Assembly (NCBI RefSeq): GCF_001553645.1
Contig: NZ_CP014231.1
Location: 186,001-250,000 of the forward strand
Reading direction: 5' to 3'
Length of the DNA: 64,000 bases
Source: Leptotrichia sp. oral taxon 847
GTDB taxonomy: Bacteria; Fusobacteriota; Fusobacteriia; Fusobacteriales; Leptotrichiaceae
The position numbers were made by a program, and so were the translations under genes. Shown here one piece after another: positions 1 to 64,000 of this stretch. The number at the start of each line of letters is the position of its first letter. The stretch's first letter is position 1. The notes below the pieces were generated by a model. That model was not told where the DNA came from. It ran no database searches and was given only the letters and a program-made list of their open reading frames with translations.

Positions 1-41
1 CTTTGGACATTTCCAGTTTTTGAGTCATAATATATAACCAT
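1..41 (-). CDS. nrdI: NrdI-like flavodoxin, 5' end only (cut by window edge)
   Basis: Only the first 13 codons are in the window (reading MVIYYDSKTGNVQ). This matches the start of NrdI proteins, whose N-terminus is a flavodoxin-like first beta strand followed by an S/T-rich FMN-phosphate loop. NrdI is the flavodoxin that activates the Mn-tyrosyl cofactor of class Ib ribonucleotide reductase. An AGGAG ribosome-binding site overlaps the stop of the preceding redoxin gene, 11 bp upstream of the ATG, so the two are co-transcribed. The identification is short and depends on the redoxin neighbour and on the paired NrdR boxes upstream. Another flavodoxin is possible. Confidence 0.6.
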   Translation of the reverse strand, partial: MVIYYDSKTGNVQ

Positions 42-52
42 AAGATTCTCCT

Positions 53-292
53 CTATAATTCTGAAGCCATTTCGTTTAATTCTTCCATTTTAAACCCCAT
101 AACTCTTTTTACTTCGGAGTCATTTTCCATCAAAATCACAGTTGGCACTGTTCTCACTCTAAACTTCATAGCCATTTCTGGATTGTCGAAAGCATTGATT
201 CTTTCATACTTCACACCTTTTTTATCTAAAAACTCCGATACCATTGCACATGGATTGCAGTCACTTTTTTCAAATTTAATTATTTTTTTCAT
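53..292 (-). CDS. nrdH: NrdH-like glutaredoxin/thioredoxin-fold protein
   Basis: A 79-residue thioredoxin-fold protein. The CxxC redox motif (CNPC) lies at residues 12-15 after the first beta strand, and the cis-proline segment VRTVPTVIL is near residues 46-54. The size is typical of NrdH/glutaredoxin-like reductants that supply electrons to ribonucleotide reductase. The CNPC motif is thioredoxin-like rather than the classic NrdH CxQC, so the NrdH role is inferred from context: the next gene starts like NrdI and the promoter carries two NrdR boxes. A ribosome-binding site (AGGAGAATAGGAT) precedes the ATG. Confidence 0.75.
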   Translation of the reverse strand: MKKIIKFEKSDCNPCAMVSEFLDKKGVKYERINAFDNPEMAMKFRVRTVPTVILMENDSEVKRVMGFKMEELNEMASEL

Positions 293-342
293 ATCCTATT
301 CTCCTTTTCTCATTTTCAAGCATTTTCAAAACGCTTCTCTAT

Positions 343-373
343 ATAATATTTATTTCCAAACTAAAAAACACAA
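343..373 (-). promoter_or_regulatory. Probable promoter of the nrdH-nrdI operon
   Basis: On the minus strand a -35-like TTGTGT (368-373) and a -10-like TATTAT (343-348) are separated by 19 bp, longer than ideal. The -35 lies inside the proximal NrdR box, so NrdR binding would be expected to block the polymerase. Confidence 0.45.
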
Positions 374-415
374 TATATTGTGTTTTCTTTTTAAAAAGTT
401 TCATATATGTAGTGT
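368..415 (-). promoter_or_regulatory. Pair of NrdR boxes
   Basis: The proximal box ACACAATATATTGTGT (368-383) is a perfect 16-bp palindrome matching the NrdR consensus for ribonucleotide-reductase operons. A degenerate second box (minus strand ACACTACATATATGAA, 400-415) lies 32 bp away centre to centre, about three helical turns, as is usual for paired NrdR boxes. NrdR is the ATP/dATP-sensing repressor of nrd genes. The DNA from 416 to 601 is AT-rich and I see nothing else in it. Confidence 0.8.
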
Positions 416-601
416 ATCTTATTTTTTAAAATTTTTCAATAAGATTATTTTTAAAATAAAATTAAAAAGTTTATTATTTATTATAAATAAAGATTTTCTG
501 AAATATATATATTTTATATATTTTTAAAATGAATTTTTGATAACTTGACTAATGAATTAATGTTTATAACTTTCTCAAACATTTTTATAAAAAAATAAAT
601 T

Positions 602-632
602 AAAAAAAGAGAAAATTAATTAAAATCTTCTC
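602..632 (-). terminator. Rho-independent terminator after the methyltransferase gene
   Basis: On the minus strand an AT-rich hairpin with arms GAGAAGATT and AATTTTCTC is followed by a run of seven T, 13 bp after the stop codon. The stem is weak but placed correctly. Confidence 0.55.
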
Positions 633-644
633 CCTGTTAATATT

Positions 645-2081
645 TTATTTTTCAATCTTTCTCAACCTTGATACAACTTCCATATGCTGTGTAAATGGAA
701 ACATATCAACTGTAGCTATTTTCACCAGCTCATACCCATTTTCCTGCAAAACCTTCAAATCAGTATTAAATGTTTTTGGATTACACGACACATAAATTAT
801 ATCCTTTACATCGTATTTCAGCAATTTACTAAGCGTTTTTTCTCCAACGCCTGCACGAGGCGGATCTAAAATTATAATATCTGGCTTGACTCCGTCACTA
901 TCGAACTCATCTAATTTTTCAAAAACATCTCCTGCAATAAAATGAGCATTTTCAATACCATTCAATTTCACATTTTCGTTTGCTTTTTCAACAGCTTCTT
1001 CCACAAGCTCAATTCCATAAACTTGTTTTGCCTTTTTTGAAACAATTTGCCCAATTGTCCCTGTTCCGCTGAATAAATCAAATACAACTGAATTGTGAAT
1101 ATTTTCCCCTTCTATTTCATCTAAATAATTTAGCACTTTTCCGTATAATTTTTCTACTGTTTTTGAATTTGTCTGAAAAAAACTGTATGGACTAATTTTA
1201 AATTTCAATCCTAAGATTTCTTCTTCCAAATCTCTTTTTCCAAAAAGAATTTCCTCGCCTTCAGAAACAACCGAATCAGAAAAATTATCATTAAATGTAT
1301 GTAAAATTCCAGTTATTTTAAATCCATTTTCAAGCTTCAAAGCCAACAATCCTCCCACTAGACCTTTTTGAAATTCCAATTTTTTCTCATTTTCAACTTG
1401 AGTTGTCGTAACCATATTTACCAAAATTTGCTTCGTAAAATCCGCTTTTCTAATAACTAAATTTCTAAAAAAACCTGTATGAATAAGTCTGTGATAAAAA
1501 TTTAAGCCAGTCTTTTTTGAAAAATCATTACAAAATATATAAATTTTATTAAAATTGTCATCCATTAATTTTAGTCCATCTACTTCAACAATGTCATGAA
1601 AACTATTTTGTTTATGAAGTCCCAAAATCATAGGCCCGTCTTTCACAGCATTTCCATAACTAAATTCCATTTTATTTCGATACTTTTCCACCTCAACACT
1701 TCTAACTGGCTCTTCAAAAGTAAAATCATATTTTGCAATTTTCTTTACTTCTTTTTCAATATTAGAATTTTTCAACGTAAGTTGTTCGTTATACAAATAA
1801 TACTGATAATTACAACCACCATTTTGTCTAGCAATTTCGTCATAAATCGCATTTTTTCTACCTGCAAAATCAACGATTTTACAATGAATCAATTCATATT
1901 TTCTTCTTCTTTTTACAAAAATTCCTTCCACAACTTGATCTCTAGCAGCATTAATATTAGTAAAAATTTTATTTTCGTAATCTTTATAAAAACCATATGC
2001 ACGACCTTTCATATTAAGCCCTTCTATCTTTAATTGAATTTTATCACCTTTTCTTAAAAATTTTTTTTCTTTATTTTCCAT
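645..2081 (-). CDS. rlmD: RlmD/TrmA-family 23S rRNA (uracil-5-)-methyltransferase
   Basis: A 478-residue RNA m5U methyltransferase. It has an N-terminal TRAM-like OB domain (about residues 10-70), a central RNA-binding domain, and a C-terminal Rossmann SAM domain. The SAM loop is VFDLFSGTGTIG, followed by LDPPRAG, and the catalytic cysteine is in YVSCNP. The family forms C5-methyluridine in 23S rRNA or tRNA at the expense of SAM. RlmD-type enzymes carry a [4Fe-4S] cluster in C-x5-CGGC; here only the last cysteine remains (NGGC, Cys90), with Asp81 and Asn87 at the other positions. The cluster is therefore probably absent, as in other low-GC members. RlmD, RlmC or RlmCD-type specificity cannot be told from sequence. 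Confidence 0.85.
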   Translation of the reverse strand: MENKEKKFLRKGDKIQLKIEGLNMKGRAYGFYKDYENKIFTNINAARDQVVEGIFVKRRRKYELIHCKIVDFAGRKNAIYDEIARQNGGCNYQYYLYNEQLTLKNSNIEKEVKKIAKYDFTFEEPVRSVEVEKYRNKMEFSYGNAVKDGPMILGLHKQNSFHDIVEVDGLKLMDDNFNKIYIFCNDFSKKTGLNFYHRLIHTGFFRNLVIRKADFTKQILVNMVTTTQVENEKKLEFQKGLVGGLLALKLENGFKITGILHTFNDNFSDSVVSEGEEILFGKRDLEEEILGLKFKISPYSFFQTNSKTVEKLYGKVLNYLDEIEGENIHNSVVFDLFSGTGTIGQIVSKKAKQVYGIELVEEAVEKANENVKLNGIENAHFIAGDVFEKLDEFDSDGVKPDIIILDPPRAGVGEKTLSKLLKYDVKDIIYVSCNPKTFNTDLKVLQENGYELVKIATVDMFPFTQHMEVVSRLRKIEK

Positions 2082-2136
2082 TCTTTCTCCATTTTTCGTA
2101 TTTTTTATTCTTTTACTGAAATCTTTTTAAAATAAA

Positions 2137-2171
2137 TTTGGTAACCTCATCATTTTCATAAGATTACCAAA
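2137..2171 (-). terminator. Possible terminator after the aminotransferase gene
   Basis: Inverted repeat TTTGGTAA / TTACCAAA with a 19-base loop. On the minus strand it is followed by an interrupted T-rich run (ATTTATTTT). It sits between the aminotransferase stop and the methyltransferase start and could separate the two genes. Confidence 0.4.
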
Positions 2172-2207
2172 AAAATCTTTTATAATTTTAAAAATCAATT
2201 TCTACTT

Positions 2208-3356
2208 TTATTTAAATTCAATATAATCTTTCAACCTAGCAATAGCCTCTTTTAACACAGGAATATCGTGCACAATCGAAAATCTCAAATATCCTTCCAC
2301 TTGAAATGTAATTCCTGGAACTATCGCTAACTCCGTTTTTTTCAATAAATTTAAAACAAAGTCAAAAGAATCCACATCTTTAAACTTATCAATTGTTTTA
2401 TATGTTGCAAACACATAAAATGCCCCTTTAGGTTTCAAGCACTTAAATCCCAACTTTTCTAATTCTTCCATAAAATAAAAAACTCTTTTTTTGTAAACTT
2501 CTGACAACTCTGTTGTATCCGAGCAATAATCAAGCGCTGCAATCGCTCCATATTGCGACAATGTCGAAGCACTTGTAACTGTATATTGACTTATTTTTTT
2601 TACTTGAGCTTGTAATTTCTTATTTGCAAGTGTATAACCTAATCTGTGTCCAGTCATTGAATGTGATTTTGAAAATCCATTTACAATGATTAACTGCTCT
2701 TTTAATTCATTGTAGTATTTTGCAAAAGATGTAAATTTTTCGAACGCTATTGAAGCATAAATTTCATCACTTAAAATATAAATTTCTTTATCTTTCAAAA
2801 ATTTTACAATTTTAATAATTTCTTCTTCTGGTAATGTAATTCCTGACGGATTATTCGGATAAGTCAAAATTATTAATTTAGTTTTTGGTGTGATGTATTT
2901 TTCTAAAATTTTCTCAGTCAAAATAAAATTATTTTCTTCCAAGTCCATAAAAATGGTTTTTGCTCTTGCAACTCTAATTAATGGCTCATATCCAACATAC
3001 GCTGGAGTTGGAATAAGAACCTCGTCATCTTCTGCAAGAATTGTTTTAAGTGTAGAAGAAAGTCCTTCGGTTGAACCAACTGTAACTAAAACATTGTCTT
3101 TTTTGTAATTTCCTTCAAATTTTTCGTTATAAAATTTTGCGATTTTTTCTCTTAATATAGGCATCCCACCCACAGGTGAATATTTAATTGGACTATTTAA
3201 AGCGTGGTAAGCAATTGCTTCTTTTACTTTTTGCGGTGTGTCAATATCCGGCTCTCCAATTGTCATATTTATAACATCTTTATAAGCTGATAACCTTTCA
3301 TGAATTTTTCTTATATCGGATATTTCTATTCCTTTTATTATTGGATCTATGTACAT
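2208..3356 (-). CDS. PLP-dependent aminotransferase, class I/II (PatA-like)
   Basis: A 382-residue fold-type I aminotransferase. Visible signatures are the substrate/PLP loop TVGSTEG near residue 92, TYPNNPSG (about 165-172), SDEIYASI (about 197-204) and the PLP-binding lysine in FSKSHSMTGHRLGY (about 229-242), with the phosphate-binding arginine in the same stretch. The length is normal. The family includes aspartate/aromatic aminotransferases and N-acetyl-LL-diaminopimelate aminotransferase (PatA). The substrate cannot be fixed from sequence. It stands alone behind its own promoter; the methyltransferase downstream is 126 bp away, beyond a possible terminator. Confidence 0.88.
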   Translation of the reverse strand: MYIDPIIKGIEISDIRKIHERLSAYKDVINMTIGEPDIDTPQKVKEAIAYHALNSPIKYSPVGGMPILREKIAKFYNEKFEGNYKKDNVLVTVGSTEGLSSTLKTILAEDDEVLIPTPAYVGYEPLIRVARAKTIFMDLEENNFILTEKILEKYITPKTKLIILTYPNNPSGITLPEEEIIKIVKFLKDKEIYILSDEIYASIAFEKFTSFAKYYNELKEQLIIVNGFSKSHSMTGHRLGYTLANKKLQAQVKKISQYTVTSASTLSQYGAIAALDYCSDTTELSEVYKKRVFYFMEELEKLGFKCLKPKGAFYVFATYKTIDKFKDVDSFDFVLNLLKKTELAIVPGITFQVEGYLRFSIVHDIPVLKEAIARLKDYIEFK

Positions 3357-3405
3357 TTTTATTTATACTCCCTTTCTTTTTATAAATTACTTGTTTTAGG
3401 TTTTC

Positions 3406-3435
3406 ATTGTAACATATTTTATAATTGTTTTACAA
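3406..3435 (-). promoter_or_regulatory. Promoter of the aminotransferase gene
   Basis: Minus strand -35 TTGTAA (3430-3435) and -10 TACAAT (3406-3411) with an 18-bp spacer, about 50 bp upstream of the start codon. Confidence 0.5.
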
Positions 3436-3509
3436 TTTTTTTAATGCCTTTAATAAAATAAAAATTATAATGATTTATATATTTTTTTGTTTTATTTAAT
3501 ATTCAATTT

Positions 3510-4295
3510 TTATCTCTTCTCTTTCAAATAATATCTGGCAATTATTCGCATTTTTTTTACAATTTTTGAAATTCCTTTTAAATGCTTTGCTTCCAAAAAT
3601 AATCTTGCCTTTAAGCTGCCCCAGCTCTCATTCCACCAATGTATCCCATAAGTCTCAGGCTTTATGCAATCTTTTGTATATTTTTCGTGATAGCCATATG
3701 GATAAAAATATTCTTTCGGAAAAATTACAATTTCTCCATCTTTTAAAATATTTTCTCTTTTCTCGCTCAAATTATATTTTTTCTCAAAAACATAAGTAAA
3801 AATCTTTGGAATTGTCCAAATTGGCTTTTTCCAAATGTCAGCTTCATAAAACTCCATTATTTCTTTTAAAATTTCATTATGTTTTGTTGTCCCAAAAATC
3901 CCTACACTTATATGTTTTTCATCTTCGTAACCTATAAAAAATTTCATTTTTTTTGAAATTTTATCTTTTTGATTTTGAAAAAAAGAAATTTTCTCTTCCA
4001 AAACTGGCGTCAAATCTTTTAATATTTCCATATCAGTGTCCACATAGATTCCTGAATTTTCATACATAAAATGCACTCTCATATAGTCTGAAACATATGC
4101 CCATAATTTTCTTTCATAACACTCACGAAAAAATCTGTTCTTTTTTAAATGTTTTTCCATATCAAAATTTTTCTCATTAATCTCGATTATTTCAAAGTCT
4201 GGCAGCTTCTTTTTCCACGATTCCAGACATTTGTAGAAAATATCTGGCTTTTTTGCATTTCCTATCCAGACATAATATATTTTTTTATCTATCAT
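3510..4295 (-). CDS. Glycosyltransferase, GT32 / capsular polysaccharide synthesis type
   Basis: The protein starts MIDKKIYYVWIG, a typical beginning of GT32-like sugar transferases (with IPKxIHYxWxG relatives), and carries the metal/nucleotide-sugar DxD motif in YVDTDMEI and a late HWWNESW motif, as in the Gly_transf_sug family. I chose the internal ATG at 4295 (261 aa) because AGAGG lies directly before it; the upstream in-frame ATG at 4322 has no ribosome-binding site. It is the last gene of the polysaccharide locus and probably adds one sugar to the lipid-linked repeat unit at the inner face of the membrane. The acceptor and donor are unknown. Confidence 0.82.
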   Translation of the reverse strand: MIDKKIYYVWIGNAKKPDIFYKCLESWKKKLPDFEIIEINEKNFDMEKHLKKNRFFRECYERKLWAYVSDYMRVHFMYENSGIYVDTDMEILKDLTPVLEEKISFFQNQKDKISKKMKFFIGYEDEKHISVGIFGTTKHNEILKEIMEFYEADIWKKPIWTIPKIFTYVFEKKYNLSEKRENILKDGEIVIFPKEYFYPYGYHEKYTKDCIKPETYGIHWWNESWGSLKARLFLEAKHLKGISKIVKKMRIIARYYLKEKR

Positions 4296-4390
4296 TTTTT
4301 CCTCTTCCGTTTTTTCTCCCATTTTTTTTAATCAAATCACATTCTACTATTTATAATAAAATATTATCGCTTGTAAAAAATATTATAATT

Positions 4391-5797
4391 TTAAACTTTG
4401 ATTTTCTCCAAAGCCCTTTTTTTCTCAATTTGCTTATACATATAATCAATACTTGTTATAATTGCGTAAACTGCCACTAATAATCCCATATTTTTGATTA
4501 ATCCATCTCCAAAAAATGAACCTCTCGGAATGTAAAACAAATTTGGGATAAAATAGTAGCTTGCAAGTAATAAGAAACTGTTTTTTACAACGTATTTTTC
4601 ATATTTTATAATTGCAATACCTAATAAAATTGAAATTATAATTAGCCAAATATATCCTAAGTCATACATTTCAGCGATATAATTTGAGCCTATTCCTTCT
4701 CCTTTTAAATATGCCACTGGATCTAACTCGTATGTCAATTTGTCGGCTAGGGAATTCGTCAAATAAAGCGTGTCCATCGACTGTGGCTTAAATCCAAAAA
4801 GTCCTTGTAAAATGTAAGGATATGGACCTGTGCCCACGATTTTCCCTTTAAAGTTGATTGTGTAGCCCAAGACTAAGTAACTTACTCCTTGTGAAAATAA
4901 AAAGTTGCAAATTGAGTTTATTAAATCAAAACTAAATATTTTTTTACTTCTAAAAGACACTAAAAATTGGGAAAAAATTACTGTAAAAGCGGTAAGCCTT
5001 ATCATTGTCTTCGGTTTTATCCTTATTCCATACACCTTTGCATAATACCACATAACGAATAGAAGCTGAGTTAAAAATATCGCTCTTGCACCTTTAAATG
5101 AATCCAATAATTTTACCATCAGATAAAGTAATGAGACGAATAAAAATTTCTTTTTTTTCGGAATGGAAACCAAAAATATTAAAAATCCGATTGTCATTAT
5201 AGTTCCACTTCCCTTGGTAAAAGCCGGATATTCAACATTTTTTAAAATTCCTGTATAATACGCTTCATAACCAGCACTTAAAATTACTTTTAACTGAAGC
5301 AACATTTTGTAAGCTAGAGCGGGTAATGAAATTATGAATAAGAACATTCCCACATTTTCAAAAATCGGATTCTTTTTTAGTGTTATGCTACTTTTTAACT
5401 CATATATTTCTTCATTCATAATTGCAATAAAAAATCCTAGATGAGTAAACAGTAAAACTAACAAAAACACTGTTATAATTTCTATCCGGACATCGTAAAA
5501 GAAATAAAAATTTGCAAACTTTGTAGCCCATCCAAATTCACGATAATTTACAACATCTAAAAAAATTCTCGTAAAATTAAATAAAAACAGTGTATATAAA
5601 AAAATCATATAGGAATTGAGCCAATCCAAATACACTTTTGCTGTAAAAAATACATAAATATAAACAAACAAAAGTAAAACTTCCAAAAATTTCATATCTG
5701 ACTTTATATTTTCAAAATGTACTGCTACTTTTAAAAATAACACAAAAGCTATTACAAATATATGAAATATTAAAAATAACAGTTTGTCTTTTTTCAT
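4391..5797 (-). CDS. wzy: Wzy-like oligosaccharide repeat-unit polymerase
   Basis: A 468-residue very hydrophobic protein with roughly 11-13 predicted membrane segments and a larger periplasmic loop around residues 310-370 (VGTGPYPYILQGLFGF to YLKGEGIGSNYIAEMYDLG). The GxGSNYIAExYDLG pattern is typical of Wzy-type polymerases, which join undecaprenyl-linked repeat units in the periplasm. Its start overlaps the stop of the GT2 gene by four bases (ATGA), indicating translational coupling. Its place between two glycosyltransferases and near a flippase supports the call, since Wzy proteins are poorly conserved in sequence. Confidence 0.82.
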   Translation of the reverse strand: MKKDKLLFLIFHIFVIAFVLFLKVAVHFENIKSDMKFLEVLLLFVYIYVFFTAKVYLDWLNSYMIFLYTLFLFNFTRIFLDVVNYREFGWATKFANFYFFYDVRIEIITVFLLVLLFTHLGFFIAIMNEEIYELKSSITLKKNPIFENVGMFLFIISLPALAYKMLLQLKVILSAGYEAYYTGILKNVEYPAFTKGSGTIMTIGFLIFLVSIPKKKKFLFVSLLYLMVKLLDSFKGARAIFLTQLLFVMWYYAKVYGIRIKPKTMIRLTAFTVIFSQFLVSFRSKKIFSFDLINSICNFLFSQGVSYLVLGYTINFKGKIVGTGPYPYILQGLFGFKPQSMDTLYLTNSLADKLTYELDPVAYLKGEGIGSNYIAEMYDLGYIWLIIISILLGIAIIKYEKYVVKNSFLLLASYYFIPNLFYIPRGSFFGDGLIKNMGLLVAVYAIITSIDYMYKQIEKKRALEKIKV

Positions 5798-6693
5798 ATT
5801 TTCTTTTTCTCCTTTTTTAAATTTTTTTTATCTTTTAACCACATAAAAAATCCCAAAGGACTTCCTAAAACGAAAAATAATTTGCTATTGCATTCTTTAA
5901 AAGATTTTAAGTAACTATAGTTTGAAAATCTACAAAATTTATAGTAAACTGCATTATTTAAAAGTCTTTGTTTAAAAGATAATTTTTCAAAATTTATTTC
6001 GTTGTGATAAAGTGCTTGCCCTTTTGGATTATTTAACAGTAATTTATTATATTTTGCGGTCAAACCGTCTTTTTGATAATCTTTAATTTCAATTTTTTCA
6101 TTTACATAAAGCATGTTATAATTTCTACAAATCCTGTTATAAACGACAGCCTCAGTTATAAATTTTTCACCATCAAAAACAGGAAATGGAAAGTTTTTTA
6201 TGATTTTTGTGAAAAACACAAGCCCTTTATCTCCTGTTACACCGTATTTGTTATAAATTTCAAACTGTGTTGTGATTAATTCATTTTTAGGAAAAAAGCT
6301 TCCTATGATTTCGCCGTTTGGATAAGTTGAAAGATAGCCCATTCCAGCTAAGTTTTTGACATTTTCAAATTTTTTTAAATATTTTAAAATCACTTCAAGT
6401 CCATAATTTTTATATTCGTCGTCAGAATCAAGGCAGATAAAAAGTTCTCCACTTGCCTTTTCCATTGCAAAATTATACGCTCTTTGCTTTCCGCCATTTT
6501 CTTTGAAAAAATATTTTATGTCAAGTTTTTTTTCGCTCAAAAATTTTTCGACAGTTTCTTTTGTTCCATCGCTTGAGCCATCGTCGACAATTAACCACTC
6601 AAAATCTTTAAAAGTTTGATTTTGCAATGAAATATATAATTTTTTTAATAATTCTTTTCTGTTGTAAGTCGGCGTAAAAATTGTAAATTTCAT
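5794..6693 (-). CDS. Glycosyltransferase family 2
   Basis: A 299-residue GT-A enzyme. It opens with FTIFTPTYNRKELL, followed by LIVDDGSSDGT and the metal-binding DxD in LDSDDEY (about residues 92-98). These are the standard GT2 signatures for inverting transfer from a nucleotide sugar. The C-terminal part has no recognised acceptor motif and ends in a lysine-rich tail (KKNLKKEKKKI) that may hold it at the membrane surface. Ribosome-binding site TTAGGAG. It sits between wzx and wzy and probably builds the repeat unit. Confidence 0.9.
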   Translation of the reverse strand: MKFTIFTPTYNRKELLKKLYISLQNQTFKDFEWLIVDDGSSDGTKETVEKFLSEKKLDIKYFFKENGGKQRAYNFAMEKASGELFICLDSDDEYKNYGLEVILKYLKKFENVKNLAGMGYLSTYPNGEIIGSFFPKNELITTQFEIYNKYGVTGDKGLVFFTKIIKNFPFPVFDGEKFITEAVVYNRICRNYNMLYVNEKIEIKDYQKDGLTAKYNKLLLNNPKGQALYHNEINFEKLSFKQRLLNNAVYYKFCRFSNYSYLKSFKECNSKLFFVLGSPLGFFMWLKDKKNLKKEKKKI

Positions 6694-6708
6694 AATTTTC
6701 TCCTAATT

Positions 6709-8157
6709 TTATCTTTTCACTAATTTTTTAAAAATTTTTTTTATTTTTTCTGCAACTTCTTTATTAATAAGTATTTTTGCGATGATTCCCAAATAAACTA
6801 TTTTTAGTACAAATTTTATCCACGAAACTTCGTGATTTGACAGATAAAAAATTGCTGGATTTAATAAAATTATTAAATAAAAAAACATTTTTTTGTAATT
6901 AAAAGAAATGTGATATTTTCTTTTTATGACGACCATTTCAGCAACTGCTCTTAATAAAAACGCCAAAATTGTTGTCCAAAGCGCAATAAATACCCCATAA
7001 TTTTTAAAATTTGGAATTAAAATCAAATTTCCGATTAAATTAAAAGCCATCGCAAAAACTGAAAAATAGAAAATATACATACTATCTTCGTGAAAATGGA
7101 AAAAATAATCCAGACAGACAAGCGCCTGTATCACAATTCCCGCAAGAACATATGGGATAAAGTCAATCGCAGCGGCATAACTTTTTGGAAAAATAAGTTT
7201 AATCGCTTCTGGCGCAAAAAGCTGTGCAATCACACATGCAAACGAAATTATTCCCAAAAATGTCTCAAGACTTTTTGTAATTTTAGGATTATTTCTATCA
7301 GTTTTCATCGCTTCATAAAACTCCGGAGTCCAGCTGTTTATAAATGACCCTGTTATTACCGATAGAGCTCTTCCCCCAGTAAATGCAAGGCTGTAAGCTC
7401 CAACAACAGCAATCGGAATAAATTTTCCCAAAACTATTCTGTCACTAAAATTTACAATTTGGTCAGTCAACTCAATGAAAATTAGTGGTAATCCATTTTT
7501 TAGCGAATAATTTACATATTTTTTTTTGAATTTAAAATTAAATTTCCCAAAATAATCTTTAAAAAAATAGACCAAAAGCAAAACTACAGCTGCAAAATTT
7601 GCAATTTGATTTCCAAGAGCTCCTAATTTCATATATTTTATAAAATATATCGCTAAAAAATAATTTGAAAAAAGCTTGATTAAACTTCCGAATGCAACTT
7701 TTCTGTACATCTTTTTCATTCTAAAAAGCGTTATTGCAAGTGTATTTAAAGCATTCACAAATCCTATTACAATTGTCAAAATAATTAATGAATTGTAATC
7801 AATTTTGTTTAAGTCAATTATATACGAAAATATTTTTTTGGAAAACGGTGTTATCAAAAATAAAAAAACTAATAAATTAAAAATTATTATAACCGCAAAT
7901 GAAGAAAATAAAAAACTCCCAAATTCTTTTGGATCATCTTTTAAATCCACATATTTTTTCATTTGCGCATTATAAATTCCAAGTCCCAAAAATACCGCAA
8001 AAAGCGTGGCAATTGGTTCTAACATTCCGACAATCCCATATTCTTCGACAGTCAAAAGCCTTGTAATTATTGGTAAAAATACAAGAGAACCCATCTTTGT
8101 AACGACATTTGAAAGCGTATAGACAAGCGTCCCTTTTAATAAACTTTTATTATCCAT
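6709..8157 (-). CDS. wzx: Wzx-like polysaccharide flippase (MATE/PST superfamily)
   Basis: A 482-residue integral membrane protein with about 12-14 helices. It begins SLLKGTLVYTLSNVVTKMGSL, the usual start of polysaccharide transporter proteins, then LPIITRLLTVEEYGIVG with the RxLxxxEYG motif. Such proteins flip undecaprenyl-linked oligosaccharides from the cytoplasmic to the periplasmic leaflet for Wzy. It lies 12 bp after kdsD and 15 bp before the GT2 gene, in one operon. The C-terminus is basic (KKIFKKLVKR). Confidence 0.88.
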   Translation of the reverse strand: MDNKSLLKGTLVYTLSNVVTKMGSLVFLPIITRLLTVEEYGIVGMLEPIATLFAVFLGLGIYNAQMKKYVDLKDDPKEFGSFLFSSFAVIIIFNLLVFLFLITPFSKKIFSYIIDLNKIDYNSLIILTIVIGFVNALNTLAITLFRMKKMYRKVAFGSLIKLFSNYFLAIYFIKYMKLGALGNQIANFAAVVLLLVYFFKDYFGKFNFKFKKKYVNYSLKNGLPLIFIELTDQIVNFSDRIVLGKFIPIAVVGAYSLAFTGGRALSVITGSFINSWTPEFYEAMKTDRNNPKITKSLETFLGIISFACVIAQLFAPEAIKLIFPKSYAAAIDFIPYVLAGIVIQALVCLDYFFHFHEDSMYIFYFSVFAMAFNLIGNLILIPNFKNYGVFIALWTTILAFLLRAVAEMVVIKRKYHISFNYKKMFFYLIILLNPAIFYLSNHEVSWIKFVLKIVYLGIIAKILINKEVAEKIKKIFKKLVKR

Positions 8158-8169
8158 TAGTTTCCTTTC

Positions 8170-9150
8170 CTATTTTAACCCAATCAAATCGTGTATTCTT
8201 ATAATACCAATAACTTTCCCATCTTCTACAACTGGAAGCACCCCAATTTCATTTTTTCTATTTTCCATAAGATTTAGTGCTTCTAGCGCCATTGCCTCTT
8301 TGTTAATAAAAATAGGTGATTTTGTCATAATGTCCCTTGCACTGTAGCTAAAAAATTTTTCTTTATGCTGCAATGCTCGTCGTATATCCCCTTCAGTTAT
8401 AATTCCCACCAATTTACCGTTAATTTTACCATTTTCAGAAATACAGACAGCTCCCATTTTTTTCTTAGTCAAAGTCATAACAACCGTTTCTATCGGATCA
8501 TTTTCAGAAAGTACAGGCAGCTCTTCACCAATGTGCATCAAATCGGATACGTGCAAAAGTAATCTTTTTCCAAGGCTTCCACCTGGATGATATTTAGCAA
8601 AGTCATTTTTTGTAAAGTTTCTAAGTTTCATAAGGCATGCAGCAATTGCATCTCCCATAACAAGCGTAGCAGTTGTCGAACTTGTCGGCGCACCTATTGA
8701 ACACACTTCTTTATCCACTCCGATATTTACCACCACTTCCGAATATTTTGCAAGCGTTGAATTTTTATTTCCTGTAAGGCATACAATTTTTGCTCCAATC
8801 TTTTTTATTGGTTCCAAAATACTCAAAACTTCATCCGAATTTCCACTGTTGGAAATTCCTACTACAATATCCCCTTCACTTATCATTCCCAAATCTCCGT
8901 GAAGAGCTTCCGCTGAGTTTACAAAAATTGCACTTGTTCCAGTTGAAGCAAGAGTTGCCGCTATTTTTTCCCCAATTATTCCTGATTTCCCAATTCCTGT
9001 AATTACAACCTTATTTTTTCCTAAATTAAAAATCATATTTACCAATTTTTCAAAATTTTCATCAACTTTATCTTTAATTTTTTTTAACTCATCTATTTCA
9101 ATTTCAAAAACTTTTTTTCCTTCATCAATAATACCTATTTTATTTTCCAT
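8170..9150 (-). CDS. kdsD: KdsD/KpsF/GutQ-type sugar-phosphate isomerase (SIS + 2 CBS)
   Basis: A 326-residue protein of normal family length. The N-terminal SIS domain has VVITGIGKSGIIGEKIAATLASTG (about residues 48-71) and a conserved HGDLG; the strongly conserved stretch GAPTSSTTATLVMGDA follows near residue 153; two CBS domains fill residues about 205-326. The family interconverts ribulose-5-phosphate and arabinose-5-phosphate, the first step to Kdo, an LPS core and capsule sugar. Only 3 bp separate it from manC. The KpsF-type (capsule) and KdsD-type (housekeeping) forms cannot be told apart, but its place in a polysaccharide operon fits the former. Confidence 0.9.
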   Translation of the reverse strand: MENKIGIIDEGKKVFEIEIDELKKIKDKVDENFEKLVNMIFNLGKNKVVITGIGKSGIIGEKIAATLASTGTSAIFVNSAEALHGDLGMISEGDIVVGISNSGNSDEVLSILEPIKKIGAKIVCLTGNKNSTLAKYSEVVVNIGVDKEVCSIGAPTSSTTATLVMGDAIAACLMKLRNFTKNDFAKYHPGGSLGKRLLLHVSDLMHIGEELPVLSENDPIETVVMTLTKKKMGAVCISENGKINGKLVGIITEGDIRRALQHKEKFFSYSARDIMTKSPIFINKEAMALEALNLMENRKNEIGVLPVVEDGKVIGIIRIHDLIGLK

Positions 9151-9153
9151 TTC

Positions 9154-10281
9154 TCAAACTTCCTTAATTTTATTTTTTTCAATTTTAGATAATATTTTTT
9201 TTATTTCCTGACTTTTATTTTTATGACAAACTAAAAGTGCATCTTTTGTATTTACAATAACTATATCTTCAAGTCCAATTGTTGCAATTATTTTATCATT
9301 TTCCTTATTAATAATGATGTTTCCTTCAGATTCAATTTTCTCAAACTTTTTAGATTTTACGACATTTCCGCAGTCATCTTTTGAAAAAATATCCCCCAGC
9401 GACTTAAAGCTTCCAACATCGTTCCAACCGATATTTACAGGAATTACATTCACCGATTTTGTATGTTCCATCACTCCAAAGTCGATTGATATCTTCTCAA
9501 AATTTTTAAACTCATCTTTGACATAGTCGCTTAATTTTTTTCCATAAAATTTCTTCAAATCAACCTTTTCAAGTAATTTTTCAATATTTTCTAAAACAAA
9601 TTTGTGTGATTCCATATGTTTTTTTATCTCACTCAAAATAAATTTTGTCTTCCAGATAAACATTCCGCTGTTCCACAAAAAATTTCCTTGCTCAATATAT
9701 TTTTCTGCAAGTTCCTTATTTGGCTTCTCACGAAACCTTTTTACTTTATATATACAAAATTTATCGTTCTTTTCTGATTTTTTGTTCTTCTTAATGTATT
9801 CGATGTACCCGTATCCAGTTTCAGGATAAACTGGTCGTATCCCAAGTGTAATAATCCTATCTTCTTTTGCCGCCTCAAATGCAAATTCTAAACTTTTTAA
9901 AAACTCTTCTTCCTTTTCGATCAAATGATCCGATGGCAATACCGCCATAATACTATTTTCTACCAATTTATCAATAATTTGTGCAGCATATCCAATACAG
10001 GCCGCTGTATCTCTTGCCATTGGCTCAAAAATAATATTTCTATCTGGTATTTGTGGCAACTCTTCTTTTACAATCTTCAGATAATTAATATTTGTTGAAA
10101 TAAATATATTTTCACTTGGTATCAATTTTAAAATCCTGTCTACCATTTCCTTTATCATTGTTTTTTCCGACACCAAATCCAAAAATTGTTTTGGTTTTTT
10201 GCTCGTTGATAGTGGCCAAAATCTCGTTCCACTCCCTCCTGCCATAATCAAGGCAACTTTATTTATCTTTTTTTCTTCCAT
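9154..10281 (-). CDS. manC: Mannose-1-phosphate guanylyltransferase
   Basis: A 375-residue nucleotidyltransferase. The nucleotide-binding signature MAGGSGTRFWPLSTSKKPKQ is at residues 13-32, FEPMARDTAACIGYAA near 85-100, LPSDHLI near 115 and FLWNSGMFIWK near 207, all typical of GDP-mannose pyrophosphorylases. It lacks the C-terminal cupin (phosphomannose isomerase) domain of the bifunctional enzymes, so isomerisation must come from another gene. It makes GDP-mannose, which implies mannose, fucose or a derived sugar in the surface polymer. It is the first gene of the locus. Confidence 0.92.
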   Translation of the reverse strand: MEEKKINKVALIMAGGSGTRFWPLSTSKKPKQFLDLVSEKTMIKEMVDRILKLIPSENIFISTNINYLKIVKEELPQIPDRNIIFEPMARDTAACIGYAAQIIDKLVENSIMAVLPSDHLIEKEEEFLKSLEFAFEAAKEDRIITLGIRPVYPETGYGYIEYIKKNKKSEKNDKFCIYKVKRFREKPNKELAEKYIEQGNFLWNSGMFIWKTKFILSEIKKHMESHKFVLENIEKLLEKVDLKKFYGKKLSDYVKDEFKNFEKISIDFGVMEHTKSVNVIPVNIGWNDVGSFKSLGDIFSKDDCGNVVKSKKFEKIESEGNIIINKENDKIIATIGLEDIVIVNTKDALLVCHKNKSQEIKKILSKIEKNKIKEV

Positions 10282-10321
10282 TTTCAGATTTTCTCCTAAT
10301 TTTTTGTTAAAATTATACTTT

Positions 10322-10350
10322 AGTATACCATAAATTATGGAGTTATTCCA
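10322..10350 (-). promoter_or_regulatory. Possible promoter with palindromic spacer, polysaccharide operon
   Basis: Minus strand -10-like TATACT (10322-10327) is preceded by the 13-bp perfect palindrome CCATAATTTATGG (10328-10340) and a poor -35 (TGGAAT, 10345-10350). The palindrome would lie between the two promoter elements, a position suited to an operator. The rest of 10282-10525 holds nothing else I can recognise. Confidence 0.35.
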
Positions 10351-10525
10351 TCATTTTTAAAAAATAAATCAATTGCAGATAGTGTAAAAATTTTAAGGGA
10401 AAATTTTAATTTCAATATTTTTTTATTTTTTTATTAAAAATATTAAGTAAGTTTATTGATTAATTTTTTTACATTTTGTTTTTAGTTTAGTCTTTTTTAA
10501 CCTGCGGAAAACATCGAATTTTCTC

Positions 10526-12193
10526 CTATTTAAAGACAACTTTCACTTCTTTTCCATAAAATGCAATTCCAATTTTTAAAATATTCTTTATTCCTCTTGC
10601 CTTAAGCTTTGTGTCATATTTCTTTTCATCTATCTGTTTTAATGCTTTGTGTGCTTTTTCTTCCATTCCCTTTTTCGTCTTTGATATTTTAAATTCCATA
10701 AGATAAGCCTTTTCATTGCTTTTTATTGGAATCATAGCAAGATCATATCTTCCGTATCCGCTCTCGTCATTTGAGATAATCTCATATTTTCCCATCAAAA
10801 ATCCAACAAGCCCTATCATAAACACTTGATAAATCTTTTCCATTTCCTTGTCCAGATCAAAGTGGCTCAGCATATTTATCATTATTTCTCCCAAAGTTTT
10901 CTCAAATCTTTTAATATCCCCGTTTTCAAGCGCCCTTATCAAAATATCAGTCTTTATTTCTGTTCCAAAAAATCTATTTAAAAACATATTTCCAACGTAT
11001 TTTCTAATTTCTTTATTTGGTATTCTTAAGTTATAGATGTCTGTATATTCTGAAGTTACATCTATTTCTCTCTGCTTTTCATCCTTTGTCAAATATCCGC
11101 TGTATAAAAGTAGCTGCCATATCTCATCATCATTTCTTAAAACACTTTTTATCGTAGTCCCATCCAAAATATATTTTTCAATGCTTTCTCCATCAGTAAA
11201 CCGTTTTAAGTCATCATAGACACTTTCTCCAGCGTGGTCAAGCATATTTTCTAGAAGCGTATTTCCTGAAACATTTGCCCAATACGCTTTTATTTCTTTT
11301 TCCCTTATATAATTTACAATAGACCAGGGATTGTAGACTTTACTTTCTCCAAAAATGTATCCGTCATACCATTCTCTAACCTCTTCAATCTTATATTTCA
11401 TATCAAAATATTCAAGCATTTCAACCACTTCGCACTCAAGAAGTCCAAAATATTCTGAATAATTTTTACTTAGAATCGTATTTACATAAAGATTATTTAA
11501 CCCAGAAAATATTCCTTCTTTTATAATTCTTGTTATTCCTGTCAAAACACCATATTTTAAGGAATTATTTGTTTTTAGTGCCGAGCTGTAAAATGTCTGA
11601 AAAAAATTTATTGCTTCATTGTAGTATCCTTTATCAAAAGCGTTTATTATTGGAGCATCGTATTCATCAATTAAAATTATGACTTTTTCTCCATAATATT
11701 TATTTAAATAATTTGATAAGTCTAAAAGTGAAGTTTTAAAATTTCTCTCATTTCCAGTTATTTCCCAAACTTTATCGAATTGTCTTTTTTCAACAATATT
11801 TAACTTTTCTCTTAAAAAACTATACTCATTAAAAATTTTGTACATGATATTCTTAATACTTTCAAGGCATTCCTCCCAAGTGTCTTCCTTTAGATCTTTC
11901 AGTGAAATGAAAATCACAGGATATTTACCTTGCTCGCTCATATATTTACTGCTGGATATTTTTAAATTTTCAAAAAGCTTTTTATTTTCTTCTTTGTTCT
12001 TTACATCAAAAAAATATTTAAACATTGACATATTCAGCGTCTTTCCAAATCGCCGTGGTCTTGTAAAAAGTGTTACAGGAGCTCTATTTATCAATAAATC
12101 TTCTATTAACATTGATTTATCTACATAATAGTAACTTTCATTTATTATTCTTTCAAAATCTTCAATTCCCACGGGAACAGCCTTTTTATCCAT
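10526..12193 (-). CDS. AAA-ATPase-like protein with C-terminal PD-(D/E)XK nuclease domain (DUF1703 type)
   Basis: A 555-residue protein. The start VPVGIEDFERIINESYYYVDKS is characteristic of the AAA-ATPase_like family. The P-loop is the variant RPRRFGKT (residues 45-52) and Walker B is VIILIDEYDAP (171-181). The C-terminus has the PD-(D/E)XK nuclease core GYGRYDLAMIP ... YLMEFKISK with the acidic and lysine positions intact, so it should be active. The biological role of the family is unknown. It is common, often in many copies, in anaerobic Bacteroidetes, Clostridia and Fusobacteria, which hints at a mobile or defence-related nature; that is inference. It is a single gene with its own promoter. 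Ribosome-binding site AAGGAAGTGA. Confidence 0.85.
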   Translation of the reverse strand: MDKKAVPVGIEDFERIINESYYYVDKSMLIEDLLINRAPVTLFTRPRRFGKTLNMSMFKYFFDVKNKEENKKLFENLKISSSKYMSEQGKYPVIFISLKDLKEDTWEECLESIKNIMYKIFNEYSFLREKLNIVEKRQFDKVWEITGNERNFKTSLLDLSNYLNKYYGEKVIILIDEYDAPIINAFDKGYYNEAINFFQTFYSSALKTNNSLKYGVLTGITRIIKEGIFSGLNNLYVNTILSKNYSEYFGLLECEVVEMLEYFDMKYKIEEVREWYDGYIFGESKVYNPWSIVNYIREKEIKAYWANVSGNTLLENMLDHAGESVYDDLKRFTDGESIEKYILDGTTIKSVLRNDDEIWQLLLYSGYLTKDEKQREIDVTSEYTDIYNLRIPNKEIRKYVGNMFLNRFFGTEIKTDILIRALENGDIKRFEKTLGEIMINMLSHFDLDKEMEKIYQVFMIGLVGFLMGKYEIISNDESGYGRYDLAMIPIKSNEKAYLMEFKISKTKKGMEEKAHKALKQIDEKKYDTKLKARGIKNILKIGIAFYGKEVKVVFK

Positions 12194-12279
12194 AAAATCA
12201 CTTCCTTGCTTTTTTTTATTTTTTACAAATTTAATATGACTTAGTTAATGCCTTCAAATCGATAATCTCTTCTATACGC

Positions 12280-12308
12280 ATATTATCATATGAAAACAAT
12301 AAAGTCAA
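12280..12308 (-). promoter_or_regulatory. Promoter of the AAA-ATPase/nuclease gene
   Basis: Minus strand -35 TTGACT (12303-12308) and -10 TAATAT (12280-12285), spacer 17 bp, about 87 bp upstream of the start codon. Confidence 0.6.
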
Positions 12309-12363
12309 TTTTAAAAAATTTTTACTTTTTAGTTGTTTTAAATTTGTTTAACATTATTTTTTT

Positions 12364-12456
12364 ACATAAGGGGAAAAAGCGATGTTTTCCCCTTGTTAAA
12401 AACAAAAAAACTATACTAAACAAGATAACATTTTGTAATCAAAAATAAATTTAAAA
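12364..12456 (-). repeat. Solo end of the MITE-like element
   Basis: A single terminal hairpin (arms around AAGGGGAAAA and TTTTCCCCTT) followed by the flank ACTATACTAAACAAGATAAC and TTTTGTAATCAAAAATAAAT, which is the right terminal repeat of the elements at 39961 and 55029. The interior of the element is absent. The loop reads AGCGATG, matching the opposite-end hairpin in reverse orientation, as if the two ends had collapsed into one. It lies just beyond the terminator of autotransporter 1, as the full elements do for autotransporters 2 and 3. Confidence 0.75.
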
Positions 12457-12463
12457 ATATTAA

Positions 12464-12501
12464 AAAAAATAGTGAAACTATAAAAAGCTCCACTATTTTT
12501 T
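12464..12501 (-). terminator. Terminator of autotransporter 1
   Basis: Inverted repeat AAAAAATAGTG / CACTATTTTTT with a 16-base loop, giving a hairpin followed by a T run on the minus strand, 34 bp after the stop codon. The same stem is found after the other two autotransporter genes. Confidence 0.85.
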
Positions 12502-12534
12502 ATTTAAATTGAATTTTGTAAAATTTAGCTAAGA

Positions 12535-15500
12535 TTAGTAAATCAATCTAAATCCTAGTCCTCCTCTTACATTTTCTCCCTTAGTGTCGTATCCTAGGTT
12601 GGCTGTTACTCCAAATCTTGTGTTGTCTACTCCTAAGTTCAAATCAAATTTACCGCTTCCTCGTCTGTCTTCCTTTTCACTTCTTATTCCAAACCAGTCC
12701 GCATCTGTATATCTTACTCTTGCTTGATTCTTAACATTGTTTACTTTTCCTAGTTCATCTGTGTACGCTGCTGTCAAGCCTAATGTTAAGTTTGTTCTGA
12801 CTGCCATTGGTTGTACATATTTAAACTCTACTCCTACTTCTGGTTTTACTGAGAAATAGTCATTTCCGTCAACTTCCAATCTAACTTCTCCTCTATCTTC
12901 CTTAATATTGCTAAATCTTCCGTATTCCATCTTTAATGCTCCGTATGGTCTTAAATGTGTTCTTTCACTCAATCGTACGTCATAGCCTAAATCTGTCTTG
13001 AATGCCGCACCATATGATGTATAATCCGCTTTCGCGTTAAAGATGTCGTCTACTACCAAGAATCTACGTTTCATTTCATTTCTTCCTGCAAACACATCTC
13101 CTGCTATTGTCCATCTTAGTGATCCATTGTGATCATTTGCTGGCGACATTGTCTTAAATAGTCCTGCTCTTACCATTGTCTGGTTTTCTCTTGATTTTCC
13201 TATGTCTTTGAATTTAAATCTGTTGTTTACTGCTCCTGCATACCATCCTTGTGAGTTTCCTAATTTTACTGTTTCATCTTCATGTACATAGGCTACACCA
13301 TAAGCATTGCTTGTATAATCTATTATTCCTGCCGTATCTGAATTGTATTCATTTCTCATTCCAAATACTTTTATCTTATTGTTCTGTTTTGATGGATTTC
13401 TCCATTGATCGTGAAGATATGTAAATTCTTTGTCAAGCAAACTTCCTGTTTCGTTGATTCTTTGCTGTACATTTCCATACTGGTGTCCCATCATTTCATC
13501 TGTTGCCTGATAGAATAAGATTTCTTCGTTGTTTCCTATTCCATTTAATTTTTGGAATAACTGTCTTTCTCTTGTTCCTAATTCTTCAACTCCGTATCTT
13601 TGTTCCAATCCATCCAAGAAGTTATATGTATCTGTGCTGTCTACTGGTGTATCTTCTTTTCCTGCCCACGCTGTATATGGTATCTTAGCCATATAGATGC
13701 TTGTCATTGTTCCATCGGCTGGATTCAATGTCGGTGTTGCTATCCAGTTCAATCCTCCAGAGTAGATATTCCAATTTGAAACTCCACTTGTTCTTATCGC
13801 ATTGTTATACGGATCTAATATTTTCGGATCTTTAATCAGGATTGACTTGCTGTTTGTCATTTCTGTTGCTTCTGTTCCAATAATTAAGTCTGCTTCCTGT
13901 GTTAAATTTCCTAATCCATTTATTGAATTTGTATAGTCTTTTCCTGATGTATTTACATACAATCCTACACTTGACGCTGATACTTCAATCGGATTTTTTG
14001 CAAATGTATTTATCACTACCGGATTCTGTTTTACTCCATTTATTGTTACTGTCGCTGTCTGTGCTCCCGCTGGTGCGTCAATTACTGTTCCTCCTACTCC
14101 TTTTCCTGTTGGAGGTGTTGTAAATGTATATACAGTGTCACTTGGATTGCTGCTTCCATTTACTGTTATGTTACCGTAGTTGGCTACTGTTCCTCCCTTT
14201 AAGTACACACCTACTGCATTTGATCCGTCTATTGTGATACTTCCTGTATTGTTAAGTGTTGCTCCTTTTCCTAAATATACACCTACTACATTTGTGTAGC
14301 TTCCTGATCCTGTTGAAATACTACCTGTATTTATTGCAGTTGCTCCGTTATCTGCATAGATACCTGTCGTATTGTTTCCGTTTAGCACGATGTTACTGTT
14401 GTTTGTTGCTGTACTTCCTGCTCCACTTGCATACATACCTATACTGTAGTCACCGTTCACATTGATTGTTCCGTTGTTTATTACGTGTCCTGTATCGCTG
14501 TTCTGGTATCCCGCTGCCATACCTATTCCAAATGCGTTTGTTGCTGCGTTTGAAGCCCCTACTGTGATTGTTCCGGTGTTTGTCGCTGTTCCTCCACCTA
14601 TTGAATAGATTCCAACGTTTCCTACACCGTTTCCAAAGTCCATGTTACCTGAGTTTGTTACTGTTCCTGCTGAGTAGATACCGTAGTTTCCTCCTCCTGC
14701 TGCACTTAAGTTTGTTGAGTTGTTTACTGTTCCTGCTGCATCATTTGAGTAAACATAGATATTGTTTGTTCCTAATCCTACATTTGATACTGTCGAATTA
14801 ATTGTGTTTCCATTTCCAGCATTCGCTATCGCAACCGATGTATCTCCCAAGTTAAATGTTGTACCACTGTTTGTTACTGTTTGACCGCTTCCTACTGTGT
14901 ACACACCTACTGATTCAGACGCTCCTGTTGCAATTGTTCCTCCTGTTAGGTTTACATTTCCACCTTGTGAATATACACCTACACCTTTATCTCCTACTTT
15001 TACTGTTCCTCCTGTTACATCAGCGGCATATCCAAACATACCTATACCGTTATTACCTACTGTAATGTTTCCAGAGTTTGATGTTGTGTAGTTTGTAGCT
15101 GTATTTTCTCCGTATAGACCTACACTGCTGTCTCCTAAAGTAATGTTTCCTGTATTTCCAAGAACTGCTCCCGCTGCAAGCGATGCGTCAGGTTTAAACA
15201 ACACACCTACTGATGATGTTCCTGAACTTGTTATTGTTCCTGCGTTTGTTACACCTTGAGTTGTTGAACCTTCAGAGTACATTCCTGTTGACTTGTTACC
15301 CATTGTGATTGTTCCTGTATTTGTTAGGATACTGTCTCCCACTCCGTAAAGTCCTGTCGATGTATCTCCTAGTGTAATTGTTCCTGTTGCATTGTTGTTA
15401 ATAATTCCATATTTAGCATACATTCCTGTTGAGTTTGCACCACTTAAGTTAATTGCTCCATCATTATTCAATGTAACAGCTGCTCTGTTACCTGTCAAGT

Positions 15501-18348
15501 TTTCTTGTGCAATTGCAGTTTGACCTGCTTGTGTTCCTGTTATGGTATTGCTGTTATTGTTGTCAATTGATGAATTTGAAATTTCCAATTGATTGTATGC
15601 ATCATTAGGGTCATCCAAGTTAATTGACTGATTTAATTTTAGTTTACTCAAGTAAAGCATAAATGTCTTATAGTCAGTTCCGTTTATAGTTGCTCCCAGA
15701 GCGCCAGCTAGACCACTACCTGCTGTATCCGACAAGTTCATTGATACATCAGAAGCGATGAATAATCTTGAACCACTTGCCATATTAAGTGTTAATTTAT
15801 TTATAGTACCACCAAATGTATTATTTGCCCAAGTTGTTATGTCTGAAGCTGTAAATGGAGAATATCCACTACCTTTATAATAGAACGCAGTACCTCTTGT
15901 ATTGGCATCAGTACCTCCTGCTATGTTTGCAGTTGTTGGTCCAGTAAAGTTAATGTGACCTGTGTTATCTGCATAGAATGCTAATGATTTTTGTCCTGTA
16001 TCTATTGCAGTACCGTTTAATTTTACTGTACCGTCTGCTGCAAGTACATTAAATGCTCCTCCCGTAGTTTTTATGGTACCACCTGTGATGTCAACAGTTC
16101 CTCCTTTATATCCATATGCACCAGCTGAAGCACCACCATCAACATTTATAGTTCCTCCACCTGTATGAGTAATAGTACCTCCATCCATTGCTGCAAGCCC
16201 AGTTGAACCATCTGTTGCACTTGAGGCAGTTCCTGTTACATCTACTTGTCCACTATTTGTAATTGTTGTAGACTTATTAGCCACTATCGCTTTAACAGAA
16301 GCTCCTGTTGCTGATATTTTTCCTGTATTTGTAACCGCTCCTGCACTGTTAGCAAAAATACCTGTTGACTTATCAGATGTTATTGTAATATCTGCTGCAG
16401 TTGTCATTGGCGCACCTGTGTATATTCCTATATTTTCACTACCAGATGTTATATTAATAGCATGCTCTGTTCCTGAACCTAGATTAACTTTTCCTTGTTT
16501 CACTAGAACACCTGTATTTTTACTTCCTGTCACATTTATCTTGTATTCATTCAATGTAAATGTGTTTGGTGAAGCACTTTCAAAATATACACCTGTATTT
16601 TTATCTCCTGTTAAATCTAGTCTTATTACAGATGCTCTTGTTGAACCTGGCAATGTCGTTACTATATTATCTGATGTACTGTGACTAAAAGGAGCTCCTC
16701 CATCAAGATCCATCCAACCTTTAAATACAACTCCAGCTGAACTTGTTCCTGAAAGAGTTATCGGCTTATTCAGTAATATTTCTGCCGCATCATAAGAATG
16801 TTTATTGTCAACTATGATTCCATATTGAGTGTCTCCTGTTAAGTTAATGTTACCGTCATTTATATATGACCAACCACTATTTGCAGCAGCAACAGGAGAT
16901 TGAATTACCGCAAGGACATCATTTGTACCACCTATATTAATAGTTCCTCCTGTTTCATTATGAAAATAATGCTGTCTGTCCATTGTTCCACCCTCATCAA
17001 GAGCGATCCAACCTATATTTTTACTTCCTGCTGTTGTTATTGTTCCTTTATTTACAAATCCGATATTTCCATGTGTCGGAGCATTTCCATGATACTGTGA
17101 AGTCCATAAAACTAAGTGATCACCATTCAAACTAATATTTTTATTATTTACCCATGTCGAATCTCCATTATAATTATGACCATCTGTATGGAATAACCAT
17201 CTTTGATAATTTGGATCCCCTGTACCTGTATATTCAATATCAGAATTTACATTTATTGTATGTCCACCAACCAACTTGAGTACTGAAATATAATCAGCAT
17301 TTGTAGCAGTAACATCTAATAAACCGGCACCCACATTACCTTGATTATGATTTAAAGCAGGATTAGTAGGATGAGAATATCTTCCTGTAAACGTAATACC
17401 TTTAGCTGTATAATCAAATTCACTTCCGTGAGCTTTTACTGTTAATTTACCACCATCCATATCTTGTTGTGCAATAGCTCCTACTATCCTAGTCGCACCT
17501 AAAGCGGCAGAACCTACTGAACCACCAGTCCAACCTTTATCCCATTTTACATATGTTGCTCCATTTGCAATCCAAGCATCATCATCATTACCTGTTGATG
17601 GAGCCTGTGGTGCTGGAGGTTCTACATTAGGTATATCTGGTGTATTAATTACAGGCACCGCTGGTTTAAAATTAATAGCCTGTGGCAAGTTAGGTTGTGT
17701 AGCCGTAGGCGCTGTTACTGTTGGTGCTGTAAATACTCTTGGGTTAATTCCCGCATTTACTTCAAAAGCTACAATTGGTTCACGCGCTGGTAGTGTACTT
17801 GCTATACCGTATCCTGATAATCCTTGTCTGTTGTTTGATGATGCTGAACGTGGATTTCTGTCCTTTGATAGCAATGAATAATTTTTGCTGTTAGGTGCAA
17901 TGTATCTTTCATATGGATCTGCACTTCTGTCAAATACTCCTTCATATGGGTATTTTTCTTTCTTATCTCCTCTACCTTTGTAAACTCCATTCCAGTTGTT
18001 GTTGATGTAATTTATTCCGTACTGCCAAGAACTCCAAGGTGATTTAACTACGTGATCTCCCTGTTCCATTAATTGAATTAATTCAAGATTTGTTGTTCTT
18101 AACAATTTGTTGTTTTCTTCTCTTGCTCTTCTAAAATCTTTTTTTATCTGTACTATTGATGTATTTATTGCTTGTTCCTGTGCCTTTATTTCATCTTGTG
18201 CTGAATAAAGATTAAATGATATACCTGTAAAACTTATCATTCCTGTCAACAGAAAAGTGATAAGTGCTGAATCAGTATATTTGAAATCTTTAACTCTTTT
18301 TGCAAAAGACTTCAGTTCTTTTTTTAGAACTTTTAAATTATTAGTCAT
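12535..18348 (-). CDS. Autotransporter adhesin 1 (type Va, modular passenger)
   Basis: A 1937-residue outer-membrane autotransporter. Residues 1-26 are strongly basic, 27-48 hydrophobic (unusually long signal region), 51-95 coiled-coil, and 97-114 the conserved block GDHVVKSPWSSWQYGINY of the fusobacterial autotransporter-associated N-terminal domain. A proline-rich linker (about 200-250) leads to a long beta-helix passenger of roughly 20-residue repeats such as NTGTITMGNKSTGMYSEG. The last ~270 residues form the beta-barrel, ending GLGFRLIY. The N-terminal ~225 residues and last ~968 residues nearly match autotransporter 2; the middle differs. Ribosome-binding site AGAGG. Promoter spacer is a poly-A tract. 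Probable role: adhesion or aggregation. Confidence 0.9.
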   Translation of the reverse strand: MTNNLKVLKKELKSFAKRVKDFKYTDSALITFLLTGMISFTGISFNLYSAQDEIKAQEQAINTSIVQIKKDFRRAREENNKLLRTTNLELIQLMEQGDHVVKSPWSSWQYGINYINNNWNGVYKGRGDKKEKYPYEGVFDRSADPYERYIAPNSKNYSLLSKDRNPRSASSNNRQGLSGYGIASTLPAREPIVAFEVNAGINPRVFTAPTVTAPTATQPNLPQAINFKPAVPVINTPDIPNVEPPAPQAPSTGNDDDAWIANGATYVKWDKGWTGGSVGSAALGATRIVGAIAQQDMDGGKLTVKAHGSEFDYTAKGITFTGRYSHPTNPALNHNQGNVGAGLLDVTATNADYISVLKLVGGHTINVNSDIEYTGTGDPNYQRWLFHTDGHNYNGDSTWVNNKNISLNGDHLVLWTSQYHGNAPTHGNIGFVNKGTITTAGSKNIGWIALDEGGTMDRQHYFHNETGGTINIGGTNDVLAVIQSPVAAANSGWSYINDGNINLTGDTQYGIIVDNKHSYDAAEILLNKPITLSGTSSAGVVFKGWMDLDGGAPFSHSTSDNIVTTLPGSTRASVIRLDLTGDKNTGVYFESASPNTFTLNEYKINVTGSKNTGVLVKQGKVNLGSGTEHAINITSGSENIGIYTGAPMTTAADITITSDKSTGIFANSAGAVTNTGKISATGASVKAIVANKSTTITNSGQVDVTGTASSATDGSTGLAAMDGGTITHTGGGTINVDGGASAGAYGYKGGTVDITGGTIKTTGGAFNVLAADGTVKLNGTAIDTGQKSLAFYADNTGHINFTGPTTANIAGGTDANTRGTAFYYKGSGYSPFTASDITTWANNTFGGTINKLTLNMASGSRLFIASDVSMNLSDTAGSGLAGALGATINGTDYKTFMLYLSKLKLNQSINLDDPNDAYNQLEISNSSIDNNNSNTITGTQAGQTAIAQENLTGNRAAVTLNNDGAINLSGANSTGMYAKYGIINNNATGTITLGDTSTGLYGVGDSILTNTGTITMGNKSTGMYSEGSTTQGVTNAGTITSSGTSSVGVLFKPDASLAAGAVLGNTGNITLGDSSVGLYGENTATNYTTSNSGNITVGNNGIGMFGYAADVTGGTVKVGDKGVGVYSQGGNVNLTGGTIATGASESVGVYTVGSGQTVTNSGTTFNLGDTSVAIANAGNGNTINSTVSNVGLGTNNIYVYSNDAAGTVNNSTNLSAAGGGNYGIYSAGTVTNSGNMDFGNGVGNVGIYSIGGGTATNTGTITVGASNAATNAFGIGMAAGYQNSDTGHVINNGTINVNGDYSIGMYASGAGSTATNNSNIVLNGNNTTGIYADNGATAINTGSISTGSGSYTNVVGVYLGKGATLNNTGSITIDGSNAVGVYLKGGTVANYGNITVNGSSNPSDTVYTFTTPPTGKGVGGTVIDAPAGAQTATVTINGVKQNPVVINTFAKNPIEVSASSVGLYVNTSGKDYTNSINGLGNLTQEADLIIGTEATEMTNSKSILIKDPKILDPYNNAIRTSGVSNWNIYSGGLNWIATPTLNPADGTMTSIYMAKIPYTAWAGKEDTPVDSTDTYNFLDGLEQRYGVEELGTRERQLFQKLNGIGNNEEILFYQATDEMMGHQYGNVQQRINETGSLLDKEFTYLHDQWRNPSKQNNKIKVFGMRNEYNSDTAGIIDYTSNAYGVAYVHEDETVKLGNSQGWYAGAVNNRFKFKDIGKSRENQTMVRAGLFKTMSPANDHNGSLRWTIAGDVFAGRNEMKRRFLVVDDIFNAKADYTSYGAAFKTDLGYDVRLSERTHLRPYGALKMEYGRFSNIKEDRGEVRLEVDGNDYFSVKPEVGVEFKYVQPMAVRTNLTLGLTAAYTDELGKVNNVKNQARVRYTDADWFGIRSEKEDRRGSGKFDLNLGVDNTRFGVTANLGYDTKGENVRGGLGFRLIY

Positions 18349-18397
18349 AAACTTTAACCTCTTTTCTTTATTATTAAAAAAACTAAGAAAGACGGAA

Positions 18398-18416
18398 AAA
18401 CTATCAAGAATAGTTT
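18398..18416 (-). other. Conserved hairpin in the autotransporter 5' leader
   Basis: In the roughly 129-nt leader, the minus strand carries the stem AAACTAT / ATAGTTT with a five-base loop, ending in five T, next to three tandem GAGT units (plus strand 18417-18428). Both are unchanged in the leaders of autotransporters 2 and 3. It could be a weak attenuator or an RNA-stability element; no function is shown. Confidence 0.5.
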
Positions 18417-18483
18417 GAGTGAGTGAGTCTAATAGAAGTCCCGCATTTCAAAAGTTTTTATTTCTACTTTTCAAAGCGTTAAC

Positions 18484-18513
18484 ATTATAACAAAAAAAAA
18501 AAAAAAATGGCAA
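18484..18513 (-). promoter_or_regulatory. Autotransporter 1 promoter with poly-A/T spacer (18 bp)
   Basis: Minus strand -35 TTGCCA (18508-18513) and perfect -10 TATAAT (18484-18489). The 18-bp spacer is 16 consecutive T plus GT. The same promoter before autotransporters 2 and 3 has 13 and 14 T. A homopolymer of this length is prone to slippage and would tune promoter strength through spacer length. The remaining stretch up to 18679 is AT-rich DNA shared by all three genes, with no ORF. Confidence 0.85.
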
Positions 18514-18679
18514 GTTTTTTTTAAAGAAATCACAAAAAATTTAAAAGGGAAATAGAATTTTTTTATTTATTAGCAAAGAAAAAAACAAACGCAAGACCAA
18601 TATTAAAGAGGGGAAAGTAAAAGAGTTTTTTATTTATTTCAGTTGAAAAAATTTTTTTTATTTACTCAATATTTTTAAA

Positions 18680-19010
18680 GCAGGGGTATCATTGCCATAC
18701 CCCTGCACCCCGGCTAGTCTTCGTCATTTTTATGTACTGCCAAAAAACTCGCTTACGGCGGGGCAGTTTTGTCAGCACATAAAAATGCTCCGACGGTTTA
18801 AATTTTACTATTATACAAAAGGTGTCGTGATTTTTTTGGAGTAAAGACGACTGTTTGAGCACGTTTAGTGCGAGTTTCGGCTTTGCTTCAAAAAAATGCT
18901 TAGACGAGCGTGGGGATTATAAGGGGAAATGGCGGTCCTTTCCCCTTATGTAAAAAATAAAAAAATAATATTAAACAAAATAACATTTTGTAATCAAGAA
19001 TGAATTAAAA
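18680..19010. repeat. MITE-like structured repeat, copy A
   Basis: A non-coding element upstream of autotransporter 1. Left-end hairpin GCAGGGGTAT / ATACCCCTGC, then arm 1 (ATTTTTATG ... CATAAAAAT), arm 2 (TTTTTTTGGAGTAAAG ... CTTTGCTTCAAAAAAA), right-end hairpin AAGGGGAAA / TTTCCCCTT, and the right terminal repeat TAACATTTTGTAATCAAG. The left terminal repeat is missing beyond the hairpin. No open reading frame of note runs through it. Confidence 0.85.
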
Positions 19011-19040
19011 TCTACCTTTAAAATTTTACTAGCTTTTCCG

Positions 19041-19090
19041 CATAAATAAAGTGAAATATCTAAAAATATGGCGATGATGCCCCTGCTTTA
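19041..19090 (-). repeat. Second dispersed repeat (about 48 bp), inverted copy
   Basis: Read on the minus strand this is AAGCAGGGGCATCATCGCC, then ATATTTTTAGATATTTCACT and TTATTTATG. It matches the tandem units at 39841-39934 and 54913-55012. It lies just upstream of the ABC transporter promoter. Confidence 0.6.
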
Positions 19091-19119
19091 AAACTTGTAA
19101 TAAAAAAATAAGATTATTA

Positions 19120-19148
19120 TTGCTTTAACCAAAAAAAAATGGTATCAT
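19120..19148 (+). promoter_or_regulatory. Promoter of the ABC transporter operon
   Basis: -35 TTGCTT (19120-19125) and -10 TATCAT (19143-19148), spacer 17 bp including a nine-A tract, 47 bp upstream of the first start codon. I see no T-box or known riboswitch in the short leader. Confidence 0.6.
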
Positions 19149-19194
19149 TTTAATGATGAAAAAAATGTAGGATAGTAGGAAGTGAGGAATTTTT

Positions 19195-20163
19195 ATGAAA
19201 AAATTGTTAATTCTGTTTACCATTTTGACGTTTATGGTTATCGGATGTGGTAATTCATCGGAAAGTGGGAAAAAAACAGACAAAGAATCAAGTAATTCTA
19301 AAAGATTTAAGATAGGAATTACACAAATTGCGTCGCACCCAGCGCTGGACAACGCCAGAAAAGGATTTAAGGATGCTTTTAAAGAAGCTGGAATTGATGC
19401 AGACTTTGATGAAAAAAATGCAAATGGGGAAACTGCAAATGCAAATCTTATTGCAAATAACTTTGCCAGTTCAAAAGTCGACCTAATTTATGCAATAGCA
19501 ACAAGTACAGCACAAACCGCAGTACAATCGACGAATTCCATACCAATTGTGTTTGCAGCAATCACAGATCCCAAATCAGCTGGGATTTTGAGACAAAATG
19601 TAACGGGTGTAAGTGACAGAATGGATGTAACAGAACAAATGAAATTACTAAAAAGATTGGACAACAAAATAAAATCGGTAGGTGTCATTTACAATTCATC
19701 TGAACCAAATTCAAAGGTTCAAGTGGAAGATTTAAAAAAAGCGGCGGCAACACTAGGACTTACAGTTGTTGAAAAAAGTGTAACTCAGGCAAATGAGATT
19801 CCACAAACAGTTGATAATCTGATAAGGGAAGCCGATGCAATCTATTTGCCAACAGATAATTTAGTTGCTTCAGTCGCAAATTTAATTACGGAAAAAGCTA
19901 CAAATGCTAAAAAAATAGTATTTGGAGCGGAAGCTGCCCACGTGGAAAAAGGAGCTTTAATCACTCAGGGAGTAAGTTATTACGAAATTGGAAAAGAAGC
20001 TGGAAAAATGGCAATTGAAATTTTGAAAAATGGTAAAAAACCTAATGAAATTCAATTTAAACAAATGCCATTAAGTGAAATCGTAATTAACGAAAAAACA
20101 CTTTCAGCACTAAATATTAATTTGCCACAAGACATTAAAAATAGCGCAAAAATGGTAAAATAA
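19195..20163 (+). CDS. ABC transporter substrate-binding lipoprotein (TrpX-like family)
   Basis: A 322-residue lipoprotein. Signal peptide MKKLLILFTILTFMVIGC with lipobox VIGC (Cys18), a short serine/lysine linker, then a periplasmic-binding fold opening KIGITQIASHPALDNARKGF. Other family signatures are FDEKNANGE, IATSTAQTAVQ, ITDPKSAGI and YLPTDNLVAS. This is the ABC_sub_bind family, whose members near similar permeases bind tryptophan or other amino acids in streptococci; the ligand here is unknown. First gene of a four-gene operon; ribosome-binding site AGTGAGGA. The next gene is a paralogue. Confidence 0.88.
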   Translation: MKKLLILFTILTFMVIGCGNSSESGKKTDKESSNSKRFKIGITQIASHPALDNARKGFKDAFKEAGIDADFDEKNANGETANANLIANNFASSKVDLIYAIATSTAQTAVQSTNSIPIVFAAITDPKSAGILRQNVTGVSDRMDVTEQMKLLKRLDNKIKSVGVIYNSSEPNSKVQVEDLKKAAATLGLTVVEKSVTQANEIPQTVDNLIREADAIYLPTDNLVASVANLITEKATNAKKIVFGAEAAHVEKGALITQGVSYYEIGKEAGKMAIEILKNGKKPNEIQFKQMPLSEIVINEKTLSALNINLPQDIKNSAKMVK

Positions 20164-20242
20164 AAATAATGAAGTTTTAATTTAAATAAATTTAAATAAA
20201 GAGAAAAAGAAAATTTCAAAAAAAGAAAGGTAAAATAAAAAC

Positions 20243-21214
20243 ATGAAAAAAATATTATTAGTACTTATAAGTTTAATTTTTGCACTTTCGTGTGGAAGTA
20301 AAAATGACACTGTCAATGGAAAAACTCAAAATAGTTCACAACAAAAAGTTAAATTCAAAATTGGAGTAACTCAATTTATGACTCATCCATCGCTTGACTT
20401 AGTAAAAAAAGGATTTGAGGATGCAATAAAAGAAGCTGGACTAAATGTTGACTTTGACGAAAAAAATGCAAATGGGGAAGTTTCAACTGCAACGTTAATT
20501 GCAAACAATTACAAAGCTGATAAAAAAGACTTGGTATTCGGAATTGCAACTCCGTCAGCACAGCAACTCGCAAACAACATAACTGATATACCGGTACTAT
20601 TTTCTGCCGTAACAGACCCCGCTTCTGCCAAAATTCTAAATTCAAATGTAACAGGGACAAGCGACAAAGTTGACAACGTTTCACAGCAATTGGACTTACT
20701 TTTAAAATTAAATCCAAATGTAAAAAAAATAGGAATTTTATACAATCCATCTGAACAAAATTCACTTGTTCAAATCGCTGAAATTCAAAAAAGAGCAAAA
20801 GAAAAAAAATTAGAAGTTGTGCTACAAGGTATTACAAATTTTGGAGAATTGGCTCAAGCTACAAAAAATTTACTTACACAAGTTGACGCTCTTTATTTGC
20901 CAACAGATAACTTGGTAGTTTCAGGAATGCAGCTTATCACATCAGAAGCGATAAATGCTAAAAAGATAGTCGTTGTTTCTGAAAACTCATCAGTTGAAAT
21001 AGGAGCTCTATTTACAATGGGAATTGACTACTATGAATTAGGTAAGAGAACTGGTCAAATGGCAGTTGACATTTTAAACGGAAAACCTGTTTCGCAAGTT
21101 CCTTTTGAAACTTCAAAGCAATTAAAGCTTTATGTCAATAAAAAAACTGCAAAAGCACTTGGAATCGATATAAATAATCCGCTATTTAAAGGTGCCGAAA
21201 TTGTAGGTAAATAA
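20243..21214 (+). CDS. Second ABC transporter substrate-binding lipoprotein, paralogue
   Basis: A 323-residue paralogue of the preceding gene with the same landmarks: signal peptide and lipobox ALSC (Cys17), KIGVTQFMTHPSLDLVKKGF, FDEKNANGE, TDPASAKI and LYLPTDNLVVSG. The two are clearly homologous but differ at many positions, so the duplication is old. Seventy-nine bp separate them. Both probably deliver substrate to the single permease/ATPase that follows, possibly with different ligands or affinities. Confidence 0.88.
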   Translation: MKKILLVLISLIFALSCGSKNDTVNGKTQNSSQQKVKFKIGVTQFMTHPSLDLVKKGFEDAIKEAGLNVDFDEKNANGEVSTATLIANNYKADKKDLVFGIATPSAQQLANNITDIPVLFSAVTDPASAKILNSNVTGTSDKVDNVSQQLDLLLKLNPNVKKIGILYNPSEQNSLVQIAEIQKRAKEKKLEVVLQGITNFGELAQATKNLLTQVDALYLPTDNLVVSGMQLITSEAINAKKIVVVSENSSVEIGALFTMGIDYYELGKRTGQMAVDILNGKPVSQVPFETSKQLKLYVNKKTAKALGIDINNPLFKGAEIVGK

Positions 21215-21251
21215 AACAAAAAAACTAATACAAAAAGAAAGAGAGTAAAAA

Positions 21252-22388
21252 ATGAATGAGTTGGTAATTTTCTTACAAAGCTTGCCTGAAGCTTTTAAGA
21301 TAGGATTTATATATTCAATAATGGTCATGGGAGTCTATTTGACTTATAAAATACTGGATTTTCCAGATATGTCGGTGGACGGAACTTTTCCACTTGGAGG
21401 ATTTATCTTTGCGGCGTTTTCCCTTTCCACAACAGGATTTTTTGGGATAACAAGTCCTGTTATGGGACTAATTTTAGCCGTTATTGGTGGAATGATAGCT
21501 GGACTTATAACAGGAGCACTGCACGTCTATTTAAAAATCAATGGACTTCTTGCGGGAATTCTTGTAATGACTGGACTTTACAGCATAAATTCCCGAATTG
21601 TCGGAATGCCAAATGTGTTTATTTCACCAGAAAGAAGTATTTACGAAATAGTGTCATTTGAAAAAAACTTTATTCCATTTGTAATCATATTAATATTTTT
21701 ACTAATTTTAAAAGGATTTTATGACTACAAGATAAAAGCCAATAAATATATGTTTGTGAGCATGGGAGTTTACATAGTTTCAACAATTGCACTAATTGTC
21801 TATGTTGCACTTACAAAAGATGTAAAACTTATGTTAACTATCATAATCGCCTTTGTCATAAAGATGACAATTGACTACATTTTGACTTCAAAATTTGGAT
21901 TTGCGTTAAGAGCGCTGGGAAATAATGAACAGCTCGTAATCAGTTTGGGAGTCAATCAGAAAAGATTAAAAATATTTGGACTTATGATTTCAAACGGAGT
22001 TGTCGCACTATCTGGAGCACTTTTTGCCCAAAACTTAAAGGTTGCGGATTTACAATCTGGAGTTGGGACAATCGTAATCGGTCTTGCCGCAATAATTTTA
22101 GGACTTGGAGTATTAAAAAAATCGCAACTCATAAATGAAATTTCAATCGTTACGATAGGTTCACTTATGTACTACTTCATAATAAATTTGGCACTTATGT
22201 CAAATACCTGGACAAAATCACTATTTCAAGCGATTAAATTGCCAGATAACTTAATTCAGATTTTGGAAATCAAGCCAACTGATGTAAAAATTATTACAGC
22301 AATAATTTTAACGATAATTTTGTGGAATGAATTTGTGAAAAAATCCAAAAAAGGTAAGAAAAAATTGAAAAAAGAAAGTGGAAGATAA
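21252..22388 (+). CDS. ABC transporter permease (BPD_transp_2 family)
   Basis: A 378-residue inner-membrane protein with about nine or ten hydrophobic segments. Typical sequences are FPDMSVDGTFPLGGF near residue 37, GLLAGILVMTGLYSINSRIVG near 92-112, and the conserved cytoplasmic segment GFALRALGNNEQLVISLGVN near 216-235 that contacts the ATPase. It ends in a lysine-rich tail. It lies 37 bp after the second binding protein and 3 bp before the ATPase gene. Confidence 0.9.
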   Translation: MNELVIFLQSLPEAFKIGFIYSIMVMGVYLTYKILDFPDMSVDGTFPLGGFIFAAFSLSTTGFFGITSPVMGLILAVIGGMIAGLITGALHVYLKINGLLAGILVMTGLYSINSRIVGMPNVFISPERSIYEIVSFEKNFIPFVIILIFLLILKGFYDYKIKANKYMFVSMGVYIVSTIALIVYVALTKDVKLMLTIIIAFVIKMTIDYILTSKFGFALRALGNNEQLVISLGVNQKRLKIFGLMISNGVVALSGALFAQNLKVADLQSGVGTIVIGLAAIILGLGVLKKSQLINEISIVTIGSLMYYFIINLALMSNTWTKSLFQAIKLPDNLIQILEIKPTDVKIITAIILTIILWNEFVKKSKKGKKKLKKESGR

Positions 22389-22391
22389 AAA

Positions 22392-23177
22392 ATGATAGAG
22401 ATAAAAAACTTACATAAAACATTTTTCTCAGAACTTGGAACGGAAAAAAAAGTTTTCAGAGGACTAGATTTTACAATAAACGACGGCGATTTTATAACAG
22501 TTATTGGAAGTAATGGTGCGGGAAAGTCAACTTTACTTAATGTTTTAAACGGACAAGTGATACCTGACGCAGGAGAAATTATTCTAAATGGACAAAACAT
22601 CACAACTGTAGAACAGCACAAAAGAGCCAGATGGATTTCTCAAGTTTATCAAAACCCGACAATGGGAACAGCACCTTCAATGACCGTTTTAGAAAATTTG
22701 TCAATGGCGAAAAATAAAGGTAAAAGATTTAATTTTACATTCGGACTGGACACAAAAAACATTGATTTTTACAAAGCACAATTAGCTGACATCGGTTTAG
22801 GTCTTGAAAAGCAGCTACATACTCAAGTAGGACTTCTATCTGGTGGGCAAAGACAGTGTCTATCACTTATAATGGCAACTCTAAACCGTCCAGACATACT
22901 TTTACTAGATGAACATACAGCAGCGCTTGACCCCGAGACTTCCAATAAAATTTTGGAAAAGACAAAGGAGATTATCGAAAAAAACGACATCACAAGCCTT
23001 ATGATAACTCACAATATGCAAGACGCCATAACCTATGGAAATAGACTGATTATGCTTCACGCAGGAGAAGTTATTTTCGATATAAAAGGCGCTGAAAAAC
23101 AAAAGTTGACTGTTGAAAAATTATTGGAAATGTTTAAGACAAAAGACGCAAAATTGTCGGATAAGGACGTGTTTTAA
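22392..23177 (+). CDS. ABC transporter ATP-binding protein
   Basis: A 261-residue complete ATPase subunit. Walker A GSNGAGKST (about residues 38-46), Q-loop near VYQNP, ABC signature LSGGQRQ (about 150-156), Walker B ILLLDEH with catalytic Glu (about 171-177) and H-loop ITHNMQ. It energises import through the preceding permease. It is the last gene of the operon, followed by a clear terminator. Confidence 0.93.
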   Translation: MIEIKNLHKTFFSELGTEKKVFRGLDFTINDGDFITVIGSNGAGKSTLLNVLNGQVIPDAGEIILNGQNITTVEQHKRARWISQVYQNPTMGTAPSMTVLENLSMAKNKGKRFNFTFGLDTKNIDFYKAQLADIGLGLEKQLHTQVGLLSGGQRQCLSLIMATLNRPDILLLDEHTAALDPETSNKILEKTKEIIEKNDITSLMITHNMQDAITYGNRLIMLHAGEVIFDIKGAEKQKLTVEKLLEMFKTKDAKLSDKDVF

Positions 23178-23198
23178 AAAGATACTTTAAAAAAAACG

Positions 23199-23233
23199 AA
23201 AGTGGAAATAAAAAATAAGTTTCCACTTTTTTT
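23199..23233 (+). terminator. Terminator of the ABC transporter operon
   Basis: Hairpin AAAGTGGAAA / TTTCCACTTT followed by a T run, 22 bp after the ATPase stop codon. Confidence 0.85.
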
Positions 23234-23298
23234 ATAAAAAATTTTTAAATTAAAATTACAAATTTTTAATCTGTAAATTTCAAAATTTTAAATAAAGG

Positions 23299-23967
23299 TT
23301 ATTTTGTGATAAAATCTAGTAATTTGAACATAACTTCCTTATTTTCTTTTGGAATTGGAAAATCAATAATTTCTTTTGCAGTCTGTCCTTGAAGCGTATC
23401 ACAAATATAAGCAAAGTCATTTGTTACAATTTCTCTCACATCGTTTTCCTGCGGCTCAAAGTGAAATTGAAGCCCCAAAATATTGCCATTTAAAAGAAAT
23501 CCCTGATTTTTTACAAGTTCGCTTGAAAATAAAAGCGTTGCACCTTTTGGAATTTGAAACATATCTTCGTGCCAGTGAAGCGCTGTCAATTCCTTTGGAA
23601 TTCCAGGAATTATATCACTTTGCAAATATACTTTGTCCCATCCAACTTCTTTTACAGGCGATTTTGAAACCACATACCCCAATGCACGTGAAATTTGTTG
23701 TGCTCCAAAACAAGCTCCAAAAATAGGTTTATTTTGTTTCATAAGCTGTCGAATCAAAACTCTTTCCTGAAAAATCCACTCGTCTGTATCATTTGGACTC
23801 ATAGGCCCTCCCAAAACGACAAGAAAATCAGTTTCATCAGCTTTTGGTAAAACTCCGTTGTAAAAATATGGATGATAAGTATAAACTTCGTGTCCATTCC
23901 GCTGTGCCCAATCAGCAATTGAGCCCATATTTTCATTTGGCGTATGCTGTAAAACATTTATTCTCAT
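23299..23967 (-). CDS. Class I glutamine amidotransferase domain protein (GuaA-N-like)
   Basis: A 222-residue stand-alone class I amidotransferase. The triad is visible: Cys in IFGACFGAQQI (about residue 86), His and Glu in GLQFHFEPQ (about 172-174), with the oxyanion region VVLGGPMS near residue 50. Similar stand-alone proteins are annotated as GMP synthase-like amidotransferases; the acceptor is unknown and some hydrolyse gamma-glutamyl compounds. Ribosome-binding site AGGAGG. No synthetase partner is adjacent. Confidence 0.85.
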   Translation of the reverse strand: MRINVLQHTPNENMGSIADWAQRNGHEVYTYHPYFYNGVLPKADETDFLVVLGGPMSPNDTDEWIFQERVLIRQLMKQNKPIFGACFGAQQISRALGYVVSKSPVKEVGWDKVYLQSDIIPGIPKELTALHWHEDMFQIPKGATLLFSSELVKNQGFLLNGNILGLQFHFEPQENDVREIVTNDFAYICDTLQGQTAKEIIDFPIPKENKEVMFKLLDFITK

Positions 23968-23999
23968 TTTTTGTCCTCCTAGATTAATTAATATCTTGT

Positions 24000-24028
24000 A
24001 TTATTGCACATTCAGATTCAAAAATCAA
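24000..24028 (-). promoter_or_regulatory. Possible promoter of the amidotransferase gene
   Basis: Minus strand -35 TTGATT (24023-24028) and -10-like AATAAT (24000-24005), spacer 17 bp. Confidence 0.4.
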
Positions 24029-24097
24029 TAATTTTCAAAAAAATTTTTTAATATTCTATTTTTATCACTTCTAATTATTTTTATGAAAAAATTTATT

Positions 24098-24538
24098 TTA
24101 GTCTATTTCCAGTTCTCTTTCCAGTGCCTCCTGTAAAACTTTTGAAAAATTTATATTACTTCTTTTTGCTGCTTCATTAAGCCAACTAGGAATTGTTACA
24201 TTCTTTCTAATTGATTTCACATTTACATCTTTCAAATATTTTTGAAAATCTAAACCTACTAATGATTTAAAAGAATTTTTTACTGTTTCCTCTACTTCTT
24301 TCTCATTTTCAAATATCTCTTTTATATATAACTTAACATTTACATTTTCCAGACTTGTTGCTTTAGGAAACTTTTTATTTTCTTTGTAATAATCTAATAA
24401 ATTCATTCCCAAATAATCAGTCGCCATATAATATGCATCTTCTAAATTTTCTCCACAGGTTGCTCCACCAAAATCAGGGAATAAAACACTGTATCCTTCT
24501 TTTTCTTTTACAAAGATTGCTGGATAAATAACAAACAT
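24098..24538 (-). CDS. hicB: HicB-family antitoxin
   Basis: A 146-residue HicB. The N-terminal degenerate RNase-H-like fold reads YPAIFVKEKEGYSVLFPDFGG then CGENLEDAYYMATDYL, the family hallmark (residues about 4-42). The C-terminus (RKNVTIPSWLNEAAKRSNIN then FSKVLQEALER) is a ribbon-helix-helix DNA-binding domain, so it should bind HicA and autoregulate the operon. It is longer than minimal HicB proteins because of the middle segment. It follows hicA by 37 bp. Ribosome-binding site AAAGGAGGTG. Confidence 0.9.
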   Translation of the reverse strand: MFVIYPAIFVKEKEGYSVLFPDFGGATCGENLEDAYYMATDYLGMNLLDYYKENKKFPKATSLENVNVKLYIKEIFENEKEVEETVKNSFKSLVGLDFQKYLKDVNVKSIRKNVTIPSWLNEAAKRSNINFSKVLQEALERELEID

Positions 24539-24575
24539 ATTTACACCTCCTTTGTTCTCAAAGTAAGGCGCAGGA

Positions 24576-24761
24576 TTATTTTAATCCTGCCTGTTTTAGG
24601 ATTACTTTCTCAAGTATTTTCCCTAATTCCTTACTATGACAAGGCACTTCGGTCACCTTACCGGTTACGAAATTTTTCAATCTTCTATGAGAACCTTTTC
24701 CACCCTTTATTTCGACGAAACCGTTTCTCTTTAAAAATCGAATCATTTCTTTAGAATTCAT
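24576..24761 (-). CDS. hicA: HicA-family mRNA interferase toxin
   Basis: A 61-residue HicA with the dsRBD-like fold: SKEMIRFLKRNGFVEIKGGK then the catalytic histidine in GSHRRL, and a late helix ELGKILEKVILKQAGL. HicA toxins cleave mRNA on the ribosome; HicB neutralises them. I start at the ATG at 24761 because TAGGAG lies five bases before it; an in-frame GTG at 24767 overlaps that site. Gene order toxin then antitoxin is the usual one. Confidence 0.9.
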   Translation of the reverse strand: MNSKEMIRFLKRNGFVEIKGGKGSHRRLKNFVTGKVTEVPCHSKELGKILEKVILKQAGLK

Positions 24762-24786
24762 AGGCACTCCTAATCACCTCTAACTT

Positions 24787-24815
24787 ATTATACATCAAAA
24801 TACGCATAAAATCAA
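24787..24815 (-). promoter_or_regulatory. hicAB promoter
   Basis: Minus strand -35 TTGATT (24810-24815) and -10 TATAAT (24787-24792), spacer 17 bp, 26 bp upstream of hicA. Confidence 0.7.
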
Positions 24816-24894
24816 CACTTTTTTCGATTATTTTTCACAATTACTGGCATTATTTAAAAAAAAAATCCTAAATATATTGTTTTTAAAATTTTTG

Positions 24895-24923
24895 TTGTAA
24901 TATCCCAGTTTTTTTGGTAAAAT
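24895..24923 (+). promoter_or_regulatory. Promoter of the Wzz-like operon
   Basis: -35 TTGTAA (24895-24900) and -10 TAAAAT (24918-24923), spacer 17 bp, 39 bp upstream of the start codon. Confidence 0.5.
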
Positions 24924-24961
24924 CTTAATTGAGAAAAATAATTTTTAGAAAGGAAATCAAA

Positions 24962-25732
24962 ATGGATACAGAAAATCAAACATTTAATTTAAGCACAATA
25001 ATCAAAATTATTTACAAAGACAAAGCTTTAATTGCTCTAGTTACAATTATAACAATGATACTTGCGACAGCTTTTGCATTTTTAAACAAATCTTTTAAGA
25101 CGGAAATAAACTTATATGGAAATGACAAAGTTTTGACGGAAATAGGAGAAAATTCCCAGTATTCACTAAGTTCGTTTGAATTTTTCTCATACATAAAAAG
25201 TCATTCCAAAACACTAAAAAACTTAAATTTACCAGAAAACAAATTTTTAAAGGAAATGTCAAATAGACTTACTGCACAAGCTGAAACAGGCGATCCGCTG
25301 GTAAAAGTAAAATTTACAACAAAAAGTAAATCTGAAGGAGAAAATTTTTCCAAAGAATATCACACACTTGCACAAGATTATTTAGCGGACAAAAAAAATA
25401 ACTATTTGGATTCTCAATTAAAATTATTGGATGAACAATATAAATTTATTTCTCAAAATACTGATATAAGAACGACGAAGGACCCTTTGACTGATACTTT
25501 GGTTTCAAGACTTTCTTACTACCGTCTGTTAAAAAATGACACAAGTCCAGTTATAAAATATATTAATTCAACCACAAAACCGGCATTAAACAAAAAACTA
25601 GTTTTGGCGGCATCACTTTTTGTTGGATTATTTTTAGGAATTTTTGCCGCATTTATTAAAGAGTATTCAAATACACTTGATTGGAAAGAAATAAAAGAAA
25701 AAAATAAATTAAAAATAAAAGGAGAAAGATGA
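24962..25732 (+). CDS. Wzz/chain-length-determinant-like membrane protein
   Basis: A 256-residue protein with two membrane segments, one near the N-terminus (ALIALVTIITMILATAFAFL) and one near the C-terminus (LVLAASLFVGLFLGIFAAFI), enclosing a periplasmic helical domain. This is the topology of Wzz polysaccharide co-polymerases, and the start (LSTIIKIIYKDKALI) resembles their N-termini; the C-terminal segment keeps the LFLGIFAAFIKEY pattern. It would set polymer length in LPS or capsule synthesis. It is separated by about 15 kb from the wzx/wzy locus. An in-frame TTG lies 33 bp upstream, but AGAAAGGA supports the ATG used. Next gene overlaps by four bases. Confidence 0.7.
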   Translation: MDTENQTFNLSTIIKIIYKDKALIALVTIITMILATAFAFLNKSFKTEINLYGNDKVLTEIGENSQYSLSSFEFFSYIKSHSKTLKNLNLPENKFLKEMSNRLTAQAETGDPLVKVKFTTKSKSEGENFSKEYHTLAQDYLADKKNNYLDSQLKLLDEQYKFISQNTDIRTTKDPLTDTLVSRLSYYRLLKNDTSPVIKYINSTTKPALNKKLVLAASLFVGLFLGIFAAFIKEYSNTLDWKEIKEKNKLKIKGER

Positions 25733-26274
25733 ATTTTTACTATCATACAATAACAACACTGATTTTAGCATTTTTTTATTATGTAGGTTTTAAATTTCCA
25801 GATTACGACTTAAAACTAAAGTTAAGTCACAGAAATATGCTGACACATTCCCCGCTATTAGTCGTTATTCTATTTTTATTACATCAAAACAAGATTCTTA
25901 CACTAATTTATAAAATGAAATACGATATAACAGATTTTGTAATAGTTGGACTAAGTTTAGGAATTGCGATTCATTTATTGTATGATTTGTTTCCCAAAAG
26001 TTTTAAAGGTATGGCACTTTTACAATTTCCAATTATAGAAAAAGGATTAACAGAAGGTGAAACAATAGTGATTATGGTAATTTTTATTACTTTTTTGACA
26101 GGATTTTCTGTCTATAAATTAGTAAACTATCTTGATTTGACTACAAGCCTTATTTTAATAATAATCACCTTTATTGTAAAAAGAAAAAGTGAAAAGAAAT
26201 TTTTTAGAGTAGCATTTCTTTTTGTCATCATTTTTTCGCTTTTAATTTACTTAAAACAAAAATATTTATTATAA
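25729..26274 (+). CDS. Small multi-pass membrane protein with HRxxxTHS motif (YdjM/DUF457-like)
   Basis: A 181-residue protein with about five hydrophobic segments. It contains SHRNMLTHSPLL near residues 35-46, the histidine-rich motif of the YdjM-type putative membrane-bound metal-dependent hydrolases, and a further histidine in IAIHLLYDLF. Function is unknown. Its ATG overlaps the Wzz-like stop codon (ATGA) with AAAGGAG before it, so the two are translationally coupled and may act on the same envelope polymer; that link is inference. Confidence 0.65.
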   Translation: MNFYYHTITTLILAFFYYVGFKFPDYDLKLKLSHRNMLTHSPLLVVILFLLHQNKILTLIYKMKYDITDFVIVGLSLGIAIHLLYDLFPKSFKGMALLQFPIIEKGLTEGETIVIMVIFITFLTGFSVYKLVNYLDLTTSLILIIITFIVKRKSEKKFFRVAFLFVIIFSLLIYLKQKYLL

Positions 26275-26312
26275 TTGAAAATTCTTATAATCAAAAAAAT
26301 TTTTCTAAATAC

Positions 26313-26360
26313 AAAAAACTATCTTACAAATTAAGTTAAAATTTATAAGATAGTTTTTTT
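26313..26360. terminator. Bidirectional terminator
   Basis: Hairpin AAAAAACTATCTTA / TAAGATAGTTTTTT lies between the ends of convergent genes and has T runs in both directions. It serves the plus-strand membrane operon and the minus-strand HU gene. Confidence 0.85.
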
Positions 26361-26381
26361 AATCTTTTCAAAAAATACAGA

Positions 26382-26675
26382 TTATTTTTTTGTAGCTTTG
26401 GCAACTCCATCAGCCAATTTTTTTCCAACTTTAAATTTCACTACTTTTTTGGCAGGTATATGTATTTTTTCGCCTGTTGCTGGATTTCTTCCATCTTTTG
26501 CTGCTCTTTCTCTTATCTCAAATGCTCCCCAGCCAACAAACTGAACCGATTCTCCTTTTTCTAAAATTTCCTGCACTGTTTCTAAAAAAGCATTTACTAA
26601 TTCTTCCGATCTTTTTTTAGTTTCTTTGGTTGCTTTAGCATATGCTTCGACAAATTCTTTTTTTGACATTTTCAC
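26382..26675 (-). CDS. hup: HU-family DNA-binding protein
   Basis: A 97-residue histone-like protein. The start MSKKEFVEAYAKATKETKK fits the helical dimer part, followed by FVGWGAFEIRERAAKDGRNP then ATGEKIHIPAKKVVKFKVGK, the DNA-binding arm and GRNPxTG signature of HU. The C-terminus is lysine-rich. It forms dimers that bend and compact DNA. Own promoter with consensus -35, ribosome-binding site AGGAGG. Confidence 0.95.
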   Translation of the reverse strand: MKMSKKEFVEAYAKATKETKKRSEELVNAFLETVQEILEKGESVQFVGWGAFEIRERAAKDGRNPATGEKIHIPAKKVVKFKVGKKLADGVAKATKK

Positions 26676-26701
26676 TCCTCCTATTTTTTTTTGCCACTAT
26701 T

Positions 26702-26729
26702 ATGATACCATATTTTCAGCATTTGTCAA
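26702..26729 (-). promoter_or_regulatory. HU gene promoter
   Basis: Minus strand perfect -35 TTGACA (26724-26729) and -10 TATCAT (26702-26707), spacer 16 bp. It lies in the 86-bp gap after the P-type ATPase stop. Confidence 0.75.
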
Positions 26730-26761
26730 GTTTGATAATCTGTTTTTTAAGAATCTTTTAA

Positions 26762-29434
26762 TCATTCTTCTCTTCTAGTTACAACTTTTATAACCTCATT
26801 TACCACAAATGGAACTAGTGATAATCCTACTACCATTCCCCAATGACTTGGGTCTATTGCAGTTACTTTAAACATTTTTGCAATTTGTGGAATCGAAGTC
26901 AATCCAATTTGTAAAACTATTCCTATGACAATTGAACCAATTAAAAATTTATTTCCAAAAAATCCTACTTCAAAAATAGTTTTTTTATTGTTTCTCATTG
27001 ACAGAGAATAAAACAATTGTGAAAATGTAAGAACGATAAATGCCATTGTTCTCCCATAAGTTAAAATTTCTCTCACCGATTTATCACTTTCTTTTACAGC
27101 TGAAATTGGGACAGTTCCATTATGAATAATTCCCAAATAAAACGCCAAAAGTGTCAGTACTCCAATTAATACCCCTCCAATAATTGCCCTTGTACCAGCA
27201 CCTTCAGAAAAGAAACTCTCTTTTGGTTTTCTAGGTTTTCTTTCCATAACTTCCTTATCTCCTGGATCCATTCCAAGCGAAATTGCCGGTAACGTGTCAG
27301 TTATTAAGTTTACCCATAAAAGTTGAGTCGCAACTAGCGGTATTGCCCAACCAAATAATGTCGCAATAAATACGCACAAAACTTCTCCTAAATTACAAGA
27401 AAGTAAAAATATAATTGTCTTTTTGATATTGTTAAAAATATTTCTTCCTTCTTCAATCGCATGGATTATCGTAGTAAAATTATCATCAGTCAAAATCATA
27501 TCACTGGCACCTTTGGAAACATCTGTTCCAGTAATTCCCATTGCCACTCCTATATCGGCAAATTTTAGCGACGGCGCATCATTCACTCCATCTCCAGTCA
27601 TCGACACAATATTTCCTTGCTCCTTAAACGCCTTTACTATTTTAACCTTGTGCTCTGGTGAAACTCTTGCAAACACTCTATATTTATTCACTTCTTTGGC
27701 AAATTTATCATCTGGAATCTCATCAATCTCAGCTCCAGTTAAACTTTGGCTAATATCTGTCGCAATTCCAAGCTCTTTTGCAATCGCAACTGCTGTATTT
27801 TTGTGATCCCCAGTTATCATAATCGGTGTAATTCCAGCTTTTTTTGCTTCCTCAATGGAAGCTTTCACTTCAGTTCGAGGCGGATCTATCATTCCAACGA
27901 TTCCAACTACAACCAAATCTTTTTCCATCTCTTCAGGTGAAATCTCGCTTTCCACATCTTTAAATGCCACTCCAAGCACCCTTAACGCATCATCTGACAT
28001 CGTTTCGGCAACTTTCAATATTTTATTTTTTGCTTCTTCTGTAAGTGGCAAAATTTCTCCATTTACAAGAATTTTATTTGCTCTTAAAAGAATATTATCT
28101 ATTGCGCCTTTTGTATGAACTCTATATTTTTTTCCTTCTTCATTAAGTGTTGACATAAGTTTTCTATCCGAGTCAAATGGATTTTCACCAACTCTTTTAT
28201 ATTTAGCATTCAATGTATTTTTTTCCAAATTAAATTTATTTCCCAAGACAATCAACGCCACTTCTGTCGGATCTCCGATATCCTGTCCATTTTCAACTGA
28301 CGCATCTGAACAAAGCACAAACGAGCGGATTAACTCAGATTCATCAACATTTGGTTTTTGTCCATTTTCACTAGTTATGTCTCGTAAATTATCTAAGGTA
28401 TAGGTTTTTACAACCGTCATCTTATTTTGAGTAAGTGTTCCAGTTTTATCAGAACATACAATATTTACTGCTCCCAGTGTTTCAACAGCAGGTAATTTTC
28501 TTACAATTGCATTTTTTCTTGACATAGTTTTTACACCAAGTGAAAGTACAATTGCAACAATTGCAACAAGTCCTTCAGGAATTGCCGCCACAGCCAAACT
28601 TATTGCAGTCATAAGCATTTCAACTGCTTCTCTTCCTTGAATCAATCCTATGACAAAAATAATTCCACAAATTGCCATCGCTCCGTAACCTAATATTTTT
28701 CCCAGTTCTTCCAGCTTTATCTGAAGAGGGGTCAATGTATTGTTATCTTCGTCCAGTATTTGCGCAATTTTTCCAATTTCTGTATTCATTCCGGTTGCAA
28801 CTACAACTCCTTCTCCTCTTCCATAAGTTGCCATAGTTGACATAAATGCCATATTTTCCTTATCTCCAATAGGGATTTTTGTATCATTGGTAATAAAGTT
28901 GGCATCTTTTTCACTTGGGACAGATTCTCCAGTAAGCGCTGATTCTTCGATTTGTAAATTGGCACTTTCGATAAGTCTGACATCCGCTGGAATAAATCTT
29001 CCTGCATCAATTACTAAAATATCTCCCGGCACTAACTCTTCCGAACTTACTTCAATCACTTCACCATCTCTTCTAACCAAGCTTTTAGGTGTAGTCATTT
29101 GCTGTAACGCTTCCAATGCCTTTTCCGCCTTAGATTCCTGTACAACTCCAACTACCGCATTTATAAGCACTACCGCTAAAATTATCAAAGCATCAGCTAT
29201 CCCGTCTTTCCCGTGCGCAATAATATTAACAACAGCTGCTCCAATTAACACATAAATAAGTGTATCCTGAAGCTGCGCCAAAAATAACTGTAACAAACTT
29301 TTTTTCGGCTTTCCTTTTAATTTATTCGGTCCGTATTTTTCCATCCTCCTTTTAACTTCTTCCGTCGAAAGACCCGTTTTTTCAGAAACATTCAACTCTT
29401 TCAAAACATCTTTTGATGACTTGGTAAACCACAT
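26762..29434 (-). CDS. P-type calcium-transporting ATPase (P2 type)
   Basis: An 890-residue cation pump of full length. Actuator TGES at 168-171, PEGL in helix M4 (286-289), phosphorylated Asp329 in DKTGTLTQ, nucleotide-binding region KGAIDN, hinge TGDHKNTA and GDGVNDAP. The order and M4 sequence fit SERCA/PMCA-type Ca2+ (possibly Mn2+) exporters in bacteria. About ten membrane segments. Start ATG at 29434 with AAGAGG 11 bases before it. Monocistronic as far as I can see; the HU gene downstream has its own promoter. Confidence 0.92.
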   Translation of the reverse strand: MWFTKSSKDVLKELNVSEKTGLSTEEVKRRMEKYGPNKLKGKPKKSLLQLFLAQLQDTLIYVLIGAAVVNIIAHGKDGIADALIILAVVLINAVVGVVQESKAEKALEALQQMTTPKSLVRRDGEVIEVSSEELVPGDILVIDAGRFIPADVRLIESANLQIEESALTGESVPSEKDANFITNDTKIPIGDKENMAFMSTMATYGRGEGVVVATGMNTEIGKIAQILDEDNNTLTPLQIKLEELGKILGYGAMAICGIIFVIGLIQGREAVEMLMTAISLAVAAIPEGLVAIVAIVLSLGVKTMSRKNAIVRKLPAVETLGAVNIVCSDKTGTLTQNKMTVVKTYTLDNLRDITSENGQKPNVDESELIRSFVLCSDASVENGQDIGDPTEVALIVLGNKFNLEKNTLNAKYKRVGENPFDSDRKLMSTLNEEGKKYRVHTKGAIDNILLRANKILVNGEILPLTEEAKNKILKVAETMSDDALRVLGVAFKDVESEISPEEMEKDLVVVGIVGMIDPPRTEVKASIEEAKKAGITPIMITGDHKNTAVAIAKELGIATDISQSLTGAEIDEIPDDKFAKEVNKYRVFARVSPEHKVKIVKAFKEQGNIVSMTGDGVNDAPSLKFADIGVAMGITGTDVSKGASDMILTDDNFTTIIHAIEEGRNIFNNIKKTIIFLLSCNLGEVLCVFIATLFGWAIPLVATQLLWVNLITDTLPAISLGMDPGDKEVMERKPRKPKESFFSEGAGTRAIIGGVLIGVLTLLAFYLGIIHNGTVPISAVKESDKSVREILTYGRTMAFIVLTFSQLFYSLSMRNNKKTIFEVGFFGNKFLIGSIVIGIVLQIGLTSIPQIAKMFKVTAIDPSHWGMVVGLSLVPFVVNEVIKVVTRREE

Positions 29435-29518
29435 ATTTCACTATACCTCTTCTTTCTTAAAATCTCTATAACTAAAATTATTATACACTAAAACCAATTT
29501 TATTTCTATAATTTGTCA

Positions 29519-29554
29519 TAAAAAAATTGCCCTTTTAATATAAAAAGGACAATT
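29519..29554 (-). terminator. Terminator of the FadA/OmpA operon
   Basis: Stem AATTGTCCTTTT / AAAAGGGCAATT followed by seven T on the minus strand, 13 bp after the OmpA-family stop codon. Confidence 0.85.
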
Positions 29555-29567
29555 GTATATTACAAAA

Positions 29568-30137
29568 TTATTGTTGATTGTCTTGTTTTATTACTGGTCC
29601 AGCATTTTGAAATTGAATTTCTATTCTTCTGTTTTCGAATCTTCCTTCTTCAGTTTCATTTGTATCAATTGGTTGTCTTTCACCCATTGATTCTACTCCA
29701 ACAATTCTTGCTGGATCCAAACCAAATTCAATTAATTTTTCTCTAACAGCAATAGCTCTTCTCATACCAAGTTTCATATTGTAAGCATCTGAACCTTTAG
29801 AATCTGTATGTCCAATAATTACTAAGTTCAAGTTCTTTGCTTCCGCATATTCTTTTATATTTCTTAACAATTCAAAATATCTTTCTTTAACTATAGATTT
29901 ATCAAAGTCAAAGTTCAACTTACCAGAATTAAGTGTTATTACTTGAGGACCTTCTTCTACAATACCTTGTTTTTTAGCATCTTCTAATTCCAAAGCATTG
30001 ATTCTTATTGTATTTTCTCTCATTTGAGTTGTAGTTAATCTTCTAGCCATTACTGGCGCTGAAATCATTAAAATTGCAAAGGCCGCAATTATTGTTGATC
30101 TGATGTTTGTTCTTGTTTTGGTTGTTGGTCTGCCCAT
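29568..30137 (-). CDS. OmpA-family peptidoglycan-binding protein
   Basis: A 189-residue secreted protein. The signal peptide has a long basic n-region (MGRPTTKTRTNIR) and hydrophobic core ending in APVMA. The C-terminal OmpA-like domain has LNFDFDKS, then LVIIGHTDSKGSDAYN and RRAIAVREKLIEFGLDPARI, the peptidoglycan-binding signature, and FENRRIEIQF. It should tether the outer membrane or the adhesin complex to the wall. Its ATG overlaps the 3' end of the lipoprotein gene by 49 bp; a perfect AAGGAGG, encoded within the lipoprotein gene, lies seven bases before it. Confidence 0.88.
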   Translation of the reverse strand: MGRPTTKTRTNIRSTIIAAFAILMISAPVMARRLTTTQMRENTIRINALELEDAKKQGIVEEGPQVITLNSGKLNFDFDKSIVKERYFELLRNIKEYAEAKNLNLVIIGHTDSKGSDAYNMKLGMRRAIAVREKLIEFGLDPARIVGVESMGERQPIDTNETEEGRFENRRIEIQFQNAGPVIKQDNQQ

Positions 30138-30307
30138 GATTCAGCCTCCTTTTCAAGAGATCTATATTCTTTGCTTCCTGGATTTGGTTTGTTAGCTTTT
30201 AAATAGTCTTCAATAGTGTCCAATCTATCTGTATTATAATCTACCAATTTTGCGTTTGTACATGACAAAGCTCCTAATCCTAATGCTAATAATATTAATT
30301 TTTTCAT
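30089..30307 (-). CDS. Small lipoprotein overlapping the OmpA-family gene
   Basis: A 72-residue lipoprotein: MKKLILLALGLGALSC with lipobox ALSC (Cys16), then a short charged region ending in a glutamine-rich tail (ADQQPKQEQTSDQQ). No known domain. Its last 49 bases also encode the signal-peptide start of the downstream OmpA-family protein in another frame. Operon context suggests it is part of the same envelope complex; that is inference. Confidence 0.8.
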   Translation of the reverse strand: MKKLILLALGLGALSCTNAKLVDYNTDRLDTIEDYLKANKPNPGSKEYRSLEKEAESWADQQPKQEQTSDQQ

Positions 30308-30351
30308 ACTCTTATCCTTTCCCTTTCTGTAATTCTACATATTTTTATTTT

Positions 30352-30735
30352 TTAGTCTGTTATTTTACCTTCGATTGAATCCAATCTTTCTTCCATTTTA
30401 TCTAACAATTCATTAGTTTTATGAAATTTTTCGATGTTATTATTAATTTCATCTACTCTTTTACTAATTCTTGTTATTTCATAATCCATTTTTTCACTTT
30501 CAGACATATTTTTTCTATTTACTCTTACTCTTCTTGGTTTTTTTACTTTTACATTTGCAGCAGAAGTACTATCTTTTGTAACAGTTGGCTCAGAAGTTAC
30601 ACCTTGAGCTTTTCTTTGCTTAGCAATTTTTACTAATCTTTGAACTGCAGCATCAGTATTTGTTTCTTTTGATATTGCAACAAATGGAAATTGACTAAGC
30701 ATTAATACTGCTATTATTCCTATTTTTTTACTCAT
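30352..30735 (-). CDS. Secreted coiled-coil protein, hypothetical
   Basis: A 127-residue protein with a signal peptide (MSKKIGIIAVLMLSQFPFVAIS), a basic middle part (VKVKKPRRVRVNRK) and a C-terminal heptad-rich helix (ISKRVDEINNNIEKFHKTNE). I do not recognise a family. It lies third in the FadA-like operon, between another small secreted protein and the lipoprotein gene. Confidence 0.75.
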   Translation of the reverse strand: MSKKIGIIAVLMLSQFPFVAISKETNTDAAVQRLVKIAKQRKAQGVTSEPTVTKDSTSAANVKVKKPRRVRVNRKNMSESEKMDYEITRISKRVDEINNNIEKFHKTNELLDKMEERLDSIEGKITD

Positions 30736-30781
30736 CTTTTTCCCTTTCTAAAAATAAATTAAAAAAATCTATTTTATTTAA

Positions 30782-31177
30782 TTATTTATTAATTTTTACT
30801 TTTCTACCAGAATTTTTATTTGTAACTTTTTTAGAAGATTTCTTTTTACCAAAAACTTCATTAAATCCTTTTAACTCATTTTCTTCTCTTTGAACACTTC
30901 TTACCACTCTTTGATAAAAATCCACTCTATCTTTAGCTTTCGCTGTATTGTACTCCAATTTTTCCAATCTAGTTTTTGGTTTGTACACTTCTTCAACAGT
31001 TCCATCAGCATTTTCTATTACTGTTAAAGTTTTGTCAACCTTTTTAGGTTTTAAACTATTATAGTAATCTTTCCTTGCATCATTTATTATGGCTTGTGCA
31101 CTTTTACCAAACATTGGCACAGATGATGCCAATACTATAGCGGATAATAATAATTTACTATTTAATTTCATTTTCAC
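30782..31177 (-). CDS. Secreted basic helical protein, hypothetical
   Basis: About 131 residues with signal peptide KLLLSAIVLASSVPMFGKSAQA, a charged helical middle (LEKLEYNTAKAKDRVDFYQR) and a very basic tail. The GTG at 31177 is six bases after GGAAGGA and is my preferred start; the ATG two codons later (31171) is possible, while the upstream ATG at 31192 precedes the ribosome-binding site. No family recognised. It is second in the FadA-like operon. Confidence 0.7.
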   Translation of the reverse strand: MKMKLNSKLLLSAIVLASSVPMFGKSAQAIINDARKDYYNSLKPKKVDKTLTVIENADGTVEEVYKPKTRLEKLEYNTAKAKDRVDFYQRVVRSVQREENELKGFNEVFGKKKSSKKVTNKNSGRKVKINK

Positions 31178-31195
31178 TACCATTCCTTCCATTTT

Positions 31196-31585
31196 TTAAT
31201 TCATAACTGATAGAAGAGTTTCTAACTCAGTAATTTTTTGTTCTTTTGCATTTATCATTTTTTCAATATTTTTGCTGTATTTTTCATATTCGTTTAAAAC
31301 AGCTTTATATTTATCTCTAAGCCATCTAACTTCAGAATCTTTTTTTAACTTTTCTATAGTCTTTTCTCTTGCATCCCTTTTTTGTGTCAGATCTTCTACT
31401 TCGGCTTTCAATTGTGCGACTTGTCTTTCATAAGATTCTTTTTGTGCAGCTTCTTTCTTTAATAATTCGTTATACTGGTTTTCGATAGAATTTAAACTAT
31501 TTTCTATGCTATTTTTGTTCACTGCAGAGTAAGCTGTCGTCGAAACTATCATTATTCCCATTAATAAGAATCCCATCTTTTTCAT
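31196..31585 (-). CDS. FadA-like adhesin
   Basis: A 129-residue secreted, wholly helical protein: signal peptide MKKMGFLLMGIMIVSTTAYSA followed by about 108 residues of heptad-rich sequence. Its length, signal peptide and the C-terminal block WLRDKYKAVLNEYEKYSKNI then EQKITELETLL resemble FadA of Fusobacterium nucleatum (which has FYKSQYQELASKYEDALKKL). FadA forms filaments through antiparallel hairpins and mediates host-cell binding. First gene of a five-gene operon that ends in an OmpA-family protein. Similarity was judged by eye from memory of FadA. Confidence 0.75.
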   Translation of the reverse strand: MKKMGFLLMGIMIVSTTAYSAVNKNSIENSLNSIENQYNELLKKEAAQKESYERQVAQLKAEVEDLTQKRDAREKTIEKLKKDSEVRWLRDKYKAVLNEYEKYSKNIEKMINAKEQKITELETLLSVMN

Positions 31586-31681
31586 TCCATTTCCTCCTAT
31601 TTTAATTTGAAATAAATACTCTCACTCACCTTGAAAGTACAAATTTTCTCAAACTATTCACAACTATCACCACTCATTATC

Positions 31682-31710
31682 ATTATACCAGATATTTTTA
31701 AAAAATACAA
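31682..31710 (-). promoter_or_regulatory. Promoter of the FadA-like operon
   Basis: Minus strand -35 TTGTAT (31705-31710) and -10 TATAAT (31682-31687), spacer 17 bp. The leader is about 90 nt long. Confidence 0.65.
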
Positions 31711-31809
31711 TATTTTTATAATATATTTTTAAGATTTATAATTTCCTTTTTTTACAGGCTTTTTAAGCATTTTTTGTGTTTTTTAATTAAAAACTAATAA
31801 TTTATTTTG

Positions 31810-32259
31810 TTAATTTAATAGATTTAAAACCTCTTTAGCTGTTTTTGCAGTTTCTATTTTTTCTAAAATTTCTTCTTCAAAACTAAGCTTTGAAATTTCT
31901 GCAAGCAAATCTAAATGTTCACCTTTTGCATCTTCAGGAGCTGCTATCATAAAAATTAATTTTGACGGTTCTCCATCCATACTGTCAAAATCCACTCCAT
32001 TTTTAGAAACTCCAAGTGCCAAAGACATTTTTTTTATTAAAGCTGTTCTTGTATGTGGAATTGCAAGACCATCCTGCATTCCTGTCGAAGATAATTTTTC
32101 TCTTTCATAGATTGAAGTTATAAATTCATCGACATCATCACTGCTCAAAATTCCATCTTTTACAAAAACTTGTGCCATTTCTCTTATAACTTCCTCTTTA
32201 TTTTTTCCTTTTAGATCCAATTTCACTCTATTTTCTGATAAATATTCCACTATTTTCAT
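31810..32259 (-). CDS. PTS EIIA domain protein (fructose/nitrogen type, PtsN-like)
   Basis: A 149-residue single EIIA domain of the mannitol-fructose type. The phosphorylated histidine is in GLAIPHTR (about residue 69), after REKLSSTGM. No EIIB or EIIC gene is adjacent, so it could be a free-standing PtsN-type regulator or serve a transporter encoded elsewhere. It lies 55 bp after miaA as the probable last gene of a long operon. Confidence 0.88.
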   Translation of the reverse strand: MKIVEYLSENRVKLDLKGKNKEEVIREMAQVFVKDGILSSDDVDEFITSIYEREKLSSTGMQDGLAIPHTRTALIKKMSLALGVSKNGVDFDSMDGEPSKLIFMIAAPEDAKGEHLDLLAEISKLSFEEEILEKIETAKTAKEVLNLLN

Positions 32260-32314
32260 TTTTATTTTAAGACTGTATTACAAGCCTTTTCTCCTCTCTT
32301 CTAAATTTATTTTA

Positions 32315-33304
32315 TTAAAAATTTTCCCACCTTTTTAAAATATCTTCTATAATTTCTTTTTCAGACATTTCAGAAAGATTGTAAACTATGTAGTCCTTTT
32401 CTTTTCTGAACCAGGTCAGTTGCCGCTTTGCATAATTTCTGCTATTTTTTTTTATTAATTCTATGGCGCAATCAAAAGTTATCTTGTTTTCAAAATACAA
32501 AAATAATTCCTTGTAACCTATCGAAGATATTTTATAAAGATTTTTTCTATATTTATTATATACTTTTTTTGCTTCATCGACAAGTCCATTTTCAAACATA
32601 ATTTCCACTCGTCTATTTATTCTTTGATACAATTCATCACGATTTCTAATTAAAAAAAACTTTAAAAATTTATAATTATTATTTTTTATATTTTTTAACC
32701 TTAGATCACTAAATTTTCCATTAGTTAAGTAACAGACCTCTATTGCTCTAACAAGTCTTAATCTATTAGACAAATCAATTTCATCGTAAGATTTTTGGTC
32801 CAAAATTTTTAAAATTTCCTGTAATTCTTTCAAAGATTTACTGGAAAGTTTTTCTCTAATTTTTTCATCTTTTGACGGCAGATCTGCAAATCCATCGGTT
32901 ATTGATTTTATATAAAGTCCTGTTCCACCGACGAGCATAATATTTTTATTTTTAGATTCCAAATTATTTTCTTGTTGGATTAAAATTTTATTGACTTCTT
33001 TTTCAAAATCCCCGACAGAATAATCGCTGCAAGGATTTACAACATCAATCATATAATGTTTTACTCCCTGCATTTCCTCTGGAGATATTTTAGCTGTCCC
33101 AATATTTAACTCTTTGTAAATTTGAGACGCATCTGCAGAAATAATTTCACCATTTATTTTTTTTGCCAGTTTTATTGACAGATCTGTCTTTCCAACTCCG
33201 GTAGGCCCCGCTATTACAATTCCTTTTAAGATTTTTTCCACCTCAATTTTTTGTTCCTTTCCTTTTATTTTTTTCCTCTCATTTTTTTCTACCCCACTTT
33301 TCAT
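32315..33304 (-). CDS. miaA: tRNA dimethylallyltransferase
   Basis: A 329-residue MiaA. P-loop GPTGVGKTDLS near residues 33-43, SADASQIYK and GTAKISPEE for substrate binding, VGGTGLYIKSI and the tRNA-binding region RLVRAIEV. It adds a dimethylallyl group to A37 of tRNAs that read UNN codons. About 28 residues precede the core, longer than usual and lysine/glutamate-rich, with no good ribosome-binding site before the ATG, so the real start may be internal. Three bp after obgE. Confidence 0.92.
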   Translation of the reverse strand: MKSGVEKNERKKIKGKEQKIEVEKILKGIVIAGPTGVGKTDLSIKLAKKINGEIISADASQIYKELNIGTAKISPEEMQGVKHYMIDVVNPCSDYSVGDFEKEVNKILIQQENNLESKNKNIMLVGGTGLYIKSITDGFADLPSKDEKIREKLSSKSLKELQEILKILDQKSYDEIDLSNRLRLVRAIEVCYLTNGKFSDLRLKNIKNNNYKFLKFFLIRNRDELYQRINRRVEIMFENGLVDEAKKVYNKYRKNLYKISSIGYKELFLYFENKITFDCAIELIKKNSRNYAKRQLTWFRKEKDYIVYNLSEMSEKEIIEDILKRWENF

Positions 33305-33307
33305 TTT

Positions 33308-34591
33308 TTAGATTACATATTCAAATTCATATCCAGCGATAAGTATTGTATCTCCTTCTTTTACACCAGCTTTTTCAAGTTCGGCTTCCATGCCCAGACT
33401 TCGCATTTTCTGTAAAAAGTTAATAATTCCTTCTTCTCCGATAAACACATACTTCTTAAGCACATCGTCCACAATTCGTCCATCCACTTCAAAGGCGTTT
33501 TCACCAGTTTGTCTTATTTCCCATTCCTCTTTTTTATTAATTTCACTTAATAAATCTTCAACTGATTCCACTTCTTCCAACGGTTCTCTAGGAATAGTTT
33601 GAATCAATTCCCAAGCTTTTGATAGAACTGGTTTTAAACCATCATTTGCAATAACTGAAATTGGATACACAAATTCAGCTCCATTTTCTTTTACAAATTT
33701 TTCAAACTCGTCGTATTTTTTATCTTCATAGAGCATATCAATCTTGTTTGCCACAACAATTTGTTTCTTTTGCGACAATTTTTTGCTATAATTTTTTAAC
33801 TCCTCATTTATTTTCAAAAAATCTTCTTTCGGATCTCTTCCATCAATTCCAGAAATATCAACAATATGAATAATCGCTTTACATCTCTCAATATGCCTTA
33901 AAAACCTATCTCCAAGTCCCACTCCTTCATGAGCACCTTCGATTAATCCCGGAACATCGGCAATTACAAAACTTTCTTCATCTCCCATTCTGACAACTCC
34001 CAATTTTGGTTTTAGAGTTGTAAAATGATAACTTGCAACTTTTGATTTCGCTTTTGACACCTTGTTTATGAAACTTGATTTTCCAACACTCGGATAGCCA
34101 ACTAAAGCAATATCAGCCAGCATTTTTAATTCCATTTTTATTTTTAACTCCACGCCTTCTCTTCCACTTTGAGCAATTTTTGGCGCTTTTGTTACAGAAG
34201 ATTTGAAGTGGATATTTCCACGACCTCCATCTCCTCCCTTCAAAAATACGACTTTTTCATTTGGCTCGCTTAAATCAAGTAAAAGTCTATTTGTTTCAAA
34301 ATCCCTAATCATTGTTCCAACTGGTACTTTTATGATTAAATCTTCTCCAGATTTTCCCGTTGCACGAGATGGCATTCCCTTTTGCCCATCCTGAGCCTTA
34401 AATTTTTTACTGCTCTTAAAGTCTACCAACGTATTGATATTTGGATCTGCAAGAAAGACGATATCTCCTCCTTTTCCGCCGTCTCCGCCATCAGGTCCAC
34501 CAAACTGGACAAACTTTTCACGCCTAAAAGTAGCGGCTCCATCTCCTCCTTTTCCAGAAATTACCGTAATTACACTTTCATCAATAAACAT
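33308..34591 (-). CDS. obgE: GTPase ObgE/CgtA
   Basis: A 427-residue Obg: glycine-rich N-terminal Obg fold (ISGKGGDGAATFRREKFV then GGPDGGDGGKGGD), central G domain (P-loop GYPSVGKSS near residue 165, switch II DVPGL, NKID specificity motif) and a C-terminal OCT domain. It acts in 50S ribosome assembly and stress signalling. Normal length and order. Ribosome-binding site AAGGAAG. Confidence 0.96.
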   Translation of the reverse strand: MFIDESVITVISGKGGDGAATFRREKFVQFGGPDGGDGGKGGDIVFLADPNINTLVDFKSSKKFKAQDGQKGMPSRATGKSGEDLIIKVPVGTMIRDFETNRLLLDLSEPNEKVVFLKGGDGGRGNIHFKSSVTKAPKIAQSGREGVELKIKMELKMLADIALVGYPSVGKSSFINKVSKAKSKVASYHFTTLKPKLGVVRMGDEESFVIADVPGLIEGAHEGVGLGDRFLRHIERCKAIIHIVDISGIDGRDPKEDFLKINEELKNYSKKLSQKKQIVVANKIDMLYEDKKYDEFEKFVKENGAEFVYPISVIANDGLKPVLSKAWELIQTIPREPLEEVESVEDLLSEINKKEEWEIRQTGENAFEVDGRIVDDVLKKYVFIGEEGIINFLQKMRSLGMEAELEKAGVKEGDTILIAGYEFEYVI

Positions 34592-34662
34592 CTATTTTAT
34601 CTTCCTTTTCTATTTCTATCTTTTTTATTTGCTCCACTTTTTTTATCTTCTTTTTCTTTTTT

Positions 34663-35307
34663 TTATCTTCTTTTCATTTTAATTTTTCTAACATTTTCCT
34701 TTTTATTTCTTCTGTAAACCCAAGGCTCAATGTAACCTTTTCTTGAAAATAATCCCAATTTTTTTTGTTTTGCATTTTTTTGATACTCTTCAAATTGCGT
34801 ATCATTTTTGGCGTATTCCTGATACCACCATGCGTTTCCAGTTTTTACCATTTCTTCATTGATATTTTTACCGTCCACATATATAATTGCAACTGTTCTG
34901 CCATATCTATCCTTATTTTTCACTTCTATGCTCAAAGTTTTCCCAGCCACTAATTTTTCTAAGGCTTGTCTACTTTCAGGACCGTAATCCTGTGATTTTT
35001 CAGGCGCATCCATTCCATACATTCTGATTCTTAACTCTTCTCCGACAAATTGTCCATTCTCAACTTTTTGAATATTGATTGTGTCTCCATCGCTGACTTT
35101 TAGCACTTGATAACCATCAGAAATTTTTGGACTTACTTCTTTTTTTTCTTTAGATTTTTTAATTTTAGTATTTTTAGTTTTTTGGGTATTACTTTTGGCA
35201 CTTTTTCCATTTTTGTTAAACATCCCAAAGAGCATAAATACTGCAAATACAACAACTGCCACAATTAATATTATTTGAGATTTTCCATCATCAATTTTTT
35301 TAGCCAT
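34663..35307 (-). CDS. Membrane-anchored thermonuclease (SNase-like)
   Basis: A 214-residue protein. One N-terminal membrane segment (IILIVAVVVFAVFMLFG), a lysine-rich linker, then the staphylococcal nuclease fold: VSDGDTINI, LRIRMYGMDAPEK with the first catalytic arginine and conserved Asp, SRQALEKLV, and KNKDRYGRTVAIIYV with the second arginine. It should degrade nucleic acids outside the cytoplasmic membrane in a Ca2+-dependent way. The C-terminus is very basic. It follows the transsulfuration gene by 15 bp. Confidence 0.88.
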   Translation of the reverse strand: MAKKIDDGKSQIILIVAVVVFAVFMLFGMFNKNGKSAKSNTQKTKNTKIKKSKEKKEVSPKISDGYQVLKVSDGDTINIQKVENGQFVGEELRIRMYGMDAPEKSQDYGPESRQALEKLVAGKTLSIEVKNKDRYGRTVAIIYVDGKNINEEMVKTGNAWWYQEYAKNDTQFEEYQKNAKQKKLGLFSRKGYIEPWVYRRNKKENVRKIKMKRR

Positions 35308-35322
35308 TTTTCTCCTATTTTT

Positions 35323-36495
35323 CTATTTTTCCAATGCCTGTTTAAAGTCTGCAATTAAATCGTCAATATTTTCAAATCCGACTGCAATTCTAATCAATGA
35401 ATGTGTAAATCCTCTTGCTTCTTTTTCTTCTTCAGGCATTTCAGCGTGAGTGATTGTACTTGGGTGAGTTACCAATGTTTCAGCTCCACCAAGACTAGCC
35501 GCAAATATTGCCACATTCAAACTTTCAAAAAATGTTTTTACTTTTGAGTCACCTTTTAGAGTGAATGAAAATACTGCTCCACCACCAGTTGCTTGACTTT
35601 CGTGAATTTTTTTCCCTTTGTTTGTATCCAAAGTTGGATAGTAAATTTTGTCAACCGCATCATGTTTTTGAAAAAACTCTATCAATTTTTCTGTATTTTT
35701 TTGTGCAGCTTCCACTCTCAATTTAAGCGTTTTAAGACTTCTCATAAGTAGCCAGCTGTCAAATGGAGAAATTAGCGCTCCTGCCGCAGTCTGAGCAAAC
35801 TGAATTTTTTCTGCCAATTGTTCATCGTTTGTAACTGCAACTCCCGCAAGTAGATCGTGATGTCCAGATAAAAATTTAGTCGCACTGTGAATTACAATGT
35901 CAACTCCAAGTTCAAGCGGTCTTTGTAAATATGGTGTCATAAATGTATTATCCGCAATTGTTATTAAATTATGCTCTTTTGCAAGTTTTACAACTCCTCT
36001 TATATCAGTTACATCCAATAAAGGATTTGATGGTGTTTCAATAAGAATTGCTCTCGTATTAGGTTTTATAGCTTTTCTTATATTTTCCAAATCAGTTGTA
36101 TCAACAAATGTGGATTCCACTCCAAATTTTGAGTAAACATCGTGCAATATTCTATAAGTTCCGCCATAAATATCTTGCCCCAAAATGATGTGATCTCCCG
36201 CTTCAAACATTGTAAACACCGAAGCTGTGGTTGCCATTCCAGATGAAAAGGCGTATCCATATTTACCGCCTTCCAAATTTGCAAGTAAACTTTCGAGTTG
36301 ATTTCTAGTTGGAGCGGACACTCTTGAATATTCAAATTCCTGTGTTACTCCAAATTGTGCAACGGGAAAGGTCGAAGCAAAATTTACAGTTGTTCCCCAC
36401 AATTCTTTCTTTTTTTCTTTTTTAATTCCATGTATTGTCTTAGTCTCAAATTTCACACTTATCAGCTCACTTTCTTTAAATCTTTTTATTTTCAT
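35323..36495 (-). CDS. Cys/Met metabolism PLP enzyme (cystathionine gamma-synthase/lyase family)
   Basis: A 390-residue transsulfuration-family enzyme. PLP lysine in HSATKFLSGHHD (about residue 205), YSRVSAPTRNQLE near 56, FSSGMATTASV near 82 and ETPSNPLLDVTDI near 157. The family includes cystathionine gamma-synthase, cystathionine lyases and methionine gamma-lyase, which cannot be separated here. The ATG overlaps the GNAT stop (ATGA), so the two are translationally coupled. Confidence 0.88.
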   Translation of the reverse strand: MKIKRFKESELISVKFETKTIHGIKKEKKKELWGTTVNFASTFPVAQFGVTQEFEYSRVSAPTRNQLESLLANLEGGKYGYAFSSGMATTASVFTMFEAGDHIILGQDIYGGTYRILHDVYSKFGVESTFVDTTDLENIRKAIKPNTRAILIETPSNPLLDVTDIRGVVKLAKEHNLITIADNTFMTPYLQRPLELGVDIVIHSATKFLSGHHDLLAGVAVTNDEQLAEKIQFAQTAAGALISPFDSWLLMRSLKTLKLRVEAAQKNTEKLIEFFQKHDAVDKIYYPTLDTNKGKKIHESQATGGGAVFSFTLKGDSKVKTFFESLNVAIFAASLGGAETLVTHPSTITHAEMPEEEKEARGFTHSLIRIAVGFENIDDLIADFKQALEK

Positions 36496-37055
36496 ATTTT
36501 TTTTCTAATATCGTTTATCACAGGTTTTTTTTGCAAAATCTTTTCAAACGCAATTCTTTTCGCTCCAATATCTGGCTCTCTGTCCAAAAATATTACTCCA
36601 CAATACTTAAATTGCTGTTTTTCCAAAATTTTCTTCATCGGCTCGTTATTTTCATGCGTGTCCGCTCTCAAGCTGAAAATATTATTCTTTAGGCAGACAT
36701 CTTGTGAAAATTCCAAAAGTTTTGTGGCAATTCCCTGATTTTTTACATTTTTATCAACCGCAATTCGATGAATTACCACATAATCGCCAAAAGTCAGCCA
36801 TTTTCCATCAATTTTACTATATGGTGCCTCTTTTTCAGGTGAGAGTGCAATTGTCGCCACAACTTTATTTTCTCTGTCAATTTGAGTTTCCAGCACATAA
36901 CTTATCCCTTTTTTTATATCACTTTCAATTGAGTCTCTATTTGGATAGCCATTTTGCCATTGATTTAGCCCCATTTTTTTTAGCTCTTCCTTTGCCATCT
37001 CAATAATTTCCAAAATTCTGGTAACATCTTTTGGCTCTGATTTTCTAAAATTCAT
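36492..37055 (-). CDS. GNAT-family N-acetyltransferase
   Basis: A 187-residue acetyltransferase: the acetyl-CoA loop region VIHRIAVDKNVKNQGIATKL near residues 93-112 (Q/RxxGxG/A type) and the later helix LRADTHENNEPMKKIL. Substrate unknown. It is 26 bp downstream of ung and overlaps the transsulfuration gene by four bases. Confidence 0.85.
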   Translation of the reverse strand: MNFRKSEPKDVTRILEIIEMAKEELKKMGLNQWQNGYPNRDSIESDIKKGISYVLETQIDRENKVVATIALSPEKEAPYSKIDGKWLTFGDYVVIHRIAVDKNVKNQGIATKLLEFSQDVCLKNNIFSLRADTHENNEPMKKILEKQQFKYCGVIFLDREPDIGAKRIAFEKILQKKPVINDIRKKI

Positions 37056-37081
37056 TTAGCTTTTCTCCTTCCTAAAAAAAG

Positions 37082-37753
37082 TTATATTTGCCAGTCAATC
37101 TCTTTTTTCCCCAATTTTCTCAAAATCTCATTAACTTTCTTGAAATGTCCGCAGCCAAAAAAACCACGACTTGCAGATAATGGACTTGGATGCACACTTT
37201 CCAAAATATAATGTTTTTCCAAATTTATAAGCTTTTTCTTACTTTTTGCATTATTACCCCACAAAATAAATATAATTGGATCTTCTCTTTCGTTTAAATA
37301 ACTTATCACATTGTCAGTAAAAATTTCCCACCCGATTTTTGAGTGAGAATTAGCCTTTCCCGCAACAACTGTAAGAGCTGTATTTAAAAGCAGCACTCCT
37401 TGCTTTGCCCACTTTTCTAAATACCCGCTATTACTCATTTGATAACCATATTCATCACTAATTTCCTTATAAATATTTTTTAGCGACGGGGGAAGCATAA
37501 CTCCCTGTTTTACGGAAAAAGCCAGTCCATGTGCCTGATTTGGCCCATGATAAGGATCCTGACCCAGCAAAACTACCTTACAGTTTTTATAACTTGTAAG
37601 TTTAAAAGCCGTAAAAATTTCGTTAGCCTTTGGATAAATCGTCTTTGTCTTATATTCTGACACCAAAAATTTTCTCATTTTCCTGTAATAATCTTTTTTA
37701 AACTCATCTTTCAAACTAAAAATCTCATCCCAGTCATTTCCAATATTTACCAT
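37082..37753 (-). CDS. ung: Uracil-DNA glycosylase, family 1
   Basis: A 223-residue UNG. Catalytic water-activating Asp in [18 protein letters not shown] (about residues 63-80), LLLNTALTV, and the leucine-loop motif [17 protein letters not shown] near 187-203. It removes uracil from DNA in base-excision repair. Normal length. The dCMP deaminase gene upstream makes dUMP, so uracil metabolism and repair are neighbours here. Confidence 0.96.
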
Positions 37754-37869
37754 TTTTTTCCTCTTTTCAGTTTCTTACATCTTAATTTTAATTTTTTGTC
37801 TTTTTAAACTTTACTACATCTAAAATTTTAAAATTTTTTATTTCCTGTATTACTTTTAATTTTAATCCT

Positions 37870-38355
37870 TCAATCTTTAAAATTTATAACAATTTTTTCT
37901 TTTTCCATTTTTAAATTTTCAATTTCTACATTTGCATTTTCTAGTATTTTTTTCGAGGCTTTAGTTGACTCTAAATCTTTGTGTTTATCTGAAAAATAGA
38001 CAACTTTTTTTATTCCGGACTGCACAATCGCTTTTGCACACTCGTTGCATGGAAAATGCGTAACATAAATTGTACTGCCACTTAAAGACTTTATGCTATT
38101 TAAAATTGCATTCAATTCTGCGTGAACGACATACGGATATTTTGTTTCCAAAAAATCTCCTGTTTTTTCCCAAGGCATTTCATCATCAGAACTTCCCACA
38201 GGAAATCCATTGTACCCCATTCCAATTATTTTTTTATCCTTGTCGATTATACAAGCTCCCACCTGCGTTGATGGATCTTTACTTCGCATTCCCGATAAAA
38301 AAGCAACACCCATAAAATATTCATCCCATGAAAGGTAATCTGTTCTCTTTGGCAT
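37870..38355 (-). CDS. dCMP deaminase (ComEB-like)
   Basis: A 161-residue zinc deaminase. Zn ligand and catalytic Glu in VVHAELNAIL (HAE), second zinc site in HFPCNECAKAIVQSG (PCxxC), and SKDPSTQVGACIID near the start. It converts dCMP to dUMP for thymidylate synthesis; it is also annotated as ComEB in competence operons. 27 bp after xseA, 116 bp before ung. Confidence 0.92.
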   Translation of the reverse strand: MPKRTDYLSWDEYFMGVAFLSGMRSKDPSTQVGACIIDKDKKIIGMGYNGFPVGSSDDEMPWEKTGDFLETKYPYVVHAELNAILNSIKSLSGSTIYVTHFPCNECAKAIVQSGIKKVVYFSDKHKDLESTKASKKILENANVEIENLKMEKEKIVINFKD

Positions 38356-38382
38356 TTTTTACACCTCTTTTTATTAAATTTG

Positions 38383-39732
38383 CTAATCCACTTTCATTTT
38401 TCTTCTCATATCGTTAAATTGAACTTCTACAACGTCGCTCTTGCTAAGCTCAATTCCCCTTTTCACAACTTTTCCATTTTTTCTCGTAATCGTATATCCC
38501 AAATTCAAAATATCTTGAACGGAATATTTAGAAATTTTCAGTTTTTTATACTGTAAATTCTTTTTTGCATCATTCAAAATACTTTTTATTGCAAAATTTA
38601 TATTTTTTTCCTTTTCACTCAAATTTTTTCTACGATTTAAAATTTCTTTTTTTAAATCAATTTTTCCAATTTGCTGCTTTCGATATTCTAATTTTTCAGC
38701 CGCTTTTTCTAAAACTCTTTTAAGCTCTTTTACCAAAATTTTCTCTTTTTCAATGAGTTCCATCTTTTTGTCATCCAAAATATTCAAGAAATTTTTTATA
38801 TAATAGTTATTTTTCTTTTGCTCCAATTCTTTTCTCATCAAAGCTACACGATTTTGTAAAATTTTCGTAAGTCCATCTTTTTTATTATTCAACTCATCAA
38901 TGAGATTTTTCTTTTCAGGAATTAAAATTTCCGCAGCTTGAGTTGGTGTAGCTGCTCTTCTATCAGCCACTAAGTCCGATAATAAATTATCAATTTCATG
39001 TCCAACTGATGAAATAATCGGAATTTCGGACTTATAAATCGCTTCTATCACGATTTCTTCATTAAAAGCCCACAAATCTTCAATACTTCCACCTCCACGT
39101 CCAACAATGACCGTATCTACACAAATTTTATTCTTGCCTTCAAAATCTTTCGCTCTATTAAAAAACTCAATTCCATTCACAACTTCTTGCGCTGCACCAT
39201 CACCTTGTACTTTTGCGGGATAAAGAAAAATATTGACATTTGGAAACCTTTTGTGAGTCGTATTTATTATATCTCGAATTGCAGCTCCAGTCGCAGCTGT
39301 TACAACTCCCACATTCATCGGCAACTTCGGCAATAATTTTTTTTTACTGCTGTCAAAATAACCTTTTTCATTGTATTTTCGCTTTAACATCTCCATTTTT
39401 TCATACAGGGAACCAATCGAATTTGTTCTTTCAAGAAAATCGGCGACAATTTGATAACTCCCGTTTCTCTCGTAAAGAGTAACGCTCCCCCTTATTTTCA
39501 CTTGCTCCCCCTCTTTCAAATCCACAGGAACCCCACGATATTTGTATCTAAAAATCGCACATTTCACACTGGCCCCAGCATCTTTTAACGTAAAATACAA
39601 ATGTCCTGAGCTATAATAAGTTATATTTGAAAGCTCACCCTGAATAAAAATATTTTTAAACGTATTTGTCCCTTCCAAATATTGCTTTACTTCAAAATTA
39701 ATTTCACTTACCGAAAACACTGTCGCTTCCAT
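38383..39732 (-). CDS. xseA: Exonuclease VII large subunit
   Basis: A 449-residue XseA. N-terminal OB domain (VSEINFEVKQYLEG ... LSNITYYSSGHLYFTLKDA), central domain with VGVVTAATGAAIRDI and VGRGGGSIEDLWAFNEE, then a long coiled-coil and C-terminal beta segment. It forms exonuclease VII with XseB; no xseB follows it here. I start at 39732 because AAGGTGAG lies just before that ATG; the in-frame ATG at 39759 has none. It heads the run down to the PTS IIA gene. Confidence 0.94.
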   Translation of the reverse strand: MEATVFSVSEINFEVKQYLEGTNTFKNIFIQGELSNITYYSSGHLYFTLKDAGASVKCAIFRYKYRGVPVDLKEGEQVKIRGSVTLYERNGSYQIVADFLERTNSIGSLYEKMEMLKRKYNEKGYFDSSKKKLLPKLPMNVGVVTAATGAAIRDIINTTHKRFPNVNIFLYPAKVQGDGAAQEVVNGIEFFNRAKDFEGKNKICVDTVIVGRGGGSIEDLWAFNEEIVIEAIYKSEIPIISSVGHEIDNLLSDLVADRRAATPTQAAEILIPEKKNLIDELNNKKDGLTKILQNRVALMRKELEQKKNNYYIKNFLNILDDKKMELIEKEKILVKELKRVLEKAAEKLEYRKQQIGKIDLKKEILNRRKNLSEKEKNINFAIKSILNDAKKNLQYKKLKISKYSVQDILNLGYTITRKNGKVVKRGIELSKSDVVEVQFNDMRRKMKVD

Positions 39733-39783
39733 TGTCTCACCTTCTTTATCTTTCAGCATTTAAATTTTTAATTTCATAGTAAA

Positions 39784-39812
39784 ATTATACTTTACTTTGT
39801 TTGTAAAATCAA
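39784..39812 (-). promoter_or_regulatory. xseA promoter
   Basis: Minus strand -35 TTGATT (39807-39812) and -10 TATAAT (39784-39789), spacer 17 bp, about 52 bp before the start codon. The same sequence is duplicated upstream of asnS. Confidence 0.75.
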
Positions 39813-39840
39813 GATTTTTTTTCTATTCTTCTTAATCTGA

Positions 39841-39934
39841 TGTACCATTACCATATATCTTTAAATATTATACTTCATTCATTTTAAAGCAGAATACCAT
39901 CACCAAATCTTTAGATACTTTACTTCAGTCATAC
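39841..39934 (+). repeat. Second dispersed repeat, two tandem units
   Basis: Two degenerate tandem units of about 48 bp, each reading TACCAT(T/C)ACCA then a TCTTTAGATA-like core and TACTTCATTCAT. The same pair is found upstream of asnS (54913-55012), and one inverted unit at 19041. It lies between the xseA promoter and MITE-like copy B. Confidence 0.65.
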
Positions 39935-39960
39935 AGAAAAGATAATAAAAATTTTTTTTA

Positions 39961-40354
39961 TTTTAATTTATTTTTGATTACAAGATGTTACTTTACATAA
40001 TATAGTTTTTTTTCTTTTTAACAAGGGGAAAACATCGCCTTTTCCCCTTGACCCCGCGCTAGTCTTCGTCATTTTTATGCACTGCCAAAAAACTCGCACT
40101 AATCGTGCTCAGACAGTTTTGTCAGCACATAAAAATGCTCCGACGGTTCAAACTTTACTACCATACAAAAGTGTCGTGATTTTTTTGGAGTAAAGACGAC
40201 TGTCTGAACGAAGTGAGTTTCGGCTTTACTTCAAAAAAATTCTTAGACGAGCGTGGGGATTATAAGGGGAAATGGCGGCCCTTTCCCCTTATGTAAAAAA
40301 ACAAAAAAACTATATAAGCAAAATTCCATTTTGTAATCAAGAATAAATTTAAAA
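39961..40354. repeat. MITE-like structured repeat, copy B (full length)
   Basis: A 394-bp element with imperfect inverted ends of roughly 100 bp: left TTTTAATTTATTTTTGATTA and right end, reversed, TTTTAAATTTATTCTTGATT. Each end contains a hairpin (AAGGGGAAAA / TTTTCCCCTT left; AAGGGGAAA / TTTCCCCTT right). Between them are two hairpin arms: ATTTTTATGCACTGCC ... GTCAGCACATAAAAAT and TTTTTTTGGAGTAAAG ... CTTTACTTCAAAAAAA. Arm 1 tip CTCGCACTAATCGTGCTC, arm 2 tip GAACGAAGTGAG. No ORF. Its right end abuts the IS200 element. Confidence 0.85.
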
Positions 40355-40496
40355 GTCAAGACCACCCTTCAAAAGGGTGGCTTGCTCTACGGCTATAAGC
40401 CGTCGGGTCTCCTACTTCGCCTAAAGACGATACTTGACCTTCGTTCAAGCTACTGTTGTATTTGACTCGTTGCTACCTCTTAAAGAGGTATCCGTA

Positions 40497-40958
40497 CTAC
40501 TTGCTACCCTTAAAAGGGTCTTCATATTCCTTTACACTTAATTTGTCCATCGCTATATCATGTTTCTCCTGTTCGGCTATATATTTTTTTATTGTTGCTT
40601 CATTTAAGCCTACTGTGCTTACATAATATCCTTCTGACCAGAAATGTCTGTTTCCAAATTTATATTTTAAGTTTGCATGCTTATCAAACATCATCAATGC
40701 ACTTTTCCCTTTCAGATATCCCATAAAACTTGATACACTTATTTTTGGTGGTATGCTTACCAGCATATGCACGTGATCTTTCATCAGATGTCCTTCTATT
40801 ATTTCAACTCCTTTATATTCACATAATCTTCTTAAAATTTCTCCCACACTTTTTCTGTATTGACTATATACAATTTTTCGTCTATACTTAGGTGTAAATA
40901 CTATATGATACTTACACATCCATTTAGTATGAGACAGGCTATTAGTTTTATTAGCCAT
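40497..40958 (-). CDS. tnpA: IS200/IS605 Y1 (HUH) transposase TnpA
   Basis: A 153-residue, apparently intact REP-like transposase. HUH motif H62-V-H64 in KDHVHMLVSIPP and catalytic Tyr126 in ATIKKYIAEQ. It nicks and joins single-stranded DNA at the element's hairpin ends. The promoter TTGCAA / TATAAT with a 17-bp spacer is at 41000-41028, and AGGAAGGTG precedes the ATG. Confidence 0.95.
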   Translation of the reverse strand: MANKTNSLSHTKWMCKYHIVFTPKYRRKIVYSQYRKSVGEILRRLCEYKGVEIIEGHLMKDHVHMLVSIPPKISVSSFMGYLKGKSALMMFDKHANLKYKFGNRHFWSEGYYVSTVGLNEATIKKYIAEQEKHDIAMDKLSVKEYEDPFKGSK

Positions 40959-40999
40959 ATAAACACCTTCCTTTCATTAATAGTAGCTTGAACAACTCT

Positions 41000-41028
41000 A
41001 TTATAACGGAAGGTGTATTTTGTTGCAA
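41000..41028 (-). promoter_or_regulatory. tnpA promoter
   Basis: Minus strand -35 TTGCAA (41023-41028) and -10 TATAAT (41000-41005), spacer 17 bp, inside the IS left end. Confidence 0.65.
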
Positions 41029-41110
41029 ACTTACGTTTCCGCACCCGCATAGCAGGTGGTTTTATGTTTCGCACGCTTTGCGTACTCAACTGACTAAAGT
41101 CAATAATTAA

Positions 41111-41147
41111 AAAAAATAGTGAAACTTTAAAAGTCCCACTATTTTTT
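41111..41147 (-). terminator. Terminator of autotransporter 2
   Basis: Inverted repeat AAAAAATAGTG / CACTATTTTTT, the same stem as after autotransporter 1, 29 bp beyond the stop codon and 12 bp from the IS200 element, which left it intact. Confidence 0.85.
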
Positions 41148-41175
41148 ATTTAAATTTTGTAAAGTTTAGCTAAGA

Positions 41176-44100
41176 TTAGTAAATCAATCTAAATCCTAGT
41201 CCTCCTCTTACATTTTCTCCCTTAGTGTCGTATCCTAGGTTGGCTGTTACTCCAAATCTTGTGTTGTCTACTCCTAAGTTTAAGTCAAATTTTCCGCTTC
41301 CTCGTCTGTCTTCCTTTTCACTTCTTATTCCAAACCAGTCCGCATCTGTATATCTTACTCTTGCTTGATTCTTAACGTTGTTTACTTTTCCTAGTTCATC
41401 TGTGTACGCCGCTGTCAAGCCTAATGTTAAGTTTGTTCTGACTGCCATTGGTTGTACATATTTAAACTCTACTCCTACTTCTGGTTTTACTGAGAAATAG
41501 TCATTTCCGTCAACTTCCAATCTAACTTCTCCTCTATCTTCCTTGATATTGCTAAATCTTCCGTATTCCATTTTTAATGCTCCGTATGGTCTTAAATGTG
41601 TTCTTTCACTCAATCGCACGTCATAACCTAAATCTGTCTTGAATGCCGCACCATATGATGTATAATCCGCTTTCGCGTTAAAGATGTCGTCTACTACCAA
41701 GAATCTACGTTTCATTTCATTTCTTCCTGCAAACACATCTCCTGCTATTGTCCATCTTAGTGATCCATTGTGATCGTTTGCTGGAGACATTGTCTTAAAT
41801 AGTCCTGCTCTTACCATTGTCTGGTTTTCTCTTGATTTTCCTATGTCTTTGAATTTAAATCTGTTGTTTACTGCTCCTGCATACCATCCTTGTGAGTTTC
41901 CTAATTTTACTGTTTCATCTTCATGTACATAGGCTACACCATAAGCATTGCTTGTATAATCTATTATTCCTGCCGTATCTGAATTGTATTCATTTCTCAT
42001 TCCAAATACTTTTATCTTATTGTTCTGTTTTGATGGATTTCTCCATTGATCGTGAAGATATGTAAATTCTTTGTCAAGCAAACTTCCTGTTTCGTTGATT
42101 CTTTGCTGTACATTTCCATACTGGTGTCCCATCATTTCATCTGTTGCCTGATAGAATAAGATTTCTTCGTTGTTTCCTATTCCATTTAATTTTTGGAATA
42201 ACTGTCTTTCTCTTGTTCCTAATTCTTCAACTCCGTATCTTTGTTCCAATCCATCCAAGAAGTTATATGTATCTGTGCTGTCTACTGGTGTATCTTCTTT
42301 TCCTGCCCACGCTGTATATGGTATCTTAGCCATATAGATGCTTGTCATTGTTCCATCGGCTGGATTCAATGTCGGTGTTGCTATCCAGTTCAATCCTCCA
42401 GAGTAGATATTCCAATTTGAAACTCCACTTGTTCTTATCGCATTGTTATACGGATCTAATATTTTCGGATCTTTAATCAGGATTGACTTGCTGTTTGTCA
42501 TTTCTGTTGCTTCTGTTCCAATAATTAAGTCTGCTTCCTGTGTTAAATTTCCTAATCCATTTATTGAATTTGTATAGTCTTTTCCTGATGTATTTACATA
42601 CAATCCTACACTTGACGCTGATACTTCAATCGGATTTTTTGCAAATGTATTTATCACTACCGGATTCTGTTTTACTCCATTTATTGTTACTGTCGCTGTC
42701 TGTGCTCCCGCTGGTGCGTCAATTACTGTTCCTCCTACTCCTTTTCCTGTTGGAGGTGTTGTAAATGTATATACAGTGTCACTTGGATTGCTGCTTCCAT
42801 TTACTGTTATGTTACCGTAGTTGGCTACTGTTCCTCCCTTTAAGTACACACCTACTGCATTTGATCCGTCTATTGTGATACTTCCTGTATTGTTAAGTGT
42901 TGCTCCTTTTCCTAAATATACACCTACTACATTTGTGTAGCTTCCTGATCCTGTTGAAATACTACCTGTATTTATTGCAGTTGCTCCGTTATCTGCATAG
43001 ATACCTGTCGTATTGTTTCCGTTTAGCACGATGTTACTGTTGTTTGTTGCTGTACTTCCTGCTCCACTTGCATACATACCTATACTGTAGTCACCGTTCA
43101 CATTGATTGTTCCGTTGTTTATTACGTGTCCTGTATCGCTGTTCTGGTATCCCGCTGCCATACCTATTCCAAATGCGTTTGTCGCTGCGTTTGAAGCTCC
43201 TACTGTGATTGTTCCGGTGTTTGTCGCTGTTCCTCCACCTATTGAATAGATTCCAACGTTTCCTACACCGTTTCCAAAGTCCATGTTACCTGAGTTTGTT
43301 ACTGTTCCTGCTGAGTAGATACCGTAGTTTCCTCCTCCTGCTGCACTTAAGTTTGTTGAGTTGTTTACTGTTCCTGCTGCATCATTTGAGTAAACATAGA
43401 TGTTGTTTGTTCCTAATCCTACATTTGATACTGTCGAATTAATTGTGTTTCCACTTCCAGCATTCGCTATTGCAACCGATGTATCTCCCAAGTTAAATGT
43501 TGTACCACTGTTTGTTACTGTTTGACCGCTTCCTACTGTGTACACACCTACTGATTCAGACGCTCCTGTCTGGATTGTTCCTCCTGTTAGGTTTACATTT
43601 CCACCTTGTGAATATACACCTACACCTTTATCTCCTACTTTTACTGTTCCCCCTGTTACATCAGCGGCATATCCGAACATACCTATACCGTTATTACCTA
43701 CTGTAATGTTTCCAGAGTTTGATGTTGTGTAGTTTGTAGCTGTATTTTCTCCGTATAGACCTACACTGCTGTCTCCTAAAGTAATGTTTCCTGTATTTCC
43801 AAGTACTGCTCCTGCTCCAAGTGAAGCATCAGGTTTAAACAACACACCTACTGAAGATGTTCCAGCACTTGTTATAGTTCCTGCGTTTGTTACGCCTTGA
43901 GTTGTTGACCCTTCAGAGTACATACCTGTTGACTTGTTACCCATTGTGATTGTTCCTGTATTTGTAAGGATGCTGTCTCCCACTCCGTAAATTCCTGTTG
44001 ATGTATCTCCTACTGTAATTGTTCCTGTTGCATTGTTATTAATAATTCCATATTTAGCATACATTCCTGTTGAGTTTGCACCTGACAAATTGATAATACC

Positions 44101-46740
44101 GTTATTGTTTATTGTAACTGCAGCTCTGTTTGTTAATAGATTTTCCTGTGCAATTGCAGTCTGTCCTGTTTGTGTACCAGTTATAGTGTTATTGTTATTG
44201 TTATCAATTGATGAATTAGATAATTCAAGCTGATTATATGCATCATTTGTATCATCTAGATTAATAGATTGATTTAGTGTTAACAAGCTATTGTACAACA
44301 TAAACGTTTTATAATCACTTCCAGTAATATTAGCTCCTAAAGCACTAGCTAATGTTGAACCTGTTGTATCAGACAAATTCATACCTACATCTGATGCTAT
44401 AAACAATCTTGAACCTGAATTCATATTAAGTGTTAAATTTGATAATCCACTAAATTTAGTTGTCGCCCACGTTGATATATCCCCAGATGTGAACGAACTA
44501 TGTCCACTTCCTTGATACAGAAAAGCTGTTCCTCTTGTGGCAGGAGTATTTGAACCACCTGATATAGTTGCTGTCATCGATTTAGTTATGTTTATCTTTC
44601 CTCCATTATTATAAAATAATAAAGATTTTGCACCAGTACTTGCAGTTCCTGTACCATTCAAGTCAATCACACCATTTGAATCCACAGCATAGTTTACAGC
44701 TCCATCTGCTGTAGTTGTATTATGTGTTAATACTTCTACCTTACTATTGGTGTCCTTGGCATATATTCCAACTGAATTTTTACCACTTACATTAGCTGTT
44801 ATTGCTCCACTTCCAAGAGTAGTGAATTCACTTCCACCTGTAGCTATAATTCCAGCCGTTCCTCTTCCTGAAGATGAAGTTTTACCTGTTACTGTTATTG
44901 TTCCTGAGTTGGCTGCATGACCTCCTGATGAAACAACTGCTCCTGTAGCACCATCAGAAGTTACTGTTATTGTTCCCATATTCCCAGCTTGTCCTGCTGC
45001 ACTTTTTGCCATCATTCCAATATTTTCTCCAGCTGTTACTGTTATTTTAGCATTACTATCATTTGTAACAGTACCATTTGAAGAATACATACCTATATTT
45101 TCTGTACCAGTACTGGATATATTAATTTCATTTTTATTTGTTAAAGAAGCATTTGCACCTTCCACTCTCAATCCAATAGATTTATTTTTTGAACCTATTA
45201 TATTAATAATTCCTTCATTATCATAATTTTTACTGCTTACTTCTGAATACATTCCAAAGGAATTTTCACCTGAAACATTAATTTCTCCTTTTGAAGCATT
45301 TTTAATTCCTCCTTGCATATCGTGTAAAATGGCGATTCCACCTGATTCATCCCCTTCTATGTTAATAGTTCCATTATTTGTAGCCGATGAATTTGGTTGA
45401 AGTCCAACGTTATCTGTTCCTATTGCAATACCATAACTTTTATTTCCTTTCATTGTTATTAAATTATTATTAATAACAACTGCTGTCCAGTTATTTGTTA
45501 CTTTTAATCCATAACCTAATGACTGGTCACCATTCATTATAATGGTTCCATTATTTTGAAGTGTATAAGTTCCATCCGAATCACCTTCATCTGTGTAAAT
45601 CATTGCTATCTGTTTGGCTCCAGTTCCAATTATCTTTCCTGATGCTCCATTTATTCCTATAGTATCATTAGTTCCTGAATCAGCTGGATCTGTCTGAACT
45701 TCTATTCCACCTGTCTGTTCTGCAATCAAATTAATAGTTCCATTGTTGGTAAACTTTAAAGCTGTTGTAGAACTATATATAGGATCTAGTGTAACAGCTC
45801 TTTTTTTCGTTACATCTACATTCATAACTGAATCAGAAGCAGAATTAAAATCATTAACATTAGAGGTATCTTGAATATATTCTATTATAGCATTTTGCTT
45901 AGCAGTAGATGCATCACTAACTTTATATGAATTTCCACCCACATTAATATTCGTTCCTAATAATGTGTTACCGAGAGAATTAGAATAAGAATCTAAATCA
46001 AAAACTTCTATACTTATCGCCGCAGGTTGTGGATTAGGTGGTGTTATTTCTGGTGGAACAAAATTAATAGCTTCTGGTAAATTAGGCTGTGTAGCCGTAG
46101 GCGCTGTTACTGTTGGTGCTGTAAATACTCTTGGGTTTATTCCTGCATTTACTTCAAAAGCCACAATTGGTTCACGCGCTGGTAGTGTACTTGCTATACC
46201 GTATCCTGATAACCCTTGTCTGTTGTTTGATGATGCTGAACGCGGATTTCTGTCCTTTGATAGCAATGAATAATTTTTGCTGTTAGGTGCAATGTATCTT
46301 TCATATGGATCTGCACTTCTGTCAAATACTCCTTCATATGGATATTTTTCTTTCTTGTCTCCTCTACCTTTGTAAACTCCATTCCAGTTGTTGTTAATAT
46401 AATTTATTCCGTACTGCCAAGAGCTCCAAGGTGATTTAACTACGTGATCCCCCTGTTCCATTAATTGAATTAATTCAAGATTTGTTGTTCTTAACAATTT
46501 GTTGTTTTCTTCTCTTGCTCTTCTAAAATCTTTTTTTATCTGTACTATTGATGTATTTATTGCTTGTTCCTGTGCCTTTATTTCATCCTGTGCTGAATAA
46601 AGATTAAATGATATACCTGTAAAGCTTATCATTCCTGTCAACAGAAAAGTGATAAGTGCTGAATCAGTATATTTAAAATCTTTAACTCTTTTTGCAAAAG
46701 ACTTCAGTTCTTTTTTTAGAACTTTTAAATTATTAGTCAT
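41176..46740 (-). CDS. Autotransporter adhesin 2 (type Va, modular passenger)
   Basis: An 1854-residue autotransporter with the same architecture as the protein at 12535: basic start, long hydrophobic segment (27-48), coiled-coil, GDHVVKSPWSSWQYGINY block, proline-rich linker, beta-helix repeats (NSGNITVGNNGIGMFGYA and similar) and C-terminal barrel ending GLGFRLIY. The last 2.9 kb (41176-44082) aligns to 12535-15441 at a constant offset of 28641, without indels. The first ~225 residues also nearly match. In between the passenger is different (for example TNNGTINIEGDESGGIAIL). Ribosome-binding site AGAGG. Its poly-A promoter spacer is the shortest of the three. Confidence 0.9.
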   Translation of the reverse strand: MTNNLKVLKKELKSFAKRVKDFKYTDSALITFLLTGMISFTGISFNLYSAQDEIKAQEQAINTSIVQIKKDFRRAREENNKLLRTTNLELIQLMEQGDHVVKSPWSSWQYGINYINNNWNGVYKGRGDKKEKYPYEGVFDRSADPYERYIAPNSKNYSLLSKDRNPRSASSNNRQGLSGYGIASTLPAREPIVAFEVNAGINPRVFTAPTVTAPTATQPNLPEAINFVPPEITPPNPQPAAISIEVFDLDSYSNSLGNTLLGTNINVGGNSYKVSDASTAKQNAIIEYIQDTSNVNDFNSASDSVMNVDVTKKRAVTLDPIYSSTTALKFTNNGTINLIAEQTGGIEVQTDPADSGTNDTIGINGASGKIIGTGAKQIAMIYTDEGDSDGTYTLQNNGTIIMNGDQSLGYGLKVTNNWTAVVINNNLITMKGNKSYGIAIGTDNVGLQPNSSATNNGTINIEGDESGGIAILHDMQGGIKNASKGEINVSGENSFGMYSEVSSKNYDNEGIINIIGSKNKSIGLRVEGANASLTNKNEINISSTGTENIGMYSSNGTVTNDSNAKITVTAGENIGMMAKSAAGQAGNMGTITVTSDGATGAVVSSGGHAANSGTITVTGKTSSSGRGTAGIIATGGSEFTTLGSGAITANVSGKNSVGIYAKDTNSKVEVLTHNTTTADGAVNYAVDSNGVIDLNGTGTASTGAKSLLFYNNGGKINITKSMTATISGGSNTPATRGTAFLYQGSGHSSFTSGDISTWATTKFSGLSNLTLNMNSGSRLFIASDVGMNLSDTTGSTLASALGANITGSDYKTFMLYNSLLTLNQSINLDDTNDAYNQLELSNSSIDNNNNNTITGTQTGQTAIAQENLLTNRAAVTINNNGIINLSGANSTGMYAKYGIINNNATGTITVGDTSTGIYGVGDSILTNTGTITMGNKSTGMYSEGSTTQGVTNAGTITSAGTSSVGVLFKPDASLGAGAVLGNTGNITLGDSSVGLYGENTATNYTTSNSGNITVGNNGIGMFGYAADVTGGTVKVGDKGVGVYSQGGNVNLTGGTIQTGASESVGVYTVGSGQTVTNSGTTFNLGDTSVAIANAGSGNTINSTVSNVGLGTNNIYVYSNDAAGTVNNSTNLSAAGGGNYGIYSAGTVTNSGNMDFGNGVGNVGIYSIGGGTATNTGTITVGASNAATNAFGIGMAAGYQNSDTGHVINNGTINVNGDYSIGMYASGAGSTATNNSNIVLNGNNTTGIYADNGATAINTGSISTGSGSYTNVVGVYLGKGATLNNTGSITIDGSNAVGVYLKGGTVANYGNITVNGSSNPSDTVYTFTTPPTGKGVGGTVIDAPAGAQTATVTINGVKQNPVVINTFAKNPIEVSASSVGLYVNTSGKDYTNSINGLGNLTQEADLIIGTEATEMTNSKSILIKDPKILDPYNNAIRTSGVSNWNIYSGGLNWIATPTLNPADGTMTSIYMAKIPYTAWAGKEDTPVDSTDTYNFLDGLEQRYGVEELGTRERQLFQKLNGIGNNEEILFYQATDEMMGHQYGNVQQRINETGSLLDKEFTYLHDQWRNPSKQNNKIKVFGMRNEYNSDTAGIIDYTSNAYGVAYVHEDETVKLGNSQGWYAGAVNNRFKFKDIGKSRENQTMVRAGLFKTMSPANDHNGSLRWTIAGDVFAGRNEMKRRFLVVDDIFNAKADYTSYGAAFKTDLGYDVRLSERTHLRPYGALKMEYGRFSNIKEDRGEVRLEVDGNDYFSVKPEVGVEFKYVQPMAVRTNLTLGLTAAYTDELGKVNNVKNQARVRYTDADWFGIRSEKEDRRGSGKFDLNLGVDNTRFGVTANLGYDTKGENVRGGLGFRLIY

Positions 46741-46875
46741 AAACTTTAACCTCTTTTCTTTATTATTAAAAAAACTAAGAAAGACGGAAAAACTATCAAG
46801 AATAGTTTGAGTGAGTGAGTCTAATAGAAGTCCCGCATTTCAAAAGTTTTTATTTCTACTTTTCAAAGCGTTAAC

Positions 46876-46902
46876 ATTATAACAAAAAAAAAAAAATGGC
46901 AA
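46876..46902 (-). promoter_or_regulatory. Autotransporter 2 promoter with poly-A/T spacer (15 bp)
   Basis: Minus strand -35 TTGCCA (46897-46902) and -10 TATAAT (46876-46881). The spacer is 13 T plus GT, 15 bp in total, two below the sigma70 optimum, so this copy should be weak in the sequenced state. The region 46741-47055 otherwise matches the DNA upstream of autotransporters 1 and 3 and has no gene. Confidence 0.85.
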
Positions 46903-47066
46903 GTTTTTTTTAAAGAAATCACAAAAAATTTAAAAGGGAAATAGAATTTTTTTATTTATTAGCAAAGAAAAAACAAACGCAAGACCAATATTAAAGAGGG
47001 GAAAATAAAAGAGTTTTTTATTTATTTCAGTTGAAAAAATTTTTTTTATTTACTCAATATTTTTAA

Positions 47067-47395
47067 GCAGGGGTATCATTGCCATACCCCTGCACCCTGG
47101 CTAGTCTTCGTCATTTTTATGCACTGCCAAAAAACTCGCTTTCGCTCAGACAGTTTTGTCAGCACATAAAAATGCTCCGACGGTTTAAATTTTACTACCA
47201 TACAAAAGTGTCGTGATTTTTTTGGAGTAAAGACGACTGTTTGAGCACGTTTAGTGCGAGTTTCGGCTTTGCTTCAAAAAAATGCTTAGACGAGCGTGGG
47301 GATTATAAGGGGAAATGGCGGTCCTTTCCCCTTATGTAAAAAAGTAAAAGACTATACTAAACAAGATAACATTTTGTAATCAGAATAAATTGAAA
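47067..47395. repeat. MITE-like structured repeat, copy C
   Basis: Like copy A: left hairpin GCAGGGGTAT / ATACCCCTGC, arm 1 with tip CTCGCTTTCGCTC, arm 2 with tip GAGCACGTTTAGTGCGAG, right hairpin and right terminal repeat AACATTTTGTAATCAGAAT. It lies upstream of autotransporter 2 in the same orientation as copy A. Confidence 0.85.
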
Positions 47396-47399
47396 TTTT

Positions 47400-47425
47400 A
47401 AAAAAAAGACACATTTTAAGTGCCT
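47400..47425 (-). terminator. Terminator of the DUF4870 gene
   Basis: Minus strand stem AGGCAC / GTGTCT (one G-T pair) with a seven-base loop, followed by eight T, 18 bp after the stop codon. Confidence 0.65.
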
Positions 47426-47442
47426 CTTAAAATTTAAATTTC

Positions 47443-47802
47443 TTAATCTACAAACAATAAATCGCTTATCACGTCTATTTTGGGTATGTCAAATTCTTTT
47501 CCTAAAAGAGAGTATACCGCTGCTATTGCTTGTAAAATTAATAAAATTCCAATTATTACAAGAAATATTATTGTTCCAACTTTTACTACAATATTTAACG
47601 GTAGTGTTATGATTGCTATAACATTTACTGAAAGCGTCTGCTTTGCGTATTTTCTGACAAATTCATTATTTGGCTCTAAAATTAATACAATTAGAGAAAA
47701 GATTAATCCCACTCCTGCAAAGGTGCTCAAATTCACTAAAAATGCCACTGCGTTTGCTCTTAATCCCCCTACTGATCTTTGTTCCTTAATATCTAATCCC
47801 AT
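47443..47802 (-). CDS. DUF4870 small membrane protein
   Basis: A 119-residue protein with three hydrophobic segments (FLVNLSTFAGVGLIFSLIVL, VNVIAIITLPLNIVV, TIIFLVIIGILLILQAIAAV) and the DUF4870 landmark EPNNEFVRKYAKQTLSVNV before the second segment. Function unknown. Own promoter, ribosome-binding site TAGGAGG. Confidence 0.85.
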   Translation of the reverse strand: MGLDIKEQRSVGGLRANAVAFLVNLSTFAGVGLIFSLIVLILEPNNEFVRKYAKQTLSVNVIAIITLPLNIVVKVGTIIFLVIIGILLILQAIAAVYSLLGKEFDIPKIDVISDLLFVD

Positions 47803-47837
47803 TTTATTACCTCCTAATTTTACTCAATTTTTTTATG

Positions 47838-47866
47838 ATTTTAACATAAATTATGCAAAAAATCAA
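47838..47866 (-). promoter_or_regulatory. Promoter of the DUF4870 gene
   Basis: Minus strand -35 TTGATT (47861-47866) and -10 TAAAAT (47838-47843), spacer 17 bp, 35 bp before the start codon. Confidence 0.6.
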
Positions 47867-47874
47867 TTTTTAAA

Positions 47875-48879
47875 TTATTCTTTTGCCAATGGATGTGTAT
47901 TCATATAAATATCTCTGAGCAATTTTTTATTTATTTGAGTGTACATCTGTGTTGTTGAAAGGGAGCTATGTCCCAATAACGCCTGTAAATATGTTAAATC
48001 TATGCCTTTATTTAATAGCTCTGCTGCAAATGAATGACGAAATACATGCGGTGTTATTTCTTTTTCAATCCCTGCGTTTTTTGCATGCTGTGAAATTATT
48101 CTTCTGAGCGATCTAGTTGTCAGTTTTCTTCCTTTACTATTTACGATTATTGCATTTGGTGTGTAATTTTTATATTCTTTCTGCTTTTCTAAAATATATT
48201 TTACCAACCATTTTTTTGCCGTTTCACTAAAAAAAGTTATTCTTTCCTTGCCACCTCTTCCAATGACACGAATTTCCCGCTCTTCAATGTCAATCATGTA
48301 CTCACTTAAATTTATGAGCTCTATCGATCGAATACCGCTGGAATAGAGAAGTTCTATGATAAGTCTGTCCCTTACCCCAAGAATTCTATTCGTATTGATC
48401 ACATCTCTTAATCTTTGCAACTCACTGCGACTTATCACATCTGGCAGCTCTTTTTCAAACTTTGGCATATTTATATAAATTACTTTATTTGTTTTTATAA
48501 CTTTTATTTCCTGCAAATATTTAAAAAATGTGCGCAGTGCTGATATTTTACGGTTAATACTTCTTTTAGAAACCGGTTTTACTTCCTTTTTTCTACCTAA
48601 AGCATCTTTGTTGTTGGCTTTATTTTTTTTTCTTTCAGGAGAATTCAAATATGCGATAAATGATCTAAAGGTCATCATTTCAATTTGCTCAAAGTCGTAA
48701 ATATTTTCGTATTCAAAAATGTATTCCATAAACTGAAGCAAATCTCTTTTATAACTTCTTATCGTATTGTGGCTTTTTCCAAGCAGTACTTCTTCATAAT
48801 ACAAAAATTTATCGACATAGGAAAGAAGAGCTTCATTTTTCTGCTGTTTTAAAATGTCATTTTTTTTCTCATTTTCCAT
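47875..48879 (-). CDS. Tyrosine recombinase XerC/XerD family
   Basis: A 334-residue tyrosine recombinase. N-terminal SAM-like core-binding domain (HNTIRSYKRDLLQFMEYIFE), catalytic Arg in YSSGIRSIELINL, Lys in GRGGKERITF, HxxR in TPHVFRHSFAAELL, His in LLGHSSLSTTQMY with the nucleophilic Tyr. About 30 residues longer than typical XerD because of the segment RKKNKANNKDALGRKKEV (about 85-103). No integration sites or phage genes nearby, so a chromosome-dimer resolution role is more likely than an integrase. Confidence 0.88.
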   Translation of the reverse strand: MENEKKNDILKQQKNEALLSYVDKFLYYEEVLLGKSHNTIRSYKRDLLQFMEYIFEYENIYDFEQIEMMTFRSFIAYLNSPERKKNKANNKDALGRKKEVKPVSKRSINRKISALRTFFKYLQEIKVIKTNKVIYINMPKFEKELPDVISRSELQRLRDVINTNRILGVRDRLIIELLYSSGIRSIELINLSEYMIDIEEREIRVIGRGGKERITFFSETAKKWLVKYILEKQKEYKNYTPNAIIVNSKGRKLTTRSLRRIISQHAKNAGIEKEITPHVFRHSFAAELLNKGIDLTYLQALLGHSSLSTTQMYTQINKKLLRDIYMNTHPLAKE

Positions 48880-49032
48880 TTTTTTAACTCCCCTTTTAAA
48901 AAAATTTTTTTAATTTTTACCTTTAAATTAAATACTATTTTGACGAAATAAAATATTTAAGGATAAATAAAAACTTCTATTTAGTTTCTTAATTCAACAT
49001 CCACAAAATTACTAAAATAATTTATTCTTTTT

Positions 49033-49090
49033 AAGTAGAAGTGCTCATTGCCACACCCCTGCAACTCCGACTAGTCTTCGACATTTTTAT
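49033..49090. repeat. Degenerate left end of the MITE-like element
   Basis: AAGTAGAAGTGCTCATTGCC, then ACACCCCTGCAACTCC and GACTAGTCTTCGACATTTTT correspond to the left hairpin and start of arm 1 of copies A and C, with several changes. The rest of the element is absent. It ends one base from the topA stop codon. Confidence 0.65.
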
Positions 49091-49091
49091 A

Positions 49092-51503
49092 TTATTTTTT
49101 TGAAGCTGACTTTTTTGTTGTTTTAGTAGAAGACTTTGTTTTTGATTTAGTTTTTTTTGCTGTCGTTTTCTTTTTAGCTGTCGCTTTTTTTGTTGTTTTA
49201 GTTGTTTTAACCGCTGATTTTGTCTTGGCTTTTGTTTCATCTTTTTTATCAGAAGCAACCGTTATTTTTCCAGTTTTTATATTTTTAATCGTCTTACATT
49301 CCGGATAACCAGTACACGCCAAAAACTTCCCAAATCGTCCATTTTTTATTTCAAACGGTTTTCCACAATTTGGACAAACTCCAGCTTCTTTTACAATTCT
49401 TTCATTTTCTTCCAAAATTTTTGTCATTTCTTCGCTAATTTGCAAAATGTCATCAACTTCAACTAGTGCACCCTTTTTAAATTTTTGTTTTAATTCTGGC
49501 GGCAGCGACATTCTATTTTCGTCCTTTTCGTAATCTTCACTTTCCAAATACTCACCAAATCGTCCGACTTTCAGTAAATACCGACTTCCATCCTTCGTAA
49601 AAAAATCTGTCAAAATTCCCTTTTTAGTACTTTGAATTTTTTCAACTTTCTCTTTTACAAAAATTTTTCCACTTTCAATCTGTTCTTGCGGAACTGCAAT
49701 TCTTTTTAGTGAAACAGTTTCTTTTTCGTTACTCTCACTTACCAAATATTTTCCATAAAGTCCAGTCTTTAAAACCATCGGATTTCCTTTACTGTCCATC
49801 ACATCTGAGACAATCCGCTTGCTTTTTATTTTTTCGATCTCACTTTCAAATTTTTTTATATCTTTTTCCAACGAGTCATAAAAATCATTTAACAGCTGCA
49901 CCCATTCAACTGAGCCTTCTTCCACCTTATCGAGCTCTTTTTCCATATTTGCTGTAAATTTTACATTTATTATATTTTTAAAATTTTTAACCAGCTCATT
50001 TTTTACTTCATATCCCAGATAAGTTGGAAAAAATCTTTTTTCTACAACTTCGACATATTCCCTTGCCTTTAGCGTCTCAACTATCGAAGCATAAGTCGAC
50101 GGTCTTCCAATTCCTTCGGATTCCAATTTTTTTACGAGAGTCGCTTCTGAAAATCTTGTTGGCGCTTTGGTTATACCTTCGTCCACGTTCAATTTTTCAA
50201 TTGGATACTTGTCATTTTCTTTTAACTCTGGAAAATTCCCAGTTTTTATTTCATCCTCATCTTTAAAAACTTTGTAATATCCGTCAAAAGTTACTTTATT
50301 AATCGTCCCACGAAATCTGTAATCGCCATTTACCGCATTAATTTGCATTTGATCATATTTCATTGCGGCAAACTGTGAAACTAAGAATCTATCCCAAATC
50401 AATTTATACAATTTGTACTGCTCATTTGTCAAATAATTTCTTATTGAATCTGGCGTAAGTTCGATGTAAGATGGTCTTATCCCCTCGTGCGCATCTTGTA
50501 CATTTGATTTTGAGTTTCTGGTTACATACTTTCCAACGTATTTTTCGCCATAATTTTTAGTTATGTAACCTTTTGCCATATTTATTGCGTCAATTGATAT
50601 TCTTGTTGAATCTGTTCTCATATATGTAATAAGCCCTTTGTTTTCACCATTTATCGAAAGTCCTTCGTAGAGTTGTTGTGCAATTCTCATAGTTTTTGTA
50701 GCACCATAACCTAAATACGATGAAGCTAGCTGCTGTAATGTGCTTGTTTTAAAGACAAGTGGTGGTCTTTGAGATTTTTTCTTAACCTCAATTTTATCAA
50801 GAGTAAGTTTACCATCTTTCAAATCTTTTTTTAATTTTTTTATCACCTTTTCATCAAAAATTTTGTCGACTTTTTCATCGGCAATTTTTATCAGATTAAG
50901 ATTAATATCTTTTTGGATAATCGCACTTACTTCCCAGTATTTTTGCGGAACGAATGCCTTTATTTCATCTTCCAGGTCGCAGATTAATTTTAGCGCAACT
51001 GACTGAACTCTTCCAGCGCTCGCATTTCTACTTATAATTTTCCACAGAAGTGGACTTATTTTGTATCCGACGATTCTATCCAAAAGTCTTCTTGCCTGCT
51101 GTGAATGGACAAGGTTTTCGTTTATGTTTCTTGGATTTTTTATCGCATTTGTCACTGCATTTTTTGTAATTTCGTTAAATTCTATTCTTTTGATTTTGTC
51201 TGGCTGATTTATGTAATTTGCGATGTGCCAAGCTATTGCTTCTCCCTCTCTATCCTGATCGGATGCAAGGTACACGACATTAGCCTTTTTTGATTTTTCC
51301 TTTAACTTTTTTAAAATTTCTCCTTTCCCTTTTATAACCTTATATTGCGGTTCAAAATTGTTTTCTATGTCGATTCCTAATTTTGTCTTTGGTAAATCTA
51401 TTACATGTCCATAAGACGCTGTAACTTCATAACCTCTTCCAAGTATTTTTTCAATAGTTTTCGCCTTTGATGGCGACTCCACAATTACTAACTTTTTTGC
51501 CAA
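49092..51503 (-). CDS. topA: DNA topoisomerase I (type IA)
   Basis: An 803-residue TopA. TOPRIM start VIVESPSKAKTIEKILG, SDQDREGE (81-88), nucleophilic Tyr294 in LITYMRTDSTR, two diverged topo-C repeats (GLYGKYLVS, GRFGEYLES), a single four-cysteine zinc ribbon (CPNCGKPF ... CTGYPEC) and a ~50-residue lysine/threonine-rich tail such as KKATAKKKTTAKKTKSKTKS. It relaxes negative supercoils behind RNA polymerase. The basic tail probably adds DNA affinity. 16 bp after dprA. Confidence 0.96.
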   Translation of the reverse strand: MAKKLVIVESPSKAKTIEKILGRGYEVTASYGHVIDLPKTKLGIDIENNFEPQYKVIKGKGEILKKLKEKSKKANVVYLASDQDREGEAIAWHIANYINQPDKIKRIEFNEITKNAVTNAIKNPRNINENLVHSQQARRLLDRIVGYKISPLLWKIISRNASAGRVQSVALKLICDLEDEIKAFVPQKYWEVSAIIQKDINLNLIKIADEKVDKIFDEKVIKKLKKDLKDGKLTLDKIEVKKKSQRPPLVFKTSTLQQLASSYLGYGATKTMRIAQQLYEGLSINGENKGLITYMRTDSTRISIDAINMAKGYITKNYGEKYVGKYVTRNSKSNVQDAHEGIRPSYIELTPDSIRNYLTNEQYKLYKLIWDRFLVSQFAAMKYDQMQINAVNGDYRFRGTINKVTFDGYYKVFKDEDEIKTGNFPELKENDKYPIEKLNVDEGITKAPTRFSEATLVKKLESEGIGRPSTYASIVETLKAREYVEVVEKRFFPTYLGYEVKNELVKNFKNIINVKFTANMEKELDKVEEGSVEWVQLLNDFYDSLEKDIKKFESEIEKIKSKRIVSDVMDSKGNPMVLKTGLYGKYLVSESNEKETVSLKRIAVPQEQIESGKIFVKEKVEKIQSTKKGILTDFFTKDGSRYLLKVGRFGEYLESEDYEKDENRMSLPPELKQKFKKGALVEVDDILQISEEMTKILEENERIVKEAGVCPNCGKPFEIKNGRFGKFLACTGYPECKTIKNIKTGKITVASDKKDETKAKTKSAVKTTKTTKKATAKKKTTAKKTKSKTKSSTKTTKKSASKK

Positions 51504-51519
51504 CTTTCTTTCTCCCGTT

Positions 51520-52611
51520 TTAAATAATTCTTATATATTTTGAGCCATTTGTTTCCGTAATTAAACCCTTTATTTCTAAACTCATTATTATTGAAAATAA
51601 TTTCATTTTATCCACTTTTTCATTTGTTTTTCTACTTATTTCTTCAAAACTTGTCTCTTCTGTTATCGCTTCAAAGACAATTTTTTCTTCAGCACTCAAT
51701 TTTTTTAATTTGCTTTTCTCTTTTTTTATGTCCCACAAAAACTCTTTTGCTATATCTTCAGCACTAGCTACAAGTTTAGCTTTGTTATTTTTTATCAAAT
51801 TATTGCAACCTTCAAACGACGGATAATTGATACATCCCGGTATTGCAAAAACCTCCCTGTCCATAGAAAATCCCAGCTCTGCCGTAATTAACGAGCCACC
51901 GGACTTAAAGCTCTCCGCAATCAAAATGCCATCTGACATTCCAGCTATAATTCGGTTTCTTCTGGGAAATGTCCATCTTGTCGGTTGAGTTCCCAGTGGA
52001 TATTCACTCACAATCGTTCCTATTTCACTGATTTTTTGCCACAATCCACGATTTTCATAAGGATAGACGACATCTATTCCACTTCCTACCACAGCTATAA
52101 CTTCCATTTCTTTTTCAATGGCCTTTTTAAGAGCGATTGTATCAATACCTTCAGCAAGTCCGCTTATAATCGTAACATCATAATTTGATAGCTCCTTTAC
52201 TATTTTTTCACACGCACTTTTTCCAAAGCTTGTAAACTTTCTCGTTCCAACAACTGCAATATTTCTTTTATTATCCACAAAAATTTTATCTTTGTCAATT
52301 TTTATCTTGTCATATTCCTTTAATTTTTTTCCTTTTAAATACAAAAACACTGGAAAATCTTTTATTTCTTTTAATCTTTTTGGATATTCCTTGTCATTTA
52401 CACTTATTATTCTAACTTTATTTCTTTTATATAATGAAAGCCTTTCTGATAAATTAATTTTTTGAGCTTCTTCCAGCTTTTTTTTCAGATCATCACTAAA
52501 TAACTTAAAATTTTCTTCCAAAAACAAATCTTCATAATTTTGAAAAATTGCCATTATCTTTTTTATATGAGAATTTTTCATTCCACTTTCTTTAAGTCTA
52601 ATCCATTCCAC
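51520..52611 (-). CDS. dprA: DNA-processing protein DprA/Smf
   Basis: A 363-residue DprA: N-terminal SAM-like part, Rossmann core with AVVGTRKFTSFGKSACE, IISGLAEGIDTIALKKA, VVGSGIDVVYPYENRGL, FPRRNRIIAGMSDGILIAES and GSLITAELGF, and a C-terminal winged-helix part (EEISRKTNEKVDKMKLFSII). It loads RecA on incoming single-stranded DNA during transformation. Neighbour of topA as in many bacteria. Its presence suggests capacity for natural transformation. Confidence 0.93.
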   Translation of the reverse strand: MEWIRLKESGMKNSHIKKIMAIFQNYEDLFLEENFKLFSDDLKKKLEEAQKINLSERLSLYKRNKVRIISVNDKEYPKRLKEIKDFPVFLYLKGKKLKEYDKIKIDKDKIFVDNKRNIAVVGTRKFTSFGKSACEKIVKELSNYDVTIISGLAEGIDTIALKKAIEKEMEVIAVVGSGIDVVYPYENRGLWQKISEIGTIVSEYPLGTQPTRWTFPRRNRIIAGMSDGILIAESFKSGGSLITAELGFSMDREVFAIPGCINYPSFEGCNNLIKNNKAKLVASAEDIAKEFLWDIKKEKSKLKKLSAEEKIVFEAITEETSFEEISRKTNEKVDKMKLFSIIMSLEIKGLITETNGSKYIRII

Positions 52612-52647
52612 AAAAATCCCCCCTTTATTTTTTATGAATGATTTAGA

Positions 52648-53304
52648 TTAACTGCTTGCCAGCACTTCATTTAAATATTTTATTTCTTTTTGAACTTGTT
52701 CGGTTGAATTGAGATCCTCATATTCATTCAAATATTTCAGTGCTTTTGCAAAATCCCCTTTTCCTTTGTAAGCGATAGCAATTCCCAAAAGTGCTTCAGG
52801 CTGCGCCTCACCTTGAGAAAGTATCTTGTCATAATATGTAACAGACTGATCAAAATTTCCCATAAGCCGTGACCCAATTGCAACGACATACATTAGAGAA
52901 ATATCTTGTTCCCCTTCTTTTAGTGCCAAATTTACAGCTTTTTCATAAAGTCCATCTTTAAAATACAACTGTGCCATTCTAAATGTCGCCGATTTTCCTT
53001 TTTTTAATGTGGCATTTTCATAACTTCCATACGTGTTGTATTTTTCTTCAGAGGAAACGTCCTCAGTCTGTGTAACAGGCATTGTTCCTGTGTCAACACT
53101 CTGCTTACTTGTTTCTTTTTTTACATCATCCTTTTTCTTTGGTTTTTCAACTGGAGCTGACGGTTCTTCCTGCGGCACTTGTGGCGGTTCACTTACAGTA
53201 CCTTCTTCAACCGGTGTCGAAGATCCTGAATTTTCCACTTCCGCTATGACAATTGTCGTAGTAAACATCAAAACTCCTACTAATCCATATATTATTTTTT
53301 TCAT
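52648..53304 (-). CDS. Secreted TPR protein with proline-rich linker
   Basis: A 218-residue protein. Signal peptide MKKIIYGLVGVLMFTTTIVIA, an acidic proline-rich region (EEGTVSEPPQVPQEEPSAPV), then helical tetratricopeptide-like repeats (FRMAQLYFKDGLYEKAVNLA; EALLGIAIAYKGKGDFAKAL). Probably periplasmic; TPRs indicate a scaffolding role. The partner is unknown. Between asnS and dprA with short gaps. Confidence 0.8.
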   Translation of the reverse strand: MKKIIYGLVGVLMFTTTIVIAEVENSGSSTPVEEGTVSEPPQVPQEEPSAPVEKPKKKDDVKKETSKQSVDTGTMPVTQTEDVSSEEKYNTYGSYENATLKKGKSATFRMAQLYFKDGLYEKAVNLALKEGEQDISLMYVVAIGSRLMGNFDQSVTYYDKILSQGEAQPEALLGIAIAYKGKGDFAKALKYLNEYEDLNSTEQVQKEIKYLNEVLASS

Positions 53305-53331
53305 CTTTTCACCTTTTTTCTTCTGGTAAAT

Positions 53332-54720
53332 TTAAAACTCAAGATTTTTAGTTGTTCTAGGGAATGGAATTACATCCCTAATATTGGTCATTCCTGTTAT
53401 ATACATAAGCATTCTATCAAATCCAAGTCCAAATCCTGAATGTGGTACACTTCCATATTTTCTAAGATCTAAATACCACCAGTAATCTTTTTCTTTTAAT
53501 CCCATTTCGTTTATTTTGTCCAAAAGAACATTGTAGTCATCTTCCCTTTGGCTTCCTCCTACGATTTCCCCAATTCCAGGAGCAAGTAAATCAACTGCTC
53601 TCACTGTTTTTCCATCTTCGTTAAGTTTCATATAAAACGCTTTTATATCTTTTGGATAATCAGTTACAAACACAGGTTTTTTAAAGTGTTTTTCCGCTAA
53701 ATATCTTTCATGTTCAGTCTGCAAGTCAATTCCCCATTCCACTTCATACTCAAATTTTTCTTTTGAATTTTTCAAAATTTCAATCGCTTCTGTATAAGTA
53801 ATTCTGTCAAATTTATTATTTACTAATGTATCAAGTCGTTTAAATAGATCTTTATCCACCCATTTGTTAAAAAATTCCATTTCTTCGGCTGCGTTTTCTC
53901 TTACGTAATTTACAATATATTTTATCATTTCTTCAATGATATCCATATTTACATCCAAATCTGCAAACGCAATTTCAGGTTCCATCATCCAAAATTCAGC
54001 GGCATGTTTTGGCGTATTTGAACGTTCCGCCCTAAATGTCGGTCCAAAAGTGTAAGTATTTTTAAATGCTGTAGCAAATGTTTCTACATTTAACTGACCA
54101 CTTACGGTAAGATTTGCTTCTTTTCCAAAAAAGTCGTGCTTGTAATCAACTTCCCCTTTGTCAGTTTTAGGAATATTATTTATGTCCATTGTCGTAAGTC
54201 TAAACATTTCTCCGGCACCTTCAGCATCACTTCCAGTAATAATTGGAGTTTGAACGTAAACGAAGTTTTTTTCCTGAAAAAATTTATGAATCGCATAGGA
54301 TAAAATCGAACGCACTCTAAATGTTGCAAAAAAAGCATTTGTTCTAGGTCTAAGATGTGCTATTGTTCTCAAAAACTCAAAACTATGTCTTTTATTTTGA
54401 AGCGGATAATCCGAATCAGCCTTTTGATAAACCGAAATTTTAGTTGCCTTAATTTCATAATCCTGCCCCGCACCTTGTGATTCTACAACAACTCCAGTAA
54501 CTTTAACAGACGATGAAATCGTAAGCTTTGAAATTTCTGTAAAATTTTCCAACTCTTCTCCAAACACAATTTGAATCCCATTAAAAAAAGTCCCATCATT
54601 TAATTCAATAAATCCAAAGTTTTTTTGACTTCTAATCTTTTTAACCCATCCATTTAATGTAACTTCCTTTTTCAGATATTCTTTAGTATTTTTTTGCAAT
54701 TCTCTCAATTCTAATAACAT
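53332..54720 (-). CDS. asnS: Asparaginyl-tRNA synthetase
   Basis: A 462-residue class IIb synthetase. N-terminal OB-fold anticodon domain ([20 protein letters not shown]), motif 2 region [20 protein letters not shown] and motif 3 [16 protein letters not shown], ending [10 protein letters not shown]. AsnRS rather than AspRS or LysRS by the FRAExS and FPRT end. First gene of a probable operon with the TPR gene, dprA and topA. No T-box leader is visible. Confidence 0.95.
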
Positions 54721-54861
54721 TTTCTCTCCTTATCTTTTATTTATTTCCCTTAATTGTATCACAATTTAATCATTTTTTTAAATTATTTTTTTGACATTAT
54801 ACTTTCTAAATTTTAAAAAAATTTTTATTTATAAATTGTGAATTTTTAATTTCATAGTAAA

Positions 54862-54890
54862 ATTATACTTTACTTTGTTTGTAAAATCAA
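54862..54890 (-). promoter_or_regulatory. Possible asnS promoter (copy of the xseA promoter)
   Basis: Minus strand -35 TTGATT (54885-54890) and -10 TATAAT (54862-54867), spacer 17 bp. The surrounding bases are the same as at 39784-39812. It lies about 140 bp before asnS, so it can drive it only with a long leader. Confidence 0.55.
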
Positions 54891-54912
54891 GATTTTTTTT
54901 CTATTCTTCCTT

Positions 54913-55012
54913 AAGCAAGGGTACAATTACCATATCTTTAGATATTTTACTTCATTCATTTTAAATCAGGGGTACCATCACTATATCTTTAGATACTTTA
55001 CTTCATTCATAC
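54913..55012 (+). repeat. Second dispersed repeat, two tandem units
   Basis: Units AAGCAAGGGTACAATTACCA... and AATCAGGGGTACCATCACTA..., each continuing ATATCTTTAGATA and TTACTTCATTCAT. Same arrangement as 39841-39934, again directly next to a full MITE-like element. Confidence 0.65.
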
Positions 55013-55028
55013 AGAAAAGATAGTGGTA

Positions 55029-55418
55029 TTTTAATTTATTTTTGATTACAAGATGTTACTTTACATAGTATAGTTTTTTTCTTTTTAACAAGGGGAAAAC
55101 ATCGCCTTTTCCCCTTGACCCCGCGCTAGTCTCCGTCATTTTTATGCACTGCCAAAAAACTCGCTTTCGCTCAGACAGTTTTGTCAGCACATAAAAATGC
55201 TCCGACGGTTTAAATTCTACTGTTATACAAAAGGTGTCGTGATTTTTTTGGAGTAAAGACGACTGTCTGAACGAAGTGAGTTTCGGCTTTACTTCAAAAA
55301 AATTCTTAGACGAGCGTGGGGATTATAAGGGGAAATGGCGGCCCTTTCCCCTTATGTAAAAAAAGAAAAAAACTATACTAAACAAGATAACATTTTGTAA
55401 TCAAAAATAAATTTAAAA
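55029..55418. repeat. MITE-like structured repeat, copy D (full length)
   Basis: A 390-bp element with the clearest inverted ends: left TTTTAATTTATTTTTGATTA then CAAGATGTTACTTTACATAG; right, reversed, TTTTAAATTTATTTTTGATT then ACAAAATGTTATCTTGTTTA, both continuing TATAGTTTTTTTC. Hairpins and arms as in copy B; arm 1 tip CTCGCTTTCGCTC, arm 2 tip GAACGAAGTGAG. It lies between asnS and the 3' end of autotransporter 3. Confidence 0.88.
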
Positions 55419-55451
55419 ATATTAAAAAAAATAGTGAAACCACGAAAGCTC

Positions 55452-56813
55452 GAGAGTGTCCAGAATTTTGTGTAAACTCAAAATATAATATATGGTACAG
55501 GATGGTATTTTTATCATCCTGTTTTTAAATCCTTCCTTCAAAATAAATACTTAACTGAGAATATATTTCTCCCCAGCCCGGTATTCTTCCAGTCCATTTC
55601 CTTGTTGCTTCCTTTAAACTTAAATATACTGACTTCATCAATGCTTCATCTGTCGGATAAAGTGATTTTGTCTTCGTATACTTTCTTAATTGTCTGTTTA
55701 AGCTTTCTATCGGGTTTGTCGTATATATCAGCTTTCTTATCTTTGTATCATATTTAAAGTATGTTGTCAACTCATTCCAGTTACTTCTCCAGGAATTAAT
55801 TACTGCCATATACTTTTTACCCCATTTTTCTTCTAGTTCATCCAGTTTAAACTCTGCCTGTTCCAGTGTTGGTGCATTGTACATTTCTTTTAAGTCTGAT
55901 GTAAATTCCCTTACATCTTTGTAAGATATGTATCTTATGCTGTTTCTAATTTGATGAACCACACATTTTTGAATTTCTGTCTTAGGGAACACCGAAGATA
56001 TTGCTTCGCTGAACCCTTTTAAATTATCAACAGACATAATTAGTATATCCTGAACTCCTCTGTTTTTTAATTCATTTAAAACATTTAGCCAGTACTTGCT
56101 TGATTCATTTTCTCCTATCCAAAATCCTAAGACCTCCTTTCGCCCTTCCTTATCTATTCCTATAGCTAAATATACCGCCTTTTTAACAACAACTCCATCT
56201 TTTCTTACGCTGTAATGGATAGCATCCATAAAAACTATTGGGTATACATCCTCAAGCTGTCTAGACTGCCATTCCCTAATTTCAGGTATAATTTTATCTG
56301 TAATTTTACTGATCATAGATGGCGAAACATCAATTCCATAAAGATTATTGAGATGGTCCTCGATATCTCTATTGCTCATTCCTTTAGCATAAAGAGAAAG
56401 AATCTGTCCTTCAATGCCAGTAATTTCTCTTTGATATTTAGGGATGATTTGAGGCTCAAACTCAGCATTTCTATCTCTAGGAATATCTAAATCAAGATTG
56501 CCATACTCACTTCTAACAGTTTTCTTGGAATGTCCATTTCTAGCATTAGAAGTAGTCTTATCTTTCATAGAATGTTTAGCATACCCCAGTTCATGCTCAA
56601 TTTCAGCTTCAAGCATGGTTTGGATAGTACCCGAAAGCAAATCCTTAAGCATATCCTTAATATCATTAGTATCTTTAATATTGTAATCCTCAATCAGTGT
56701 TTTAAAAATTTCGTTGTCAATTTTCTTTTTAGTCATAACAAAAACCTCCAAATATTATACAGTTATTTTACCATATATTATTTAGAGGTTTACACAAAAA
56801 TTTTTACACACCC
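55452..56813 (-). mobile_element. IS256-family insertion sequence
   Basis: A 1362-bp element flanked by the 8-bp direct repeat GAAAGCTC (55444-55451 and 56814-56821), the usual size for this family. The ends are imperfect inverted repeats that share TTTTGTGTAAAC followed further in by ATATATGGTA. It is inserted in the terminator loop of autotransporter 3. The single gene is a full-length transposase, so the element is probably active. Confidence 0.9.
55525..56736 (-). CDS. IS256-family transposase (Mutator type, DDE)
   Basis: A 403-residue transposase of normal length. The DDE residues are in YPIVFMDAIHYSVR (first Asp), ILIMSVDNLKGFSEAI (second Asp) and the Glu of TNPIESLNRQLRKY; the family signature runs through KCVVHQIRNSIRYISYKD. 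Start at 56736, where GGAGG lies eight bases upstream; an in-frame TTG 15 bp further up is less likely. It lies in the direction of transcription from autotransporter 3. Confidence 0.95.
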   Translation of the reverse strand: MTKKKIDNEIFKTLIEDYNIKDTNDIKDMLKDLLSGTIQTMLEAEIEHELGYAKHSMKDKTTSNARNGHSKKTVRSEYGNLDLDIPRDRNAEFEPQIIPKYQREITGIEGQILSLYAKGMSNRDIEDHLNNLYGIDVSPSMISKITDKIIPEIREWQSRQLEDVYPIVFMDAIHYSVRKDGVVVKKAVYLAIGIDKEGRKEVLGFWIGENESSKYWLNVLNELKNRGVQDILIMSVDNLKGFSEAISSVFPKTEIQKCVVHQIRNSIRYISYKDVREFTSDLKEMYNAPTLEQAEFKLDELEEKWGKKYMAVINSWRSNWNELTTYFKYDTKIRKLIYTTNPIESLNRQLRKYTKTKSLYPTDEALMKSVYLSLKEATRKWTGRIPGWGEIYSQLSIYFEGRI

Positions 56814-56865
56814 GAAAGCTCCACTATTTTTTATTTAAATTGAATTTTGTAAAATTTAGCTAAGA

Positions 56866-59800
56866 TTAGTAAATTAATCTAAATCCTAGTCCTCCTCTTA
56901 CGTTTTCTCCCTTAGTGTCGTATCCTAAGTTTGCTGTTACTCCAAATCTTGTGTTGTCTACTCCTAAGTTCAAGTCAAATTTTCCGCTTCCTCGTCTATC
57001 TTCTTTTTCGTTTTTCAAGTTGTACCAATCCGCTGTTGTATATCTTACTTTGGCTTTGTTTAAATTGTTTACTTTTCCTAATTCATCTGTGTACGCTGCT
57101 GTCAAGCCTAATGTTAAGTTTGTTCTGACTGCCAATGGCTGTACATATTTAAACTCTACTCCTACTTCTGGTTTTACTGAAACATAGTCGTTTCCATCCA
57201 CTTTTAATCTGATTTCTCCATCGTCTTCTTTTATGCTTGTAAATCTTCCATATTCCACTTTTAATGCTCCATATGGTCTAACATGTGTTCTTTCTGATGT
57301 TCTTATATCATATCCTAAATCAGTTTTTAATGCTGCTCCATATGAATAATAGTCAGATTTTGCGTTAAATGTATCGTCAACTACCCAGAATCTACGTTTC
57401 ATTTCATTTCTTCCCGCAAACACATCTCCTGCTATTGTCCATCTTAGTGATCCATTGTGATCATTTGCTGGAGACATTGTCTTAAATAGTCCTGCTTTTA
57501 CCATTGTCTGGTTTTCTCTCGAACCACCTAAATCTTTAAATTTATAGTGATTATTTACTGCACCTGCGTACCATCCTTGACTGTTACCCATTCTCACATC
57601 TTCGTCTTCATGAACATAAGCTACTCCGTAAGCGTTACTTTCGTTGTCGATTACTCCTGCGGTATCTGTATTGTATTCATTTCTCATTCCAAATACTTTT
57701 ATCTTATTGTTCTGTTTTGACGGATTTCTCCACTGATCGTGAAGATAAGTAAATTCTTTGTCCAATAAGCTTCCTGTTTCGTTTATTCTCTGCTGAGTAT
57801 TTGAATACTGGTAACCTTTCATTTCATTTACTGCTTGTGCAAATATATGTGTTTCTCCTTTTCCTATTCCATTTAATTTGTTAAACAGTATTTTTTCTCT
57901 GGCTCCTCTAGCTCCATAATCATCTACACCATATCTTTGTTCCAATCCATCTAAGAAGTTTCTAGTATCTGGATCTTTCTTGCTGGCAAAATCTGTATAT
58001 GGAACTTTTACTAAGTATACTCTATCAATTCCACTTCCAGATAAATTTCTTACCGGCTGTGCAAGCCAAGTCAAGCTTGATGAATTTACATTTAATGTTC
58101 CTGTTACTCCATTTAATGCCTGATTATATGGACTTAATATATTATCTCCCACTTCAATCGCTTTAGCGTTTGAATATTCAGTTGCTTCGACTCCCATAAT
58201 CAAGTTTATATCTGTCAATCCTGATAAATAATGTAGTCCCTGTATTGGATGAGTAAAGTTAATTCCTGATGTATCTACATACATTGCTACACTTGTAATT
58301 TCTCCTGTTTGACTCTTAGTTCTTGAAATAGTTCCTAAGTCAAATGTTTTAAATGGATCATTTAATATTGTGCTGTCCCCTTCTCTTACTTCCACTACTG
58401 TCGCATTTGGTGACGCAGCATTCGTATCAACATTTTCTATTTTAACCGCTTCAAACGTTCCATCTGGTTTTCTTACCATTATTGACTGAGGATTTGCCTT
58501 TGGCGGAGTTTTGATTGTTACGCTTCCTTCTGTTTTTGCATCTGTTGCTGAAGCCAAATACACTGGTTTATCTGAATTATTTGTTCCCGATCCATCTTCA
58601 GCATAAGGTCCAGTGAATACTCCTGTTCCATCTGAGTATACTCCCATTGTGTCTGATCCTGTGATTTCGATATTACCATAGTTTTTAAGAATACCTCCGT
58701 TTGCTAATACCACACCTTTCATTTTTGAGCCTGTTGCGACTGTTTTTATGTTTCCATAGTTTATTCCTGTTGCTCCTTGGTCAATGTACATTCCTATTGT
58801 ATTAGCTCCACTTAAGTTAATTACTCCACTTGCTCCATTTATCGCTTTTGAACCTGCTCCTACTGCATACATTCCTATACTGTTTGGTGTTGTTACGTTG
58901 ATTACTCCATTATTTACTACTGTACCTACATTTGAAACAGTTCCTGTTGTTTCGTCAAAGTATCCTGTTGCCATTCCAATTCCAAATTCTTTTGTAGTTG
59001 TATTTGATGGACCTACGTTAATTGTTCCTGTATTCGTAATTGTTCCACCTGTCGAGTAAAGTCCTATATTTCCTACTCCTGAACCCATATTAATTGTTCC
59101 GTTGTTTACTGCGTCTTGCAATGAATAAATTGCATATCCATTAGTTCCTGTCATATTTACAGTACTATTATTAGTTATCAAGCTTCCTGCCTGAATTGGT
59201 GAAGCTGAGTAAATGTATACTGATTTATCTCCTACACTAGCTGTAGTCCCTGCTCCTGTTGTCAAGCTTACAGGCTGGCTTGTAATCAAGCTATATCCAA
59301 ATGACTGATTATTTCCTACCGCCATATTTACGTTTCCTGTAATGTTTATTGGTGTTGGAGAATTTTTATCATCCTGAACATACACTCCTACCGCATTATT
59401 GTTTCCGACGTTAACTGTTCCGCTGTTTAATGCAACATTTGGACCTGTTGAATAGATTCCTAATCCACTATCTCCAACGTTTATTGCTCCACCGTTCATA
59501 TTTACATTTCTTCCGTAAATACCGTATGAATTTTGTCCCACATTTATTGTTCCTGATGTTGTTATTGGAGTATTTATATCTTGTGTAAACATACCAATTG
59601 ATTCACTTCCAGCTGTTGTTGCTGCAACGTTTATTGTCCCTGTACTTGTATTTTCCATTGTAGAACTGTCTGTAGCATACATACCTGCTGAAACTGGTCC
59701 ATTTACATTAATTGTTCCCGCATTTGTCAATGTTCCTCGTGAAGTTCCCATTGCAATTGAGTTATTTCCACCGTTCATTGTAATTGTTCCGCCAGCCACA

Positions 59801-62800
59801 TTTGTCGCTTTAATGTCACCTGCTCCTCTTTCGTTGTTGTTTCCAATACCCAAGCTGTTGTTGTAGGCATAGATTCCAACTGAGCTGTCTTTGTTCACTG
59901 TGATTTTTCCTGTATTTGTCACATCAACCTTACCATATTGTCCAGCTGCAGCTAAAGTAGGATTATAGTATGCTTCTGTAGTTGGGTCAACTCTTGCTCC
60001 GGCATTGTTTATTCTGTATGAAAGTCCTAAAATACCAAATGATTTTTCTCCACCTACTGTCACTTCTCCAGCATTTACAATTGGAGTACTGTTTGTTCCG
60101 TAAATTCCAACTGCGTGAGGATTGTTATTTGTAGATTCAACTTCTACTTTTCCACTTGCGTTATTATTGATTTTTCCGTAGTTTACGTAAAGTCCTACTC
60201 CACCGTTTCCGTTGTCTGTTCTGTTTACAGTTACATTTCCATCATTATTAATAGCTGTCATATTACTTGCACTCGATTTAGATGAAGCCGCTACTGCAAT
60301 TCCTACTGGAATGTTTGCTCCACCAATTGAAGTAAGGTCCGCTGTATTTAAGTTTGCAGTAACATTTTTTCCTGCCCCCACATTAATTGTAGAATTTTGT
60401 AAAAGTAATCTTCTTGTGAACACATAACCATCTGAAGTAGGTGTATTGTCTCCTTTATTGATGTCAGAGTCAATATTAAATGTAGTTCCATCCATTACCG
60501 CATATTTATATTTATATGAAGCACTTCCAGGTGTTACTTGAGCTCCAGATAAAAATCCTCCTGAACCTGTAAAACTATTGTCCAATCCTGTTGAATTTAG
60601 TGAAGCTACTCCTCTTAAATCCATTAGTATTACATCATCTGATTTAACATCTATCTTAGTATTATTATTAAACTGAACACCATTTGATCCGCTCATATCT
60701 TTTATATATCCAGTTGCTTTTCCACCTAATGTTAATGTACCATCATTTAAAATTATATCACTGGTACCTTCAGTATACAAAGCATACCCTGAACCTGTAT
60801 AATCCACTTCACCATTTGTCAAATCAATTTTACTACTTGATCCTACAGCCGCTACACCAACTCCTGTGTCAGTTGTCTTAATTTTGTTGTAATCAGCTCT
60901 TATATTTGCACCATCTTTTGCAAATAGTCCAAATCCTCCATATACATTAGGATTATTTGCTGCAACTTTTCCTGTTATATCAACATTATATTCACCAGCT
61001 GTTGTATTTCCAAAATTATATCCTGTTTGTCTTACATCTACAACTGCACCATTTTTAGCATAAACTCCACCTACATTTTTATCAAGACTAGTACCATTAT
61101 AAGTAGGATTTGCACTCATATTGGCTTTTACTTTAAGTCCACCAGCTACTGTAGGGGTAGATCCTCCTGTTCTGAAACCTACTCTTACATTTGCACTATT
61201 ATCGGCAAAAATGAAAACATTGTCCTGTGTATCAGTCCCTGTTTCAATACTTTTAACCATTACGTCATAAGTATTACTACCGTGTCCTTCAGCATAGATA
61301 GCAATGTTCTCTTTCCCACCATTTAATACCATTTCACTTGCAGAATATACTTGACCAGAAGCTGGATTTGTACCAGGAGCATTATGTTTTACAACAATAC
61401 CAGTATTGTTGTTTCCACCTGTAAGTTCAATAGAACCTTTTCCTAAAAAGTAAACAGGAGAGTTAGTAGCTTCAGAAGTTTTTACAGGATATACACCAAC
61501 ATTATTTGAACCTTCTACCTTTATATAATGTCCTTGTAAATCAATATTAGAAGCTGAATAAATTCCCGCTGAACCATCTTCAGCTTTACTTGCATTAGTT
61601 TTTATATCTACTGCAAATTGTCCATTTATAAAAGTCTTTGCAGTAAGATCATTTGTACCAGGTGCAGTCTCAGTACTAGTATCGTATTTTGTATATAGTC
61701 CTACACTTTTTTTACCACTAATAACTAAAGGAAAGGAATTATTTTTAGCAGTTAATTTATCAACAATTCCATTACCATCTAGTTTATTTATATAAAGACC
61801 GTTATTTGCACTTGTTGGCATATCATCAGACTTATATCCAGTACTACTAAGTAGGACTTGACCTACTGTATCACTATTTGCTTTACTGAAATTAAGGTGT
61901 AAATTAACAGCTGTGTTACCATCCGTATGCCCATTCTCATGATAACCAACACTTTTATCAATTATTATTCCTGCAGTTCCCTCATTATTTAAATTCATAT
62001 GACCTTTATTAATAATTGCTATATTTCTTTTTGTTTCGGGAAGAAACGAAAATATAGACGAATTTTTTGAATTAACATTTATATCTCCTGTATTGTAATA
62101 ATATTGTATAGGTTCATTTGTATTACGTGTATTAGCTGTAATTAAAAATACGGCACGGTTTTCATCTGTTCCATTTAGATTTACTGTTCCACCATTTATA
62201 ACAACACCATTTCCACCACCATGATTATAACTGTTTACAAGCATAGCTTTTGGTCCTGCTATGTTTATTGTTCCTCCATTAGCAAATACATTATATTGAT
62301 TTGGTTGAGATTTTGAAGTTTCATAAACAACTGTATTAACAATATCATTAATAACATTTGAATCAAGATTAGTTACTCCTGCTGCAGTTGCTGTATTTAT
62401 TGCAGTAATTACATCAGCACTTGGCGAACCACCATGAACATCTTGGTGAACAAGTTCATTTAAATTTGAATGACCAGAAATAACTTTATAATCTATATCC
62501 GAACCATTTATTGTTATACCATAAGGAGCATGTTCTCCTCCTCTTACCTGAAAAAAAGCATTACTTGCACTAGCACTAGAATTTGAATGAGAAGGAATCA
62601 ATACTCCATAAGCGAAACCACTTATTGATGAAGTTGCTGCTGTTCCTCTAATATTCTCAACTGTTACATTATTAGCTTTATAGTCATATGAGCCAGTACC
62701 TTTTCTATCAATTGTTATTTTCCCACCTTTTAAAGCTACATTTTCTACTACAGCTTCACTATTATCATTAAAAGCGTTAGTATGCTGTCCACTACCTCTT

Positions 62801-63489
62801 GAAGGACCTGAAACACTTACACTAATATTCAATTTAGGTTCTGGAGCTTTCACTGTAGGAATAACAGGTGGCACAACAGTAGTAGGCTCAAAAGCCGGCA
62901 AATTACTTAAATCCACATTAAGTGCCAAATTAGCATTCTTAGCCAACGGTTGAATGGGTTTTAATGCCGCTGCTATTGGTATTGCCGCATTAGGCTCAAT
63001 TGGGAATGTTATATCAGTCGAACCACCATAACTTAGCTGTCCTCTTCTTTGGTATTGATATTTATCCATTCCTGTGCTTCTTGTATATTTAACGTCTTTT
63101 ACTTTATCTCCACGTCCTTTATATTCACCATTCCAGTTGTTATTAACATAATTCATTCCATATTGCCAAGAGCTCCAAGGTGATTTAACTACGTGATCTC
63201 CCTGTTCCATTAATTGAATTAATTCAAGATTTGTTGTTCTTAACAATTTGTTGTTTTCTTCTCTTGCTCTTCTAAAATCTTTTTTTATCTGTACTATTGA
63301 TGTATTTATCGCTTGTTCCTGTGCTTTTATTTCATCTTGTGCTGAATAAAGATTAAATGATATACCTGTAAAGCTTATCATTCCTGTCAACAGAAAAGTG
63401 ATAAGTGCTGAATCAGTATATTTAAAATCTTTAACTCTTTTTGCAAAAGACTTCAGTTCTTTTTTTAGAACTTTTAAATTATTAGTCAT
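56866..63489 (-). CDS. Autotransporter adhesin 3 (type Va, modular passenger)
   Basis: A 2207-residue autotransporter. Its first ~120 residues match those at 12535 and 41176 (basic start, hydrophobic 27-48, coiled-coil, GDHVVKSPWSSWQYG block), after which it diverges: RGQLSYGGSTDITFPIEPN and a proline-rich linker (FEPTTVVPPVIPTVKAPEPK), then a long beta-helix passenger with repeats like NTGTINVGPSNTTTKEFGIG. The C-terminal ~330 residues (from NETGSLLDKEFTYLHDQW) again resemble the others, ending GLGFRLIY, with scattered differences. It is the longest passenger of the three. Same promoter type; its terminator is disrupted. Confidence 0.9.
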   Translation of the reverse strand: MTNNLKVLKKELKSFAKRVKDFKYTDSALITFLLTGMISFTGISFNLYSAQDEIKAQEQAINTSIVQIKKDFRRAREENNKLLRTTNLELIQLMEQGDHVVKSPWSSWQYGMNYVNNNWNGEYKGRGDKVKDVKYTRSTGMDKYQYQRRGQLSYGGSTDITFPIEPNAAIPIAAALKPIQPLAKNANLALNVDLSNLPAFEPTTVVPPVIPTVKAPEPKLNISVSVSGPSRGSGQHTNAFNDNSEAVVENVALKGGKITIDRKGTGSYDYKANNVTVENIRGTAATSSISGFAYGVLIPSHSNSSASASNAFFQVRGGEHAPYGITINGSDIDYKVISGHSNLNELVHQDVHGGSPSADVITAINTATAAGVTNLDSNVINDIVNTVVYETSKSQPNQYNVFANGGTINIAGPKAMLVNSYNHGGGNGVVINGGTVNLNGTDENRAVFLITANTRNTNEPIQYYYNTGDINVNSKNSSIFSFLPETKRNIAIINKGHMNLNNEGTAGIIIDKSVGYHENGHTDGNTAVNLHLNFSKANSDTVGQVLLSSTGYKSDDMPTSANNGLYINKLDGNGIVDKLTAKNNSFPLVISGKKSVGLYTKYDTSTETAPGTNDLTAKTFINGQFAVDIKTNASKAEDGSAGIYSASNIDLQGHYIKVEGSNNVGVYPVKTSEATNSPVYFLGKGSIELTGGNNNTGIVVKHNAPGTNPASGQVYSASEMVLNGGKENIAIYAEGHGSNTYDVMVKSIETGTDTQDNVFIFADNSANVRVGFRTGGSTPTVAGGLKVKANMSANPTYNGTSLDKNVGGVYAKNGAVVDVRQTGYNFGNTTAGEYNVDITGKVAANNPNVYGGFGLFAKDGANIRADYNKIKTTDTGVGVAAVGSSSKIDLTNGEVDYTGSGYALYTEGTSDIILNDGTLTLGGKATGYIKDMSGSNGVQFNNNTKIDVKSDDVILMDLRGVASLNSTGLDNSFTGSGGFLSGAQVTPGSASYKYKYAVMDGTTFNIDSDINKGDNTPTSDGYVFTRRLLLQNSTINVGAGKNVTANLNTADLTSIGGANIPVGIAVAASSKSSASNMTAINNDGNVTVNRTDNGNGGVGLYVNYGKINNNASGKVEVESTNNNPHAVGIYGTNSTPIVNAGEVTVGGEKSFGILGLSYRINNAGARVDPTTEAYYNPTLAAAGQYGKVDVTNTGKITVNKDSSVGIYAYNNSLGIGNNNERGAGDIKATNVAGGTITMNGGNNSIAMGTSRGTLTNAGTINVNGPVSAGMYATDSSTMENTSTGTINVAATTAGSESIGMFTQDINTPITTSGTINVGQNSYGIYGRNVNMNGGAINVGDSGLGIYSTGPNVALNSGTVNVGNNNAVGVYVQDDKNSPTPINITGNVNMAVGNNQSFGYSLITSQPVSLTTGAGTTASVGDKSVYIYSASPIQAGSLITNNSTVNMTGTNGYAIYSLQDAVNNGTINMGSGVGNIGLYSTGGTITNTGTINVGPSNTTTKEFGIGMATGYFDETTGTVSNVGTVVNNGVINVTTPNSIGMYAVGAGSKAINGASGVINLSGANTIGMYIDQGATGINYGNIKTVATGSKMKGVVLANGGILKNYGNIEITGSDTMGVYSDGTGVFTGPYAEDGSGTNNSDKPVYLASATDAKTEGSVTIKTPPKANPQSIMVRKPDGTFEAVKIENVDTNAASPNATVVEVREGDSTILNDPFKTFDLGTISRTKSQTGEITSVAMYVDTSGINFTHPIQGLHYLSGLTDINLIMGVEATEYSNAKAIEVGDNILSPYNQALNGVTGTLNVNSSSLTWLAQPVRNLSGSGIDRVYLVKVPYTDFASKKDPDTRNFLDGLEQRYGVDDYGARGAREKILFNKLNGIGKGETHIFAQAVNEMKGYQYSNTQQRINETGSLLDKEFTYLHDQWRNPSKQNNKIKVFGMRNEYNTDTAGVIDNESNAYGVAYVHEDEDVRMGNSQGWYAGAVNNHYKFKDLGGSRENQTMVKAGLFKTMSPANDHNGSLRWTIAGDVFAGRNEMKRRFWVVDDTFNAKSDYYSYGAALKTDLGYDIRTSERTHVRPYGALKVEYGRFTSIKEDDGEIRLKVDGNDYVSVKPEVGVEFKYVQPLAVRTNLTLGLTAAYTDELGKVNNLNKAKVRYTTADWYNLKNEKEDRRGSGKFDLNLGVDNTRFGVTANLGYDTKGENVRGGLGFRLIY

Positions 63490-63624
63490 AAACTTTAACC
63501 TCTTTTCTTTATTATTAAAAAAACTAAGAAAGACGGAAAAACTATCAAGAATAGTTTGAGTGAGTGAGTCTAATAGAAGTCCCGCATTTCAAAAGTTTTT
63601 ATTTCTACTTTTCAAAGCGTTAAC

Positions 63625-63652
63625 ATTATAACAAAAAAAAAAAAAATGGCAA
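63625..63652 (-). promoter_or_regulatory. Autotransporter 3 promoter with poly-A/T spacer (16 bp)
   Basis: Minus strand -35 TTGCCA (63647-63652) and -10 TATAAT (63625-63630). The spacer is 14 T plus GT, 16 bp, near optimal. The leader 63490-63618 is as in the other two copies, and 63653-63806 is shared AT-rich DNA without genes. Confidence 0.85.
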
Positions 63653-63816
63653 GCTTTTTTTAAAGAAATCGCAAAAAATTTAAAAGGGAAATAGAATTTT
63701 TTTATTTATTAGCAAAGAAAAAACAAACGCAAGACCAATATTAAAGAGGGGAAAATAAAAGAGTTTTTTATTTATTTCAGTTGAAAAAATTTTTTTTATT
63801 TACTCATTTTTTTAAC

Positions 63817-64000
63817 AAGGGGAAAACATCGCCTTTTCCCCTTGACCCTGCGCTAGTCTTCGTCATTTTTATGCACTGCCAAAAAACTCGCACTAATCGT
63901 GCTCAGACAGTTTTGTCAGCACATAAAAATGCTCCGACGGTTTAAATTTTACTACCATACAAAAGTGTCGTGATTTTTTTGGAGTAAAGACGACTGTTTG
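63817..64000. repeat. MITE-like structured repeat, copy E (cut by window edge)
   Basis: Left hairpin of the B/D type (AAGGGGAAAA / TTTTCCCCTT), arm 1 with tip CTCGCACTAATCGTGCTC and the start of arm 2, where the window ends. The left terminal repeat outside the hairpin is missing, as in copies A and C, and is replaced by the autotransporter upstream DNA. Confidence 0.85.

What the first reader, a model, noticed from the sequence alone, without database searches (positions are those of the whole stretch)
18484..18513. Homopolymeric promoter spacers of different length before three autotransporter genes
All three autotransporters have the same promoter, TTGCCA - T(n) - GT - TATAAT. The T tract fills almost the entire spacer and has 16, 13 and 14 T at 18492-18507, 46884-46896 and 63633-63646, giving spacers of 18, 15 and 16 bp. 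The flanking bases are otherwise nearly identical. Homopolymers in the -35/-10 spacer switch expression of surface proteins in other bacteria (porA and opc in Neisseria). This is therefore a likely phase-variation system for fusobacterial adhesins. Tract lengths and hexamers are read directly; switching is inferred.
Basis: partly seen in the sequence, partly recalled or inferred. Interest (0 to 1): 0.85.

Follow-up and report, generated by a model that had tools for sequence, protein, structure and literature searches.

The report
Poly-T promoter spacers on fusobacterial adhesins
In this fusobacterium, nine genes for very large surface proteins each carry a run of 13-18 T bases between the two RNA-polymerase contact sites of their promoter, so copying slips there would probably turn each surface protein up or down at random in individual cells, a known bacterial trick not previously documented at this position in this group.

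Summary
It is also only part of the picture. Of the 12 pure T/A runs of 13 or more in the 2.19-Mb genome, nine are the -35/-10 spacer of a large autotransporter with the fusobacterial N-terminal domain NF033175 (11 such genes), in four diverged promoter groups (spacers 15-18). All other T-run spacers found are T8-T9. Near-identical gene copies always differ in pure-tract length, whereas a C-interrupted version (T9CT7) is identical in three species with 84-93% identical flanks. Switching itself is not shown: no reads, same-species strains or transcript data were available. Similar promoters precede autotransporters in other Fusobacteriaceae and in Leptotrichiaceae, but not in the one F. vincentii record searched. 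Counter-evidence: five T14 copies in one Leptotrichiaceae genome are all the same length, and a T13 hrcA spacer is constant in three species. The mechanism is a known kind (porA, opc, vlp); its use across a fusobacterial adhesin family appears undescribed in the open papers searched.

The parts
18484..18513 (-). AT1 promoter: -35 TTGCCA (18508-18513), T16 tract (18492-18507), GT, -10 TATAAT (18484-18489); spacer 18 bp
18349..18477 (-). AT1 predicted 5' UTR (about 130 nt, start inferred from the -10), with CACTCACTCA at 18416-18425; no significant RNA fold
   Evidence: fold z = 0.21
12535..18348 (-). AT1: 1937-aa type Va autotransporter, NF033175 N-terminus, PF03797 barrel
46876..46902 (-). AT2 promoter: TTGCCA-T13-GT-TATAAT (tract 46884-46896); spacer 15 bp
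41176..46740 (-). AT2: 1854-aa autotransporter, same domains
63625..63652 (-). AT3 promoter: TTGCCA-T14-GT-TATAAT (tract 63633-63646); spacer 16 bp
56866..63489 (-). AT3: 2207-aa autotransporter, same domains
18558..18571 (-). AATAAATAAAAA element about 45 bp upstream of the -35, conserved in the promoters aligned; possible UP-like element (inference)

Best explanation
The T run is a hypermutable spacer between the -35 (TTGCCA, TTGCTT or TTGTTT) and -10 (TATAAT, TACAAT or TAAAAT) elements of sigma-70-type promoters driving a family of large type Va autotransporter adhesins. Slipped-strand mispairing during replication adds or removes Ts one or a few at a time. This changes spacer length (15-18 bp in this genome) and the helical phasing of the two hexamers, and so the transcription of that one gene. 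With nine independently mutating promoters, a clonal population would hold many combinations of adhesin levels. Shown here: position, length, paralogue variation, conservation and near-exclusivity. Inferred: slippage rate, effect on transcription, and benefit (bet-hedging in adhesion or immune exposure).
For: (1) Nine of the 12 T/A runs >=13 in the genome are the -35/-10 spacer of NF033175 autotransporters; the other runs >=12 read as A-tracts toward the flanking genes judged to be their targets. (2) Four promoter groups with diverged flanks keep CTTG-Tn-TANAAT and spacers of 15-18 bp. (3) All pure-tract pairs of near-identical copies differ in tract length: 16/13/14, 16/18, 15/17/16, and G006 19/18. 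Outside the tract there were 0-2 indels per ~630 bp in those in-genome pairs, and 1 in 319 bp in the G006 pair. (4) The interrupted T9CT7 is identical in three species with 84-93% identical flanks. (5) Long runs are otherwise avoided: first-order expectation about 31 runs >=13 per genome against 12 seen. (6) Order-wide, TTG-T13+-TANANT gives about 50 hits against 2 for the reversed control; many precede autotransporters or YadA-like adhesins in other genera. (7) Literature: spacer-located repeats are known to switch surface genes (van der Ende 1995 and Sarkari 1994 as cited in PMC5084427; M. hyorhinis vlp in PMC10502178).
Against: No direct evidence of switching. Five adhesin-type promoters in genome G049 all carry exactly T14, and a T13 hrcA spacer is constant in three species, so a long T spacer need not vary. 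Assembly homopolymer lengths can be off by one or two, and three family members are frame-broken in this assembly. mutS is present, so no mutator state is implied. One NF033175 gene here (410k) and most in sister species lack pure tracts.
Confidence: 0.75

Rival explanations
1. The T tract is a static structural promoter element (rigid, unbent oligo-dT spacer favouring polymerase binding). Length drifts within what the polymerase tolerates, with little effect on expression and no adaptive switching.
For: T-rich but interrupted spacers occur in many relatives' autotransporter promoters; constant T14 in five G049 copies and constant T13 in hrcA of three species; spacers stay within 15-18 bp.
Against: Pure uninterrupted T13-18 is confined to adhesin genes here while other T-run spacers are T8-T9. 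Length differs in every close in-genome pair. An interrupted T9CT7 would serve structure equally, yet purity is kept in nine of ten tract promoters.
Confidence: 0.15
2. Rheostat rather than on/off: tract length tunes expression gradually by changing helical phase between -35/-10 and the conserved upstream AATAAATAAAAA element, as described for H. pylori sabA. This is a variant of the best explanation rather than its opposite, so its confidence overlaps with it.
For: Conserved A/T element about 45 bp upstream; the sabA T-tract gives multiphasic output in the same length range (PMC4081817).
Against: In sabA the tract is upstream of the -35; here it lies inside the core spacer, where spacing itself should have the larger effect.
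Confidence: 0.35
3. The tract lengths, and perhaps the coding frameshifts in three family members, are assembly or sequencing errors in homopolymers of an AT-rich genome.
For: Long homopolymers are hard to sequence; three NF033175 genes are frame-broken, two near A6/G6 runs.
Against: Presence and location of the tracts in diverged paralogues and other genomes cannot be error. Differences of 2-3 bases are larger than typical error, and the interrupted tract is identical in three independent assemblies.
Confidence: 0.07
4. The T tract is a binding site for a regulator that controls the whole adhesin family together.
For: Common tract and conserved flanking elements in all groups.
Against: Length varies where a protein site would be fixed, and changing it unavoidably alters the -35/-10 distance; no factor is known.
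Confidence: 0.05

Closest known systems
Neisseria meningitidis porA and opc promoters (homopolymer in the -35/-10 spacer)
   Same: Homopolymer fills the core spacer of a surface-protein gene and changes the -35/-10 distance (van der Ende 1995, Sarkari 1994, cited in PMC5084427; tract bases also from own knowledge).
   Different: Single genes with G/C tracts; here T tracts on nine paralogous autotransporters. Switching is proven there, not here.
Mycoplasma hyorhinis vlp family
   Same: A multigene surface-protein family, each gene with its own A/T homopolymer in the promoter, giving combinatorial on/off expression (Citti and Wise 1995, via PMC10502178).
   Different: Lipoproteins of a wall-less bacterium and a poly-A tract; here poly-T and type Va autotransporters in an outer-membrane bacterium. 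No homology.
Helicobacter pylori sabA T-tract rheostat
   Same: T-tract of similar length next to an adhesin promoter; length varies between strains and tunes output (PMC4081817).
   Different: The tract is upstream of the -35, not in the spacer; single gene.
Suggested phase variation of F. nucleatum autotransporters (Desvaux 2005)
   Same: Same protein class and genus; phase variation proposed (cited in PMC6346709).
   Different: Only the citations could be read; no mention of poly-T promoter spacers was found, and PMC6346709 says no phase variation has been demonstrated in F. nucleatum trimeric autotransporters.

Membership tests
Transcriptional phase variation by a repeat in the -35/-10 spacer (porA/opc/vlp kind) | Simple repeat lies between recognisable -35 and -10 elements of the gene | tested here: met
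   TTGCCA-Tn-GT-TATAAT and variants at nine genes
Transcriptional phase variation by a repeat in the -35/-10 spacer (porA/opc/vlp kind) | Tract length differs between otherwise near-identical copies or strains | tested here: met
   Between paralogous copies in the genome and in G006; strains of the same species not available
Transcriptional phase variation by a repeat in the -35/-10 spacer (porA/opc/vlp kind) | Tract length varies within a clonal population, reversibly | not testable with these tools
   no raw reads held
Transcriptional phase variation by a repeat in the -35/-10 spacer (porA/opc/vlp kind) | Expression depends on tract length | not testable with these tools
   needs reporters or transcript data
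Transcriptional phase variation by a repeat in the -35/-10 spacer (porA/opc/vlp kind) | Downstream genes encode surface-exposed products | tested here: met
   PF03797 barrel and NF033175 in the three window genes; both domains found at the other tract genes by genome search
H. pylori sabA-type rheostat | Tract located upstream of the -35 | tested here: not met
   tract lies between -35 and -10
Fusobacterial type Va autotransporter family (NF033175) | N-terminal domain over curated cut-off and C-terminal autotransporter barrel | tested here: met
   162-163 bits against cut-off 55; PF03797 88-92 bits against 26
RadD equivalog (NF049908) | Score over 3500 bits | tested here: not met
   243-461 bits only

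The most novel reading that the evidence does not exclude
A combinatorial contingency system recurrent in Fusobacteriales: whole adhesin families (type Va and YadA-like) each carry an independently slipping poly-T promoter spacer, repeatedly gained in Fusobacteriaceae and Leptotrichiaceae and sometimes locked by a single T-to-C change (T9CT7). It would set adhesin combinations cell by cell in oral and gut biofilms.
Probability: 0.5. Interest if true: 0.75.

Novelty: new member of a known kind. Interest (0 to 1): 0.6.

Why it matters
Autotransporter adhesins (RadD, Fap2 relatives) are central to how fusobacteria bridge oral biofilms and bind host tissue, yet phase variation of these genes has only been suggested. 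A set of nine adhesin promoters with readable, countable T tracts gives a direct test by read counting. If confirmed, clonal cultures would be mixtures of adhesin phenotypes, which would affect the reproducibility of adhesion assays and the choice of surface antigens as vaccine or drug targets. The interrupted T9CT7 orthologues are a natural locked control.

Tried and rejected
Viral, phage and plasmid collections gave no same-species copies. The species was not identified; only the family-level placement is secure. RNA structure of the 5' UTR: no more stable than shuffles. Rfam: only tRNAs near the non-autotransporter tracts. The four non-autotransporter T/A runs >=12 were checked as further spacer promoters and rejected: read toward the neighbouring genes judged relevant they are A-tracts. 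Mutator background as an explanation of length differences: mutS intact.

Full report
What is there. The three sites are exactly as described. On the minus strand each autotransporter gene (ORFs 12535-18348, 41176-46740, 56866-63489) is preceded, 135-165 bp upstream of its ATG, by TTGCCA-T(16, 13 or 14)-GT-TATAAT. A consensus scan scores the first as 11 of 12 with an 18-bp spacer. The proteins carry the fusobacterial N-terminal domain NF033175 and a PF03797 barrel. The three promoter regions are about 98% identical over about 370 bp, so by themselves they are one event, duplicated.

Beyond the window. The window is bases 186001-250000 of a 2.19-Mb single-contig genome. It holds 12 T/A runs of 13 or more (13 runs of 12 or more). 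Nine of them are the spacers of NF033175 autotransporters: 204k T16, 232k T13, 249k T14, 331k T17, 486k T16, 1425k T15, 1451k T17, 1714k T16, 2084k T18. There are 11 such genes in all. A tenth (297k) has T9CT7, and the eleventh (410k) has T8A5 and no pure tract. The promoters fall into four groups with diverged flanks: TTGCCA-Tn-GT-TATAAT; TTGC-Tn-GT-TACAAT; TTG(C)-Tn-G(TG)C-TAAAAT; TTG-Tn-GG-TATAAT. CTTG, the T run, TANAAT and an AATAAATAAAAA element about 45 bp upstream are conserved in the alignment. Counting TTGNNN as the -35, the nine spacers are 15 (one), 16 (five) and 18 (three) bp.

More than chance. By a first-order model built on the window, about 31 runs of 13 or more would be expected per genome (T and A together); only 12 exist, and nine are in these promoters. 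A wider pattern (T>=8 between TTG and TANAAT) finds 24 other sites, all T8 or T9, with nothing between T9 and T13. If 12 runs were thrown at random on both strands, the chance that even four fell in 40-bp promoter windows of the 11 genes would be of order 1e-13 (own arithmetic, treating each promoter group as one event).

Length behaviour. Comparing about 630 bp around the start codon: AT1/AT2 differ by 5 substitutions and 2 other indels but T16 against T13; AT2/AT3 by 20 substitutions and no other indel but T13 against T14; 486k/2084k T16 against T18; 1425k/1451k/1714k T15, T17, T16. In genome G006 two copies have T19 and T18. Every pure-tract pair differs. In contrast the interrupted T9CT7 is identical in this genome, G006 and G009, although their upstream 350 bp are only 84-93% identical. 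It has the same total length (17) as the pure T17 of its closest paralogue (331k), so it looks like a T17 tract locked by one T-to-C change. This is what slipped-strand mutation predicts.

Relatives. Among 140 NF033175 upstream regions examined in 16 genomes, pure T>=13 tracts occur in this genome (9), G006 (2), G010 (1) and G014, a different genus (2); the others are T-rich but short or interrupted. An order-wide search of 96 genomes for TTG-T13+-TANANT gave about 50 hits against 2 with the reversed control. Many of those in Leptotrichiaceae precede autotransporter-like N-termini or YadA-head proteins, others an OmpA-like lipoprotein, a polysaccharide exporter or solute-binding proteins. One F. 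vincentii record had no match, so the best-studied F. nucleatum complex may lack it.

What does not fit neatly. Five copies in genome G049 of that second family all carry T14, and a T13 spacer before hrcA is constant in three species. Long T spacers are therefore not always variable, or short-read consensus hides it. Assembly error of one or two bases in homopolymers cannot be excluded, and three family members here (297k, 1425k, 2084k) are frame-broken in the assembly.

Mechanism. Shown: position, purity, paralogue variation and near-exclusivity. From established knowledge: sigma-70 promoters are sensitive to -35/-10 distance, with an optimum near 17 bp. Inferred: each autotransporter is transcribed at a level set by its current tract length and changes at random by slippage. 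In the one genome sequence no tract gives 17 bp; five give 16, three 18 and one 15. No level is assigned, because the fusobacterial optimum is not known. Fusobacterial promoters are described as having a pronounced -10 and weaker -35 and a median 5' UTR of 39 nt (PMC11005410); the UTRs here would be about 130-160 nt, so a mapped start is needed.

Known or new. Spacer-located homopolymers switching surface genes are textbook (porA, opc; cited in PMC5084427), and the nearest parallel in design is the vlp family of M. hyorhinis (PMC10502178). Phase variation of fusobacterial autotransporters has been suggested (Desvaux 2005, cited in PMC6346709). The open-access searches made here found no description of poly-T spacers in Fusobacteriales, but the 2005 paper itself and most subscription journals could not be read. 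Verdict: real, selected feature; phase variation by spacer slippage about 0.75 likely; a new member of a known kind.

Noticed in passing
window 18416-18425, 46808-46817, 63557-63566: The decamer CACTCACTCA occurs at 9 places in the whole genome (overlapping hits merged), 8 of them in the 5' UTRs of these autotransporters; the 297k and 331k copies have a near variant. Possible sRNA or translation-control site; no stable fold found.
   Followed up: partly
window 18771-18796, 40121-40146, 47158-47183, 55183-55208, 63915-63940: A dispersed repeat (GTCAGCACATAAAAATGCTCCGACGG and flanks) occurs five times in the window and at many other fetched places of the genome, including upstream of several autotransporters; REP/MITE-like.
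   Followed up: no
window 12535-18348 versus 41176-46740 versus 56866-63489: AT1 and AT2 are 100% identical over the first 200 aa and about 97-100% over the last 1000 aa, but mostly 26-55% in between. Such mosaics suggest recombination of passenger domains between shared ends.
   Followed up: partly
G000:C1 297k, 1425k, 2084k (L096, L100, L103): Three of the family's genes are split by a frameshift in this assembly, two of them near A6 or G6 runs; real pseudogenes, coding-repeat switching or assembly errors cannot be told apart.
   Followed up: partly
L392-L395, L397; G000:C1:1952166: A-tracts of 15-23 sit just upstream of the apparent -35 of a small lipoprotein gene in five sister species, with different lengths; an A12 tract in this genome may be the counterpart. 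A second, UP-element-like candidate for length-dependent expression.
   Followed up: partly
L377-L379: In three species of another family hrcA has a T13 spacer (TTGACA-T13-NTAT-TATATT) of constant length: a housekeeping exception (hrcA named from the protein sequence by own knowledge).
   Followed up: no
G000:C1:410k (L097): The one intact family member without a pure tract (T8A5, no CTTG) lies downstream of a gene resembling valS; possibly the constitutively or conventionally regulated member.
   Followed up: no
window 40361-41117: IS200/IS605-type transposase region directly beside the AT2 gene, 75-80% identical to elements on plasmids of Enterococcus, Streptococcus and Ligilactobacillus.
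   Followed up: no
L446 (NZ_CP084075.1): A 2.1-Mb F. vincentii record filed as plasmid pSB055A in PLSDB is chromosome-sized and holds seven NF033175-like places; probably a mislabelled chromosome.
   Followed up: no

Follow-up and report, generated by a model that had tools for sequence, protein, structure and literature searches.

Alternative hairpin tips and their assortment among copies of a MITE-like repeat element in Leptotrichia sp. oral taxon 847

Introduction

The window analysed here, a stretch of 64,000 nucleotides from Leptotrichia sp. oral taxon 847 (C1:186001-250000 of a genome of 2,194,935 bases in one contig), contains five copies, designated A to E, of a repeat whose hairpin arms are nearly constant and whose tips alternate as discrete blocks. 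The question raised by this locus is by which process such blocks are exchanged between copies. A preliminary description placed the repeat unit at 40078-40242 and took block exchange at the hairpin tips, without gradual mutation, as a sign of template switching or recombination. With about 70 natural copies carrying marked blocks in one genome, exchange can be traced over tens of bp, and the copies allow hairpin-templated change to be distinguished from recombination.

Copies and features of the repeat

Copies were located across the whole genome with a 28-mer core pattern (up to three mismatches), the reversed pattern serving as control. This search yielded 74 core copies, 62 of them exact matches to the 28-mer, and 0 matches of the control; the right-end pattern matched 73 sites in the genome. 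The tips and ends listed in the preliminary description were recovered in all five window copies, and the same alternatives recur among the 74 genomic copies. The unit proposed there proved too small: flank comparison of the copies revealed conserved sequence reaching well past 40078-40242, and the unit measures about 467 bp. Its order is left end hairpin, arm 1, centre, arm 2 and right end hairpin. In a scan of one genome per species (84,980 species, the source genome possibly omitted) an exact 22-mer of the core was present solely in Leptotrichia hongkongensis and Leptotrichia oral taxon 879, and a plasmid collection searched with the core gave no match. The features of the window are as follows (long-type arm-2 tip, copies A and C: GAGCACGTTTAGTGCGAG).

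12368..12394 (-): collapsed copy, in which the first half of the left end hairpin is joined to the second half of the right one in a single hybrid hairpin, interior lost
18680..18948 (+): copy A, structured core, with GCAGGGG left end (left hairpin of GCAGGGGTAT type, starting at 18680), GGCGGG tip 1 and long tip 2
18748-18764: arm-1 tip of copy A, CTCGCTTACGGCGGGGC
40022..40050 (+): copy B, left end hairpin of AAGGGG type, starting at 40022, with loop CATCGCC
40070..40137 (+): copy B, arm 1 (folding was carried out on a closely similar arm)
40093..40110 (+): copy B, tip block of arm 1, CTCGCACTAATCGTGCTC
40180..40239 (+): arm 2 of copy B
40206..40217 (+): copy B, tip block of arm 2, short type GAACGAAGTGAG, the same in copy D
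40263..40291 (+): right end hairpin of copy B
47067..47334 (+): copy C, structured core, with GCAGGGG left end (left hairpin of GCAGGGGTAT type, starting at 47067), TTTC tip 1 and long tip 2
47135-47147: arm-1 tip of copy C, CTCGCTTTCGCTC
55089..55354 (+): copy D, structured core, with AAGGGG left end (left hairpin starting at 55089), TTTC tip 1 and short tip 2
55160-55172: arm-1 tip of copy D, CTCGCTTTCGCTC
63816..64000 (+): copy E, with AAGGGG left end (left hairpin starting at 63816) and ACTAATC tip 1; arm 2 lies outside the window, and its tip, past the window end, is of the short type as taken from the genome
63887-63904: arm-1 tip of copy E, CTCGCACTAATCGTGCTC

The collapsed copy is consistent with a deletion between repeated TTTCCCCTT stems. 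Regarding all 74 copies, the arm-1 tips were ACTAATC-like (30), TTAC-like (16), GGCGGG (11), ACTGATT-like (8), TTTC-like (8) and TAT (1), the arm-2 tips were short (42) or long (28) with four unscorable, and the left hairpins were GCAGAAG (59), GCAGGGG (8), AAGGGG (5), inverted (1) and unclassified (1). At locus L061, 2400-3600 (about C1:649100-650300), a complete copy is inserted beside an older, decayed one, and its arm 1 bears a wholly different hairpin, AACTTAAG...CTTAAGTT, instead of the usual tip. The left-end forms, earlier described as two unrelated types, differ in their stems but are not wholly unrelated, the three main forms keeping a CATYGCC loop. The end hairpins are in this respect the opposite of the arms, with the loop kept and the stem differing (e.g., window 40022-40050 and 47067-47093); by eye, about six bases of the CATYGCC loop could pair with GGCGGT, the loop of the right hairpin.

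When reverse-complemented, the left half of the element aligns to the right half with a local score of 36, which was reached by 0 of 500 first-order Markov surrogates (maximum 31), and for this reason the body is read, on its sequence, as an imperfect inverted dimer of two one-armed hairpin units.

Element ends and target duplications

Full copies run from GACAGAGTAAAATA..TTAGGGG to CTGCCCCTAAAATTTTTAAACCATC, most of them being near 467 bp, and have imperfect terminal inverted repeats (left GACAGAGTAAAATA..TTAGGGG, right ...TTTTTAAACCATC / GATGGTTTAAAAATTTTAGGGG); recognisable outer ends are absent from all five window copies. Target duplications could be tested in the 45 of 74 copies with both ends matched by the patterns, one or both ends being unmatched in the other 29. 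A flanking match of 9-14 bp was found in 36 of the 45 testable copies, with a length of exactly 10 bp in 26, and no match was found in nine; among shuffled left-right pairings, a match of at least 9 bp occurred in 0 of 881. The 45 two-ended copies span 428-488 bp and are therefore too short for a transposase, and a called ORF of at least 90 codons overlaps the body in seven of the 74 copies. With terminal inverted repeats, a target site duplication and no transposase gene inside, the repeat is a non-autonomous, MITE-like element with a 10-bp target duplication and 74 recognised copies.

An autonomous partner with the same ends was not found in the genome, where the end patterns (up to three mismatches) gave copies or relics among the positions compared; the partner may have been lost or have diverged. 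A relict right end at C1:54465 was considered as a hidden autonomous copy and rejected as an intergenic relic; the ORF beside it is presumably FtsZ/tubulin-like, from its look. An IS4-type partner was ruled out, PF01609 being absent from the genome. The IS256 family (PF00872) is represented by 18 matches genome-wide, 15 of them full length. Its right end has GTGTAAAAATTTT in common with one right-end variant of the MITE, and the ends are partly similar, but the IS256 target duplication is 8 bp in three of six loci (the three with both ends recognised), and given 8 bp against 10 bp an IS256-type element was left unaccepted as the mobiliser. One IS256-family insertion sequence, 1362 bp long with the 8-bp target duplication GAAAGCTC, adjoins copy D (window about 55525-56751, minus strand).

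Stems, loops and structure

Sequence diversity was determined on a consensus fold of 66 distinct sequences, comprising 126 paired and 154 unpaired columns. The diversity per column was 0.0226 in paired and 0.1224 in unpaired positions, i.e., the stems vary five times less, and pairing would thus be maintained by selection or by templated repair. The same figures favour a rival reading of the tips, in which their alternatives are ordinary point and indel variants, tolerated in unconstrained loops and inherited in subfamilies. Graded tip variants point the same way (ACTAATC, ACTAGTC, ACTAAAC and ACTGATT; TTAC, TTAA and TTTC), and in view of these the earlier wording 'without gradual mutation' was too strong.

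Arm 1 folds better on the minus strand and arm 2 on the plus strand, as is expected of inverted homologues. Among the 48 base pairs that the folds of the two strands share, minor variants are G-U in 10 cases on the plus and in 9 on the minus strand, which gives no strand preference and does not favour a single structured RNA. The window gave 0 Rfam matches to known RNA families at the gathering threshold. A function as bidirectional terminator was rejected: the genes neighbouring the 74 copies are convergent in 8 cases, divergent in 20, tandem in 43 and undetermined in 3 (rough ORF calling), which shows no gene-end bias.

Assortment, linkage and trees

All 10 combinations of the five arm-1 and two arm-2 tip classes occur among the 70 copies with both tips, and eight combinations occur among the 36 copies with target duplications. 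The preliminary description had suggested checking whether tip and end types assort independently of flanking divergence. The tips are nearly randomised relative to the rest of the element, but tip 1 and tip 2 are associated with each other (Cramer V 0.63, a value reached in 0 of 400 shuffles). The TAGTCT/AAGGCT block (GCTAGTCTTCG / GCAAGGCTCAAG) adjoining arm 1 has no above-chance association with either tip.

Linkage was determined for 69 copies with 43 informative sites, the inverted copy and four copies without a complete arm 2 having been dropped. All four gametes were present at 485 of 903 site pairs, and the mean r2 decreased from 0.319 (below 20 bp) to 0.078 (20-50 bp), 0.036 (50-100 bp) and 0.030 beyond (permutation p 0.0005). 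The number of recombination intervals was at least 19, a minimum estimate. With the tips left out, this number was the same and the decay materially unchanged (0.323 to 0.030), which shows that the exchange is not peculiar to hairpin tips. The block swaps at the tips, as first described, are real, but the left hairpin, the GCTAGTCTTCG / GCAAGGCTCAAG block, the centre and arm 2 at its base alternate too.

In pairwise comparisons with tips scored as two classes per arm, at least one tip differed in 20% of the 10 pairs with 0-1 non-tip differences and in 62% of the 64 pairs with 2-3 non-tip differences. The clearest pair, 1160744- and 1313094+, with a separate 10-bp duplication for each copy, shows two non-tip differences and bears the arm-1 tips TTAC and ACTAATC, respectively.

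Trees were based on columns outside the tips, and the columns of the TAGTCT/AAGGCT block and of the left hairpin were likewise excluded when these features were scored. Tip 1 (five states) required 29-30 changes on the trees, compared with a shuffled mean of 34.3-35.8 (minimum 28-30), and tip 2 (two states) required 13-18 changes, compared with a shuffled mean of 19.4-21.4 (minimum 13-16). For the TAGTCT/AAGGCT block, 17 changes compare with 16.6 after shuffling, and for the left hairpin, 10 with 10.5. The tips so retain a slight signal of descent, and neither a point-mutation tree nor exchange confined to the tips explains them. A tree of copies accounting for the tips by ordinary point mutation had been named as what would overturn the recombination reading; as the tip changes lie near the shuffled means, no such tree emerged, and recombination is well supported by the tree counts, the linkage decay and the occurrence of all ten tip combinations. 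Inheritance of point and indel variants in subfamilies would agree with tip changes being somewhat fewer on the tree than with shuffled labels, but they are still nearly as many, every tip combination exists, and block alleles are shared with the genomes G006, G010 and G011. It is contradicted by the tree test unless the tree is meaningless, and a meaningless tree would itself amount to recombination; this reading is accordingly considered highly improbable.

Flanking regions

The left flanks of copies A, C and E are nearly identical, by eye, over about 600 bp and represent the upstream region of a duplicated long gene. These flanks differ by scattered substitutions, whereas the tips differ wholesale. 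Inside the element, E differs from C in the left hairpin and adjoining bases, tip 1, tip 2 and one base of the right hairpin, the rest between these being identical. Between A and C the differences are a single base following the left hairpin, a single base of an arm, tip 1 and the centre. Just outside the element the right flanks of the three copies diverge, which indicates that a crossover or duplication borders there. In B and D, the left side looks like the right flank in inverted form.

The minus strand carries three very long, repetitive ORFs of 1854-2207 aa (window 12535-18348, 41176-46740 and 56866-63489), with element copies or remnants near both ends of each and an insertion sequence between D and the third ORF. 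They look like duplicated autotransporters, and the duplicated autotransporter-like genes with their upstream regions end at elements.

Repeats longer than short reads are at risk of misassembly, and short-read polishing of a 467-bp repeat might have shifted alleles between copies. Such an artefact is scarcely credible in view of the left flanks of A, C and E, where scattered substitutions stand against wholesale tip differences, and of sister genome G006, in which the same alleles recur, with three arm-1 by arm-2 combinations among four copies (arm-1 tips ACTAATC in two, ACTGATT and TTAC; both arm-2 tips present). The genomes G010 and G011, with one arm-2 allele each, also argue against it.

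Template switching and flips

Tips may alternatively change chiefly by template switching during replication, i.e., by quasipalindrome correction, loop flips or inverted copying of tips from arm to arm, with recombination as a minor process. Flips of whole hairpins are rare (2 of 74 copies) but real, and they are the only direct sign of template switching. In 308456-, 43 nt of arm 1 are exactly inverted between the perfect inverted repeats CATTTTTATG and CATAAAAATG; this is the one copy with an exact inverted copy between inverted repeats, as a template switch would produce. The second flip, in 2063368-, concerns the left hairpin, which shows three differences besides the inversion. Flips could also be attained by recombination between short inverted repeats, and that arm 1 and the left hairpin are each flipped in one of 74 copies speaks against template switching as the principal process.

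The long arm-2 tip, GAGCACGTTTAGTGCGAG, equals the arm-1 tip of copy 1450456+, CTCGCACTAAACGTGCTC, when reverse-complemented, as inverted copying between arms would predict; the evidence from this complementarity is weak, because one base change from the common arm-1 tip gives the same sequence. Also in favour are multi-base compensatory stem blocks between arm-2 forms of one sister species, both sides being changed jointly in G008 (TTAC/TTAA, TCGAC/TTCGA, ACGAC/TTCGT and ATGAT/TTCAT), and a report that template switching creates and mends RNA hairpins (PMC8794818). The GGCGGG tip replaces six bases in one step; neither the window, apart from the copy bearing this tip, nor the one element checked contained a template for it. 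A few alleles recur in place of many local inventions, and the non-tip block GCTAGTCTTCG / GCAAGGCTCAAG shows as much scrambling as the shuffled control (17 against 16.6 changes). Of the template switching initially suggested, the two flips stand, but most exchange is between existing alleles, and as the chief source of tip change it is rather unlikely.

Proposed origin of the mosaic copies

With a probability of about 0.72, the repeat is a MITE-like inverted-dimer element whose dispersed copies have undergone recurrent short-tract recombination, followed by transposition of chimeras. The tip and end blocks would constitute a small set of alleles, some of them common to other species, which were reshuffled among dispersed copies by repeated short-tract exchange. 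Since the target duplications of many mosaic copies are still their own, we infer that gene conversion without crossover predominated; chimeric copies would then have transposed. There were probably also crossovers or duplications whose borders lie at the element, since the duplicated autotransporter-like segments of the window stop at this point. Errors in hairpin-templated replication may give rise to new tip alleles, and the two flips would be their direct signs. For single tips, conversion and template switching are inseparable, because tract ends are invisible amid identical neighbouring sequence.

Several observations count against recurrent exchange among dispersed copies. A decay within 20-50 bp seems short for RecA-type conversion, exchange could have taken place in a few source elements prior to transposition, and the reverse complementarity of GAGCACGTTTAGTGCGAG to arm 1 would also be expected from an inverted template switch. 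In addition, the two tips are associated, nine of the 45 testable copies have no duplication, and 29 of the 74 are without one or both recognisable ends.

Relatives in Leptotrichia and beyond

Genus-wide, matches were obtained in 12 of 13 genomes. Among the matches listed, near-full elements are present in G000, G006 and G010 and a shorter two-armed piece in G011. In other Leptotrichia species the matches listed cover either the left hairpin with arm 1 or arm 2 with the right hairpin, and in the loci read these halves stand separately; the element shows how two-armed hairpin elements are related to one-armed ones. One-armed relatives of arm 1 are bounded by different outer ends, with a ATACTAAACCCCATTT-like left end and the inverse of this sequence as right end, in 11 of the 22 loci examined (up to four mismatches), and in those of sister species (L109-L134) the same structured module occurs in two kinds of repeat. 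Genome G008 contains five inverted tip pairs with 144-153 bp between the tips; four of the pairs, read in context, combine arm 2 with a third arm, and these two tip types are found in the remaining pair as well. The third arm unit (L136, L137, L140 and L143) has the end hairpin GTAAGGGCATCAGACGCCATGCCCTTAC, or nearly so, and a tip like CTCGCTTCGTAAAACTACGCTC, and lies inverted beside arm 2.

Many tips, read outward along the arm, fit the frame TGTYTGAGC-loop-GCGAGT, to which the short arm-2 tip of this genome does not conform. GNNA loops (GAAA, GTAA) are a minority in this genome, the commonest tips having GAA, GATTA or GTTTA loops. The arm-1 tips of sister species are almost uniform, 93 of 93 rows from G001-G005 and G007 having a three-base loop, mostly CTCGCTATGCTC. 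The frame occurs 38 times in G008, and the 30 occurrences read in context comprise 12 arm-1 tips (all ATA), five third-arm tips and 13 arm-2 forms; tip type mostly follows stem type there, with two apparent exceptions (L177 and L178).

Across the order, the frame was present in 38 of 96 genomes and 12 of 27 genera, with tens of copies in several genera. The reversed frame used as control gave zero matches in 90 of the 96 genomes; control matches were close to the signal in two genomes of genus g8 (G083-G085) and numbered one or two in G044, G047 and G048. The matches listed include at least 149 tips from outside Leptotrichia, 120 of them with loops of up to five bases, of which 118 are R...A and 100 are G...A, often of the GNA or GNNA type, these copies being related by descent and thus non-independent. 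Within the order but in a different family (f2), the genomes G053-G055 of one genus each have 41-49 occurrences of the frame. Viral contigs contained 102 frame stretches, by rough estimate not far above chance for a collection of that size, and 15 of 83 scored sites were on a stem, compared with 3% when shuffled; these viral sites were given no weight.

It is conceivable, if doubtful, that TGTYTGAGC-loop-GCGAGT is a conserved cap cassette of single-stranded DNA (a mini-hairpin, often of the ultra-stable kind, maintained as DNA and not as RNA structure) which moves between unrelated stems and acts as a recognition or protection site for a putative protein or for element replication. Its presence on three different arms in G008, its spread over 38 of 96 genomes and the R...A loops would be compatible with such a cassette; that tip type mostly tracks stem type in G008, the two exceptions aside, speaks against it. 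A wider tip frame would offer a handle on the role of hairpin tips in bacterial repeats.

Comparison with known systems

The repeat is a new element family in which a known process is at work, a striking example and no new mechanism. Among the articles listed from the open literature naming Leptotrichia, judged by titles and the beginnings of abstracts, none was about this repeat, which does not by itself establish that it is unpublished. It resembles bacterial MITEs in shortness, many copies, terminal inverted repeats and target duplication, and differs from them in its large, two-armed structured body. With REP, BIME and REPIN sequences it shares palindromic units, single or as inverted dimers. 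Hairpin doublets are described as mobile units (PMC3116915), and in GTAG-3 REPs discrete loop types are reported to stand side by side in one genome, like the Leptotrichia tips (PMC3733652). REPs and REPINs are defined there by a 20-40 bp palindrome with a GTAG or CGTC tag; the present element has arms of 60-68 nt in larger units and 10-bp target duplications, and is set apart by its size. A further likeness, by description, is to bcr1 and other families of stem-loop repeats, i.e., structured repeats in tens of copies (PMC2267715), the main text of that article containing neither 'Leptotrichia' nor 'Fusobacterium'.

Regarding the tips, DNA mini-hairpins with a GNA or GNNA loop closed by two G-C pairs are reported to be extraordinarily stable (PMC4686876). 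By sequence, GCGAAAGC and GCGTAAGC of this genome and GCGTAGC of its relatives fit the loop pattern of d(GCGNAGC) and GNNA. The mini-hairpins of that work are synthetic DNA, whereas those likened to them here are tips of natural repeats. In the commonest tips of this genome the loop is GNNNA, or GAA closed by a single C-G pair. Mutations by template switching in quasipalindromes (PMC8794818) are similar to the changes seen here in the inversion of whole hairpins and in block-wise change of stems; in Leptotrichia, however, such flips are found in 2 of 74 copies, and most exchange is between existing alleles.
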